Of a DNA stretch of 64,000 nt, positions 1 to 64,000 are shown piece by piece; positions within the stretch are counted from its first letter, which is position 1; each line of letters starts with the position of its first letter. The DNA is from Apteryx mantelli (Eukaryota > Chordata > Aves > Apterygiformes > Apterygidae), in assembly GCF_036417845.1 (NCBI RefSeq), contig NC_089981.1:80517268-80581267 (forward strand). Direction: 5' to 3'. Below the pieces are notes generated by a model. The model had not been told where the DNA came from. It saw only the letters and a program-made list of their open reading frames with translations, and made no database searches. A program made the position numbers and the translations under genes.

Positions 1-3000
1 TGGCATACGACTCTAAGGTGAGAGTTTTATTTACTTTGCGTGTAGGAAGGTGGCGAGCCAGCCAGAGCAACTGGTAGAAGGAGCCTTGTCTGCAAGACAC
101 AGAAGAGGAGGAATGAGATTACTTGTTTGCCCCAAACCTTGACCTTTCTTTCCTTTTCCTTACCTACCCCCATCATATCAGTTGGTCAAAAAACCCGTAT
201 TACTTCTCCCCACAAACCCACTAGCATCCTTAAAGACTCCTGGCTACAGCCCTGCTAATTAGATCTGAAATGCGTAATTGATGTTGGGCGGGTATGTGAG
301 ATCAGATAAGCAGAGGGAAACCAGGCCTTTGCAAGTTGGAAAGGAGGACAACAAGATTAATCAGAGTTGTATGTTAGAGAGCTGCCAAGAATGAGGAGAA
401 ATATGATTCCTTTTTCTGGAAACATGTTTTTGGGGAGCTGTTGTTTCCAAGTGGTCTCTGGAAACCAGTCCCTTTTCACCGTCTCAAGTTGAACATTCAT
501 AAACTCTTAAGCACATCAAAAGCCATTTCTGAGAATCCCGGCTGGAGATTGCTTGTGCTCTGTTGTTCAGAGTCAGAAACTTCAGGGAGAGATAGGCACT
601 GGGTGGTCTGCAGAGGAAAATAGTGCTTATTTTGAGTTAGAGTTTGTGCTGTTGGAGAGTTGATAATCCTGTGATATAACCCAGCCTCTCTTAGTCTGAA
701 CTAAACTGGTGATACTGGAACAATTAATGATTCTTTAGTCTCTTGGAGACAGGAGGTTGTTGTTAGCTCACACTTCCAAACTTTGTTTAATACATCAAGG
801 GAATATTAATAAACAAGTATGATGTAGCATTACTTTAGTGTTAAAGCTGGAAGTGACCAAAGTTAAAGTCTGAACATAATACAAGTATGCTGCTTCTTGT
901 GCGGTAAAATCCTGAACTCACTGAAATCAGTGGCAGCTTTTGTTATTTATGTCAGTGTAATTCATGCCAGGATTTCAGTCCTGTATATAAACAGAGCAAT
1001 GCAGGTTGTTGCTAAGCTTGCTTACATACACATCACAGACAGTGACTTGAATTCATTAGGCAGTTAGTTGGAATACTTATCTTGGATGCTTAGTCTCTCT
1101 GCAAAGTCAGTGGAGGGACTGGGGTACTTTCCAGAAGCAATTTGGACCTTTGGTGCGGTTGTTCACTGGAGTTGCCTCTTTCTGCAGACTGCAGAGGAAG
1201 CCTATGTCAAGCAGGATCCTGACTTCAGTTTTGTGGTAACTTGAGTTAAAAGGGGTGGTGGTAGGCCTTCGACTTGGCCCATCCCTGTTTTGATGGAGAT
1301 TTAGGATGGTCCTGGTGATGGGTTATTGTCTACAGCAACAGCCCACAGACGAATTCAGGAGGGTGATGGCTCGTCAGGCAGGTGTCCTATCTGCTCCTCT
1401 GTCATCTGCTTTTTGGCCTTCTTTGAGTTACTGCTTGTGCTTTGATCACAGAGGAAGCAGAGGATTCATAACACCTTCATCTTTCCAGAGAAAGGCCTCT
1501 TTCTGCTGTATCCTGACCTTTTTTCTGACTCTTCCTAGCTTTTCCATCTACAGTAGCTTATGACAAGATATTATAATGCCTCGTGACCCTTCTTGGCTCT
1601 CGGTAGTCTCCTCAACTCTTCTCCCTGTACAGAAATGTTCCAGGAACATGCTGAACTAGGGAATTACAACCTTCAGTTCAATGGGATCAAGTCTCAAGGA
1701 ACTGTTGGGAGGGTAACAGCAGGGTTGCTATACTGAGCCTTATCAACAGAGGTGCAGCCTTTGGATTCTTACAGGTGATGAGAGGACATCGTTTCTTAGA
1801 AGACGCTTCACACTTAACATGCACATATAACCTTCTCTCTCAAAAATTTTACTGCAAATTCTGAATATAACTTGTTTAAGATGAGGGATGTAAACTGCAC
1901 CATTTCGAAGGAGCTAGCTTGCTCCCTTAAGCTAGTCCAAGTGATGAATGTTCCCTTGAAAACAGAGGGGGAGCAAAGAAGGGAAGATTGCACAGGGGAT
2001 TTTACTAAGCAAAGTGCTTGCTTGAGGATCTGGGTAGAGAGGTGATTTGGGAGGGGTTGGTTTGTTCTTTGGCTTAAAAATGAAGCTTCTGGTGAGTTCA
2101 GCAATGAAGCAGTGAGAATACTGCCATGTCTGGTATGCATGCTACACTGAAAATTGACTAATCCTTTCAACCGGAGTCTTCTAATGCTGACCTAGGCTCT
2201 GATCTTACACCACTGAAGGCAGCGGGTATTTAGCCATTCAGGTCAGTGTAAGGAAGGTCAGGGACTGTGGAAAGCAATGCCAATGAGTTATGCTGAATAG
2301 GTGGAGATCAGTCCCTGGAGTCCAAGAATTGGGTTGCCACAGCTAGATGGGAACTTGGGATTTCTAACTGTCAGTAAGCGTTGTGAAATTCTGTGTTTAA
2401 GAGGAAGTAATATGTAACAGGAGGAGGAAAAAAAAACTGAAGAACCTGAAACGAATCTGCTGGCTAAAAGCGTATGCACCGTCTCCTGTAAGTGTAGTTG
2501 TGAGTAAGATCAAACTACAGTAGGACATCTGCAAAAGAAGAGGTCTCCCAGGATGGTAAGTAGATTGAATTATTACACCATCATTGTGGGAGTGCTGGGG
2601 CTGGTAATGGAGAGATGAATGCGCTTTGTTCATTTGAGGTACATATGTTTTATGTAGCTGTTTGCTTCTGGGGAAGATATTTTATACTTGAGTCTCATCC
2701 TTGTAAGGGTTTGAAATCCTGGGTCTGAAAGTTTGTTGCTGATAGAGAAAAGAAGTCCCAAAAGTTATTTTGGGGGGTAGAGAGAAAGCAACCTAATGTT
2801 ACAAACTACAGTCGCCTGTGTGTATGCTGCAGGTCCTGCTATTAGCCTGTGTTCCAGGCAGTGAAGCAGTGCTTGTGTTTATTGCTTTTGGATGAACTTT
2901 AGTTATTGAAACTGGCAGCTGGTAGAAGCCAGAAGCTTAGAGGGAGCCATGGTTAATTACTGACCAGCTACAATATTATTATTAAGATTTCTGATTGAGT

Positions 3001-5486
3001 CTACGATGTTTTCTTCCTTGAAAATTGAACTGGAAGTAGCATCCCCTTCCCCCCATTTATATATTTTTGTACAGGTCTTATGAGTTGTGTATAGCAGCCA
3101 GGAATCTAACCCATCGCAGATCAAAGTTATCTAAAAGGCCTTAATTTAAACCAAATGGTAGACTGGTCTATTATGGCACACAGGAGATCTGTTCACTCTA
3201 ATATTTTTATGAGAAATGCTGCTTTTTGAAGTCATTTTGTAACTGCTGCTGAAAAAGAGAACTGAAACAAGCTCAGTCTCACAAGCTCAGTCCTCCTGAA
3301 GCCATCACATGGCTGTAAGCACACCTATAGCTGCAGTCTGCCACAGCGATACTGCTAGGATCACAACACGTACCGTGGGGAGTAATTTAGCTCTGGGGGC
3401 TAGAGGGGCACCATGGCACCTACTGGGACTCCCTGTCACGCTGGTTCTGGGCTGCAAACCACCCTGCGCAGCCAAAGGGGACGGTTTGCTACCAGATAGC
3501 CCAGCTGGTTAGGACAGCTGCTGAAGCCAACCAGCACAGGGATAAAATGGAGACCAGATGGTGCCATCTTTTCCCCTAGGACAACCAGACCCAGGAGTGT
3601 GCAGGAAACTTATGAGCAGCTGCCAAGGCAGCCAAGGTAGAGAGCTGTGCAGCCCACTCGGCAGCCTGGCAGGCTTTCCCTGGCCTAGGCTGACAGGCTG
3701 CTGTTGCTTTTTTCAAGCATCTTTCTCCTCCTCCTTTAAAAATCCCTTTGCCTCAGACAAATGTCTTTGTCCTGTGCTTAGAACAGTCTATGAACTGGGG
3801 TTTCAAGGGCATTAGGATCTGACGCTCACCAGGGAATCACTGACTACATTTCATTGCTGGCAGCAGCTTGGTTTCTTCAGGGCTGGGGGAGTGAGTGTTT
3901 TAGTCTGCTGGTATTTATAACTATTTCTGGGCTAAGTACTTGCATGTGGATTTAGGGGCAGCAAAAGAAAGCGCTTGTGAAAAGTGCGAGTAAAACCATC
4001 TTAGAACTTAAGCGCTACTGTATTGAATACGATTCATAACAACAGGCAGACCCTGAAATGGAAGCTCAGATTTAATCTCTGTGGCTCTCAAATATTGTTA
4101 AGTGTGACTGCTCATATCCTTTCCATCTTTCTCATTCCCCCTTGTCTGCTCTTTCACCTTGGGTCATGTCACTTCTTATGTCCCTCTCCTCATTGTTCCT
4201 TGTCTCCTAGGACATCCTCCATCTCTTCTGTTCACTCCCACTAGTTCTTGTGAGTTGGGTCCCACAAGAAGACTTTGGGGCTGTGTCCACCCTGTGTCCA
4301 ACTCCTGGACCATGCGGTCCCAGCATCAGCACAGAAAGGTGGAGCAGGCAGGGAGAAGGGTCTGTGTGGCCATGCTGCCTTACATGGTGGTGGGGACAGG
4401 CAGCATGCACCCATCCATTTCAGGTACTGATACCAGTGAAGATATGGCAGGACAGACTGGACAAGCCTGCTAGAACACTTCCTTCCTCAAAACTAGCTCA
4501 AGTATGACCACCCACAGAGCAACCACATATCTGATACCATTACAGCATGATCATACTCCAGGCTACAAATGCCCAAGGGCTCAGGGATAGGAAGTAGTAG
4601 TTTGGGGACTGGACAGGTGGTGATGTTATCTGATATCACTTTTTGAAATCTGCCCTACCCTAGGATGTGCATCTTGCTTCTGAGAATGAAAAATGACGTC
4701 TGACTCCTGTGGGGTAAATTGTCCCCTGCAGGGATGATTCATGACCCATTAGGCATGTAAGAAGTGTTTGATTTGAACATTTGAAAAGGCAAATTAGGGG
4801 AGCAGCCAACTACCCCTGCCCCAACATCTGTTTTGAATCTTGGGCATGTTTTGGTGGATGCCTCTGCTGGTGATAACACAAGAGTAGGAGCAATCCTACC
4901 TTAAGAAGAACAGAGGTTAACTTATTCCCTAGGGTCACGGTTGCCACTGAGGAGAAAGAGGAGCTTAGATCTTAGCCTACCTCGTCCATGTCCCATGTAG
5001 AGAGTCCCTTCCTGAAGAGACACCAACACTGAAGACAACTCACATGCACAGGGGAAGAGCAGAAGACTTAACAAAGTCACAAACACATTGACATTGATGC
5101 TGTACGCTATCTGCCATGGCTTGTGCACTTTATTATTGCTTGTTGGAAAATGTGTTAGCTTGCATCAGAACAAAAGTGGGTGTTGAAGGATAACTTGAAG
5201 AGACAGCGATGCAGTTGTTTACACATTAATTACTGACATGTTCTCTACACATAGACAGCACTGGGAAAAAAATGCAGGGGACTGTCTCTCTCTCTCTCCC
5301 CCTTTGGAATCTGTTAATGTCACTCAAGATCCATAATACAGTGAGAATGTTGCACAGATCTGTACTTAAATCTCAGAGCACTATATAAAGCAATGGCAGT
5401 AACCTGGTTTTCTCTCTGTAACTGGCTTTATACAAATGTTGCCATAAAGCTTTATTTTTCCCATTGCATACATTTCTGTTTTTCAG
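1..5486. other. No gene recognised upstream of PLD4
   Basis: Short ORFs only, with stops in all frames and no recognisable exon. It probably contains the PLD4 promoter and any noncoding first exon, and perhaps the 3' flank of the preceding gene (CEP170B in human, by synteny only). A (TC)7 run lies at 5285-5298. Confidence 0.6.
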
Positions 5487-5576
5487 ATTGTGAAAAAAGC
5501 ATTAAAAACATCCCTGATGTTTAATGAATCCTCCAACATGAAATTAAGCGCGAACAATCAAAAAGGCGTCAAAATG
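5487..5576 (+). CDS. PLD4: PLD4 first visible exon (5' UTR and initiator)
   Basis: A TTTCAG acceptor ends at 5486 and a GTAATT donor starts at 5577. From ATG 5538 it encodes 13 polar, basic residues ([13 protein letters not shown]) and ends in phase 0, which joins in frame to the membrane-anchor exon at 7560. The exon is open from its first base, so an upstream coding exon cannot be excluded. It is the least certain part of the model because the cytosolic tail is poorly conserved. Confidence 0.6.
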
Positions 5577-8500
5577 GTAATTATTTGGATACACTACATT
5601 TGCTTACAAGAGCTGAGATTACACTGACAATTCTGAAAAGAAATAACAGATTAAGAAGAATGATTTTATTGCCTGTTTTAGAAATCCATGTAGGTTTTGA
5701 TCCTATTTGTAAGCAAGCGAGTGACAAAACCCTCATTGATTTATCCGGCAGGCTGATCAAACCTTGCCGAAAGGGAGTAATGTGGAGCCTAATCCCTGCA
5801 GCCTTTGCTCAGGAGAGTAATCCTTGTTCATACAAATAGCCTCACTTCCACCATCAGCACAGAGGTTCGTGAGGGCCAAATAAGTAAATAGAATTAGTAT
5901 TTCTTCTGGTGATGTAAAACAGAACGGACTGAAGTCAGTTTCTGTGAACATACCATATTCTGTACAAAGCAAGTGGAATTTGGTCTGTGTAACACAGATG
6001 ATGAAATTATTTCTAAGACCTCATTTTCCCCTTTCACCCTGCTTTGGGAGGTCTTGTGTGTGTTGTATAACATTGGACTAATTGTCATTCAGGCTTAGTC
6101 TGAACATAACAAGTTTCTGGAATTATCTGATTTATTCAGGGTGCTTAGAGCACCCTGGACATCACAGTGTGAAGTGTGGTGACAGCCAGGATGTGACTTC
6201 AAAATAGCTCTCTTACCTTACACATTGTCTTCTAAAACCTGTGTGATGCTTAAGTCTTGTCAACATGTTCCTGGGATGAAACGCCAAACTATTAAAAAGT
6301 GCTGGGATTTTTTTTGGCCATCAATGAGAGGCAGAACAGGCCAAGAGGTAAGATTTTAAGTAAATCATCAGTTTAAAGGCATTTTTCTCATTCTAGATGC
6401 TGTCTGAAATTGATGGTAGCACTGTAGATCTTGAGAAAAGCATAGAAAATGAAAAGTAAGAAACTTTATCCATATAAAAACCTAAATGGATGTTTTCAGA
6501 GCCACCTGGGACATTGCCATTGGGTTGTTTACAGTGTATATGACAGCTAAAGAGTAAAACTGATGTCTGCACAGTTTTCTTATGTGTTATTTGGGGAGTT
6601 CACATTTATAGCTACAGCCTCTAGACAACTCCCAAAATGGGTTCCCCTGCCTGGAGGTCTGAAAGCTCAAATCTGCGAAGCGCAGATTGCCTGCCATGGG
6701 TGGTGAGAGCTCCCAGGTCCCAAGAACTGCCAGAGGGAGCAAGACACGCTAATAATGGTCGAGGCAAGTTGCTCTGCACTGGTGGCTGTCTTTTTCTCCT
6801 TAACGCAGAACATACAGGGCCTGGTGCTGTGAGTTTCAGAATGAGTGGCTGGACTCCAGATCTGGATACACCAAGTAGCCCGGATATTTCTTTTTTCATC
6901 CACATTCAAAAAAAAAAAAAAAAAAAAGGAAGTACAGAAAAAGGGAAATAAAGCTGATTAACCACATTAGAACTGTGAGGAAATACTATTTGCTCACCAT
7001 ATGGATAAATGAGATTCGTGCAGTTTCACTTAAGTAAATGAGGTTCAAGTTAGAAGGCAAAAACAAAATTTGTTCAGAAACCACAAAATGTCCTTCTGTT
7101 TCTGACTTACATTTTCAGACCTTTTTTTCCCCCCTGACATCATAAACTTCCTCATTGTGGTAGTGCTGGGCTTGATTCCACAGCTAACATTGTTATGGAT
7201 ATCCTTGTTTTGTTTTTGGTAGAAATTTTATTGAACTCCCATTCTTTTTGTGCTAAAATAGAAGTAATCATTTCAGATAGGGTTTGGGGAAAAAAACAGG
7301 GTTTTGATATGTTGGCACAGGAAAAATTGAAACAAAACTAAAATCTTAGTCCTCCCATAAACCAACCTCTATATAACTTGTGGTCCTTGCTTTAAGTGAT
7401 ATATCTAAGTATACTGTTTGCCGGTAGCTGAAAACAGAACTGCTCTTCAACGATTTACTCACTTACCTGCAACAGGTAGCTATCCATTAGCTGGTGTATC
7501 AGTGACTTGGAGATCACTTGAGCTTGGTCAAATCTTACCCTATTTGGCTTCTATTCTAGCTCCCGATCTTAGAGGCAATTTTGATGCTTAGTCTTGTTGT
7601 CCTCATGGCTGTTTATTTTATGGAACAAGATATTGTAATTGATCCTGAGGGAGAAGAAACAGTTGTCAGCATTTATCAAGAGGTGGAGGAGGAGCAAATC
7701 CTCTACAGGGATCTCCTGGGAGACAGAATAACTGAAGAGGACACTACCAACAGATCCAATGATTCCTGCAGGTAAACTGAGCCTGAAGGTTCATGGAGAA
7801 GTAATCACCTGGTAGAGAAGTAGCTGAAGTACCACTAATATGGGAAGAGTGGGCAAGTAGTTTAGGCATCGGGTCATTAGTAGTTGCTTAGTATGATGGT
7901 TGGTAGGGGCAGTAACACAGCTCCACTGCTGCAGCTGTGCTTTCACGTTCAGCCCAGCTCTGTAGCTGCTCCACCACCTCCAACCATTCTCCCTTCTGTG
8001 GCAGCGGGTGGGAGGGCAGCAGGGCGAGCATCAGGCGAAGCAGCCCTCTGCCAAGCTCACCTTCTTTCAGAGGCTGGAGGGGGCAGTGGTGGTTTGTCAC
8101 GGGGAGAAAGTGGAGAAGGTACCAAAGCGACAACCACCCCTGGAAGAAATTTTTGTCCTCATCCTTATGATGGTAAAATTCAAAGTTCAAAATGGTTATT
8201 GAGAAGCCATTTTGCTGGATTTGGGAGGACAATGTACATATATGCTTGGCTATAAAAACTGATAAAGAAACAGATAGAGAAAAATCCCAGCTTGTTTGTC
8301 CAACTCAGCTTGTTTGCTGCTGGGGTTGACTTTCAAAACAGCCTATTGTACTACATGACAGAGTGCTGGGTTTCCTGCAGGGTGTCCCTTTGAGTCACAG
8401 TGGTTTGTTTGCCGTTGCAGCTTTGAACTTGTGGAAAACATTCCTTATGATCTAGCCTTTGAGATAAATAGCACAGCTGCCAAACCCTTGTACAGAGCCT

Positions 8501-11500
8501 GGATGAGTCTCCTTGATATAGCCCAAGAAAAAATTCACGTAGCTTCTTACTATTGGTCTCTTACTGGGAGAGATATCAACGTCAACGATTCATCTTCAAA
8601 ACAGGTAGGAGAAAATCAACAACAAGCACATCTGTGGTTGTATGTCCCATGTACCTGTGGCAGATGGCAGACTGACTGTGCGGTCTGTCTCCCAGCAACA
8701 TCATTTGACTCCTTCCTACAAATCCAGAAAGGTTTTCCATGCTGGTCTGAAGCAGCATGCCAATTTTCCTCTTCAAGCTTTCCTCCTAGACTTATCTGGG
8801 CTCTGTCCATATCTCTGAGTATTTATATCCTGTGTTTTAAAAGCAACCAAGAGGTCAGTCTCAAAACCACACTTGCCTGTCTTGCAGATGGTGAATCTGT
8901 GGTAGGGATAGCTGGTGGCATGGCTGAAGAGCCTACAGGATGCTATATACACAAGTGAGCACACCAGTCCACCCGGGCTATCTGGAAGACTCAGGCTTGG
9001 GCTTTTGGCTGCTTCGGACACTGCTTTTTCCCTGTGTACAGACATAGCATCTGTGTTGTCCCCTGTTTGACAGGTGTCCTTGAAGCATGCCATTGGACAG
9101 TAGCTGAGGACATCTGTTCTTCTCTGCAGGGTTCTCCTCTGGGGCACCCTCTGTGACCAGGTTTTCTGCAGGGCCTCTCTGCCTCCATCTCCAATAGCAA
9201 ATGATACTGGCCAGAGGACGGGCTCAGTCACTGGCCTGCCACCATCCATCACACTTAATTGCTAGTATGTTCCTTGGTGTAGTTTTGGTGTGTGACAGTT
9301 AGCAATCTCCCAGGCAATCCCGGGCAGGGTCTGGAGCACAGTAGAGGCAGAATGGACAAGGCCACTTTATTTCAGGCAGGTAGAGAGTTTAGCCATCTGT
9401 CAGGAATTGTGCTGTTTGCCTGCTGGGCCAGAGACCAGATGCTGGCCTGTTTATTACTATGGACATGGCCTCTGTCTGCCTCCTGAGCCTTCTTCCTCAT
9501 CATCCTCATGGACTCTCTGGGACTGCTCTCCCTAGTTTCCTCCCCAAGTGCATGCGGGGTTGTAAGTTTACTCATTTCCTCCACGTGAGAAGTAAAAGAG
9601 ACAGAGGTACAGCTGAGGCCATTCCTTTTAAAGGGACAGCTCAGTCTAGGACTTTCACTTTTATCCTCAGTGAGAAATGACACAGAATATTTGTTGAGCA
9701 TCAGCATCCAACAGTGGATCTTCATTGGGGGATTCACCTTTGAGGTTTGGAATGCTTGTGATTGTACTTTGAAATCTTATATCTAATAGCATTCAATAAC
9801 AGAAAATAAAGTTTGAGTCATACATTGGATCAGAATCTTTGTTTTTTTCTCTAGCTGAAACACTCCTAAAATAGGTGACATTTCTGACCATCCTTGTGTC
9901 TGGTTTCTTTAAATGAAACATCCAGTAAATCCACACTTGCATATATCATAAAAAATGTACTATGACAAAATATAATAACAAGTTATAGCAAACAATATTA
10001 ACAAACAAATAACAAAAAATATCATGCAGGGTGAAGATATTCTGAAGAGGTTTGAAAGATTACTTACAGAGAATGTTTCTGTGTACATTGCAGCAAGTAT
10101 GCCAACTTTGGCTTCAAATTCAACTGACCTTGACGTTTTAGCTGAAAAAGGTAATTATCTCACTTCAGTGATGTCCTCAGCACTTCAATATTGCAAAAAG
10201 ATGTCTGAGAGAAATTGGCCTTTGAGGTCTGCTCTGGCATGGTGCTTAAATGTGCTCTGAACTTGATGTCATACTGTTCACAGGATGAGCACTGTGTATG
10301 CACTAGGTCACAATTTTTGTGTATGTGGTTATGTCCTTAAGGATTTTTCTGAAAGTTCAAGTTTTGTGTATTTTTGCAAATTATTGTATTCCCAGGAATC
10401 AGTGCTTGTGAATTTTGGTAGATATTACTGGCTACAAGTAGTAGATAACCAGACATGTTCTGACTGTAAGGTGAACAGCATAGATTAACATCTCCATATT
10501 GTATCTGAACCTTTTTTACCCCCTTCCCTATCTTTCTTTAGGGGCTCATGTTAGAAAGATCAATTTTGGACATTTGACACGAGGTGTGTTGCACAGCAAA
10601 TTCTGGATTGTAGACATGAAACACATATATATTGGTAGTGCAAACATGGACTGGAGATCTTTATCTCAGGTAGGGTCTGCTGCAGCATATTCAACCATTC
10701 AAACACCTTCCCATCTTCCCTTCCCTCAAAAATCTGGGGAAAACTTGCACCCAAGCACATAACAGAGATGAAATCCAGATGACAGATCTGAGAACAATGC
10801 ATCAAATGCATTCATCATGCAAAATCCTAATGTAAAATATTGACTGAGTGGGGCAAAGAGCAAAGAAGCCCCAGAAGGTAGAGGTGGATCTTTCTTGGGC
10901 TGTGACATAGCTTGCTCTCTCTGCAGGTGAAAGAAGTCGGTGCTGTGATATACAACTGCAGCTGCTTAGCCAAAGATCTCTGGAAAACATTTAGTACTTA
11001 CTGGGATCTTGGACATGTTAATGCCACCATCCCATCCCCCTGGCCTCTTAATTATTCTACCAACATTAATAAGTCTCATCCTCTGGAAGTGGAGGTTAAT
11101 GGAACCTTGACAAAAGTCTATTTTTCTGTAAGTATGTTTTAAAATAAAAAGATTGACTGTAAAATATGCTTAACCCTTGGGCAGAAAAGTTTCTTCAGTG
11201 CTTCTCAATTACTTGTGCTCCAGTTGGGTAATAATTCATTCAAAATGTTTCTCTGGAACTACCCACAGAGTAAGGTAGGGTTCAGCTAGGCTTGCTTCTG
11301 TGTGAGTCAGGATCATGTTGGCAGAGCTAGGTTTGGGCTATCAGGTCACACAGCAAGGACAGGGTGTGGGAATCCTTGAATCATATATGGGCTCAATATG
11401 TCAGTGAGCATCTGACCCATCAGGGCATGGAACACATGAGAAGCGATAGCGCTCCACCTTAAAGGCATTGTGTTATTGTAATGAAAACTGAACAGAATTG

Positions 11501-14500
11501 AATAGAAATGAATCAAAGTCTGTCAAAAGAAGGATGAAATCATTGACCTGCATGTTTTCTTCTTTATAGGCTTCTCCTCATACATTTTGTCCAAAAGGTC
11601 GCACCTATGACCTCTTTTCTATTATCAGTGTTATCAGTGAGGCAGCAAAATTTGTCTATGTTTCGGTTATGGAATATTTCCCTACCAGCCGTTTCATTCA
11701 TCCAGAAAGGTATGATTTTGATCCTGATCAAATTAGTTGACTTTATCAGTTACTTTTGTAGCAACTTGGGTTTTTTATAGGAAAAATGTCACCTTTCTGA
11801 AATGAAAATATTCAGTTTTCATGAGCGAACTGAGGCTTTGCTCCCCCATCCCAACTGTCTTGTAGGCTGTATGAATACTGATGGTACAGGAAGAATGGTA
11901 TACAGTACTGCCCTTGTGCTTTGCTAGCATTTTAGAAGCAACCTCCCATGCACTTTACACAGCAAGAAATAACTGCAAAGTGCCAGACTATGGACAATCA
12001 GGTCCAATTCCATTCAAGGTACAACATAGCAATTTTATAAATACAGAAAGAGAAGAATGGGAAGAGCAGAAATATACTTGAGATAAGACTTTCCAGAGAA
12101 AAATATTGCTCTGTTTCCCTCTTCAGCTCCTGTTTCTTCCTTTCTGTTCTTCACCTCTGAAGGTTCTTGAGTTCTGGCTCTGCTGTCTGCTCTTTGATAT
12201 ATTTGACACACAATTTAGAGGCTGACTCTTAACTCTGTCCTTGCTGACCTCTGCCATGGCAGCAGAAACAGTCCCTAAAAGATACTTCTGGGCTTTGATT
12301 CTTCTCTTTTATAATTCCATCTAAAGACATCCAAGTTCCTCAAGCATGCTGGACACATGCAGCAGCAGTTTTCAAAGAGAGGAAAGTGGTGGTGATCTGG
12401 AATGATCAAATTGTGCATAGTGGACCACTGCCAAGGTCCCTGTGGGCTACCCAAGGTCACTGCAGAATTATGCAGACTCTGCACATCTTCTTAGATCTGA
12501 GTAACAGGGAAAGTTAGTGAATCATGGGACAACCACAAAGACTCCAAATCTTAGATATGCTTGAATTAGGATGTTTACATGCAACCAAGTGCTCTGAGCA
12601 TTATCTGCTTATAACATTTCTGTAACAGTTCTGTAAATAATCTGACTGAGAATGAAATTCAAGCAAAATACACATAGTTATGTATACAATGTGGCTTGTA
12701 AAGAATAAGGTGAGCTCTAGGTTACCATTTACCCACAACTATATCATTCATCATGTCCTCTGGAATAACTTGTGTAAAGCCTCTGTTGTTCAGCTGTGCA
12801 TATGTAGCAGTGTGTGTTAGCACAAAGTCTGCAGAATGATAGATAGACACTGATAATTCCACTGTCCTTGAAACAAAATCTCAAGGACTAGCTTCCACTT
12901 GAAGAATATTTTTGTAAATCAAACGGCTTAGAGGATTTTCTGTTTCTGTTGTAAGTTTGAATTTCTGCATTTCTCATCTCCTGCTTTTTGACTAAGAATA
13001 GGTTCACAGAAAGTCTCTTTTTCCCCTTAGGAATGAGTGTGTTAATGCTCCTCATTCTTCATCTTAAGCCTTAATCCACCATTTGTGACATCTAGGGCCT
13101 GATCTGATGCAAAGGAGAGTCTGAAAGGCCCAGGGAAGGCGCACTGGGCCTCAGGCTATCTCCACAGCAACCAGCTGTAGTGTAATGAATTGAGGCTGAT
13201 TAGTTCAGGTTAGGTTCTTCTAGCAGCTGAGGCAGCAGGAACAAAGCTTCTGTTTTAATGCCTGAGCGTTAATCAACTAGAAAGTGATATATTAAAAAAA
13301 TGGATACTGTTCAAAAAGAGTATTTCTAAATAGCATGTTTTTCCAAGTTTTTCAGGATCTGCAAGTAAGTTGCAGACAGCCTGAGTCTGAAAGCACATGG
13401 CTGGTCTGTTGATTGCGAAGGGACTATATGTGAGGAAGGATTTGAGGAGTCAGGCCTTTGTATATACATCAGATTAAAAGGAATAAGTTAGGGAAATTAA
13501 TTCATCATTGCTCATGGGAGTGCTGGACCTCTCTTTGTGTCAGTCCTCCAAGCTGTAATAAAGACGTTTGCCTTCCTCTATTCAGTGCTTTAATATCTAC
13601 AAACCCAAAGTGTTACACAAGCTTTTGAAGCTATTAGTCCTAGGCCTTGCACTGCCCAGTCCTTAGTGTTGAGTAGTTAGGTGGAGGATGTTAAAAATTT
13701 TTCCCTGTGCTGTTGCCAACAGAAGTGCCAGGAAAATTGACAGGCCACATGTTCAGAGAGCACAGCTGTGTTTGTTATCTTGGGGGCACGCTGCATACTA
13801 AATAAAGCAAGGACGATGGGGAGGAAGGGAGCCTTTCTGCCTTGGCTGATGGCGCAGGACCACCATGGAGACTAGAAACAGTCTCCAGGTGCCTGAAATG
13901 GCCATATTCTGCAAAATGGCTCTTAGGCTTTCCTCTGGGCTCTGCATTGTCCTCTACTTTGGGCTGTATGATCTGGTTTTCCATTGGAGTTTCTATTACT
14001 ATTTTTATTTCCCTAAGGAAATGAGATTGATAGCCTCACACTGTGTGTGTATATGTGTATATGCATTCATCCGCCTGAGGTCGCTTTACTGAGTTTTAAA
14101 CTTTTTGATCAATTTCAACCAAATTTGGCAGAGAGCTGGAGGTCTCAAAACACACTGGGAAAAGAAGGTAGAAGTGAGAAACCCTATTTATACCCCCAAT
14201 GAAGGTATGAGTTCTCTTAAAGACATCAGAGAACCCACTTGTACATGGTATCACTTGTATTCTCAGTTTACTGCCAGAGCTTTCTAGTGAACCTGTTGCA
14301 GACATACCCCTCTCTCCACCTACTTTCTTTTCTCTAGATACTGGCCAGTCATCGACAATGCTCTGAGACGGGTGGCATTCAACTACAAAGTACAAATACG
14401 GCTTCTAGTCAGCTGCTGGGCCCACACTGACCCGGCCATGTTCCACTACCTGAAGTCGCTGCGTGCTCTCAACAACCCACGTATCAACATCAGTGTCAAC

Positions 14501-17265
14501 GTGGTAAGACAAGAAAGCTGACTTTGAGAAGACAGCTTGAGGATTTGGGCCCCACACACTGATTTCAGTGTCTAAACTGTCAGTTGCGTGTGCAAGCAGA
14601 AGGTTTTGGTGGAGTGGACTGTTTCCATTGTCAGTCTGACAGCCTCAGACCCTTGAGAAAATCGGATCCAAGAGATAACCTTTGAGGAAGCAGCTATTGC
14701 AAGGGATATTAAGGCATATGCTTGCCTGTAGCACTTGTGACAATAGCAAGGCAGTAGCTGTCACTGAGCACCATGTCAGTAACAGTCTATATGGCAACTT
14801 ACTGCTCTTATCAACCTTTTCATGTATGAAGTATCTTAGATGGGGCTAATTACTAACAGATTTTTACAAATTAAAGCTCTGCTAGCTGCCTCTACAAATT
14901 GACCCATTTGTCAACACTAAGTCTTACACAGAGGTCATAGGCTAGGCTGGGATCCATAGGGAGGGGAGGAGATGGTTAAGCTCCCAACATGGTGTAGATA
15001 CCAGGGCAGAGAGAAGTAACAGAAGTAAGGTGCAATGATTTTTTTCACGTAAAAGGAACAGAAATTTTAGATTTTAGTAAGAGCTGACACAAAAAGTGAG
15101 ACATTATTGTCTGCAGTGCCGTTTCTGTCTGTGATCAGTCCATTGCAGCACAAAATAACAGCGGCAATCAGTGGTAAATGCAGATCTATTAAACAGCTGC
15201 CTAAAACTGCATTTAATTGTCTGCCCCATAATGATAATAGCTGTGTCACTAATGGAACATTGTGAAGCAAACATTATCGTTATCTGATCTCAATTGCTTA
15301 TCCAATTTTATGTCTAGTGGAAGTACTATTTGTTAGTTTTCTTGGATAATAGCAAAATCTCTTTTATGGTGCATTTAATATCAGTGTGGAATATTCTCTT
15401 CCCTTCTTTCTGTACTATTCTGTTCTTTGAAAATATGGAAAATCCACTTTGTCCAATTATTCGGTCTGTTCCTCGCTCTGGCATTTCTATATGTGTGTTT
15501 AATTTCTCTCCATTTAGAAACTTTTCATTGTTCCAGTTCTGAATCACACAAACATTCCTTATGGGAGAGTGAATCACAACAAATACATGGTCACTGATAA
15601 AGTAGCCTATATTGGTAGGTATTCTGTTCTTCCAAACAGTTACAATATCTTCAGATATATACTCCTGGGACTGAGATAGGATGGGGTGCAATATCAAAAA
15701 AAAAAGGTAATTTTGCTAGGTGGAGTAGATAAACATATCAAAATATATGGCTTTATCACAATGTCTGCCCTGGATGAAGTAGAGATGTGAAGGAGAAAAA
15801 ATAATGTAGGTCAAGTTCAGCAAGAGATTATTTCATATGATTGTGAACCATTAAGAGTGGAGTGTGACAACTCTTGAGCACACAATCTGCAACAAGCACA
15901 GTAGAAATTTCACAGGCTATGCTCAGAGTGATACAGTGACAGCTAATGCTCTAGAATGTAACATTATCATGCTTTAATAAAAAGAAATTGCTAGGAGGAA
16001 TTAATTCCACGCACTATTTGTTGGACAGAATTCTAGGAATGGAAATGAGAAAACAAAAGTATCAATCGCTGCTCAATTCCTGACAGTCATGATGGTGATT
16101 ATTTCTCAGTCTCATTTTAGGATCCCTTAAAAAAGGGAATGTGAAGGGGGTCTGTCATCTCAGTCAGATCATTCTCCAAGCAATGCAAACCAGCAAATAG
16201 CCCAATCTTCCAGTGGGCTGAGGACTGGCACCTCCAATTGACTTCAATAGAATTTGTCTCTTACTAAGTTGTCTTTTGAAGATAGATATGCGGATAATTT
16301 GTTTTCATGCCTAAGGACCTCCTGGAATTGACAGAAGATTTTTCTGGCTAAGGCAAGCACCAGGAGAAATACTAAGTGCTAAAATGTGTATTTTTGCACA
16401 GTGTTTGATGTTCTTAATGATGGTGGCTTTGGAGAGAGCCTCATACAATATTTACAGCTGGATTCCCACCCTTTGCCTGGCAAAACGTGTTAAAAGCAGG
16501 CATTGCATGTTTAACTCAGAACAACTACTGAGGATTTATTCATCAAGAGTCCAGTTTCTCCTTTTCCTTTAACAAGTAAAGTTCTGCTCTGGAGCTCATT
16601 TTCGGTTATTCCTTTGCTCCTGACAATATACAAACTGCTTGAGATTATTTTACTGGTAGCATACTGGCCCACAGAAAAAGAGAGAATTAAGTACATCAGG
16701 GTTCTTTTTTTTTAAATGCAGAAGTCTATATCAAACACTGGCTTTTCCCCTTCTTAATATCCAAATGCTGTACTTTTCCCCCCAAATTTATAATGAGCAG
16801 ACTCATGCATCTCTGCCACAGGCCCGAAGGAATCAGACTTACGAAGCTTCAGGGTAGCAGTTAATACTGACTTTCTAAAGTTGAGGTCTGAAATAAGAAA
16901 GAGTTGACCTGATTTTTGCTGCTCCATCGGCCCTAATGAGATTTGTCATTGTACAGCAAATCAGTAACTCAGGCAATGTGTACTTAACAAGTATGAAGAT
17001 CAAACAAAATACTGAAAAATGAATGTTTTCTAATTAGCTATTTTTCCATTGCATAGGGACTTCCAATTGGTCAGAAGATTACTTCATTAATACAGCTGGT
17101 GTGGGACTTATTATCAAACAGAATTCAACCAACCTGCAAAGAAGGCAACTGCCTATCCAGGAACAACTGAAAAAGCTTTTTGAGCGGGACTGGAATTCCA
17201 AATATTCAGTGAATTTGGAAGATGTGCATGGGCAGAAAGACTGTAACTGGAGAGGTAGATTATGA
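5538..17265 (+). CDS. PLD4: PLD4, phospholipase D family member 4 (ten-exon gene)
   Basis: The CDS joins 5538-5576, 7560-7771, 8421-8604, 10030-10150, 10542-10669, 10927-11127, 11570-11709, 14338-14503, 15518-15614 and 17057-17265. All junctions are GT-AG and phase-compatible, giving about 498 residues (human PLD4 is about 506). Seen: a short cytosolic tail, a hydrophobic anchor at residues 14-34, HKD motif 1 (H203, K205, D210, then GSANMDWR) and HKD motif 2 (H417, K419, D424, then GTSNWSED), with about 15 N-glycosylation sequons in the lumenal part. Known for the family: PLD3 and PLD4 are type II membrane proteins of the ER and endolysosome; PLD4 acts as a 5' exonuclease on single-stranded nucleic acid, restrains endosomal TLR signalling, and has been linked to lysosomal lipid synthesis. 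PLD4 rather than PLD3 is called from residue similarity throughout and from the AHNAK2 neighbour. The start is uncertain: ATG 5538 has the better context (A at -3), an in-frame ATG lies at 5517, and the frame is open to the acceptor at 5486. Introns hold no recognised gene; the longest is 11710-14337. Confidence 0.95.
6397..6455 (+). other. Possible cassette or pseudo-exon in PLD4 intron
   Basis: A clean acceptor (TTCTAG) and a consensus donor (AAAA|GTAAGA) bracket 59 bases. These are open in the PLD4 frame and start with ATG. The length is not a multiple of three, so inclusion would bring a TAG into frame at the start of the 7560 exon. It could be a poison exon, part of an alternative 5' end, or chance. 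Confidence 0.25.
6908..6927 (+). repeat. Poly-A run of 20
   Basis: A 20-base A homopolymer inside a PLD4 intron. No recognisable retrocopy lies immediately upstream, so it is recorded only as a simple repeat. Confidence 0.8.
7560..7771 (+). CDS. PLD4: PLD4 exon with signal-anchor segment
   Basis: The acceptor is CTATTCTAG and the donor CAG|GTAAAC. It encodes the single transmembrane segment ([20 protein letters not shown], residues 14-33) and then an acidic stalk with two overlapping-region sequons (NRS, NDS) and the Cys before the catalytic domain. It ends in phase 2. Confidence 0.88.
8421..8604 (+). CDS. PLD4: PLD4 exon, start of catalytic domain
   Basis: It begins the first phospholipase D half: [11 protein letters not shown], then the family signature [10 protein letters not shown], then VNDSSS. 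The acceptor is TTGCAG and the donor ACAG|GTAGGA. It enters in phase 2 and leaves in phase 0. Confidence 0.95.
10030..10150 (+). CDS. PLD4: PLD4 exon
   Basis: It encodes [12 protein letters not shown] and then the [11 protein letters not shown] segment that precedes HKD motif 1 in the family. The acceptor is ATGCAG and the donor AAAG|GTAATT. It leaves in phase 1. Confidence 0.95.
10542..10669 (+). CDS. PLD4: PLD4 exon with HKD motif 1
   Basis: It encodes the first catalytic HxKxxxxD motif as HSKFWIVD (residues 203-210), followed by [13 protein letters not shown]. All key residues are present, so the first half-site looks functional. It is separated from the previous exon by only 391 bases. 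Confidence 0.97.
10927..11127 (+). CDS. PLD4: PLD4 exon
   Basis: It encodes [18 protein letters not shown] and the following STYWDL segment, both typical of PLD3/PLD4. It then carries a run of sequons (NCS, NAT, NYS, NKS, NGT). It is phase 0 at both ends, with acceptor CTGCAG and donor GTAAGT. Confidence 0.95.
11570..11709 (+). CDS. PLD4: PLD4 exon
   Basis: It encodes [15 protein letters not shown] and then [12 protein letters not shown], a strongly conserved PLD3/PLD4 block that opens the second catalytic half. It leaves in phase 2 (donor AAAG|GTATGA) into the longest intron of the gene, 2,628 bases. Confidence 0.95.
14338..14503 (+). CDS. PLD4: PLD4 exon
   Basis: It encodes [12 protein letters not shown], then the [10 protein letters not shown] strand, then the [12 protein letters not shown] block. 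It enters in phase 2 and leaves in phase 0, with acceptor TCTCTAG and donor GTAAGA. Confidence 0.95.
15518..15614 (+). CDS. PLD4: PLD4 exon with HKD motif 2
   Basis: It encodes [19 protein letters not shown] and then the second catalytic motif HNKYMVTD (residues 417-424). The Gly of the following GTSN element is split by the phase-1 intron, so the second active-site block spans this exon and the next. Confidence 0.96.
17057..17265 (+). CDS. PLD4: PLD4 terminal coding exon
   Basis: It encodes TSNWSEDYF and TAGVGLII, then [15 protein letters not shown], and ends at TGA 17263-17265 just after the conserved DCNW near the C-terminus. The acceptor is GCATAG. No KDEL-like or second membrane segment is seen. 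Confidence 0.95.
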
Positions 17266-17476
17266 TGTGAATTAAAATATAAATTTAAAATAGAAACAAA
17301 ATGATATTTAAATCTTGTTCCCTGTGAACTTTATGTCTTTGTCAAAGAAATCACTTCCTCGTGGTGTCCAAACTGCTTGATGATGTGAGAACTTCTCATA
17401 GTTGAGTCTACCTGCATAATCATTAGTCAGTGTGTGACATTTTCTTTGCTGTATATGATTATCCCATCTCGGAGTT

Positions 17477-17666
17477 AATAAAATATGCACATAATTATAT
17501 GACAAGCTATCTGATATTAAAGTGGACATGGAAGGAATAACCAGATATTACAGAAACAGAACATTATTGCTGTGCTGTGCTACCTAAGGAAGCTATATAT
17601 TTCAACATTAATGTTCTACTAACAGTGTCTGCTTACGTGCATTTAAGCATTTCTTAAATAAAATAA
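17477..17666 (+). other. Candidate PLD4 polyadenylation signals
   Basis: AATAAA hexamers lie at 17477-17482, 17657-17662 and 17661-17666, within about 400 bases of the PLD4 stop. They make a short 3' UTR of roughly 230-430 bases plausible. The hexamer alone is weak evidence in AT-rich DNA. Confidence 0.45.
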
Positions 17667-17819
17667 AAAATGACAGCTAAAAGCTTTGAGCCATATAAGC
17701 AACCACCTACAATACTAAAGGCACATTTTTAAAAGCATTTAGGCATTAAAGGTACAGGGAAGTACCTGCATTTAAGTGTCTGGAGGGCAATTGCCCATCA
17801 GAGTTAAAAGCCCGAGACT

Positions 17820-19380
17820 TAAATCGTGGAGCTGTCTCCCAGCTCAGTCACTCCAGATCCCTGCGTGCGCGGGAGCGCTTGGATGTGTCCGGGCATGAGC
17901 GTAGGGGAACTAACCGGAGGGAGGGAGGGAGGGAGGCGGCGAAGGTGCGGTGTGGCTGCTAGTGCGGCCATGGGGCGCGCTGCGACAGCCCGCTTGCTCT
18001 TTTTTAGGGCAGTCCCGCTGCCGGCCCTGATAGGCGTGAGCCAGCTGCTGTCCACGTTGGGACGCAGGGTCACGGGGGGACCCGCAGACCTGGCCCTCGT
18101 GCCCTTACGTCCTTCTCTGCCGCTGCGAGGCGGGTTCTGCCCTCGGGGCCTCTCTCCATGGGGGCCACGGGCGCCCGCCGGCTGCTCTTCCGAGGGCCCC
18201 GTTACCCCGTCGGTTGAGCGTGATGTTAGGGTGTAGATGGGGCAGATCGATATGTTGCTTAGAAACAGGGGAGCGCAGGGATCCCCGCAGAGGTGCCCGA
18301 TGCCCAGGCCTGGGGCTGCCCCGCTCCCTCCTGGGGCGGTGGGTCGGGCTCCTTGTCCCGTGGGCAGCAGCTGGCCCGCGCGGCGCCCCAACGGCCATTG
18401 CTGGAGGGCTGCGCGGGGCCTTCCCCCGCGGTCCCGCTGAGGGGAGCACCTCCCTCCCCTGTTGGCTCCGGCCGTCCTCCAGAAAGGGACGCTTCCCTCC
18501 TCAGGGTGGTGATGCCACCCGCCCTTGGGTGCCACCAGACCTGCCACCAGCGGGTCTGGCTCCCGACCGGCCGCAGCGGCAGGTGCGGTGCGGCCCCCTC
18601 GCGGCCCTTCCTCGGAGCCCTCCGGCAGCGCGGGTTGGGGAGCCGCGGGTCTGCGACACACTGCCAGTGACGGGGGACGTGGTCTGGGTCTTCACCGCGT
18701 GGAAAGGGTGCCGCTGGGCCAGCACAAAGCTTGCCTGAAGCAGCTCCCGGGGTGTTCTGGTTACGCACGTCTGTGCCACCCGACGTGGCATAGATCACAG
18801 GGGGTGTCGCAGGTACCTGCCGCAGGGACCCCCCAGACACCGGCCAGGCGGCACAGCGCGGCGGGGGCGTTCGTCCCCACTGCCCTCCGTCCTGTCCTGG
18901 CGGAGAGGCTGCGCGGCGAGGGCAGGCTTGGGGCCGCCGCGTCTCCCCTCCCAGCTCGGCGGGCAGACGCTGCTGTGGGTCTGGGCCGCCACGAGATGGT
19001 GGTGTCTGAAAACGCGAGCGCGCTCTAAGCCAGCGGCGTGCTCGTGGCGTGGCAGGCCTGCCTTGGCGGAGGCGAAGGGAGGTTAAGGGAGATCTGAGAG
19101 GCTCAGGAGACGGCGCGATGTTAGATGACTCCAAGAAGAGCGTGTGGAGTCGGAGCGTGAGCTCTTCGCTTTGGCATTGATGTGCAGCCGGGGAGAGGGC
19201 CTGCAGGAGACCCTACGGCGAAAGCCTGGCGCGCGGCTCCTCTGCACGGCTTCAGAGACGAGGCGGGCGAGCGTCCTGCTCCAACACCCCCATCTCTGCA
19301 GGTCTGCAACCACCCCAGACCTCGCCAGCCCTGAAAGGCACCTGGCAGCTCAGGGTCTCACGCCACCAATCAGGTCAGTG
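17820..19380. promoter_or_regulatory. CpG island between the two gene 3' ends
   Basis: This stretch is visibly dense in CG dinucleotides and GC-rich, set in AT-rich flanks, and starts about 550 bases after the PLD4 stop. It includes a GGGA run at 17916-17936. Several ORFs of 100-290 codons occur on both strands, as expected in GC-rich DNA; none resembles a protein I know. One, ATG 17970 to stop 18236 on the + strand (88 codons), has a strong initiation context (G at -3 and +4) and a hydrophobic N-terminus. The island may be a promoter of an unannotated or noncoding transcript; there is no direct evidence of transcription. Confidence 0.6.
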
Positions 19381-19704
19381 CCCCGTTCAGTTATATTTCG
19401 CAGTCAGCCTGAAACGCACCGGTAAAACATGCTGCTGATCTTTAACACCATGTGTTAGCCACCATGCTGACAGCCCAGAGGTCTGAGGCCATCTCACGTG
19501 CCACAAGCACAGTAGGGACTGGGTAGAGGGAGTACAAGCTTCCCATCGGGGTGCCTCCTCCCCACCCTCCGGAGGATGCAATTTGTGTTCTGGTGCTGTT
19601 GAATCCCTGTCCTGTGCTGAGAATAACAAGGGGAATTGCCATGGTGCTTTCTGTGGACTGATTTATAGTGTTGTGAATGCCTACAAACCCCCATAAAAAT
19701 AAGA

Positions 19705-19714
19705 CCCCCCCCCC
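19705..19714 (+). repeat. Poly-C run of 10
   Basis: A homopolymer of ten C on the + strand, the first of three C runs within 1.6 kb. Confidence 0.85.
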
Positions 19715-20778
19715 ACCATGTGTGCCGGAGATGATCTCAAGCAATTTTCCATTGTAACATTTTTTTGGTTTCCCAGCAGCTCATTAGCCAGCTCTTCCAG
19801 GCCTTTCCAAGATTCCTTGGATTGATGTATTCATTATTACAAACCAATGTGTGTTGTTGTTAAGGCAGATTCTTAAGGCTTTTATTTATATCTACAAGTA
19901 ACACTGAAATTTGTGAGTATTCACATATTTGTGAACATACTGATGAGAAGCAGTTGCTTTTAGCCCTCTCCTCCCCCATTGCCCTTTTTAGATTCTATTT
20001 AATATTTTGAGATTTCCCATTCACTAATTATAATTTCTTGCAAACTAGAAACCACACCTTGCTGGTTTTCACTAGCTCTGTTTCACAGGTTTATTATCCT
20101 GTACCAGAAAATACAAGTAATGCTGTGCTATATTAATACTTGTATGCAGGAACCACCTCTGGACAGATTTTTCCGAGTGCCCCGCAACGAGCACATCTGA
20201 ATAGTAGGGTTAGTTTGAAAATCTTTTTGAAAAGTTTTGTCTATAATCCACAAAAGTACTTTGCCTCTGTTTGCTCCTCTAGATGGCACTCGAAGCTACA
20301 TTTTCCTTGTGGTTTTGGGGGGGTAAATTTTGCAAGAATAAGGAGAAGAAAACTTTCTTTGGCTGTTGTGAGCTCAAATCTGCAAGCACTAAGCTGTTCA
20401 ATGGGGCACAGTTACTGGGCGAACTGGGAGGCTTGTTTTTGGTAATTTAAGATTCCTGTGGGTTGAGATTCAGCTTATAAAGGAAAAATTGCTGCTCACA
20501 AGAGTGGTACTTTGTTCTCTTTAACAGCATCACCTGTGTTGTTTTTCCTCCAGAGATGAAGGAGGGGGTTACAATTAAGACAACAAACTGGTTCTCAGGG
20601 GATCCTGAATTTAATTGCCTAGTTTCTTGTAAGGCTTTTGAGGCCCCTTGGTAACTTGATTCTCATTTTGTTCTCACTTGTTCTCCTTTGCAAAGGTAGA
20701 ATGTGGTGTAAATGATAACCAGGCCGTGAAGCTCTCAGTATTTTCATTTTCCAGTTGTGAAACAGGCTTAATAATAAT

Positions 20779-20795
20779 CCCCCCCCCCCCCCCCC
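20779..20795 (+). repeat. Poly-C run of 17
   Basis: A pure C homopolymer on the + strand, so G on the strand that AHNAK2 transcripts would carry if they read through. Length is prone to sequencing error. Confidence 0.85.
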
Positions 20796-21282
20796 AGTTG
20801 CTTGTACCTTTCATTTAGATCTTAATTTCTTCAGGGTAAGGGCTGTCCTCAGCCTCAGCTGGGGCCTCCAGTATTATTCATCAACATCTATTATCCTTTG
20901 GAAGTCAGCTAAACCCTGGTTATAGGCAGCTCAGATGTTTCTCAGTATTGGTCTTCTTGGGCTTGGGGCTACTCTCCTAGGATCAGCTTGGGTCTGGAAG
21001 CACAGTACCCATGTTACAATGGAGCACTAACTGGCCCTGCAGTACCTGAGCGGGCTTCATGCAGAACTTCCGCACTGCTCTTCCAGCAGCCTCATTTCTA
21101 GAAGGGCTTGGTTTGATGCCATGCCTGGTCAGCACTATTGACAGCAAGACAGACTGCAGCAAGACAGAACCTAGCTGGCTCTGCAGGCTCATGATTCTGA
21201 CAACACAGCAAAGTCACCTGGCTTCATGCATTGGGCACCAGCTCAATCCAAAAGCTATAATATCATCTGTTTGAGATTCACA

Positions 21283-21301
21283 CCCCCCCCCCCCCCCCCC
21301 C
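21283..21301 (+). repeat. Poly-C run of 19
   Basis: A pure C homopolymer on the + strand, 488 bases after the 17-base run and in the same orientation. Confidence 0.85.
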
Positions 21302-22277
21302 GTTATCCAAGGTTTTCCTCTCCCAGTTATTCTAGATAATTCATACCTTGTTTGCTTTCACCCAGCTACTGAGAGAACTTCTCACCTGCCATTTATGCTG
21401 CCTCTATGCACATTTAATTTTTTCAATGCCATAAATATCTCCACAGACTCTGCTCTTCTGCCTGGGGCACTGATTCCCAGACCTCTGTATTACCTCATTC
21501 AGGATTAATGTCTTGCTTTTGGGATATCAGAGATTCTAGTTCAAAAATAGTAACAAAATAGCCAAACAATAAAGATGCATTCATGTCTGAACAATTCATG
21601 ACATTATTGGAGGGGGTGAAGCAGCTTTCTTTTTTAATGTGTTTATACCTTTCTTAGCATGTCAAATCAGAGTTGTGGGTTTGTTTGACTGGAGACTGCA
21701 CATGAGTGTTTAGCTGAACAGCCCAAGTTTTCAGATGTTCAAAAATAAGCAGCAGTAATCAATGAAACAAACCTACAGTAAATATGAAAGTAACCTGAGA
21801 GTCTCAGACTGAGAATGCAGGTGGGATTGAACCACAGGACTGTGTTGACAAAATGTCTGTATGTTCTGTGGGTTCGTCTCTGTGAGCCTTGCACCCCTTT
21901 GAGCTCTGTTCTTAGCTATTCCTGTAGTCAGACACCTGTGTACTACCTTGTCAATCTGGTTGCTTTTTTCCAAATCTTCACCTCTCCCAGAACTGACAGA
22001 GGACAGTTTTATTGCTGCTTCTTTTTTCTACTGTTCTTTCCTCATCTATTTCATTCATCTTTTAAAACATCATAGTGATTATTGCTCTGAGGCCATTACC
22101 ATCTCAGAGATCAATTTTAATTGCCTTCATTCTTTTGCCACTCCCAACAGGCACCTACATATGTTGCTGTATAGGTGGATTCCTATTTGTGGGCCTAAGT
22201 AAATGCACACTTACCTGAGAACCATTTTATGTGAAGGCCACCTTGAGGGCTAATGTGAACTGCTGTTAGAATGGGGT

Positions 22278-22337
22278 GTCCTTTATTACACTCATTACAT
22301 TTCCCTGGTCCTTTATTATACTCATTACATTTTCCTG
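22278..22337 (+). repeat. 30-bp tandem duplication
   Basis: Two adjacent 30-base copies (22278-22307 and 22308-22337), each beginning GTCCTTTATTA and ending CCTG, differing at two positions. No coding potential. Confidence 0.85.
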
Positions 22338-23227
22338 GCCTCAATTTTTCTGGTTTGGTCATAATTCTTTTCCTCAGTTCTGGGGTAAGTTGTTGCTGGC
22401 TGATGTGGTAATTTTGGGTCTATTGAACAATGACATATAAACTTAGGGAAGCTTCAGAGAAGTGTTGCATGATCCAAAGAAATGGTACATGCCTAATACT
22501 TATGTGAACAAGCTCTTCAGAGAGAATATCAGAAACACAAGGTGCCAGCAATTCTCCTTAGAGTATTTGAGCCTGCCTCAAAGACATGGGAATGAAGAAC
22601 ACGTCAAGTTAGAGATGGTTTGACAACCAAGTACACTCCCTTTACAAGCCAAATTTTAAATGTTTTGCTGTATTTGCTTTCCCTGTACTAAACAGAATAT
22701 GGGAAAAGAAAATATGGGATGAGAAAAGTACAATAAAGAAGCATGACTGCACATGCAAATATATAAAACTAAGGATTATAATGGCTGAAAAGTCTCAGAT
22801 TAGTTTGAAAACATTACCTCCACATTTAGAAACTGTGCTGGCATGCAGTGGCCACTTCAGCAGTTAGTGAGGTATACTCAAACCTTTTGCAAATTTAAGC
22901 CATCTTTGCAGTAGCAGTTGCAGTTTTCAGAATCAGAAAATGCTAACAGATCAGTCAGTAACTCATGCTACTCATGTTATTATTCATATGGTGAGTTTAT
23001 TGTGAATTAAGAATACAGTCAGTGTTTTAATGATACCTGTGAATGCTGTCACATATGCACTCTGGTTTTGGCTGTGCACTTGAGAGAAGCATTAATATAA
23101 ACAAAGAGGTAAATAATTATATACATCTACTTTCCCAGAAAATCTTTGAAGCAATTCCACCAAAGTGTGACAGATCATTCTGTGTATTTTATGCATTTAA
23201 CTAGTCAGTAAATATATACATAAAAAC

Positions 23228-23980
23228 TTTATTTACCCACATTTTTCTCATTTTTATTTGTCACCATGTTTTATTCTGGTATTTTGAAACTTTGAATCAA
23301 TTATATGTTTTTTGGTCTCGAATTTATTTATTTATTTTTTTAAATCTTTTAAGGCAAAGTATGAACCACCACAATAATCAAAAAAAGAAAAGAGGGGAAG
23401 GGGTAAAGTGTTATTCTATCTACACTAGTATTTTGTTTTTATTTTTCATTTTAAAATATGGAATATACATATACTCTAGCTGAAATAAAGAAAATATTTT
23501 AATAAAAAAGCAAAATAGGTCAGGCAGGTTTCAATATAAAATCTAAATGGGTAAGTATAGTTCTCATAGTATTAGTTTATACTCCTTTCTGCAAATAATC
23601 TATAATCTAAACATAATCAGTGTATTTTTGAGAAGCCTATTTAATAAGTCTTTTTCCTGTCTTTGAGCCTTTCAGTGGTTTACTTTCACAGTTCATGTAT
23701 CTTTTCAGACTTTGCTAAAACTATGAACTCCCCTGTATCTGTAGAAGTTGTTTGTTTCTTTTGGGGTAGATTTGAAGAAACAAATGATTTTATTAGTGTG
23801 CAGTACAGCACATTCATGTACTTGAAAATTTATATATAGTAAATTATGTTCAACAAACTGTCTTCATAAATGTCAGTTTTAAGTTTTGTTTCATTTTCAG
23901 TTACTGGAAAATTCAGAAAACAGATTTTTTTTCTCTGTATGTTCAGATTAGTTTCATTGGGGGTTGGGAAAAGACAATTC
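23228..23980 (-). other. AHNAK2: AHNAK2 3' UTR (approximate)
   Basis: AT-rich sequence after the AHNAK2 stop. On the - strand, AATAAA hexamers lie at 23331-23336, 23327-23332, 23323-23328 and 23228-23233 (TTTATT on +). Any could be the poly-A signal, giving a UTR of about 650-750 bases. The exact end cannot be set from sequence alone. Confidence 0.45.
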
Positions 23981-26900
23981 TCATTTGGTTGCATCTCCAG
24001 GAATATTTGACTGACTACCTTTTTCTTCCTCCAACAAGATTAGTTCAGTTCTTGCTGAAGATGTAACGATATTTCGAGAAACCGGAACATTAGATGAAGT
24101 CCCATCAGTTTCATTTTTTTCACTCTCTGTTATTGTTTCTTTAGGTGACAAGCTTTCTTGTGCATCAAAAAATATATCAGGTTTATCTGATGGACTGTCT
24201 TCATCTGAGCTTGTTCTGTCTTTATGTCCTGTCTCCTCTTCTTTGTCAACAATCTTTGCCTTTTTGGAAGGAGATGTGAAACCAAGCTTGGGAAATCTAA
24301 ACCATCCAGGTTTTTCAGTTTGCTTAGAAGAATCATTGTCTAATGTGTCAGTGGGTTTCATGTCTTCTGGAACTGATTTTTTTACTTCTGTTTTTAAATC
24401 TGAGCTTGTTTCATCACCAGAAGACGAAAAGCCAATATTGGGAAGCCAAAATTTGAATCTTACAGGAGATCTTTTACTATCAGTCTTTTCTTTTTGATCA
24501 GTTATGCCTTTTTCTTCATCTTCTAGTGCTTCAGCTACATCGTCATCTTTAGAGAGAGGAGCTACCATTATTCCCTCCGGTGACTTATCAGGATGACTGT
24601 CTTCGGGTTTACTGGAAGGCTTTACTTCAACAGCAAATGTTTCTAACTTTGGCAAACTGACACCACTAGATACTGCTCCACTAGATTCTTCAGTCTCAAT
24701 GTGTGTTTTTTCAGATAATTTAAGCTCTTCATTGCCAGTTGTCTGTGCTAATGCTTCAGAGTTTTCATCAGAATATTTAGGTTTGCTCACTGATACATCA
24801 GTTTTATATTCTGTAGAAGATTGCTGAACTAGCACATCTAAGTTACTATGTGATTCAGGCAGCTTCACCTTGAGCAATGAGAATCCCAAAGTAGCAGTTT
24901 TAACTTCTGATGAGAGAATCTCTGATTCTTTCAGTATCTGAGTAGTGTAAATCTCACACCTTTCAATAGCAACATGTTCAGGCTCCACTTTCTCATGTAT
25001 TTCTTCACCCTCTACATACGACCAATGAATATCTTGCCCTGTATTAACAGAGGAGTCTATGGTAGTAGTCATTTGTGCTGTTTTAATGTCAGGTTCAGAC
25101 AGCATTAGAATTTTGCTTTTTGCCTTTTGAATACCATCCTCTAGAGCCTCTGGTGTTGCAGGGGTTGCAGAGCTTGCTTCCAGTTGCACTACTTCAATGT
25201 CAGTACTAGTTCCTTTAGAATCTGTTGTCAATTTTAACACTGAAACATCAGCTTCAGTTGGGAAAGCTCTGAAAGTGAATCTTGGTATTTTTAATTTTGG
25301 AATTTTTATATTTACCTCCAGGTCGTCTTCTGGTGTGCCCACAGTGTCCATTGTCATTCTGGCAGATGGTTCTGTAAGATCACTTTTTAGGCCAAAGGAT
25401 CCTTCTGATTTTTGAAACTGGATTTCTGCTGTGCCTATTTCACTTTTAGGCACTGAAACAGCTTCTGACTTAGGCAAATTGATATCATCTTCAGAACCCT
25501 TCACTTTTGAACGCAACACTCCAAACTTTGGAATCTTAAACTTGTATGTTTTAATTTTACTTGTTTCTTCTCTGTCTTCTACTTGCACTTCCGTTCCTGC
25601 AGACATGTCCTTTTCAACACTTTCCACTTGAAATTCTATTTCAGGATCTACTCTGCCAATTTTAACATCCATTTCCACTCCTGGAACTTCTATCTTCAGA
25701 TCTTCCAGCTTAGCTGCAACATAAACATCATCTTCTGACCCCTTTGTTGTAGACCATTCACACACAGGCCTTTTCAGTTGGCTTCCTTGACCATCTTTTC
25801 CTATAATTTTCATCTCATCCTTTAGCTTTCCTGTCTTAATTGCTGCATCTTGACCTTGGATGGCCAGCTCTGCCTTTGGAAGACTAACATCCATTTTTTC
25901 CCGTGTTGCATCTAGAGTCATTTCAGCTGATGAAGGTTTAAATTCTACTCTTGAAGTCTCTAACTCGATGGAACTTTCTACTTTGGGGATTTCTATATCC
26001 TGTGATTTGACTTTGTGCTCTTGAAGAGTCAGATCCCATGTAGGAAACTTATTTGGGCTGCCTTTGTCAATTTTTGAAGCACTTATTTCTGTTTTAGACA
26101 ATTCTGCTGAAGATACTCTGAATTCCAAAGTATGCATTTTTTGTCCTTCAGCACTGCGCTTAACTACATCTGCATAAGTTTCAGTTTTTGGAATATCCAC
26201 TTTACTATCTGTACTTTCTGCAGATAATGAAATATCTCCTTCCATCTTTGGCAGGCTAACATCAGAACTCTTCACAGAATCTCCTAATTTTAGAATGTCC
26301 TCTTCTTCAATAGTAATTTCAGTGGCTGCATGTGGCAATGATAAGATATTTTCGGGAATATTTATTTCAGTTTGTATTTCAGCAAAGGGAATGCCTATCT
26401 GAGGCTTTTCCAGACTTCTTTCAACATCAGCATCACCTTTTTTTTCCTTTAAGGATGTCCGGCCAAATGCAGGTATTCTGAATTTTGGCATTTTAAACCA
26501 TCCCTGATGTTCTTCAGTCTGAATTTCTTGAGCTTTTATTTCATGTTCTTTTAATTTTATATCCTTCTCCTCAGGGCTCTCAATAGCTCCCTCTGTCATT
26601 GATGTAGTCACTGATCGGAGACTAATGTCTACCTTGGGACCTTCAGTGCCAGCTGTCAGAACCTGAGGTGTTATGATCTTCCCAGCATAAACCTCCACTC
26701 CTGGATCTGAAGTATCAGATTTAAATTCTGATGCTGGAACTCCCACAGCAATGTCAGCAATTTCTGTTGTCATTTGTAGCTGAGGTAGCTCAGCTTCTGT
26801 TTTTGGAGAGCTGATCTCAGGCTCTGGCCCTTTCACTTTTGTTAGGGAGATTCCAAATTTTGCCTTCTGGAAGTTGGGCATTTTAATCTTCCCTTCAAGA

Positions 26901-29900
26901 CCTTCCAATTTCACCTTTCTTCCATCCACAACTGATGATCCTTCACTTCCTGTTTCAGGGCTCTTCAGTTCAGTTGAGGCTTCTCCTTTGGGAAACTTAA
27001 TCCCTGTTTTTTGACTGGTATCTTCATCAGCAGAACTTGATTTTAGGACAACCTCTTGAAGACTGCCCTCTGAGGCAGGCAGAGCAGCATCAGCCTTTGC
27101 TAAGCTGACACCCATGTCAGTTTGGGAGGCTCCAATTTCTGTTCTGGAAAACTCCAAAGCAGGGATCTTAACCTCAGCCATTTTTATACTTATTTGTGCC
27201 CCCTCTTCTGTGCTTTTGGAATGACATCTTTCTATATCAAGTATCTGTATTGAATCATCACCATCTTCTTCTATTTTAGGAATAGTAGCATCAGCTTCAA
27301 CTTTTGGCAATTTCACCTGAGATTTGGGAATCTTGATTTTGGAGAGTGAAATTTTAGGCATGCCAAATTGCAGCTTTTTAATTGGACTTTTTTGTTCACC
27401 TTTTCCTGCAGAAATTTCCAGATCAAGGGCTGTGCTAGGACCTTGATCATCAGTTGCAGTTCCTGTCACTTCTGTGTCTATTCTGCCTGACACTACAGTA
27501 AGTTTATCATCTTCCAGATGTGCTCCAGAATCTGGTTTAACACATGCTTCCTTTTTTGGTGACCTACTAAAGGATGGAAGTTTGAATTTGGGCATTTTGA
27601 AATGTCCTTCTTTCTCTTCTCCATCTATATCTCCATGCTTTATTTCCCCTTTAACTTTTGGTGCTGTATCTGAATCCTGAATATCACTGTCTGTCTTTGG
27701 GATAGAAATGTCACCTGATGGGAGGCGGACATCAATCTTTGATGCCCTATTGTCAGCTTCAGGCATTTGGGCTTTAGGGATGGAATTTTCTATTTCTGCA
27801 GCAGATTCCACCTCCAAATTTGGTGCTTCAACACCGATGTCAGCAATTTCTATCATCGCTTTTAACTGGGGAACACTGATCTCTGATTTGGATTGTATGA
27901 CCTCCTTTTCTGGCACTTTTCCTTTCAAATGTGTAATTCCAGACTTTGGCATTTGGAATTTAGACATTTTAGTTTTTCCTTCAGGACCTTCATGTTTTAT
28001 TTCTACAGTACCCATAGCAATTTCACTTGATGTTCTTTCAACCGCTGTCTCAGGACTCTTCAACTCAAGGGAGCCTTCAGTTGTTGTCATCTTAATATCT
28101 GAGCTGGAGAGGCTGGCATCAGCAGCAGCTGATTTCAATGTCAGGTCAACCTGTTGAAGACTGACTTCACATGCAGGAAGTATGACCTTACCTGTAGACA
28201 TGCTAACATCCATGTCTACTTTGGGAGCTTTGACTTCTGATTTGGAAAATTCCAGGGTAGAGATTCTAACTTTTGGCATCTTTATACCCATTCCTGCCCC
28301 ATCTCCACTGCTTCCTTTCTCAGACCTCTGCACTGAAACACCTCCTTCTTTGGGACCACAAACATCAGTTTCTAGTTTGGGCTGAGAGACATGGACTTTC
28401 TGACCCTTCACTTTAGGGAGTGAGATCTTTGGCATGATAAACTGGGACTTTTTCATTTTGCCCTTTTCACCATCTTTTTCTGTTGATGTATCCAATTCCA
28501 CACTAGGATATTGATTCTCAGAGATAGTTAGGGTTAATTCAGATTCTGTATCTCCAGACAAAGCAGGTGGGGTGGGTTCCTCCAGATGTCCCTCAACTTC
28601 AGAGGGAACAACTGCTTCTTTCTTTGGGGACCAACTGAATGAAGGCAGTTTGAATTTTGACATTTTAAATTTGCTTTCTTTCTCCTCAATATCCTTCTCT
28701 ACCGAAATTACTTCCTGTTCTGCCTTGCATTCTAAATTTGAATGCCCAATTTCCATTTCTACCTTTGGCATGGTAACTTCCATTGATGGAAGACTGACAT
28801 CCAACTTTGCTGTATCCAGAACAACTTCAGGTGAAGGCTTTTGCATTTTTACACCTAATTCAGCTTCAGGAACTTGAGTTAGACTTTCACTACCAATATC
28901 AGCTATATCAGATGTTATCTTCTCCTTGGAAATTTCAGGTTGAACTTTAGAATGAATGTCAGTTTCTGATGGTTTTCCCTTAGACCAAGAAATTCCAAAT
29001 CTTGGTTTTCGGAATCTGGGTATTTTAACTGTATATTCTGTGTCACCCACAGATATTTCAGCAACTGGTGTTTTACCTCCTGACTTCAGAATACTTTGCT
29101 CCAAAGAACCCTCCTCAGTTAAGATTTCAAAATCTGTGGCAGAAAGATTCATATCAGCAAGAGATGATATTTTGGATTCAGATTCTGGTACATTCATTTC
29201 ATATTTAGTCAGAGTTACATCCCCTGTTGGTAATGCAGAATCCTGTTCAATTTTAGAAGAACCAATGTCAACTTTAGAGAAACCCAAACTAGGAATTCTA
29301 AATTTAGTATATTTAGAGGCAGTTTCTCCCTTATCATCAGGGGGAGGTTTTGGTCCAACACTGCTGGAAAGAATATCAGGGGTCTCCTTGGCTAATACAT
29401 AAGATTCCGCCTGAGCAAAATCAATATTGGACGTGCTCTGCACCTGTGCTTTAGAACTTTTGGAGAGAGAAAATTTTGGCATTTTAAAAAGAGAACTTTT
29501 AGCTTTACCCATCTCACCATCTTTTCCAGAGGAGGAAACTATGACATCACCACTGACAGGAGCCTGGATCTCGGCCGCGGGCAGGGTCAGCTCGGCTTCG
29601 GCGGTTCCCGAGGGCACCGTCACCTGGGGCTCCTTGAGGCTCACGTCCACGTCGGCGGCGACGGCGCCCTTGGCCTCTCTGCTGCTGGACCAGCCAAAGG
29701 AAGGCATGCCGAACTTGGGCATTTTGAACTTGCTGTCCTTCGCCTTCGAGGCCTCCTTCTCTGGGGCTTTTGCTTCCCCTTCGAGGGCGAGGCCCGCCTC
29801 GGGCGCCTGCAGGTCGACGCTGGCCTTTGGCAGGGTGATGTCGACGGAGGGCAGGGTGATGTCCACCTTGGGAGCCTTGGTGTCCGCTTTGGGCATTTTG

Positions 29901-32900
29901 AGGGAGGGCATTTCCACCTTCCAGCCAGCCCCTTCGGTTTTGGCACCGGGGACGTCGGCTTTGAGGCCCAGCGCGGGGCCTTCCCCTGTGGCGGTCACGG
30001 TGGCGGAGGGGAGGTCGACCTCTGCGGTGGGCAGGCTGACCTCTGCTCCGGGCCCTTGGGCCTTGGGGGGCGACACTCCAAATTTGGGCTTGTCGAACTT
30101 GGGCATCTTAATCTTCCCTTTCAGGCCGGCGGCTTCCACCTCGGCTCCCTCCAGCGAGCCTTCGGCGGAGGGCCCTTTCAGGTCCACCTCGGGCCCCTGG
30201 AGGCTGAGGGAGCCTTCGAGCGAGGGCAGCTGGACGTCGGGGGCCGAGAGGCTGACGTCGCCCGCGCCGGCCTTGAGCTCTGCCTCCGGGAGGCTGACGT
30301 CGACTTTGGGCAGGCTGACGTCCGCGTCGAGTTTGGGAGCCTTGACGGTTGGCTTGGAGAAGACCACGCTGGGCACCTTGACTTTTGGCATGTGCAGTTT
30401 CATGCCGCCGCCCTCGACCTTCCCGGGAGCGGCGTCCAGGCCGCCTTCGGCGTCGGGGCCCTGCAGGGCGAGCTCGCCCTCCGGGATTTCGGCCTGGGCT
30501 TTGGGCAGCGAGACCTCGGCCTTCGGCAGGCTGACCTGCACGTGGGGAGCCTTGGCTTTGGGCAGTTTGACGCTGGGCATCTTGACGTCGGGCATTTTGA
30601 ATCTGCCTTTCTCGGCGTCTCCGGCGCCGGCGGCGGCCTCGATGGTCAGCTCGACGCCGGGAGCCTGGATCTCGGCCGCGGGCAGGGTCAGCTCGGCTTC
30701 GGCGGTTCCCGAGGGCACCGTCACCTGGGGCTCCTTGAGGCTCACGTCCACGTCGGCGGCGACGGCGCCCTTGGCCTCTCTGCTGCTGGACCAGCCAAAG
30801 GAAGGCATGCCGAACTTGGGCATTTTGAACTTGCTGTCCTTCGCCTTCGAGGCCTCCTTCTCTGGGGCTTTTGCTTCCCCTTCGAGGGCGAGGCCCGCCT
30901 CGGGCGCCTGCAGGTCGACGCTGGCCTTTGGCAGGGTGATGTCGACGGAGGGCAGGGTGATGTCCACCTTGGGAGCCTTGGTGTCCGCTTTGGGCATTTT
31001 GAGGGAGGGCATTTCCACCTTCCAGCCAGCCCCTTCGGTTTTGGCACCGGGGACGTCGGCTTTGAGGCCCAGCGCGGGGCCTTCCCCTGTGGCGGTCACG
31101 GTGGCGGAGGGGAGGTCGACCTCTGCGGTGGGCAGGCTGACCTCTGCTCCGGGCCCTTGGGCCTTGGGGGGCGACACTCCAAATTTGGGCTTGTCGAACT
31201 TGGGCATCTTAATCTTCCCTTTCAGGCCGGCGGCTTCCACCTCGGCTCCCTCCAGCGAGCCTTCGGCGGAGGGCCCTTTCAGGTCCACCTCGGGCCCCTG
31301 GAGGCTGAGGGAGCCTTCGAGCGAGGGCAGCTGGACGTCGGGGGCCGAGAGGCTGACGTCGCCCGCGCCGGCCTTGAGCTCTGCCTCCGGGAGGCTGACG
31401 TCGACTTTGGGCAGGCTGACGTCCGCGTCGAGTTTGGGAGCCTTGACGGTTGGCTTGGAGAAGACCACGCTGGGCACCTTGACTTTTGGCATGTGCAGTT
31501 TCATGCTGCCGCCCTCGACCTTCCCGGGAGCGGCGTCCAGGCCGCCTTCGGCGTCGGGGCCCTGCAGGGCGAGCTCGCCCTCCGGGATTTCGGCCTGGGC
31601 TTTGGGCAGCGAGACCTCGGCCTTCGGCAGGCTGACCTGCACGTGGGGAGCCTTGGCTTTGGCCAGTTTGACGCTGGGCATCTTGACGTCGGGCATTTTG
31701 AATCTGCCTTTCTCGGCGTCTCCGGCGCCGGCGGCGGCCTCGATGGTCAGCTCGACGCCGGGAGCCTGGATCTCGGCCGCGGGCAGGGTCAGCTCGGCTT
31801 CGGCGGTTCCCGAGGGCACCGTCACCTGGGGCTCCTTGAGGCTCACGTCCACGTCGGCGGCGACGGCGCCCTTGGCCTCTCTGCTGCTGGACCAGCCAAA
31901 GGAAGGCATGCCGAACTTGGGCATTTTGAACTTGCTGTCCTTCGCCTTCGAGGCCTCCTTCTCTGGGGCTTTTGCTTCCCCTTCGAGGGCGAGGCCCGCC
32001 TCGGGCGCCTGCAGGTCGACGCTGGCCTTTGGCAGGGTGATGTCGACGGAGGGCAGGGTGATGTCCACCTTGGGAGCCTTGGTGTCCGCTTTGGGCATTT
32101 TGAGGGAGGGCATTTCCACCTTCCAGCCAGCCCCTTCGGTTTTGGCACCGGGGACGTCGGCTTTGAGGCCCAGCGCGGGGCCTTCCCCTGTGGCGGTCAC
32201 GGTGGCGGAGGGGAGGTCGACCTCTGCGGTGGGCAGGCTGACCTCTGCTCCGGGCCCTTGGGCCTTGGGGGGCGACACTCCAAATTTGGGCTTGTCGAAC
32301 TTGGGCATCTTAATCTTCCCTTTCAGGCCGGCGGCTTCCACCTCGGCTCCCTCCAGCGAGCCTTCGGCGGAGGGCCCTTTCAGGTCCACCTCGGGCCCCT
32401 GGAGGCTGAGGGAGCCTTCGAGCGAGGGCAGCTGGACATCGGGGGCCGAGAGGCTGACGTCGCCCGCGCCGGCCTTGAGCTCTGCCTCCGGGAGGCTGAC
32501 GTCGACTTTGGGCAGGCTGACGTCCGCGTCGAGTTTGGGAGCCTTGACGGTTGGCTTGGAGAAGACCACGCTGGGCACCTTGACTTTTGGCATGTGCAGT
32601 TTCATGCCGCCGCCCTCGACCTTCCCGGGAGCGGCGTCCAGGCCGCCTTCGGCGTCGGGGCCCTGCAGGGCGAGCTCGCCCTCCGGGATTTCGGCCTGGG
32701 CTTTGGGCAGCGAGACCTCGGCCTTCGGCAGGCTGACCTGCACGTGGGGAGCCTTGGCTTTGGGCAGTTTGACGCTGGGCATCTTGACGTCGGGCATTTT
32801 GAATCTGCCTTTCTCGGCGTCTCCGGCGCCGGCGGCGGCCTCGATGGTCAGCTCGACGCCGGGAGCCTGGATCTCGGCCGCGGGCAGGGTCAGCTCGGCT

Positions 32901-35900
32901 TCGGCGGTTCCCGAGGGCACCGTCACCTGGGGCTCCTTGAGGCTCACGTCCACGTCGGCGGCGACGGCGCCCTTGGCCTCTCTGCTGCTGGACCAGCCAA
33001 AGGAAGGCATGCCGAACTTGGGCATTTTGAACTTGCTGTCCTTCGCCTTCGAGGCCTCCTTCTCTGGGGCTTTTGCTTCCCCTTCGAGGGCGAGGCCCGC
33101 CTCGGGCGCCTGCAGGTCGACGCTGGCCTTTGGCAGGGTGATGTCGACGGAGGGCAGGGTGATGTCCACCTTGGGAGCCTTGGTGTCCGCTTTGGGCATT
33201 TTGAGGGAGGGCATTTCCACCTTCCAGCCAGCCCCTTCGGTTTTGGCACCGGGGACGTCGGCTTTGAGGCCCAGCGCGGGGCCTTCCCCTGTGGCGGTCA
33301 CGGTGGCGGAGGGGAGGTCGACCTCTGCGGTGGGCAGGCTGACCTCTGCTCCGGGCCCTTGGGCCTTGGGGGGCGACACTCCAAATTTGGGCTTGTCGAA
33401 CTTGGGCATCTTAATCTTCCCTTTCAGGCCGGCGGCTTCCACCTCGGCTCCCTCCAGCGAGCCTTCGGCGGAGGGCCCTTTCAGGTCCACCTCGGGCCCC
33501 TGGAGGCTGAGGGAGCCTTCGAGCGAGGGCAGCTGGACGTCGGGGGCCGAGAGGCTGACGTCGCCCGCGCCGGCCTTGAGCTCTGCCTCCGGGAGGCTGA
33601 CGTCGACTTTGGGCAGGCTGACGTCCGCGTCGAGTTTGGGAGCCTTGACGGTTGGCTTGGAGAAGACCACGCTGGGCACCTTGACTTTTGGCATGTGCAG
33701 TTTCATGCCGCCGCCCTCGACCTTCCCGGGAGCGGCGTCCAGGCCGCCTTCGGCGTCGGGGCCCTGCAGGGCGAGCTCGCCCTCCGGGATTTCGGCCTGG
33801 GCTTTGGGCAGCGAGACCTCGGCCTTCGGCAGGCTGACCTGCACGTGGGGAGCCTTGGCTTTGGCCAGTTTGACGCTGGGCATCTTGACGTCGGGCATTT
33901 TGAATCTGCCTTTCTCGGCGTCTCCGGCGCCGGCGGCGGCCTCGATGGTCAGCTCGACGCCGGGAGCCTGGATCTCGGCCGCGGGCAGGGTCAGCTCGGC
34001 TTCGGCGGTTCCCGAGGGCACCGTCACCTGGGGCTCCTTGAGGCTCACGTCCACGTCGGCGGCGACGGCGCCCTTGGCCTCTCTGCTGCTGGACCAGCCA
34101 AAGGAAGGCATGCCGAACTTGGGCATTTTGAACTTGCTGTCCTTCGCCTTCGAGGCCTCCTTCTCTGGGGCTTTTGCTTCCCCTTCGAGGGCGAGGCCCG
34201 CCTCGGGCGCCTGCAGGTCGACGCTGGCCTTTGGCAGGGTGATGTCGACGGAGGGCAGGGTGATGTCCACCTTGGGAGCCTTGGTGTCCGCTTTGGGCAT
34301 TTTGAGGGAGGGCATTTCCACCTTCCAGCCAGCCCCTTCGGTTTTGGCACCGGGGACGTCGGCTTTGAGGCCCAGCGCGGGGCCTTCCCCTGTGGCGGTC
34401 ACGGTGGCGGGGGGGAGGTCGACCTCTGCGGTGGGCAGGCTGACCTCTGCTCCGGGCCCTTGGGCCTTGGGGGGCGACACTCCAAATTTGGGCTTGTCGA
34501 ACTTGGGCATCTTAATCTTCCCTTTCAGGCCGGCGGCTTCCACCTCGGCTCCCTCCAGCGAGCCTTCGGCGGAGGGCCCTTTCAGGTCCACCTCGGGCCC
34601 CTGGAGGCTGAGGGAGCCTTCGAGCGAGGGCAGCTGGACGTCGGGGGCCGAGAGGCTGACGTCGCCCGCGCCGGCCTTGAGCTCTGCCTCCGGGAGGCTG
34701 ACGTCGACTTTGGGCAGGCTGACGTCCGCGTCGAGTTTGGGAGCCTTGACGGTTGGCTTGGAGAAGACCACGCTGGGCACCTTGACTTTTGGCATGTGCA
34801 GTTTCATGCCGCCGCCCTCGACCTTCCCGGGAGCGGCGTCCAGGCCGCCTTCGGCGTCGGGGCCCTGCAGGGCGAGCTCGCCCTCCGGGATTTCGGCCTG
34901 GGCTTTGGGCAGCGAGACCTCGGCCTTCGGCAGGCTGACCTGCACGTGGGGAGCCTTGGCTTTGGGCAGTTTGACGCTGGGCATCTTGACGTCGGGCATT
35001 TTGAATCTGCCTTTCTCGGCGTCTCCGGCGCCGGCGGCGGCCTCGATGGTCAGCTCGACGCCGGGAGCCTGGATCTCGGCCGCGGGCAGGGTCAGCTCGG
35101 CTTCGGCGGTTCCCGAGGGCACCGTCACCTGGGGCTCCTTGAGGCTCACGTCCACGTCGGCGGCGACGGCGCCCTTGGCCTCTCTGCTGCTGGACCAGCC
35201 AAAGGAAGGCATGCCGAACTTGGGCATTTTGAACTTGCTGTCCTTCGCCTTCGAGGCCTCCTTCTCTGGGGCTTTTGCTTCCCCTTCGAGGGCGAGGCCC
35301 GCCTCGGGCGCCTGCAGGTCGACGCTGGCCTTTGGCAGGGTGATGTCGACGGAGGGCAGGGTGATGTCCACCTTGGGAGCCTTGGTGTCCGCTTTGGGCA
35401 TTTTGAGGGAGGGCATTTCCACCTTCCAGCCAGCCCCTTCGGTTTTGGCACCGGGGACGTCGGCTTTGAGGCCCAGCGCGGGGCCTTCCCCTGTGGCGGT
35501 CACGGTGGCGGAGGGGAGGTCGACCTCTGCGGTGGGCAGGCTGACCTCTGCTCCGGGCCCTTGGGCCTTGGGGGGCGACACTCCAAATTTGGGCTTGTCG
35601 AACTTGGGCATCTTAATCTTCCCTTTCAGGCCGGCGGCTTCCACCTCGGCTCCCTCCAGCGAGCCTTCGGCGGAGGGCCCTTTCAGGTCCACCTCGGGCC
35701 CCTGGAGGCTGAGGGAGCCTTCGAGCGAGGGCAGCTGGACGTCGGGGGCCGAGAGGCTGACGTCGCCCGCGCCGGCCTTGAGCTCTGCCTCCGGGAGGCT
35801 GACGTCGACTTTGGGCAGGCTGACGTCCGCGTCGAGTTTGGGAGCCTTGACGGTTGGCTTGGAGAAGACCACGCTGGGCACCTTGACTTTTGGCATGTGC

Positions 35901-38900
35901 AGTTTCATGCCGCCGCCCTCGACCTTCCCGGGAGCGGCGTCCAGGCCGCCTTCGGCGTCGGGGCCCTGCAGGGCGAGCTCGCCCTCCGGGATTTCGGCCT
36001 GGGCTTTGGGCAGCGAGACCTCGGCCTTCGGCAGGCTGACCTGCACGTGGGGAGCCTTGGCTTTGGGCAGTTTGACGCTGGGCATCTTGACGTCGGGCAT
36101 TTTGAATCTGCCTTTCTCGGCGTCTCCGGCGCCGGCGGCGGCCTCGATGGTCAGCTCGACGCCGGGAGCCTGGATCTCGGCCGCGGGCAGGGTCAGCTCG
36201 GCTTCGGCGGTTCCCGAGGGCACCGTCACCTGGGGCTCCTTGAGGCTCACGTCCACGTCGGCGGCGCCGGCGCCCTTGGCCTCTCTGCTGCTGGACCAGC
36301 CAAAGGAAGGCATGCCGAACTTGGGCATTTTGAACTTGCTGTCCTTCGCCTTCGAGGCCTCCTTCTCTGGGGCTTTTGCTTCCCCTTCGAGGGCGAGGCC
36401 CGCCTCGGGCGCCTGCAGGTCGACGCTGGCCTTTGGCAGGGTGATGTCGACGGAGGGCAGGGTGATGTCCACCTTGGGAGCCTTGGTGTCCGCTTTGGGC
36501 ATTTTGAGGGAGGGCATTTCCACCTTCCAGCCAGCCCCTTCGGTTTTGGCACCGGGGACGTCGGCTTTGAGGCCCAGCGCGGGGCCTTCCCCTGTGGCGG
36601 TCACGGTGGCGGGGGGGAGGTCGACCTCTGCGGTGGGCAGGCTGACCTCTGCTCCGGGCCCTTGGGCCTTGGGGGGCGACACTCCAAATTTGGGCTTGTC
36701 GAACTTGGGCATCTTAATCTTCCCTTTCAGGCCGGCGGCTTCCACCTCGGCTCCCTCCAGCGAGCCTTCGGCGGAGGGCCCTTTCAGGTCCACCTCGGGC
36801 CCCTGGAGGCTGAGGGAGCCTTCGAGCGAGGGCAGCTGGACGTCGGGGGCCGAGAGGCTGACGTCGCCCGCGCCGGCCTTGAGCTCTGCCTCCGGGAGGC
36901 TGACGTCGACTTTGGGCAGGCTGACGTCCGCGTCGAGTTTGGGAGCCTTGACGGTTGGCTTGGAGAAGACCACGCTGGGCACCTTGACTTTTGGCATGTG
37001 CAGTTTCATGCCGCCGCCCTCGACCTTCCCGGGAGCGGCGTCCAGGCCGCCTTCGGCGTCGGGGCCCTGCAGGGCGAGCTCGCCCTCCGGGATTTCGGCC
37101 TGGGCTTTGGGCAGCGAGACCTCGGCCTTCGGCAGGCTGACCTGCACGTGGGGAGCCTTGGCTTTGGCCAGTTTGACGCTGGGCATCTTGACGTCGGGCA
37201 TTTTGAATCTGCCTTTCTCGGCGTCTCCGGCGCCGGCGGCGGCCTCGATGGTCAGCTCGACGCCGGGAGCCTGGATCTCGGCCGCGGGCAGGGTCAGCTC
37301 GGCTTCGGCGGTTCCCGAGGGCACCGTCACCTGGGGCTCCTTGAGGCTCACGTCCACGTCGGCGGCGCCGGCGCCCTTGGCCTCTCTGCTGCTGGACCAG
37401 CCAAAGGAAGGCATGCCGAACTTGGGCATTTTGAACTTGCTGTCCTTCGCCTTCGAGGCCTCCTTCTCTGGGGCTTTTGCTTCCCCTTCGAGGGCGAGGC
37501 CCGCCTCGGGCGCCTGCAGGTCGACGCTGGCCTTTGGCAGGGTGATGTCGACGGAGGGCAGGGTGATGTCCACCTTGGGAGCCTTGGTGTCCGCTTTGGG
37601 CATTTTGAGGGAGGGCATTTCCACCTTCCAGCCAGCCCCTTCGGTTTTGGCACCGGGGACGTCGGCTTTGAGGCCCAGCGCGGGGCCTTCCCCTGTGGCG
37701 GTCACGGTGGCGGAGGGGAGGTCGACCTCTGCGGTGGGCAGGCTGACCTCTGCTCCGGGCCCTTGGGCCTTGGGGGGCGACACTCCAAATTTGGGCTTGT
37801 CGAACTTGGGCATCTTAATCTTCCCTTTCAGGCCGGCGGCTTCCACCTCGGCTCCCTCCAGCGAGCCTTCGGCGGAGGGCCCTTTCAGGTCCACCTCGGG
37901 CCCCTGGAGGCTGAGGGAGCCTTCGAGCGAGGGCAGCTGGACGTCGGGGGCCGAGAGGCTGACGTCGCCCGCGCCGGCCTTGAGCTCTGCCTCCGGGAGG
38001 CTGACGTCGACTTTGGGCAGGCTGACGTCCGCGTCGAGTTTGGGAGCCTTGACGGTTGGCTTGGAGAAGACCACGCTGGGCACCTTGACTTTTGGCATGT
38101 GCAGTTTCATGCCGCCGCCCTCGACCTTCCCGGGAGCGGCGTCCAGGCCGCCTTCGGCGTCAGGGCCCTGCAGGGCGAGCTCGCCCTCCGGGATTTCGGC
38201 CTGGGCTTTGGGCAGCGAGACCTCGGCCTTCGGCAGGCTGACCTGCACGTGGGGAGCCTTGGCTTTGGGCAGTTTGACGCTGGGCATCTTGACGTCGGGC
38301 ATTTTGAATCTGCCTTTCTCGGCGTCTCCGGCGCCGGCGGCGGCCTCGATGGTCAGCTCGACGCCGGGAGCCTGGATCTCGGCCGCGGGCAGGGTCAGCT
38401 CGGCTTCGGCGGTTCCCGAGGGCACCGTCACCTGGGGCTCCTTGAGGCTCACGTCCACGTCGGCGGCGCCGGCGCCCTTGGCCTCTCTGCTGCTGGACCA
38501 GCCAAAGGAAGGCATGCCGAACTTGGGCATTTTGAACTTGCTGTCCTTCGCCTTCGAGGCCTCCTTCTCTGGGGCTTTTGCTTCCCCTTCGAGGGCGAGG
38601 CCCGCCTCGGGCGCCTGCAGGTCGACGCTGGCCTTTGGCAGGGTGATGTCGACGGAGGGCAGGGTGATGTCCACCTTGGGAGCCTTGGTGTCCGCTTTGG
38701 GCATTTTGAGGGAGGGCATTTCCACCTTCCAGCCAGCCCCTTCGGTTTTGGCACCGGGGACGTCGGCTTTGAGGCCCAGCGCGGGGCCTTCCCCTGTGGC
38801 GGTCACGGTGGCGGAGGGGAGGTCGACCTCTGCGGTGGGCAGGCTGACCTCTGCTCCGGGCCCTTGGGCCTTGGGGGGCGACACTCCAAATTTGGGCTTG

Positions 38901-41900
38901 TCGAACTTGGGCATCTTAATCTTCCCTTTCAGGCCGGCGGCTTCCACCTCGGCTCCCTCCAGCGAGCCTTCGGCGGAGGGCCCTTTCAGGTCCACCTCGG
39001 GCCCCTGGAGGCTGAGGGAGCCTTCGAGCGAGGGCAGCTGGACGTCGGGGGCCGAGAGGCTGACGTCGCCCGCGCCGGCCTTGAGCTCTGCCTCCGGGAG
39101 GCTGACGTCGACTTTGGGCAGGCTGACGTCCGCGTCGAGTTTGGGAGCCTTGACGGTTGGCTTGGAGAAGACCACGCTGGGCACCTTGACTTTTGGCATG
39201 TGCAGTTTCATGCCGCCGCCCTCGACCTTCCCGGGAGCGGCGTCCAGGCCGCCTTCGGCGTCGGGGCCCTGCAGGGCGAGCTCGCCCTCCGGGATTTCGG
39301 CCTGGGCTTTGGGCAGCGAGACCTCGGCCTTCGGCAGGCTGACCTGCACGTGGGGAGCCTTGGCTTTGGGCAGTTTGACGCTGGGCATCTTGACGTCGGG
39401 CATTTTGAATCTGCCTTTCTCGGCGTCTCCGGCGCCGGCGGCGGCCTCGATGGTCAGCTCGACGCCGGGAGCCTGGATCTCGGCCGCGGGCAGGGTCAGC
39501 TCGGCTTCGGCGGTTCCCGAGGGCACCGTCACCTGGGGCTCCTTGAGGCTCACGTCCACGTCGGCGGCGACGGCGCCCTTGGCCTCTCTGCTGCTGGACC
39601 AGCCAAAGGAAGGCATGCCGAACTTGGGCATTTTGAACTTGCTGTCCTTCGCCTTCGAGGCCTCCTTCTCTGGGGCTTTTGCTTCCCCTTCGAGGGCGAG
39701 GCCCGCCTCGGGCGCCTGCAGGTCGACGCTGGCCTTTGGCAGGGTGATGTCGACGGAGGGCAGGGTGATGTCCACCTTGGGAGCCTTGGTGTCCGCTTTG
39801 GGCATTTTGAGGGAGGGCATTTCCACCTTCCAGCCAGCCCCTTCGGTTTTGGCACCGGGGACGTCGGCTTTGAGGCCCAGCGCGGGGCCTTCCCCTGTGG
39901 CGGTCACGGTGGCGGGGGGGAGGTCGACCTCTGCGGTGGGCAGGCTGACCTCTGCTCCGGGCCCTTGGGCCTTGGGGGGCGACACTCCAAATTTGGGCTT
40001 GTCGAACTTGGGCATCTTAATCTTCCCTTTCAGGCCGGCGGCTTCCACCTCGGCTCCCTCCAGCGAGCCTTCGGCGGAGGGCCCTTTCAGGTCCACCTCG
40101 GGCCCCTGGAGGCTGAGGGAGCCTTCGAGCGAGGGCAGCTGGACGTCGGGGGCCGAGAGGCTGACGTCGCCCGCGCCGGCCTTGAGCTCTGCCTCCGGGA
40201 GGCTGACGTCGACTTTGGGCAGGCTGACGTCCGCGTCGAGTTTGGGAGCCTTGACGGTTGGCTTGGAGAAGACCACGCTGGGCACCTTGACTTTTGGCAT
40301 GTGCAGTTTCATGCCGCCGCCCTCGACCTTCCCGGGAGCGGCGTCCAGGCCGCCTTCGGCGTCGGGGCCCTGCAGGGCGAGCTCGCCCTCCGGGATTTCG
40401 GCCTGGGCTTTGGGCAGCGAGACCTCGGCCTTCGGCAGGCTGACCTGCACGTGGGGAGCCTTGGCTTTGGGCAGTTTGACGCTGGGCATCTTGACGTCGG
40501 GCATTTTGAATCTGCCTTTCTCGGCGTCTCCGGCGCCGGCGGCGGCCTCGATGGTCAGCTCGACGCCGGGAGCCTGGATCTCGGCCGCGGGCAGGGTCAG
40601 CTCGGCTTCGGCGGTTCCCGAGGGCACCGTCACCTGGGGCTCCTTGAGGCTCACGTCCACGTCGGCGGCGACGGCGCCCTTGGCCTCTCTGCTGCTGGAC
40701 CAGCCAAAGGAAGGCATGCCGAACTTGGGCATTTTGAACTTGCTGTCCTTCGCCTTCGAGGCCTCCTTCTCTGGGGCTTTTGCTTCCCCTTCGAGGGCGA
40801 GGCCCGCCTCGGGCGCCTGCAGGTCGACGCTGGCCTTTGGCAGGGTGATGTCGACGGAGGGCAGGGTGATGTCCACCTTGGGAGCCTTGGTGTCCGCTTT
40901 GGGCATTTTGAGGGAGGGCATTTCCACCTTCCAGCCAGCCCCTTCGGTTTTGGCACCGGGGACGTCGGCTTTGAGGCCCAGCGCGGGGCCTTCCCCTGTG
41001 GCGGTCACGGTGGCGGAGGGGAGGTCGACCTCTGCGGTGGGCAGGCTGACCTCTGCTCCGGGCCCTTGGGCCTTGGGGGGCGACACTCCAAATTTGGGCT
41101 TGTCGAACTTGGGCATCTTAATCTTCCCTTTCAGGCCGGCGGCTTCCACCTCGGCTCCCTCCAGCGAGCCTTCGGCGGAGGGCCCTTTCAGGTCCACCTC
41201 GGGCCCCTGGAGGCTGAGGGAGCCTTCAAGCGAGGGCAGCTGGACGTCGGGGGCCGAGAGGCTGACGTCGCCCGCGCCGGCCTTGAGCTCTGCCTCCGGG
41301 AGGCTGACGTCGACTTTGGGCAGGCTGACGTCCGCGTCGAGTTTGGGAGCCTTGACGGTTGGCTTGGAGAAGACCACGCTGGGCACCTTGACTTTTGGCA
41401 TGTGCAGTTTCATGCCGCCGCCCTCGACCTTCCCGGGAGCGGCGTCCAGGCCGCCTTCGGCGTCGGGGCCCTGCAGGGCGAGCTCGCCCTCCGGGATTTC
41501 GGCCTGGGCTTTGGGCAGCGAGACCTCGGCCTTCGGCAGGCTGACCTGCACGTGGGGAGCCTTGGCTTTGGGCAGTTTGACGCTGGGCATCTTGACGTCG
41601 GGCATTTTGAATCTGCCTTTCTCAGCGTCTCCGGCGCCGGCGGCGGCCTCGATGGTCAGCTCGACGCCGGGAGCCTGGATCTCGGCCGCGGGCAGGGTCA
41701 GCTCGGCTTCGGCGGTTCCCGAGGGCACCGTCACCTGGGGCTCCTTGAGGCTCACGTCCACGTCGGCGGCGACGGCGCCCTTGGCCTCTCTGCTGCTGGA
41801 CCAGCCAAAGGAAGGCATGCCGAACTTGGGCATTTTGAACTTGCTGTCCTTCGCCTTCGAGGCCTCCTTCTCTGGGGCTTTTGCTTCCCCTTCGAGGGCG

Positions 41901-44900
41901 AGGCCCGCCTCGGGCGCCTGCAGGTCGACGCTGGCCTTTGGCAGGGTGATGTCGACGGAGGGCAGGGTGATGTCCACCTTGGGAGCCTTGGTGTCCGCTT
42001 TGGGCATTTTGAGGGAGGGCATTTCCACCTTCCAGCCAGCCCCTTCGGTTTTGGCACCGGGGACGTCGGCTTTGAGGCCCAGCGCGGGGCCTTCCCCTGT
42101 GGCGGTCACGGTGGCGGAGGGGAGGTCGACCTCTGCGGTGGGCAGGCTGACCTCTGCTCCGGGCCCTTGGGCCTTGGGGGGCGACACTCCAAATTTGGGC
42201 TTGTCGAACTTGGGCATCTTAATCTTCCCTTTCAGGCCGGCGGCTTCCACCTCGGCTCCCTCCAGCGAGCCTTCGGCGGAGGGCCCTTTCAGGTCCACCT
42301 CGGGCCCCTGGAGGCTGAGGGAGCCTTCGAGCGAGGGCAGCTGGACGTCGGGGGCCGAGAGGCTGACGTCGCCCGCGCCGGCCTTGAGCTCTGCCTCCGG
42401 GAGGCTGACGTCGACTTTGGGCAGGCTGACGTCCGCGTCGAGTTTGGGAGCCTTGACGGTTGGCTTGGAGAAGACCACGCTGGGCACCTTGACTTTTGGC
42501 ATGTGCAGTTTCATGCCGCCGCCCTCGACCTTCCCGGGAGCGGCGTCCAGGCCGCCTTCGGCGTCGGGGCCCTGCAGGGCGAGCTCGCCCTCCGGGATTT
42601 CGGCCTGGGCTTTGGGCAGCGAGACCTCGGCCTTCGGCAGGCTGACCTGCACGTGGGGAGCCTTGGCTTTGGGCAGTTTGACGCTGGGCATCTTGACGTC
42701 GGGCATTTTGAATCTGCCTTTCTCGGCGTCTCCGGCGCCGGCGGCGGCCTCGATGGTCAGCTCGACGCCGGGAGCCTGGATCTCGGCCGCGGGCAGGGTC
42801 AGCTCGGCTTCGGCGGTTCCCGAGGGCACCGTCACCTGGGGCTCCTTGAGGCTCACGTCCACGTCGGCGGCGCCGGCGCCCTTGGCCTCTCTGCTGCTGG
42901 ACCAGCCAAAGGAAGGCATGCCGAACTTGGGCATTTTGAACTTGCTGTCCTTCGCCTTCGAGGCCTCCTTCTCTGGGGCTTTTGCTTCCCCTTCGAGGGC
43001 GAGGCCCGCCTCGGGCGCCTGCAGGTCGACGCTGGCCTTTGGCAGGGTGATGTCGACGGAGGGCAGGGTGATGTCCACCTTGGGAGCCTTGGTGTCCGCT
43101 TTGGGCATTTTGAGGGAGGGCATTTCCACCTTCCAGCCAGCCCCTTCGGTTTTGGCACCGGGGACGTCGGCTTTGAGGCCCAGCGCGGGGCCTTCCCCTG
43201 TGGCGGTCACGGTGGCGGAGGGGAGGTCGACCTCTGCGGTGGGCAGGCTGACCTCTGCTCCGGGCCCTTGGGCCTTGGGGGGCGACACTCCAAATTTGGG
43301 CTTGTCGAACTTGGGCATCTTAATCTTCCCTTTCAGGCCGGCGGCTTCCACCTCGGCTCCCTCCAGCGAGCCTTCGGCGGAGGGCCCTTTCAGGTCCACC
43401 TCGGGCCCCTGGAGGCTGAGGGAGCCTTCGAGCGAGGGCAGCTGGACGTCGGGGGCCGAGAGGCTGACGTCGCCCGCGCCGGCCTTGAGCTCTGCCTCCG
43501 GGAGGCTGACGTCGACTTTGGGCAGGCTGACGTCCGCGTCGAGTTTGGGAGCCTTGACGGTTGGCTTGGAGAAGACCACGCTGGGCACCTTGACTTTTGG
43601 CATGTGCAGTTTCATGCCGCCGCCCTCGACCTTCCCGGGAGCGGCGTCCAGGCCGCCTTCGGCGTCGGGGCCCTGCAGGGCGAGCTCGCCCTCCGGGATT
43701 TCGGCCTGGGCTTTGGGCAGCGAGACCTCGGCCTTCGGCAGGCTGACCTGCACGTGGGGAGCCTTGGCTTTGGGCAGTTTGACGCTGGGCATCTTGACGT
43801 CGGGCATTTTGAATCTGCCTTTCTCGGCGTCTCCGGCGCCGGCGGCGGCCTCGATGGTCAGCTCGACGCCGGGAGCCTGGATCTCGGCCGCGGGCAGGGT
43901 CAGCTCGGCTTCGGCGGTTCCCGAGGGCACCGTCACCTGGGGCTCCTTGAGGCTCACGTCCACGTCAGCGGCGACGGCGCCCTTGGCCTCTCTGCTGCTG
44001 GACCAGCCAAAGGAAGGCATGCCGAACTTGGGCATTTTGAACTTGCTGTCCTTCGCCTTCGAGGCCTCCTTCTCTGGGGCTTTTGCTTCCCCTTCGAGGG
44101 CGAGGCCCGCCTCGGGCGCCTGCAGGTCGACGCTGGCCTTTGGCAGGGTGATGTCGACGGAGGGCAGGGTGATGTCCACCTTGGGAGCCTTGGTGTCCGC
44201 TTTGGGCATTTTGAGGGAGGGCATTTCCACCTTCCAGCCAGCCCCTTCGGTTTTGGCACCGGGGACGTCGGCTTTGAGGCCCAGCGCGGGGCCTTCCCCT
44301 GTGGCGGTCACGGTGGCGGAGGGGAGGTCGACCTCTGCGGTGGGCAGGCTGACCTCTGCTCCGGGCCCTTGGGCCTTGGGGGGCGACACTCCAAATTTGG
44401 GCTTGTCGAACTTGGGCATCTTAATCTTCCCTTTCAGGCCGGCGGCTTCCACCTCGGCTCCCTCCAGCGAGCCTTCGGCGGAGGGCCCTTTCAGGTCCAC
44501 CTCGGGCCCCTGGAGGCTGAGGGAGCCTTCAAGCGAGGGCAGCTGGACGTCGGGGGCCGAGAGGCTGACGTCGCCCGCGCCGGCCTTGAGCTCTGCCTCC
44601 GGGAGGCTGACGTCGACTTTGGGCAGGCTGACGTCCGCGTCGAGTTTGGGAGCCTTGACGGTTGGCTTGGAGAAGACCACGCTGGGCACCTTGACTTTTG
44701 GCATGTGCAGTTTCATGCCGCCGCCCTCGACCTTCCCGGGAGCGGCGTCCAGGCCGCCTTCGGCGTCGGGGCCCTGCAGGGCGAGCTCGCCCTCCGGGAT
44801 TTCGGCCTGGGCTTTGGGCAGCGAGACCTCGGCCTTCGGCAGGCTGACCTGCACGTGGGGAGCCTTGGCTTTGGGCAGTTTGACGCTGGGCATCTTGACG

Positions 44901-47900
44901 TCGGGCATTTTGAATCTGCCTTTCTCGGCGTCTCCGGCGCCGGCGGCGGCCTCGATGGTCAGCTCGACGCCGGGAGCCTGGATCTCGGCCGCGGGCAGGG
45001 TCAGCTCGGCTTCGGCGGTTCCCGAGGGCACCGTCACCTGGGGCTCCTTGAGGCTCACGTCCACGTCGGCGGCGACGGCGCCCTTGGCCTCTCTGCTGCT
45101 GGACCAGCCAAAGGAAGGCATGCCGAACTTGGGCATTTTGAACTTGCTGTCCTTCGCCTTCGAGGCCTCCTTCTCTGGGGCTTTTGCTTCCCCTTCGAGG
45201 GCGAGGCCCGCCTCGGGCGCCTGCAGGTCGACGCTGGCCTTTGGCAGGGTGATGTCGACGGAGGGCAGGGTGATGTCCACCTTGGGAGCCTTGGTGTCCG
45301 CTTTGGGCATTTTGAGGGAGGGCATTTCCACCTTCCAGCCAGCCCCTTCGGTTTTGGCACCGGGGACGTCGGCTTTGAGGCCCAGCGCGGGGCCTTCCCC
45401 TGTGGCGGTCACGGTGGCGGAGGGGAGGTCGACCTCTGCGGTGGGCAGGCTGACCTCTGCTCCGGGCCCTTGGGCCTTGGGGGGCGACACTCCAAATTTG
45501 GGCTTGTCGAACTTGGGCATCTTAATCTTCCCTTTCAGGCCGGCGGCTTCCACCTCGGCTCCCTCCAGCGAGCCTTCGGCGGAGGGCCCTTTCAGGTCCA
45601 CCTCGGGCCCCTGGAGGCTGAGGGAGCCTTCGAGCGAGGGCAGCTGGACGTCGGGGGCCGAGAGGCTGACGTCGCCCGCGCCGGCCTTGAGCTCTGCCTC
45701 CGGGAGGCTGACGTCGACTTTGGGCAGGCTGACGTCCGCGTCGAGTTTGGGAGCCTTGACGGTTGGCTTGGAGAAGACCACGCTGGGCACCTTGACTTTT
45801 GGCATGTGCAGTTTCATGCCGCCGCCCTCGACCTTCCCGGGAGCGGCGTCCAGGCCGCCTTCGGCGTCGGGGCCCTGCAGGGCGAGCTCGCCCTCCGGGA
45901 TTTCGGCCTGGGCTTTGGGCAGCGAGACCTCGGCCTTCGGCAGGCTGACCTGCACGTGGGGAGCCTTGGCTTTGGCCAGTTTGACGCTGGGCATCTTGAC
46001 GTCGGGCATTTTGAATCTGCCTTTCTCGGCGTCTCCGGCGCCGGCGGCGGCCTCGATGGTCAGCTCGACGCCGGGAGCCTGGATCTCGGCCGCGGGCAGG
46101 GTCAGCTCGGCTTCGGCGGTTCCCGAGGGCACCGTCACCTGGGGCTCCTTGAGGCTCACGTCCACGTCGGCGGCGCCGGCGCCCTTGGCCTCTCTGCTGC
46201 TGGACCAGCCAAAGGAAGGCATGCCGAACTTGGGCATTTTGAACTTGCTGTCCTTCGCCTTCGAGGCCTCCTTCTCTGGGGCTTTTGCTTCCCCTTCGAG
46301 GGCGAGGCCCGCCTCGGGCGCCTGCAGGTCGACGCTGGCCTTTGGCAGGGTGATGTCGACGGAGGGCAGGGTGATGTCCACCTTGGGAGCCTTGGTGTCC
46401 GCTTTGGGCATTTTGAGGGAGGGCATTTCCACCTTCCAGCCAGCCCCTTCGGTTTTGGCACCGGGGACGTCGGCTTTGAGGCCCAGCGCGGGGCCTTCCC
46501 CTGTGGCGGTCACGGTGGCGGAGGGGAGGTCGACCTCTGCGGTGGGCAGGCTGACCTCTGCTCCGGGCCCTTGGGCCTTGGGGGGCGACACTCCAAATTT
46601 GGGCTTGTCGAACTTGGGCATCTTAATCTTCCCTTTCAGGCCGGCGGCTTCCACCTCGGCTCCCTCCAGCGAGCCTTCGGCGGAGGGCCCTTTCAGGTCC
46701 ACCTCGGGCCCCTGGAGGCTGAGGGAGCCTTCGAGCGAGGGCAGCTGGACGTCGGGGGCCGAGAGGCTGACGTCGCCCGCGCCGGCCTTGAGCTCTGCCT
46801 CCGGGAGGCTGACGTCGACTTTGGGCAGGCTGACGTCCGCGTCGAGTTTGGGAGCCTTGACGGTTGGCTTGGAGAAGACCACGCTGGGCACCTTGACTTT
46901 TGGCATGTGCAGTTTCATGCCGCCGCCCTCGACCTTCCCGGGAGCGGCGTCCAGGCCGCCTTCGGCGTCGGGGCCCTGCAGGGCGAGCTCGCCCTCCGGG
47001 ATTTCGGCCTGGGCTTTGGGCAGCGAGACCTCGGCCTTCGGCAGGCTGACCTGCACGTGGGGAGCCTTGGCTTTGGGCAGTTTGACGCTGGGCATCTTGA
47101 CGTCGGGCATTTTGAATCTGCCTTTCTCGGCGTCTCCGGCGCCGGCGGCGGCCTCGATGGTCAGCTCGACGCCGGGAGCCTGGATCTCGGCCGCGGGCAG
47201 GGTCAGCTCGGCTTCGGCGGTTCCCGAGGGCACCGTCACCTGGGGCTCCTTGAGGCTCACGTCCACGTCGGCGGCGACGGCGCCCTTGGCCTCTCTGCTG
47301 CTGGACCAGCCAAAGGAAGGCATGCCGAACTTGGGCATTTTGAACTTGCTGTCCTTCGCCTTCGAGGCCTCCTTCTCTGGGGCTTTTGCTTCCCCTTCGA
47401 GGGCGAGGCCCGCCTCGGGCGCCTGCAGGTCGACGCTGGCCTTTGGCAGGGTGATGTCGACGGAGGGCAGGGTGATGTCCACCTTGGGAGCCTTGGTGTC
47501 CGCTTTGGGCATTTTGAGGGAGGGCATTTCCACCTTCCAGCCAGCCCCTTCGGTTTTGGCACCGGGGACGTCGGCTTTGAGGCCCAGCGCGGGGCCTTCC
47601 CCTGTGGCGGTCACGGTGGCGGGGGGGAGGTCGACCTCTGCGGTGGGCAGGCTGACCTCTGCTCCGGGCCCTTGGGCCTTGGGGGGCGACACTCCAAATT
47701 TGGGCTTGTCGAACTTGGGCATCTTAATCTTCCCTTTCAGGCCGGCGGCTTCCACCTCGGCTCCCTCCAGCGAGCCTTCGGCGGAGGGCCCTTTCAGGTC
47801 CACCTCGGGCCCCTGGAGGCTGAGGGAGCCTTCGAGCGAGGGCAGCTGGACGTCGGGGGCCGAGAGGCTGACGTCGCCCGCGCCGGCCTTGAGCTCTGCC

Positions 47901-50900
47901 TCCGGGAGGCTGACGTCGACTTTGGGCAGGCTGACGTCCGCGTCGAGTTTGGGAGCCTTGACGGTTGGCTTGGAGAAGACCACGCTGGGCACCTTGACTT
48001 TTGGCATGTGCAGTTTCATGCCGCCGCCCTCGACCTTCCCGGGAGCGGCGTCCAGGCCGCCTTCGGCGTCGGGGCCCTGCAGGGCGAGCTCGCCCTCCGG
48101 GATTTCGGCCTGGGCTTTGGGCAGCGAGACCTCGGCCTTCGGCAGGCTGACCTGCACGTGGGGAGCCTTGGCTTTGGGCAGTTTGACGCTGGGCATCTTG
48201 ACGTCGGGCATTTTGAATCTGCCTTTCTCGGCGTCTCCGGCGGCGGCGGCGGCCTCGATGGTCAGCTCGACGCCGGGAGCCTGGATCTCGGCCGCGGGCA
48301 GGGTCAGCTCGGCTTCGGCGGTTCCCGAGGGCACCGTCACCTGGGGCTCCTTGAGGCTCACGTCCACGTCGGCGGCGCCGGCGCCCTTGGCCTCTCTGCT
48401 GCTGGACCAGCCAAAGGAAGGCATGCCGAACTTGGGCATTTTGAACTTGCTGTCCTTCGCCTTCGAGGCCTCCTTCTCTGGGGCTTTTGCTTCCCCTTCG
48501 AGGGCGAGGCCCGCCTCGGGCGCCTGCAGGTCGACGCTGGCCTTTGGCAGGGTGATGTCGACGGAGGGCAGGGTGATGTCCACCTTGGGAGCCTTGGTGT
48601 CCGCTTTGGGCATTTTGAGGGAGGGCATTTCCACCTTCCAGCCAGCCCCTTCGGTTTTGGCACCGGGGACGTCGGCTTTGAGGCCCAGCGCGGGGCCTTC
48701 CCCTGTGGCGGTCACGGTGGCGGGGGGGAGGTCGACCTCTGCGGTGGGCAGGCTGACCTCTGCTCCGGGCCCTTGGGCCTTGGGGGGCGACACTCCAAAT
48801 TTGGGCTTGTCGAACTTGGGCATCTTAATCTTCCCTTTCAGGCCGGCGGCTTCCACCTCGGCTCCCTCCAGCGAGCCTTCGGCGGAGGGCCCTTTCAGGT
48901 CCACCTCGGGCCCCTGGAGGCTGAGGGAGCCTTCGAGCGAGGGCAGCTGGACGTCGGGGGCCGAGAGGCTGACGTCGCCCGCGCCGGCCTTGAGCTCTGC
49001 CTCCGGGAGGCTGACGTCGACTTTGGGCAGGCTGACGTCCGCGTCGAGTTTGGGAGCCTTGACGGTTGGCTTGGAGAAGACCACGCTGGGCACCTTGACT
49101 TTTGGCATGTGCAGTTTCATGCCGCCGCCCTCGACCTTCCCGGGAGCGGCGTCCAGGCCGCCTTCGGCGTCGGGGCCCTGCAGGGCGAGCTCGCCCTCCG
49201 GGATTTCGGCCTGGGCTTTGGGCAGCGAGACCTCGGCCTTCGGCAGGCTGACCTGCACGTGGGGAGCCTTGGCTTTGGGCAGTTTGACGCTGGGCATCTT
49301 GACGTCGGGCATTTTGAATCTGCCTTTCTCGGCGTCTCCGGCGCCGGCGGCGGCCTCGATGGTCAGCTCGACGCCGGGAGCCTGGATCTCGGCCGCGGGC
49401 AGGGTCAGCTCGGCTTCGGCGGTTCCCGAGGGCACCGTCACCTGGGGCTCCTTGAGGCTCACGTCCACGTCGGCGGCGACGGCGCCCTTGGCCTCTCTGC
49501 TGCTGGACCAGCCAAAGGAAGGCATGCCGAACTTGGGCATTTTGAACTTGCTGTCCTTCGCCTTCGAGGCCTCCTTCTCTGGGGCTTTTGCTTCCCCTTC
49601 GAGGGCGAGGCCCGCCTCGGGCGCCTGCAGGTCGACGCTGGCCTTTGGCAGGGTGATGTCGACGGAGGGCAGGGTGATGTCCACCTTGGGAGCCTTGGTG
49701 TCCGCTTTGGGCATTTTGAGGGAGGGCATTTCCACCTTCCAGCCAGCCCCTTCGGTTTTGGCACCGGGGACGTCGGCTTTGAGGCCCAGCGCGGGGCCTT
49801 CCCCTGTGGCGGTCACGGTGGCGGAGGGGAGGTCGACCTCTGCGGTGGGCAGGCTGACCTCTGCTCCGGGCCCTTGGGCCTTGGGGGGCGACACTCCAAA
49901 TTTGGGCTTGTCGAACTTGGGCATCTTAATCTTCCCTTTCAGGCCGGCGGCTTCCACCTCGGCTCCCTCCAGCGAGCCTTCGGCGGAGGGCCCTTTCAGG
50001 TCCACCTCGGGCCCCTGGAGGCTGAGGGAGCCTTCGAGCGAGGGCAGCTGGACGTCGGGGGCCGAGAGGCTGACGTCGCCCGCGCCGGCCTTGAGCTCTG
50101 CCTCCTTTTGTTTGATTTCTGTCCCAGGCAAGGCTATGTCTATTTTATATTTTGTAATATCTGTATCTTCTTTTTGTGCCTTTACATCGTGTTTAAAAAA
50201 ACCCATTTTAGGCATTTTGACCTTTTTCTTTTGAAGTTTTATTCCTGTCTCTTCATCTTTACCTAGTATTTTTTCAATGATATCGTCTCTTTCCTTGGAT
50301 GGTACAGAGATTTCACCGTCTTTCATTTCAGTATCTGGTCTGGGAGGCTTCTTTTCTGCTTCTGACTTTGCCCACTGATTCTCTGAGGATGAAGTTGCTA
50401 TTTTTTTAGTTTTCAAGCTTGGCATTTGGACTTCTGGTAGGTGTCTTATATTTTTTTCACTTATATTTTCTTCAATTATCCTTCTTTCAATTTCAGCACT
50501 TGGAGCCTGCATCTCTCCTATTGTTATGCTGATATCTGTTTTTTCATCTGCTGCTAGAGAATGCACTTTTGTTTCCCCATGGCTCACCTGATCCTCAGTT
50601 TCCCCTGTTTCGTCCTTTAGCGTTGCCCAAGTAAATGTAGGAAATTTGAACTTTGGCAGTCTGAATTTGCTTTCTTTTCCCTCTATATCTTTTTCTCCTG
50701 CCTTCATATCAATGTCCATCTTAGAGTCTTTATCAGTTGTAGGCACATCATCTTCTTCTGTCTGTGCCTTTTTTACAGTATCTATTGACTGGACTGTGCT
50801 CTCTTCTCTGGGTAGTTTTATGTCATCTTTAGGTATTTTGGCCATTTTGAATGATGGCATTTGTATTTTCCACGCAGATACTTCTGATTCTGCATCAGGC

Positions 50901-52006
50901 ATGTCGGTTTTCACATCCAACTTTCTGCCTCCTTCCTTGCTTGTGTCATCTCTTGTTTCTGGTACCGAATGTGGAACATCACGTCCAGATTTGGTTAAAG
51001 TGCTTTCAGTTTCTGGTTCTTCTCTTTTGGGCATTGAAATCCCAAACTTTGTTTTCTGAAGTGTTAATATTTTTGTTTTATCTTCTGCCTGTTTTTCTCT
51101 TGTTTCCAGTGCGTCAGCTGTTGTGTGTAATTCTGCTTTAGCAGTGCCTATTTCTAGACCTTTTACTTGTATTGATCCTTGTGCCGTGTGATCCATTATT
51201 TCTATGTTAATTTCACTTTCTCCTTCTATTTTGTCTGTTGTTCCTTTCTGTTTCTTTTTAGGGGATTTTGATGAGGGCTGTGGTGTTTGTTTAGCTGGGC
51301 TCTCTTTCATATCAGGTGTTTCTAAATTGGGTTTTGATATTTGTGTTGATATAGCTGGCACTTCTGGTACAGTAAACTTCAATGTTGATTCCTGGTCTTT
51401 TTGTTTTTTAATGCTTATTTCAACTTCAGGGTGCTTTTTTGTTTGGGTTGGAATGCCATTTTTCATTTCTTTCAAGTCTTTTGTTAAAGTTTCATGTACC
51501 TCCCCTGTTTTCATTTCATAAGCAGAAGATGTGGTATATTCAACAGTTAGTATTTCAGGACTTTCCATGATGATATCTTCTTTATGTATTTTATCTATTT
51601 CAGTTAACAGTTTTGTTTTTATTTCTGTTTTTTGCTTCTCTTTTGGTTCTGGTTTTGATCTATGCATTTTGAATCCAATGTTAGGGAACTTCAGTTTCTT
51701 TTGGCTTCCTTTTTTTTCTTTGGTATTGACTTCTTGTTGAAATTGAGACTCTGTGTCTGTGCTTGTTGGGGAAATATCTTGTATAGCAGGCTCATATGCA
51801 TCTGATGTACTGTGAGATCTTCTGTGCCCCAGTATCTTTTTATTTTTAATTGACTGGAATTTTGGCCATGATAATCTATCTTTTTTAGGTCGCTTGCTTC
51901 TTCCCACCCTTTGGTTTACAATTAATGTTTCCTTGTCTTCTTCTGAAATAGTTTTTCCTGAAATGTGCAGTGTTTCTTCAGGAATGCCTTCACTGAGTTC
52001 TTTTTC
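23981..52006 (-). CDS. AHNAK2: AHNAK2 giant terminal exon (28 kb)
   Basis: One uninterrupted frame of 9,341 codons plus stop after the TTTCAG acceptor at 52007-52008. The frame is open at the acceptor ([11 protein letters not shown]), so the GTG at 51905-51907 is not a start. In order: a basic, Ser-rich linker ([11 protein letters not shown]), diverged AT-rich AHNAK modules to about 50106, the homogenised array 50105-29559, then diverged modules and a Ser/Glu-rich C-terminal tail. Modules have a KMPKF-like start followed by alternating LP-x-V-D strands. A single giant exon is normal for AHNAK and AHNAK2. Confidence 0.96.
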   Translation of the reverse strand, partial: EKELSEGIPEETLHISGKTISEEDKETLIVNQRVGRSKRPKKDRLSWPKFQSIKNKKILGHRRSHSTSDAYEPAIQDISPTSTDTESQFQQEVNTKEKKGSQKKLKFPNIGFKMHRSKPEPKEKQKTEIKTKLLTEIDKIHKEDIIMESPEILTVEYTTSSAYEMKTGEVHETLTKDLKEMKNGIPTQTKKHPEVEISIKKQKDQESTLKFTVPEVPAISTQISKPNLETPDMKESPAKQTPQPSSKSPKKKQKGTTDKIEGESEINIEIMDHTAQGSIQVKGLEIGTAKAELHTTADALETREKQAEDKTKILTLQKTKFGISMPKREEPETESTLTKSGRDVPHSVPETRDDTSKEGGRKLDVKTDMPDAESEVSAWKIQMPSFKMAKIPKDDIKLPREESTVQSIDTVKKAQTEEDDVPTTDKDSKMDIDMKAGEKDIEGKESKFRLPKFKFPTFTWATLKDETGETEDQVSHGETKVHSLAADEKTDISITIGEMQAPSAEIERRIIEENISEKNIRHLPEVQMPSLKTKKIATSSSENQWAKSEAEKKPPRPDTEMKDGEISVPSKERDDIIEKILGKDEETGIKLQKKKVKMPKMGFFKHDVKAQKEDTDITKYKIDIALPGTEIKQKEAELKAGAGDVSLSAPDVQLPSLEGSLSLQGPEVDLKGPSAEGSLEGAEVEAAGLKGKIKMPKFDKPKFGVSPPKAQGPGAEVSLPTAEVDLPSATVTATGEGPALGLKADVPGAKTEGAGWKVEMPSLKMPKADTKAPKVDITLPSVDITLPKASVDLQAPEAGLALEGEAKAPEKEASKAKDSKFKMPKFGMPSFGWSSSREAKGAVAADVDVSLKEPQVTVPSGTAEAELTLPAAEIQAPGVELTIEAAAGAGDAEKGRFKMPDVKMPSVKLPKAKAPHVQVSLPKAEVSLPKAQAEIPEGELALQGPDAEGGLDAAPGKVEGGGMKLHMPKVKVPSVVFSKPTVKAPKLDADVSLPKVDVSLPEAELKAGAGDVSLSAPDVQLPSLEGSLSLQGPEVDLKGPSAEGSLEGAEVEAAGLKGKIKMPKFDKPKFGVSPPKAQGPGAEVSLPTAEVDLPPATVTATGEGPALGLKADVPGAKTEGAGWKVEMPSLKMPKADTKAPKVDITLPSVDITLPKASVDLQAPEAGLALEGEAKAPEKEASKAKDSKFKMPKFGMPSFGWSSSREAKGAGAADVDVSLKEPQVTVPSGTAEAELTLPAAEIQAPGVELTIEAAAAAGDAEKGRFKMPDVKMPSVKLPKAKAPHVQVSLPKAEVSLPKAQAEIPEGELALQGPDAEGGLDAAPGKVEGGGMKLHMPKVKVPSVVFSKPTVKAPKLDADVSLPKVDVSLPEAELKAGAGDVSLSAPDVQLPSLEGSLSLQGPEVDLKGPSAEGSLEGAEVEAAGLKGKIKMPKFDKPKFGVSPPKAQGPGAEVSLPTAEVDLPPATVTATGEGPALGLKADVPGAKTEGAGWKVEMPSLKMPKADTKAPKVDITLPSVDITLPKASVDLQAPEAGLALEGEAKAPEKEASKAKDSKFKMPKFGMPSFGWSSSREAKGAVAADVDVSLKEPQVTVPSGTAEAELTLPAAEIQAPGVELTIEAAAGAGDAEKGRFKMPDVKMPSVKLPKAKAPHVQVSLPKAEVSLPKAQAEIPEGELALQGPDAEGGLDAAPGKVEGGGMKLHMPKVKVPSVVFSKPTVKAPKLDADVSLPKVDVSLPEAELKAGAGDVSLSAPDVQLPSLEGSLSLQGPEVDLKGPSAEGSLEGAEVEAAGLKGKIKMPKFDKPKFGVSPPKAQGPGAEVSLPTAEVDLPSATVTATGEGPALGLKADVPGAKTEGAGWKVEMPSLKMPKADTKAPKVDITLPSVDITLPKASVDLQAPEAGLALEGEAKAPEKEASKAKDSKFKMPKFGMPSFGWSSSREAKGAGAADVDVSLKEPQVTVPSGTAEAELTLPAAEIQAPGVELTIEAAAGAGDAEKGRFKMPDVKMPSVKLAKAKAPHVQVSLPKAEVSLPKAQAEIPEGELALQGPDAEGGLDAAPGKVEGGGMKLHMPKVKVPSVVFSKPTVKAPKLDADVSLPKVDVSLPEAELKAGAGDVSLSAPDVQLPSLEGSLSLQGPEVDLKGPSAEGSLEGAEVEAAGLKGKIKMPKFDKPKFGVSPPKAQGPGAEVSLPTAEVDLPSATVTATGEGPALGLKADVPGAKTEGAGWKVEMPSLKMPKADTKAPKVDITLPSVDITLPKASVDLQAPEAGLALEGEAKAPEKEASKAKDSKFKMPKFGMPSFGWSSSREAKGAVAADVDVSLKEPQVTVPSGTAEAELTLPAAEIQAPGVELTIEAAAGAGDAEKGRFKMPDVKMPSVKLPKAKAPHVQVSLPKAEVSLPKAQAEIPEGELALQGPDAEGGLDAAPGKVEGGGMKLHMPKVKVPSVVFSKPTVKAPKLDADVSLPKVDVSLPEAELKAGAGDVSLSAPDVQLPSLEGSLSLQGPEVDLKGPSAEGSLEGAEVEAAGLKGKIKMPKFDKPKFGVSPPKAQGPGAEVSLPTAEVDLPSATVTATGEGPALGLKADVPGAKTEGAGWKVEMPSLKMPKADTKAPKVDITLPSVDITLPKASVDLQAPEAGLALEGEAKAPEKEASKAKDSKFKMPKFGMPSFGWSSSREAKGAVAADVDVSLKEPQVTVPSGTAEAELTLPAAEIQAPGVELTIEAAAGAGDAEKGRFKMPDVKMPSVKLPKAKAPHVQVSLPKAEVSLPKAQAEIPEGELALQGPDAEGGLDAAPGKVEGGGMKLHMPKVKVPSVVFSKPTVKAPKLDADVSLPKVDVSLPEAELKAGAGDVSLSAPDVQLPSLEGSLSLQGPEVDLKGPSAEGSLEGAEVEAAGLKGKIKMPKFDKPKFGVSPPKAQGPGAEVSLPTAEVDLPSATVTATGEGPALGLKADVPGAKTEGAGWKVEMPSLKMPKADTKAPKVDITLPSVDITLPKASVDLQAPEAGLALEGEAKAPEKEASKAKDSKFKMPKFGMPSFGWSSSREAKGAGAADVDVSLKEPQVTVPSGTAEAELTLPAAEIQAPGVELTIEAAAGAGDAEKGRFKMPDVKMPSVKLPKAKAPHVQVSLPKAEVSLPKAQAEIPEGELALQGPDAEGGLDAAPGKVEGGGMKLHMPKVKVPSVVFSKPTVKAPKLDADVSLPKVDVSLPEAELKAGAGDVSLSAPDVQLPSLEGSLSLQGPEVDLKGPSAEGSLEGAEVEAAGLKGKIKMPKFDKPKFGVSPPKAQGPGAEVSLPTAEVDLPSATVTATGEGPALGLKADVPGAKTEGAGWKVEMPSLKMPKADTKAPKVDITLPSVDITLPKASVDLQAPEAGLALEGEAKAPEKEASKAKDSKFKMPKFGMPSFGWSSSREAKGAVAADVDVSLKEPQVTVPSGTAEAELTLPAAEIQAPGVELTIEAAAGAGDAEKGRFKMPDVKMPSVKLPKAKAPHVQVSLPKAEVSLPKAQAEIPEGELALQGPDAEGGLDAAPGKVEGGGMKLHMPKVKVPSVVFSKPTVKAPKLDADVSLPKVDVSLPEAELKAGAGDVSLSAPDVQLPSLEGSLSLQGPEVDLKGPSAEGSLEGAEVEAAGLKGKIKMPKFDKPKFGVSPPKAQGPGAEVSLPTAEVDLPSATVTATGEGPALGLKADVPGAKTEGAGWKVEMPSLKMPKADTKAPKVDITLPSVDITLPKASVDLQAPEAGLALEGEAKAPEKEASKAKDSKFKMPKFGMPSFGWSSSREAKGAVAADVDVSLKEPQVTVPSGTAEAELTLPAAEIQAPGVELTIEAAAGAGDAEKGRFKMPDVKMPSVKLPKAKAPHVQVSLPKAEVSLPKAQAEIPEGELALQGPDAEGGLDAAPGKVEGGGMKLHMPKVKVPSVVFSKPTVKAPKLDADVSLPKVDVSLPEAELKAGAGDVSLSAPDVQLPSLEGSLSLQGPEVDLKGPSAEGSLEGAEVEAAGLKGKIKMPKFDKPKFGVSPPKAQGPGAEVSLPTAEVDLPPATVTATGEGPALGLKADVPGAKTEGAGWKVEMPSLKMPKADTKAPKVDITLPSVDITLPKASVDLQAPEAGLALEGEAKAPEKEASKAKDSKFKMPKFGMPSFGWSSSREAKGAVAADVDVSLKEPQVTVPSGTAEAELTLPAAEIQAPGVELTIEAAAGAGDAEKGRFKMPDVKMPSVKLPKAKAPHVQVSLPKAEVSLPKAQAEIPEGELALQGPDAEGGLDAAPGKVEGGGMKLHMPKVKVPSVVFSKPTVKAPKLDADVSLPKVDVSLPEAELKAGAGDVSLSAPDVQLPSLEGSLSLQGPEVDLKGPSAEGSLEGAEVEAAGLKGKIKMPKFDKPKFGVSPPKAQGPGAEVSLPTAEVDLPSATVTATGEGPALGLKADVPGAKTEGAGWKVEMPSLKMPKADTKAPKVDITLPSVDITLPKASVDLQAPEAGLALEGEAKAPEKEASKAKDSKFKMPKFGMPSFGWSSSREAKGAGAADVDVSLKEPQVTVPSGTAEAELTLPAAEIQAPGVELTIEAAAGAGDAEKGRFKMPDVKMPSVKLPKAKAPHVQVSLPKAEVSLPKAQAEIPEGELALQGPDAEGGLDAAPGKVEGGGMKLHMPKVKVPSVVFSKPTVKAPKLDADVSLPKVDVSLPEAELKAGAGDVSLSAPDVQLPSLEGSLSLQGPEVDLKGPSAEGSLEGAEVEAAGLKGKIKMPKFDKPKFGVSPPKAQGPGAEVSLPTAEVDLPSATVTATGEGPALGLKADVPGAKTEGAGWKVEMPSLKMPKADTKAPKVDITLPSVDITLPKASVDLQAPEAGLALEGEAKAPEKEASKAKDSKFKMPKFGMPSFGWSSSREAKGAGAADVDVSLKEPQVTVPSGTAEAELTLPAAEIQAPGVELTIEAAAGAGDAEKGRFKMPDVKMPSVKLAKAKAPHVQVSLPKAEVSLPKAQAEIPEGELALQGPDAEGGLDAAPGKVEGGGMKLHMPKVKVPSVVFSKPTVKAPKLDADVSLPKVDVSLPEAELKAGAGDVSLSAPDVQLPSLEGSLSLQGPEVDLKGPSAEGSLEGAEVEAAGLKGKIKMPKFDKPKFGVSPPKAQGPGAEVSLPTAEVDLPPATVTATGEGPALGLKADVPGAKTEGAGWKVEMPSLKMPKADTKAPKVDITLPSVDITLPKASVDLQAPEAGLALEGEAKAPEKEASKAKDSKFKMPKFGMPSFGWSSSREAKGAGAADVDVSLKEPQVTVPSGTAEAELTLPAAEIQAPGVELTIEAAAGAGDAEKGRFKMPDVKMPSVKLPKAKAPHVQVSLPKAEVSLPKAQAEIPEGELALQGPDAEGGLDAAPGKVEGGGMKLHMPKVKVPSVVFSKPTVKAPKLDADVSLPKVDVSLPEAELKAGAGDVSLSAPDVQLPSLEGSLSLQGPEVDLKGPSAEGSLEGAEVEAAGLKGKIKMPKFDKPKFGVSPPKAQGPGAEVSLPTAEVDLPSATVTATGEGPALGLKADVPGAKTEGAGWKVEMPSLKMPKADTKAPKVDITLPSVDITLPKASVDLQAPEAGLALEGEAKAPEKEASKAKDSKFKMPKFGMPSFGWSSSREAKGAVAADVDVSLKEPQVTVPSGTAEAELTLPAAEIQAPGVELTIEAAAGAGDAEKGRFKMPDVKMPSVKLPKAKAPHVQVSLPKAEVSLPKAQAEIPEGELALQGPDAEGGLDAAPGKVEGGGMKLHMPKVKVPSVVFSKPTVKAPKLDADVSLPKVDVSLPEAELKAGAGDVSLSAPDVQLPSLEGSLSLQGPEVDLKGPSAEGSLEGAEVEAAGLKGKIKMPKFDKPKFGVSPPKAQGPGAEVSLPTAEVDLPPATVTATGEGPALGLKADVPGAKTEGAGWKVEMPSLKMPKADTKAPKVDITLPSVDITLPKASVDLQAPEAGLALEGEAKAPEKEASKAKDSKFKMPKFGMPSFGWSSSREAKGAVAADVDVSLKEPQVTVPSGTAEAELTLPAAEIQAPGVELTIEAAAGAGDAEKGRFKMPDVKMPSVKLAKAKAPHVQVSLPKAEVSLPKAQAEIPEGELALQGPDAEGGLDAAPGKVEGGGMKLHMPKVKVPSVVFSKPTVKAPKLDADVSLPKVDVSLPEAELKAGAGDVSLSAPDVQLPSLEGSLSLQGPEVDLKGPSAEGSLEGAEVEAAGLKGKIKMPKFDKPKFGVSPPKAQGPGAEVSLPTAEVDLPSATVTATGEGPALGLKADVPGAKTEGAGWKVEMPSLKMPKADTKAPKVDITLPSVDITLPKASVDLQAPEAGLALEGEAKAPEKEASKAKDSKFKMPKFGMPSFGWSSSREAKGAVAADVDVSLKEPQVTVPSGTAEAELTLPAAEIQAPGVELTIEAAAGAGDAEKGRFKMPDVKMPSVKLPKAKAPHVQVSLPKAEVSLPKAQAEIPEGELALQGPDAEGGLDAAPGKVEGGGMKLHMPKVKVPSVVFSKPTVKAPKLDADVSLPKVDVSLPEAELKAGAGDVSLSAPDVQLPSLEGSLSLQGPEVDLKGPSAEGSLEGAEVEAAGLKGKIKMPKFDKPKFGVSPPKAQGPGAEVSLPTAEVDLPSATVTATGEGPALGLKADVPGAKTEGAGWKVEMPSLKMPKADTKAPKVDITLPSVDITLPKASVDLQAPEAGLALEGEAKAPEKEASKAKDSKFKMPKFGMPSFGWSSSREAKGAVAADVDVSLKEPQVTVPSGTAEAELTLPAAEIQAPGVELTIEAAAGAGDAEKGRFKMPDVKMPSVKLAKAKAPHVQVSLPKAEVSLPKAQAEIPEGELALQGPDAEGGLDAAPGKVEGGSMKLHMPKVKVPSVVFSKPTVKAPKLDADVSLPKVDVSLPEAELKAGAGDVSLSAPDVQLPSLEGSLSLQGPEVDLKGPSAEGSLEGAEVEAAGLKGKIKMPKFDKPKFGVSPPKAQGPGAEVSLPTAEVDLPSATVTATGEGPALGLKADVPGAKTEGAGWKVEMPSLKMPKADTKAPKVDITLPSVDITLPKASVDLQAPEAGLALEGEAKAPEKEASKAKDSKFKMPKFGMPSFGWSSSREAKGAVAADVDVSLKEPQVTVPSGTAEAELTLPAAEIQAPGVELTIEAAAGAGDAEKGRFKMPDVKMPSVKLPKAKAPHVQVSLPKAEVSLPKAQAEIPEGELALQGPDAEGGLDAAPGKVEGGGMKLHMPKVKVPSVVFSKPTVKAPKLDADVSLPKVDVSLPEAELKAGAGDVSLSAPDVQLPSLEGSLSLQGPEVDLKGPSAEGSLEGAEVEAAGLKGKIKMPKFDKPKFGVSPPKAQGPGAEVSLPTAEVDLPSATVTATGEGPALGLKADVPGAKTEGAGWKVEMPSLKMPKADTKAPKVDITLPSVDITLPKASVDLQAPEAGLALEGEAKAPEKEASKAKDSKFKMPKFGMPSFGWSSSREAKGAVAADVDVSLKEPQVTVPSGTAEAELTLPAAEIQAPVSGDVIVSSSGKDGEMGKAKSSLFKMPKFSLSKSSKAQVQSTSNIDFAQAESYVLAKETPDILSSSVGPKPPPDDKGETASKYTKFRIPSLGFSKVDIGSSKIEQDSALPTGDVTLTKYEMNVPESESKISSLADMNLSATDFEILTEEGSLEQSILKSGGKTPVAEISVGDTEYTVKIPRFRKPRFGISWSKGKPSETDIHSKVQPEISKEKITSDIADIGSESLTQVPEAELGVKMQKPSPEVVLDTAKLDVSLPSMEVTMPKVEMEIGHSNLECKAEQEVISVEKDIEEKESKFKMSKFKLPSFSWSPKKEAVVPSEVEGHLEEPTPPALSGDTESELTLTISENQYPSVELDTSTEKDGEKGKMKKSQFIMPKISLPKVKGQKVHVSQPKLETDVCGPKEGGVSVQRSEKGSSGDGAGMGIKMPKVRISTLEFSKSEVKAPKVDMDVSMSTGKVILPACEVSLQQVDLTLKSAAADASLSSSDIKMTTTEGSLELKSPETAVERTSSEIAMGTVEIKHEGPEGKTKMSKFQMPKSGITHLKGKVPEKEVIQSKSEISVPQLKAMIEIADIGVEAPNLEVESAAEIENSIPKAQMPEADNRASKIDVRLPSGDISIPKTDSDIQDSDTAPKVKGEIKHGDIDGEEKEGHFKMPKFKLPSFSRSPKKEACVKPDSGAHLEDDKLTVVSGRIDTEVTGTATDDQGPSTALDLEISAGKGEQKSPIKKLQFGMPKISLSKIKIPKSQVKLPKVEADATIPKIEEDGDDSIQILDIERCHSKSTEEGAQISIKMAEVKIPALEFSRTEIGASQTDMGVSLAKADAALPASEGSLQEVVLKSSSADEDTSQKTGIKFPKGEASTELKSPETGSEGSSVVDGRKVKLEGLEGKIKMPNFQKAKFGISLTKVKGPEPEISSPKTEAELPQLQMTTEIADIAVGVPASEFKSDTSDPGVEVYAGKIITPQVLTAGTEGPKVDISLRSVTTSMTEGAIESPEEKDIKLKEHEIKAQEIQTEEHQGWFKMPKFRIPAFGRTSLKEKKGDADVERSLEKPQIGIPFAEIQTEINIPENILSLPHAATEITIEEEDILKLGDSVKSSDVSLPKMEGDISLSAESTDSKVDIPKTETYADVVKRSAEGQKMHTLEFRVSSAELSKTEISASKIDKGSPNKFPTWDLTLQEHKVKSQDIEIPKVESSIELETSRVEFKPSSAEMTLDATREKMDVSLPKAELAIQGQDAAIKTGKLKDEMKIIGKDGQGSQLKRPVCEWSTTKGSEDDVYVAAKLEDLKIEVPGVEMDVKIGRVDPEIEFQVESVEKDMSAGTEVQVEDREETSKIKTYKFKIPKFGVLRSKVKGSEDDINLPKSEAVSVPKSEIGTAEIQFQKSEGSFGLKSDLTEPSARMTMDTVGTPEDDLEVNIKIPKLKIPRFTFRAFPTEADVSVLKLTTDSKGTSTDIEVVQLEASSATPATPEALEDGIQKAKSKILMLSEPDIKTAQMTTTIDSSVNTGQDIHWSYVEGEEIHEKVEPEHVAIERCEIYTTQILKESEILSSEVKTATLGFSLLKVKLPESHSNLDVLVQQSSTEYKTDVSVSKPKYSDENSEALAQTTGNEELKLSEKTHIETEESSGAVSSGVSLPKLETFAVEVKPSSKPEDSHPDKSPEGIMVAPLSKDDDVAEALEDEEKGITDQKEKTDSKRSPVRFKFWLPNIGFSSSGDETSSDLKTEVKKSVPEDMKPTDTLDNDSSKQTEKPGWFRFPKLGFTSPSKKAKIVDKEEETGHKDRTSSDEDSPSDKPDIFFDAQESLSPKETITESEKNETDGTSSNVPVSRNIVTSSARTELILLEEEKGSQSNIPGDATK

Positions 52007-55000
52007 CTGAAAGAAGAAATTAAGTAATGAGTAGACTAAAAATAAATATAAGCTTAATACAAATTAAAATATATAATGTAAAATATATAGAACATTTTTT
52101 AATCCAAATTATCTATTTCTACATAAAACAACCTGAAAACTGAGTATGTAATTCAGGCAGAAGTTACAAAAAATTATTATATGACTTATATGACTGTAGT
52201 ATGTGGGTTTCTGAACGTCTACATTCTTTGCAAAACATTTCAGTAAACAGATGCTTCCATAAATGTGTCTATATATATGTATGCATAAATATAAAGATAT
52301 AGATATGAGAGAGAGAGAAAATATAGAAAAATAATTTTTAATGCGATGGAGACTTATGAGCTTGTCTCTAGAGATGTCAGTGATTAAGCACGTATTTTTA
52401 AGAGAAAATCTTATTGTTGAGCTCTTGAGGAAAATATTTTCTGAAATTTTACATCTTGAAAAATATTGAACATAAATATTATTGAGTTTATGTGAGCTAG
52501 TTCTGTCAATGGACACTTAACAATAAAAACAGTGCTGTCTCACTAGAGAAGAATGTTTTTCTACCCTAAATAAAGATTGTGGCTTTATCCAAAATCTATA
52601 GTCTTGCTGAGGATACTCATAATGCTGCAAATATTGTGTGTGGAGTTTATTCTTCTCATGAATATTCATGTTAGTACATTTAAACGCATGACTAAGTCTT
52701 AAGAGAACATGTGTATGTTTTCTGATCTATATTTCCACATAACACATTATTACAGTGTTATCCAAGCTTTGTAATCTAACCAAATAACTAACCTGACTTA
52801 ATCTTTCCTTTTTGTACTGTGCTGTAGAGTGAATGTGTTCTAGCTCTTTCCCAACAACTTTCCTTTTGAGGCTGAACTGAACTCTGTATGGCTCTGAATA
52901 CTGAAGAATCTTGAGGGCATCTTCATACTTGATATTATCAAAAAATATTGTAGCACTTAGAAGTTGATCACCTGCAACCGGAAGCAGATATTTCATTTTA
53001 ATTAGTTTGTGCTTTCATGTGATTTTTCAAATTCTGTTGTACTTAATGTTCAAACACACATAAGAATAATTAACATATACCATATAAAATATAAAATGAT
53101 CACAGAATAGAATCACAGAATGGTTGAGGTTGGCAGAAGCCTCTGGGGATCTTGTAGTCCAATCCCCCCGCCCAAGCAGAGTCAGTTAGAGCAGGCTGCT
53201 CAGGACTGTGTCCAGTCAGGTTTTGAATATCTCCAAGGATGGAGACTCCACAACCTCTCTGGGCAACCTCTTCCAGTGTTTGACCAACCTCACAGGAATA
53301 CAGTTTCTTCTTCTGTTTTTCAGTATTTAGACTCTGTTTTTCAGTATTTAGACTTTGGAGTTTTGTTCTTGCTTAAATCCTTATTTATTGTAGTTTTGTG
53401 GCATAATATTTTCTAAAAAAGAGTCAGAGGCAAGGTATTCATGGATGTAATAATGAGTTATTTTTTCTTTGCATTCTAATAACGTATATATACTCTCTAT
53501 GTATCTTTTTCACTGAAACAGTGAAAATTAGATTTTTTAGGGTATACAAAATATCATATTTCATTATTATTTAAGAAACTGATCTTGGAAGTTATTCATA
53601 TAGAAAGGTTATACTCGTACATAATATTAGTTGGTCTGGGATCTACTCTTTCTATTATTTAAAGAACTGACAGATCAGATATATATCTATATGCACACAG
53701 AGCTACATTCCTGATTGTTTTAAGGTGAAAAAGATATCAGAAAATCAGACTGTACCTTCTCTCATACTAAATATTTTTGAAGCAGGGGATTCCTTAAGTA
53801 CTTTTTTAATAAATATTCCTTCATTTCCTCCACCAGTCACGCTAAAACCACTAGCACCAGCTTCCACTTCTGTTTTCAGAGTCACTTCCATTGTGTCCTA
53901 AATGTAAAGAAAGGTGTGAAGTTATAATTTTTATTCATTTGTATCAAACTCTACAACAGAAATTTCAGTTTCTTCAGGTGTATTTTCAGCAGCTCAAGAA
54001 AGATTACCTAAAAATGGGGAATATACTTGTTCAGTGTGGGTTCAACTCAGTTCTAAATTAGAATTAAGCACATGTGTGAGGGCCATGCTGGATCAGGGCC
54101 ACAGGGAACGTAGAACATATAGATTTAGATTATAAAGTTAAAATGTGAAACATATGGAAACACTCTGGGCTGAAAGATTCCATTTTCTGTGAAGATATTA
54201 TGTAGCTGAATTAGAGTCAATGGGCCAGAAAGATCAGAGTAAGAGCTAGTGCTATACTGTACTCAATCCAGAGGAGACCAAAGAGTACTGAAAAGAATTA
54301 CAGAAGGATCCCTAATAGGGCAACTGAATGTTCATGCCTGTGTCATAGCTGGGCAATTTATAAAGTTCCTAGCCAAAACAAATCTGAAGTTGTTCTTTTC
54401 CCATTCTCCATCCATCTGTCCACCCCATCCATGTCTGCATGTTGTAATGGACTTTACTGCTGTGCAAGCCACATACCTAAAAGCAACTGATCGCTTTTAG
54501 ACTAACCTGTGGATGACTCTGTTTTGATTTGTTTTCTTCTTGAAGCTGAAAAATAAATTGCAATTATTTAGCATTCAGAAGCTGTGCAGTTGTAAAGCAT
54601 AACAAAAGTCCTATCTGAGTTAAAAAATCCTGGTTTAGACTGAGAACTGAGGCTGATATAAATGGCAACAGAGCAAGGCTGGGATCTACAAAGCTAATTT
54701 TCACTACAATGTGAATGATTTAATTATATTATTACCAGTAGTAAATCAGGTACCAGGGCCTTCCTGTACTGTACAGAAAATTTGCATGAAATGATCACCA
54801 GAGACCAATTGTATTAAGAAGCCAGGAGCTTGTGTTATGCATGTTGGACATTTCTCATGCTTTCATCTTTGTGAATAACATACATGTTATTCATTTATTA
54901 GACTTCAGCATGAATTTTGAACAGCTACTTACTTTCTTAATATAACTGTGCTAATTAAATCTTTACCTTTGAGTAACCAAGATATATAGGTAATTTCAAA

Positions 55001-56266
55001 ATATGTATTAGTTGGACTCAAGACAATTAAATATTCTAATAGGAAAATTGTTGTCATTTCTTTATATTCTATGTCCCACCTCCTGGAATGAAGTCAAATG
55101 GAATTTGTGGCAAGAAATAAGAATGTGACCAACAACAAACCCAACACAACATAAAACCATCAAGAGCATGGCCCTGATTTGGCAGGGGAGGTAATACGGC
55201 TTCAGCTATATCCTATTACATGATACATGAGTCTCAGCTACTTATAGGAGTTAAAGCCTCTTAAATGAACTCAGTAAATCCATGCATGCATGAAAGCTCA
55301 GTGTCTTGCCTTTAAATATTCTTCTTCTATGGGATATTCATAAACTGGAGAGGATCCTTGTGGCCTTGGCCGGATATCTTCTACTGCCACTTCGTTAACC
55401 TGCAGGAAAGAAATGAGTGGTAGGAAAGGAACAATCACCATTAAAAAGTGACCCAGTTTTTAGGAGTTTTTTTCTACTTAGACATAGTCTCCTTCTGCGT
55501 ACAAATCTTTCATTATTAATAGTTGATGCAGGATAACTAATAACTCTTTCCTTGGGTCAACAATAAATCCATTTCTCATTTAAGAAAGTTGATCAAGAAT
55601 GCAAGGGACAGAATTTTGAGAGACAAAAATTATGGTACCATGACTTTGGTTTTTGTTATGCACTGGATGCAGCTATGGTCTGAATGGATTAAAAATGCTG
55701 ACAGGTTAGTCAGTAATGATTGAAAGAGGCTGTAGTGATTCCCTGTCCTGCTTTATCTGCACAGCTACAACCTCCATCCTGTGGCTTCAAATTGTACTGC
55801 CCTCTATAACCAGGCAAACCATGGAAGAGTCAAGAGTCCCAGAAGGAAACTCTGCTGACAGACATTTAGCATCCTTCTTTCTGGAGTCAGACTATGGGCA
55901 AGGTAAACCAGCTAAACATTTAAAGGAATGCTGTTTTAGTTAACAGCCATGTAATAAAGAGTTTGCTAGGTCTTGGTATAGAACTTTTGCTGGCAAGTCA
56001 TGGTAAAGAGCAGACCACATTACACTGCAGCATTGTTCTGGCAGGAAGATTCCCAAACAGAAATACTAACAGCTACAACATTTTTGACGGAGAAAAAAAA
56101 TCACCAACAAAACCCAACTATAAATAAAATACTAAAGATCAAACTTTCATAAGGTAATTTTACCCACCCCCTCAAAAAAACCTCCTCAAACTTACAGAAT
56201 CTTCATCTTCTGCATCAGCATCAGCATCTCCAGGAGGCTCTGTTGGTCTCAGCTGTCGTCCAGAAT
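23981..56266 (-). CDS. AHNAK2: AHNAK2, giant repeat scaffold protein (initiator exon not in window)
   Basis: Exons in transcript order are 56266-56196, 55399-55310, 54545-54507, 53897-53756, 52971-52793 and 52006-23981, all phase-compatible. They encode at least 9,514 residues. Recognised by [20 protein letters not shown] and the PDZ-like core GFSVTGGG...[13 protein letters not shown]...[14 protein letters not shown], all close to human AHNAK2, and by thousands of residues of KMPxF/xVSLP repeats. Known for the family (AHNAK, AHNAK2, periaxin): large scaffolds at membrane-cytoskeleton sites such as costameres; the PDZ-like domain forms an intertwined dimer. Here the protein is far longer than human AHNAK2 (about 5,800) because of the 1101-bp array. 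Six exons plus one missing initiator exon equals the human count of seven. The conserved start (MCDC-type in human) was not found up to 64000. One intron has a GC donor. Copy number depends on assembly quality. Confidence 0.95.
25500..29558 (-). repeat. AHNAK2: Diverged AHNAK2 units, C-terminal side of the array
   Basis: The five-module order continues in AT-rich, diverged form. Aligning the Gly codon of the KFG(V/I)S motif, copies occur at 28994, 27938, 26852 and 25520. That is 1083, 1056, 1086 and 1332 bases apart going away from the array's own copy at 30077, all multiples of three. They look like older units that escaped homogenisation. Confidence 0.85.
29559..50105 (-). repeat. AHNAK2: Homogenised coding tandem array, 18.66 copies of a 1101-bp unit
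   Basis: The sequence repeats with a period of exactly 1101 bases (367 codons) over 20,547 bp. Identity starts sharply at 29559 and stops at 50105. Copies differ at only a few positions: V/G (near 29660 in the first copy), S/P (near 30007) and P/A (near 30562), plus rare singletons, e.g. near 31506, 32438, 38161, 41624, 43965 and 48243. Within a unit, five module starts ([35 protein letters not shown]) are spaced 65, 63, 76, 68 and 95 residues. GC-rich codons are used throughout, unlike the AT-rich code on both sides. Confidence 0.97.
50106..51100 (-). repeat. AHNAK2: Diverged AHNAK2 unit, N-terminal side of the array
   Basis: An AT-rich module set with the same motif order: [22 protein letters not shown], then [15 protein letters not shown]. 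The Gly codon of KFGIS lies at 51041, 1146 bases from its counterpart in the array (49895), again a multiple of three. Confidence 0.8.
52793..52971 (-). CDS. AHNAK2: AHNAK2 exon, second half of PDZ-like domain
   Basis: It completes the Gly codon and encodes [20 protein letters not shown], then [18 protein letters not shown], the C-terminal half of the PDZ-like domain. A charged linker follows, ending RLSQ at the donor CAG|GTTAGT. Phase 0 into the giant exon. Confidence 0.94.
53100..53311 (-). mobile_element. CR1 LINE fragment, 3' end
   Basis: The + strand reads AGAATCACAGAATGGTTGAGG, then TAGTCCAATCCCCC, then CTCTGGGCAACCTCTTCCAG. This is the antisense of the 3' end of avian/reptilian CR1, including the ATTCTRTG-type terminal repeats. 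The element is therefore inserted on the - strand, in the same sense as AHNAK2, within its intron 52972-53755. It is 5'-truncated and noncoding. Confidence 0.9.
53312..53353 (+). repeat. 21-bp tandem duplication
   Basis: Two perfect adjacent copies of a 21-base unit beginning TCTGTTTTTCAG, immediately beside the CR1 fragment end. Confidence 0.85.
53756..53897 (-). CDS. AHNAK2: AHNAK2 exon, first half of PDZ-like domain
   Basis: It encodes [20 protein letters not shown] and then [20 protein letters not shown], ending in MRE plus the first base of Gly. GFSVTGGG is the carboxylate-loop region of the AHNAK/periaxin PDZ-like fold. The acceptor is ATTTAG and the donor GAAG|GTACAG. Confidence 0.93.
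54507..54545 (-). CDS. AHNAK2: AHNAK2 39-base exon
   Basis: Thirteen polar codons ([13 protein letters not shown]) between a TTTTTCAG acceptor and a CAG|GTTAGT donor. It is phase 0 at both ends, so it can be included or skipped without changing the frame. Confidence 0.7.
55310..55399 (-). CDS. AHNAK2: AHNAK2 exon, [12 protein letters not shown] segment
   Basis: Thirty codons, phase 0 at both ends, containing [15 protein letters not shown], a near-exact match to human AHNAK2. The acceptor is CTGCAG. The donor reads AAAG|GCAAGA, a GC-AG intron with otherwise strong consensus; no usable GT donor lies close by. Confidence 0.88.
56196..56266 (-). CDS. AHNAK2: AHNAK2 exon, N-terminal SGRQL segment
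   Basis: It enters in phase 2 and encodes [20 protein letters not shown] followed by EDS. This matches the SGRQL..E acidic segment that follows the initiator exon in human AHNAK2. The acceptor is TTTTCAG and the donor TCT|GTAAGT. The next coding bases upstream lie outside the recognisable part of the window. Confidence 0.85.
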
Positions 56267-59200
56267 CTGAAAACAATACACAAGTTGTGTCTGTACACCA
56301 GTACAAAGCACAGAACAATAAGCTTTGAAACTGAAATCCTCCAGATCAGTATGACTATGAGAAGTGCTCAGCCAGCTGTAGAAAAGCCTGCTTTCATTCA
56401 AATTCTTTATCTCAGATTTCATCAGACTGATCTTTCCAAAGATACCAGAAATATTCAAAGCCAGAAGTGTAGAGGCTTTTGTGAAGTAAGATGAAGAAAA
56501 TAGTCACCAGCCTGGAAAAAAATAAAATTAAAAGTTGGCACAATTTTTTTTTTAATCACCAAGCTTGCGGTCTTTAAGACAGGAGTCAGAGTGAAAGCAT
56601 CACAAAGCTTTGATAGTCATAAAGATTCAGTTGCTTTCCTTCTTAAAAGTATTCAGGGCAGAGATAGATCAGGTGAAGATAGGCTGTTTGAAAAGATGAT
56701 TCTTTTGAAATGGCTTAAATTGAGCACCAAAAAACAAAACCAATACGAATACACTGTCATTTTTAGAGATCCAGTCTCAGCCAATAGATGACAGTTTGAG
56801 TGAACTACACATTCTCTGCTGCACAGAGTATTCTACATACACTATTCCTTGCCCTGATAACTCTGCCTTCTTTCCCATCCCATTCCTGCTCCATTTTTTT
56901 TTTTAAGGCATTGGGTTGTCTAGCTTTCTGAGGCCAAGTTCTGCAACCATCGTTAGCATACATAATTTTCACTCTTATAAACAGATCTGGCTCAAAAATA
57001 TGCTCAAACACTAGAGAAGAAAACCACAAGCAGAACTGTGCAACTAATTCATTATCTAATTTAAATGAAGAATCCTTGGGCTGGAACATGACATACTTAT
57101 TTCTGAACATGAACCTTACATGCTATGTAGACAAGCTGGCCCTAGTTCTGTTTGTATACATTCACTTTAACTTACATAAGCTGGCAAGCACTGTCTAAAA
57201 TGGCCATGATTTTGATAGCCTTTCTTCATAGTTTTCTGAACTTCTACATTTTTTTCTTGACTTTTTAGAATATGAAATTATTTAGTACAGGCAGGGTCAT
57301 GAAAGAACTATGCTATCTGATCAGTGATGGACCACTTCATTAAGTGAATGGTCACAGTGTGCTTCAAATGGGAATGTCCCATGTCAATCTATGGGCCAAG
57401 CTTCCAAACTTGACTAACTAGAGGGCACCTTAGCCATGTTTATATTATCTTAATAATCTCTCCTATGGTATTTTAACTCCAGAGAACTAGAATCAACTTA
57501 GAAATATCAGGGCTACCAGACCTTGCCTCTTTTAGCCTTCACAAGACTAGTCATGACACCTATGATGAACACTTCTAGAAAATGGTTTTAATGCAGCCCC
57601 TAATCCAGATTAAAGACCTTCATAAATTGGTTTGATATTTTCAAAGGCCTAGCAATTGTAATTTTCAGAAGCTCAAGAAAGTTGAAAAATGATCACAGCT
57701 CTATCTAAAAATTTAAATGTGGATTTACAAACCTGATTTTAGGCATCTCTTTTTGAAAATTCTCAGGTCCATTCATGAAGCTCTTAACCACATCTATTCT
57801 AATACACAGTGTATGTGTAGAAGACATGTGGGCCTGAGGCCTGATTGTTTAAATTGCTTAGTGTTTCTAAAGAGTCAGGTGCCAACCTTGAATTTTATGG
57901 CTGTTACTAAAATTCCAAGAAATAGTAAGGACTTGGACTTGTGGCATTATTGTATTTTTCACTTGGGAAAATCCCACCCACAAGCTCTGCAGTCCAGTAG
58001 AATGACTTAACAGAATATTGCTTGGATTGCTACAGCATTTGCTCTTCAGTGCAGCACTTGGAGGTGAATTACAACATTGGGCCATGATGGCTGCCAATAA
58101 TTTTGCTACTGGAAAAGAAAAAGGAAAGAATTATCTGGGAGGATTCTTGGGTAGGTTCACTACTGTTTCTCGTTTTACTCTGGCATAACTTGTTTAGAAT
58201 TGGAGCAATGCAAGTATGGAGTGCTCCATTTACAAAACTGGAATGATCCTATATGGTTTATGCGGCTGATTTATTTCACTATCCAGTAGGGCATATCCTC
58301 TGAGTCTAGCACACTGCAGCTATCCTACATGTCCTAACAGAGGTAAAACTTTTTAAACCAAATACTTTAAACAAAGGATACTTAAAATGAGTAGGTGACC
58401 AGCACCTTCAAAATCTTCTTGCTGCTAAGATTGAACTACTTAAAAGACCCAAGAGAATTTGGCACTCCACTGCTTTTCACAGTAAGACCTGAACACTTAT
58501 TTCCCACAGGGATGCTCTTCTGGACAAAGCAGTGGTGTATGAGGCACAAGGGTGGCTTCACGTGCTTGGCCAAATACTAGCAGGCAATTGCTCTCCTTGT
58601 CCTTGTTAGAGGTGTTGTGAGTCAAGGTTTGCTAACATGTAGTCAGGAGCGTCCTGTGCTGTTAAAGGGGCAAATCTGTCAGTGTAAAAGGCCTTTTTCA
58701 CCCACCTCATGGTGTGTAGAAAGGGAGAGACTCCTCCTGTGAAAGCTCTTAGTAAACTGCTACCTCTCCTAAATGGTAATAGTAGGATTTTTCCTACAAA
58801 ATGGAGGAACAGATTCCTATCGCCAGGGTTAGTACAGAGATGGCTGAGATGGCATGGAGCAAAGATCGGCTACACAAATCAACTCCCCTCCCAAGCTTTG
58901 CACTGACGGCCTTTGCAACCAGCCTAATTTCTCCAAACTCTGCCTATTCGTATAGTAATTCTCCCCTCTGCATTAGTTAAGATGTGAAAAAGACTTTTTA
59001 TGCCCCTGACTCCCCATGTAAACTAGGCGTAAGATTTGGTTCTGATTTTTTTCCAATTCAGATGACATTAAAAACAAATATATAGAAAAGGGGAAATTGG
59101 AGTACATTGCTGTATTACATTTTCAGCAAAGCTTTCTTTCTGTATATGCAAGACTGTGCCAATAAACTATGATTTATATGCATGTCATCCTCATGCTCCA

Positions 59201-62200
59201 AATAGCAGTGATGCCAACATTTTATAGGTTTTAACTTTTTTCATAAACCCTGGACAATCATTGCTTTGTTCAAAATGTTTTCATAAACAAGATGGAATTT
59301 ACACCAGTGACTAGTTCTAATAGCCACTGAACTGACTTCAGAACAAGGGAATTTTTTGAAAATAGGCAGTAGGAGTTACACAGAATGGAACATTTTCATA
59401 TCATATGACTAAAAATTGCGTTTGCTTTTTTAGATGCAAATTTTTTGATTATTTTATCCTTAATAGAACAACCCAACTGGATTGTTTTAGGTGCAACTGC
59501 AAATATGTAAAACCTGGTAATTGTTTCGATATCCACCTCAGGTAACAGTCTCCAAAAACACATTTTTTACATTATATATCAATTTAAAGCATGACGGTGT
59601 GATCTAATTCAAGTCCATTGTGGTTTAATGTATCATATAAATGGAAACCTGGCTTTAACTGAGACATTGGCATATTAATTTACCATAATCCATATTCTTT
59701 AAAATTAAATTAAGAATAAAACAGTAAAAGAGTATACTGGATATGTTGTTTAAAAAAAGCTCTTTTATAACCTCTTTTGCTGATCATCATCTGTCTCCCA
59801 TGCTTATAAATTGTATCTCTTTCTCTACACTTCTGCTTGTGTTTTCGCCTCTTAGTGTTCAATACTAAAGATCTGTTTGCATATAATGTAATGAATTTAA
59901 GTAGCTTGATCTTATTTTTAAGTATATAACTTTTGCTCACATCAGCTTCTTAGGCATTGTCTTTCCTGCTAAAAAGTGGTTTTATTTTTGCTTTGTTTTG
60001 TTTCATTTTGTTTCATTTCATTTTATTTTATTTTTTCTTGGGAGAGAACTAATATATCACGGTTGCCTTGTTTTCCCCGGGATTTTAATTTACATCAGTT
60101 AATCCTAACAAGTGTAGCAACGGTTACAATGTACATATTTTTGACAAAGACACAGGTTAAGTCTTGCTGATTCTCAGGCCACATCCTCACTAGAAGAAGA
60201 GGTATCTTTTTGCTAGGTACTGACTGGCATGCATTATCTAACTTTGCTTCGATAGCTAATTTCTCTTAGTAGAGAGAAACCTAAGCTGTGATAGATTAAT
60301 ATAGGTCTTTGGGTGAAAACCTGTGTGCTTTGCTCACTCATTTATTATGGTTTGTTAACACAGGAAGACCACAAACTGCCTTTTCTTTACTAGGGTTTTG
60401 CTGTTTGCTAACTACCATTTCTTAGCTATGGTAAGAAACAAAGGGACCTGTTTGCCCAGTGTTGGTCTGGCCTTGCAGAAATGGATAGCTCTGAGTCCCT
60501 CCGCAGCTTGAGGACTCGTGCCTACACACCCTGGCAAGCCCAGGACATCCTTAGCAGGGTCTTTTCTGCCAATGCAAAGCGCACCCTGCGCACATAACAT
60601 GATCTGTATTATTAATGAGGAGGAGGAGGAGTAAATAACTGTAAGACAAACAACAACAGGAAGAACTGAATATCGTTGTCGTTGCTAGCACTGTGTTTGA
60701 CCAGGCAAATAATCCAGACATGTTGGTCAACTCTCTTCCCAGGGCTCCCTCCCGTGCTTAGTATTACGTGTGAGTCTCGTTGTAAATAAGGATGTGCATT
60801 GCTGCCACCCTGGAGAGCCTTGGCCAGCTCCTGTGTCCAGACCACTCTGCCAGGGGTGTATTTGCAGCTGTCAGGTCCATCCACCTGCAGATCAGTTTGT
60901 CTCCAAGCCCTCAGGCACCCCTGTCACGGGCCCATTGATGGTTAGTCACTGCTGATGCACTGCTCCACAGTTCCTCCTATTTTTATTTTAAAGCCCTTTT
61001 TCAAAACAGGCACTGTGCCCAGTTATTTTTTCCATGGCTTGTTCTCCTTCTCTTGTAGGTATCGTAACTACTTGGATTCCTTTACTTCCTTCACAGCTCT
61101 CACTGCCGCCTGAGCATTGCTACTGCAAAGCCCTGCAGCCCCTTCTGGTTCACTTCTTGTATTTGGAATTGGGAATATTTAGAATATTTAGAATATTTAA
61201 AATCGTAGATCCCAGCTCAGGAAAGCACTTGATAATAGGAACACTATGCACATGCTTGGCATTTGACTGGGCCTCTCAAGAGCACTTTTTGAGATAGGTA
61301 AGTTTGCCTGGCTTGGAACTTTAGTTTGCTAAGAGAGATTTTTTGCTTCAGGGTGATGGGCAGAAAGGCAGCAATTCAATCATTTTACTTCTTTGGAATC
61401 CCCAGTGCTTCAGTTTCCATGTCTGCTTCTTTTTTAGGTCTTCCCTCTCCATCCCAAACTACTATCATCTCATTTATTTTGCTAAGTTGTTAAATTAATG
61501 TATGTGTGTTGCATTCCGTTCTTTGGGTTTCCCAGGAGATCCCAGGACATTAGAGACTGATGAATAAATGTAGATCAACCAGCTAATTTTAATGTCACTT
61601 CAGCTAGGCAGTGTCATCAAGCATATAAGCTATTACATTGGTTTGGTTTCCTTAAAACTCCCATGACTGAAAAAATGGCCTAAGTCAGACTTTTTAAAAG
61701 CCCTCACAGGAAAACTTACAATGACAGCAAAAGGACCACCTTTTCCATCTCAATGAATATTTTCTGGATAAAAGCATGAATTTTCAGCCCTTAAAAAAGT
61801 AATTTTCACTGCTTTCCAAAATCAGCTTTGGTAAAGATCTCTGAATCCATAAACAGATCTTTGTGTTCTCCTAACTGCATCAATTGGTTTGATGAGTCAG
61901 GATTTGCCAATCCCTCTGCTAAGTATGTTGTGCAAATACTATGTACAGCACAAAGATAGTTACTCCCTCAATAGCAGCAGCAGCCTGAAATAATTCATTA
62001 TTTCCCCCAGCGTTTTCTTATTCAGCTCAAGTTACAAATGGAAGTGATGACCTAATGCATTAAAGAAGACTAAAAGTCTGTAATACTTCAAGATCTATTG
62101 TTATAAAAAGCAAACCACAGAGGATTTGTTGTCCAGAACTGCTGTCTGGAGGCAACATGGCAAAGAGCATCAGCTTTAATATCGTACCTTGGGTTCAACT

Positions 62201-64000
62201 GTGAATTTCTTTAAATGCAAATACCAAAGTTAAATGTAAAGGCCACAAACAGGAACAACTAGGAATACACAAGAATAGTAGGGCTGTTCAAGGGCCTGCC
62301 TTTCACATTTTCTCTTTCCCAAAGGGATATGTTACTTAAAGAAAGACCTGAAAAACATCCTGGCTGCTCTCTATACCATGTCCTGTCTCTCTACCTCCCC
62401 TGGTGGTTACGTCGCATGAGGAGTTTGGCTACAGCAGCTTGGAGCAATCATCCCCACCATCCAAATCCTCCTGAGCAATTTGGATAGTGGAGGAGTCATG
62501 TTCTTCCAAGCAAGCAACACAGGCCGTGAGGGAAACCATCCTGCAAGAACCACTTGGTGAAGATGAGAAGAACCTGCAAGTGACTGCAGACAAACTCATT
62601 TATGCACACACTGTGCTTCCTGAGGAAGCCGCTGCATGGTTCAAAGCCCAGATGACGGCACCAGCTCTTGCACAGTCTGCATAGGCCTGAACGTGAGCTC
62701 CGGCAGGCCTGCGGCATTCCCCGCAAGCAGCTCTAACAATGCTTGGGAAAGGCGTCAGCTAAAAAGCAAGAGGTTCATTTTTCTACAGAAATTTTCTAGC
62801 ACATTCCATAGAACTGGTTTCATTCCACTGCCCTGAGAGATCCCAGGGACTAAGTTACACCAACTGCTGGGCAGGGCTCTGGGGCACAGCAGGAGCGCCG
62901 CGGGAATGCTGTCGCTGTCACTCTATCCCTGGGCGGACACATGGCAATGGGAGGATGCAGGCACGAGGCCGTGGAGAAGGCTGCTTCTCGGAGCGCTCCA
63001 GCACAGGAAAGTGCTGCTACTTCACTTGAACAACTGCCAGTGAGACACTGGGGAACCCCGCAGCTCCACCTAGAAGCTAGAAGGTCCACCAGCTGTCAGC
63101 TCTGAAACGAACTATTGCCTCAGTGGAAAAAGCAGCCATTCTGCCTTGGAAAAAGGGATAAAGTAAGGAATAGCCCCCCCAACTTCTGCCTTTCCCCCAA
63201 CCCTCCCTACCAAGCTCCAAAATTCTGGTATCCCTAGATGTTTCTGTGGGATGCAGACAAAAAGACTAGTCTGTGGACTGAAGATAAAATTTAGCTGCTA
63301 AAGGGGTTTAACAGACCTTATTCTCTGCAGGACACTATCAGAACCGGTTAGGGTTGTGCTAAAGCTAAACTCCCGCCTTTGTTTTGCCTTCGGTTTGGTA
63401 ATGCCCCCTGGCTGCACTCTGTCACTTAACTGCATACTTGTACTATGATGAATGTAACTCAAACTCTGGAGCCAAAAGCAGGGGCTTGTAGCACAGCAGA
63501 GCTAAAGGAGCAGCTACTCCCAAATAACCAATGTGTGAATAGTTTCCTTCCATTCAAGGCATGAACAAGATGTCTTGATTCACTGCCTTGGTATGTTAAG
63601 CTGCCTTTGTCAGCAGTTAGAGTACTTCATTATAAGCCTTCGAATCATTGCATTTCAAAACCTTCCTAAAGCAGAAAGTATCTGTAAGTTACAATCATCC
63701 GCCTCCTCTCCCTGCCAGAAAGCTGTTTGTGGAGTTAGCTCCTGCTTCCATCAAAAAGAGAAGGTCTCTGCTCTGCAAAGTACATCCAAGTAGAAAAATG
63801 TTTAGGGAATTAAGGTTTCTTACAGAGCAGATGAGCTCTGTAGGGTTTTATAGAGCATTTTCTACAGGTTGACTAATATCAGGGAAGACGTGGAAGAACA
63901 CTGGCATCTAAGAACAGATATAAACACTACCATAAAAAGAAAAATGAACAGCCCCCAGATGAAAAGGAGAGTGAATGGCTTTCCTGTGAGTGTGTGTTTA
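56267..64000. other. Probable AHNAK2 first intron; no gene recognised
   Basis: No recognisable coding exon on either strand. A copy of the conserved AHNAK2 initiator segment was looked for on the - strand and not found. AT-rich for the most part, with slightly more GC near 62400-63100. A T-rich simple repeat with TTTCA/TTTTA units lies at 60001-60036. Confidence 0.55.
60001..60036 (+). repeat. T-rich pentanucleotide-like repeat
   Basis: An imperfect run of TTTCATTTTG, TTTCA and TTTTA units ending in a T run. A simple repeat only. Confidence 0.7.

What the first reader, a model, noticed from the sequence alone, without database searches (positions are those of the whole stretch)
29559..50105. 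A 20.5-kb coding tandem array of 18.66 nearly identical 1101-bp units
Seen directly: exact 1101-bp periodicity with only a handful of variable sites in over 20 kb, all within one exon and one frame. Human AHNAK2 also has a repetitive centre, but with units of about 165 residues. A 367-residue unit with this identity implies very recent expansion or continuing homogenisation. Protein length would be directly tunable by unequal crossing over, adding or removing 367 residues at a time.
Basis: partly seen in the sequence, partly recalled or inferred. Interest (0 to 1): 0.85.

Follow-up and report, generated by a model that had tools for sequence, protein, structure and literature searches.

The report
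Giant homogenised GC-rich AHNAK2 repeat exon
A vertebrate AHNAK2 gene carries about 19 almost identical 367-residue repeats in one giant exon, and those repeats are far richer in G and C than the worn-out relatives on either side, as expected if the copies keep overwriting one another with a bias toward G and C.

Summary
The array is real in this sequence: window 29559-50105, period 1101 bp, 18.66 units, 99.8% identity at that lag, 10 variable sites per unit. It codes on the minus strand, inside one open exon of 28,026 bp. The gene is AHNAK2: two upstream exons encode its PDZ domain and PLD4 lies nearby. Both flanks of the exon hold old, diverged units (29% and 34% identical residues) in or nearly in register with the array. 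The new point is composition. Fourfold-site GC is 0.90 in the array and 0.21-0.23 in the flanks; CpG observed/expected is 0.80 against 0.12-0.19. At 332 aligned same-residue fourfold sites, 218 are A/T in the flank and G/C in the core, 6 the reverse. Three variable sites show all four allele combinations, so units probably exchange sequence; six rare transitions all fall at CpG. Best reading: an AHNAK2 coding VNTR homogenised by unequal exchange and GC-biased conversion. AHNAK2 repeats and coding VNTRs are known; unit length, identity and GC contrast make this a new variant. Physical copy number, variation between individuals and relatives could not be tested.

The parts
29559..50105 (-). Homogenised array: 18 full units (30288-50105) and one partial unit of 729 bp (29559-30287), period 1101 bp = 367 codons
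23981..52006 (-). Giant 3' coding exon of AHNAK2, 28,026 bp including the stop; acceptor-like TTCTTCTTTCAG just before it
   Evidence: acceptor by inspection, no transcript data
50106..52006 (-). N-terminal part of the exon, with about 1.5 old diverged units, 7 residues off the array's register, low GC (GC4 0.21)
23984..29558 (-). C-terminal part of the exon: about five old diverged units, within 1 residue of the array's register, low GC (GC4 0.23)
53742..53894 (-). First PDZ exon of AHNAK2 (approximate ends)
   Evidence: 4cn0 AHNAK2 E 7.7e-17, periaxin 4cmz E 2.7e-08
52850..52975 (-). Second PDZ exon of AHNAK2 (approximate ends)
   Evidence: 4cn0 AHNAK2 E 1e-13, periaxin 4cmz E 3.5e-10
8371..14503 (+). 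Nearby gene PLD4 (exons matched piecewise)

Best explanation
This is the AHNAK2 gene of a vertebrate. Its giant exon holds about 25 repeats of an old unit of about 367 residues; the 18.66 in the middle are kept nearly identical by unequal crossing over and gene conversion between units. Repair in these exchanges favours G and C, so the exchanging core has become GC- and CpG-rich while the end units, which no longer exchange, drifted to low GC and diverged. Shown: array, gene identity, homology and near-register of the flanks, GC and CpG contrast, unit types that look recombinant. Inferred: GC-biased conversion as the cause, continuing activity, and that individuals differ in copy number. For the protein, the expected effect is a long, low-complexity, probably disordered scaffold arm behind a PDZ dimer, whose length changes in steps of 367 residues.
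For: Array and variants. PDZ exons match AHNAK2 better than periaxin; PLD4 nearby. Flanking parts align to the unit over 516 residues (N side, 29% identical, score 460 against a maximum of 87 in 40 shuffles) and 1,635 residues (C side, 34%, 1572 against 143). GC4 0.90 in core, 0.21 and 0.23 in flanks; CpG o/e 0.80, 0.19 and 0.12. Same-residue fourfold sites: 218 flank-A/T to core-G/C against 6 reverse, of 332; all degenerate third positions: 391 against 24, of 688. Replaced residues: core codon richer in GC at positions 1-2 in 711, poorer in 257, of 1,444. Four allele combinations at all three pairs among sites 280, 626 and 826. The six rare transitions (of 10 variable sites) are all at CpG; chance 0.0004 if spread over G/C sites. 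Site model: by formula a repair bias of about 0.10 among 19 copies moves equilibrium GC from 0.22 to 0.90; simulated without bias it settles at 0.21 from either start.
Against: No pedigree, population or ortholog data. Units are not more alike when closer together (r -0.05, one-sided permutation p 0.66), where local unequal crossing over predicts that neighbours resemble each other. No units of intermediate divergence lie between core and flanks, which fits a recent re-expansion better than slow steady exchange. Repeated mutation at the three sites could also give four combinations. The CpG argument rests on six sites picked as rare transitions: a seventh transition (site 280, 14 to 5) is not at CpG, and one rare variant (761) is a transversion. 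Polarity rests on the majority allele, and base-calling error at methylated CpG is not excluded. The site model assumes equilibrium and the same mutation spectrum in core and flanks.
Confidence: 0.68

Rival explanations
1. A single recent expansion: one old unit that was already GC-rich was amplified to about 19 copies, with no continuing exchange.
For: Very low divergence, mean 2.14 differences per 1101 bp; abrupt borders with no intermediate units; no decline of similarity with distance.
Against: All four allele combinations at three site pairs need exchange or repeated mutation. It leaves unexplained why one unit of the same exon was at GC4 0.90 while its neighbours were at 0.21-0.23.
Confidence: 0.2
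2. Selection or lack of germline methylation, not biased conversion, keeps the array GC- and CpG-rich, for example as a very long unmethylated CpG island.
For: CpG o/e 0.80 over 20.5 kb, 1,852 CpG.
Against: The six rare transitions are all CpG to TpG or CpA, as methylated CpG decay would give. At the 200-codon resolution the contrast stops at the border of the array, not at the border of the exon.
Confidence: 0.1
3. The array, or its copy number, is an assembly artefact.
For: GRCm39 had wrong copy numbers for Ahnak2 (passages of PMC12903361). Five of 18 full units are the identical consensus type, and unit 18 and the partial unit agree over its 729 bp.
Against: 12 distinct sequences among 18 units in mixed order. 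No two neighbouring full units are identical, though 19% of shuffles do this too. The longest exact repeat is 2,266 bp, so accurate reads longer than that can order the units. An erroneous loop would be expected to copy units exactly (inference).
Confidence: 0.07

Closest known systems
Human AHNAK2 (5,795 residues; 24 repeats of 165 residues; large exon of about 17,559 bp; passages of PMC10682155)
   Same: PDZ domain upstream, one giant exon, central repeats, C-terminal part
   Different: Unit 367 instead of 165 residues; 9,341 residues from the giant exon alone; units 99.8% identical as DNA. The human repeat sequence was not compared here.
Mouse Ahnak2 and other coding VNTRs (passages of PMC12903361)
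   Same: Protein-coding array prone to copy-number error in assemblies; most coding VNTRs there are GC-richer than the reading-frame average
   Different: Repeat units there reach 990 nt; here 1101. In the passages seen, the GC excess is genome-wide, not a core set against old units of the same exon.
Interlocus gene conversion in human segmental duplications (passages of PMC10172114)
   Same: Duplicated DNA with raised GC, attributed there to GC-biased conversion
   Different: There a genome-wide set of duplications with 7.6% fewer CpG transitions than unique DNA; here one exon, with its six rare transitions at CpG
Periaxin (PRX)
   Same: Related intertwined PDZ dimer and a tail region homologous to AHNAK2 (passages of PMC7072810)
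   Different: Both PDZ exons match AHNAK2 more strongly

Membership tests
AHNAK2 | PDZ domain of the AHNAK2/periaxin kind, closer to AHNAK2 | tested here: met
   AHNAK2 4cn0 above periaxin 4cmz for both exons. Pfam gave no PDZ hit on 52064-62000 minus. No AHNAK (AHNAK1) chain appeared among the hits, so that paralogue was not compared directly.
AHNAK2 | One giant 3' exon with central tandem repeats and a diverged C-terminal part | tested here: met
AHNAK2 | Genomic neighbour PLD4 (human order recalled) | tested here: met
   no Pfam match in 14991-23980 between them
AHNAK2 | Repeat unit of about 165 residues as in human | tested here: not met
   Unit is 367 residues. It holds two related parts offset by about 140 residues, 40% identical over 126. 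Unit length is not taken here as defining.
AHNAK2 | Sequence relation of the repeat itself to AHNAK2 repeats of other species | not testable with these tools
   no vertebrate genomes or proteomes held; viral and prokaryote collections gave none
Array under GC-biased gene conversion | GC excess confined to the exchanging copies, at silent and replacement sites | tested here: met
Array under GC-biased gene conversion | Exchange between copies | tested here: met
   four allele combinations in all three pairs of sites 280, 626, 826; repeated mutation not excluded
Array under GC-biased gene conversion | Biased transmission seen in meioses | not testable with these tools
   needs trios or sperm long reads
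Coding VNTR | Copy number differs between individuals | not testable with these tools
   one haplotype only

The most novel reading that the evidence does not exclude
The array is a self-sustaining GC pump in a protein-coding exon. Frequent exchange among about 19 units has driven silent GC from about 0.22 to 0.90, filled 20.5 kb with 1,852 CpG, and shifted the protein itself from 18-20% to 36% Gly+Ala+Arg+Pro against its own old units. Biased repair, not selection on function, would then have written much of a giant protein's sequence.
Probability: 0.4. Interest if true: 0.65.

Novelty: new variant of a known kind. Interest (0 to 1): 0.5.

Why it matters
The exon carries its own control: old units of the same repeat, in the same reading frame, that left the exchange. 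Comparing them with the core measures what biased exchange does to codons and residues without needing another species. It would also give a coding locus where protein length can change by 367 residues in one event, and a test of whether biased conversion can shape a large protein.

Tried and rejected
Antisense open frames across the array were considered as possible genes and rejected: two antisense frames are open in 3,612 of 5,000 codon shuffles.

A fold for the unit was sought. AlphaFold gave mean pLDDT 42.8 for one unit with 7 rows and 28.1 for two units with 8 rows. That fits disorder but, with so few rows, proves nothing; no fold search was run on these models.

Pfam finds no repeat family in the two exon pieces given (49007-52063 and 23984-29701); the only hits, PF21930 at E 0.56 and 0.39, are far below its cut-off. 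Relatives of the unit were sought in viral and prokaryote contigs: none confirmed, of 2 and 74 pattern matches, as expected for a vertebrate gene. Rfam and tRNA scans were empty.

A first tract-based simulation had not reached equilibrium without bias (mean GC 0.54, started at 0.9) and had far more diversity than observed. It was replaced by the site model, whose simulated diversity (about 0.02) is also about ten times the observed 0.002; the bias of about 0.10 comes from the low-mutation formula (0.096 gives 0.90). In the simulation a bias of 0.10 gave 0.88-0.89.

Considered and not significant: no identical neighbours among full units (19% of shuffles); 5 of 6 rare CpG changes silent where 100 of 200 possible are silent. 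The species was not determined, and exons upstream of the PDZ exons were not located.

Literature: AHNAK with 'concerted evolution' gave 0 papers; AHNAK2 with 'gene conversion' 4, seen as listing only; AHNAK2 with repeat and birds 8, listing only. Other searches. Passages were seen of PMC12903361, PMC7072810, PMC12581843 (not used), PMC10682155, PMC10172114 and PMC3890296 (not used); no paper was read whole. GC-biased conversion in histone and Hsp70 gene families is recalled, not read. Only the open library was searched.

Full report
Observation. The window has a 1101-bp period from 29559 to 50105: identity 0.998 at lag 1101 and 0.24-0.33 at the lags 1098-1100 and 1102-1104. Cut into units it gives 18 full units and one of 729 bp, 12 distinct sequences among the 18, 10 variable sites, and a mean of 2.14 and a maximum of 6 differences between full units.

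Gene. The minus-strand ORF 23981-52063 is open for 9,360 codons. An acceptor-like sequence (TTCTTCTTTCAG) puts the exon start at 52006, so the coding exon is 28,026 bp, 9,342 codons with the stop. Upstream, two exons at about 53742-53894 and 52850-52975 encode a PDZ domain: 4cn0 (AHNAK2) at E 7.7e-17 and 1e-13, periaxin 4cmz at 2.7e-08 and 3.5e-10. Pfam did not report the PDZ. On the plus strand between about 8.4 and 14.5 kb lies PLD4 (best E 2.1e-45; PLD3 weaker; Pfam PLD domains). PLD4 as the neighbour of human AHNAK2 is recalled. Exons upstream of the PDZ were not located, and the paralogue AHNAK was not compared directly.

Old units in the flanks. The parts of the exon outside the array are related to it. 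The N-side part aligns to the unit over 516 residues (29% identical) and the C-side part over 1,635 residues (34%), with scores 460 and 1572 against maxima of 87 and 143 in 40 shuffles each. From the alignment coordinates the C side meets the array within 1 residue of register and the N side 7 residues off it. Taken as single old units they are 24-37% identical to the core unit, the last two on the C side only 24-25%. So the exon is one old array of about 25 units whose middle 18.66 have been made uniform. No unit has intermediate divergence. Inside the unit, two parts offset by about 140 residues are 40% identical over 126 residues.

Composition. In the core GC at codon positions 1, 2, 3 is 0.70, 0.48, 0.84; in the N flank 0.47, 0.36, 0.27; in the C flank 0.51, 0.40, 0.28. 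Fourfold GC is 0.90, 0.21, 0.23; CpG o/e 0.80, 0.19, 0.12. On the alignment of flank to core, among 332 fourfold sites with the same residue, 218 are A/T in the flank and G/C in the core and 6 the reverse; among all 688 degenerate same-residue codons, 391 and 24. Replacements go the same way, 711 to 257 of 1,444. Gly+Ala+Arg+Pro is 36% in the core, 18% and 20% in the flanks. Homogenisation without bias does not change base composition. In a simple model of 19 copies with the mutation bias implied by the flanks, the formula gives GC 0.90 at a repair bias near 0.10; the simulation gave 0.88-0.89 at bias 0.10 and 0.21 without bias, from either start. The model assumes equilibrium and equal mutation in core and flanks.

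Exchange and mutation. Sites 280, 626 and 826 show all four combinations in all three pairs among the 18 full units, so unit types look recombinant, unless the same mutations recurred. Of the 10 variable sites, six carry a rare transition (five seen in one unit, one in two); all six are C to T or G to A at CpG (chance 0.0004 if spread over G/C sites). The other four (280, 626, 761, 826) are not at CpG: 280 is a transition at intermediate frequency, 761 a rare transversion, 626 and 826 transversions at intermediate frequency. So CpG decay, probably from methylation, seems to act on the array, while its CpG content stays at 90 per kb. Against simple local exchange: similarity does not fall with distance (r -0.05, one-sided p 0.66).

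Mechanism and effect. I take the array to be kept uniform by unequal crossing over and GC-biased conversion, with a recent re-expansion likely, given the sharp borders. The protein would be a PDZ-dimer scaffold with a very long repetitive arm; AlphaFold gives no confident fold for one or two units, in keeping with the disorder predicted for the related periaxin tail (passages of PMC7072810). Functional effects of length are not known.

Known ground. AHNAK2 repeats are known in human, 24 of 165 residues (passages of PMC10682155). Mouse Ahnak2 is listed among genes whose repeat number was misassembled, and coding VNTRs there are mostly GC-rich, with units up to 990 nt (passages of PMC12903361). 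GC-biased conversion between duplicates is known (passages of PMC10172114). In the listings and passages of the searches named I did not meet this contrast within one AHNAK2 exon. The verdict is a new variant of a known kind. The physical copy number, variation between individuals and the species remain open.

Noticed in passing
17751-19500: A CpG-island-like block of about 1.75 kb (GC 0.58-0.73, CpG o/e 0.54-0.98 in 250-bp steps) between PLD4 and the 3' end of AHNAK2, with overlapping open frames on both strands and no Pfam match. Promoter, insertion or unannotated gene is unresolved.
   Followed up: partly
29396-50266 plus strand: Two plus-strand frames of over 6,900 codons are open across the array; explained by composition and a period divisible by three.
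   Followed up: yes
8371-14503 plus strand: PLD4 exons, found piecewise in two frames.
   Followed up: partly
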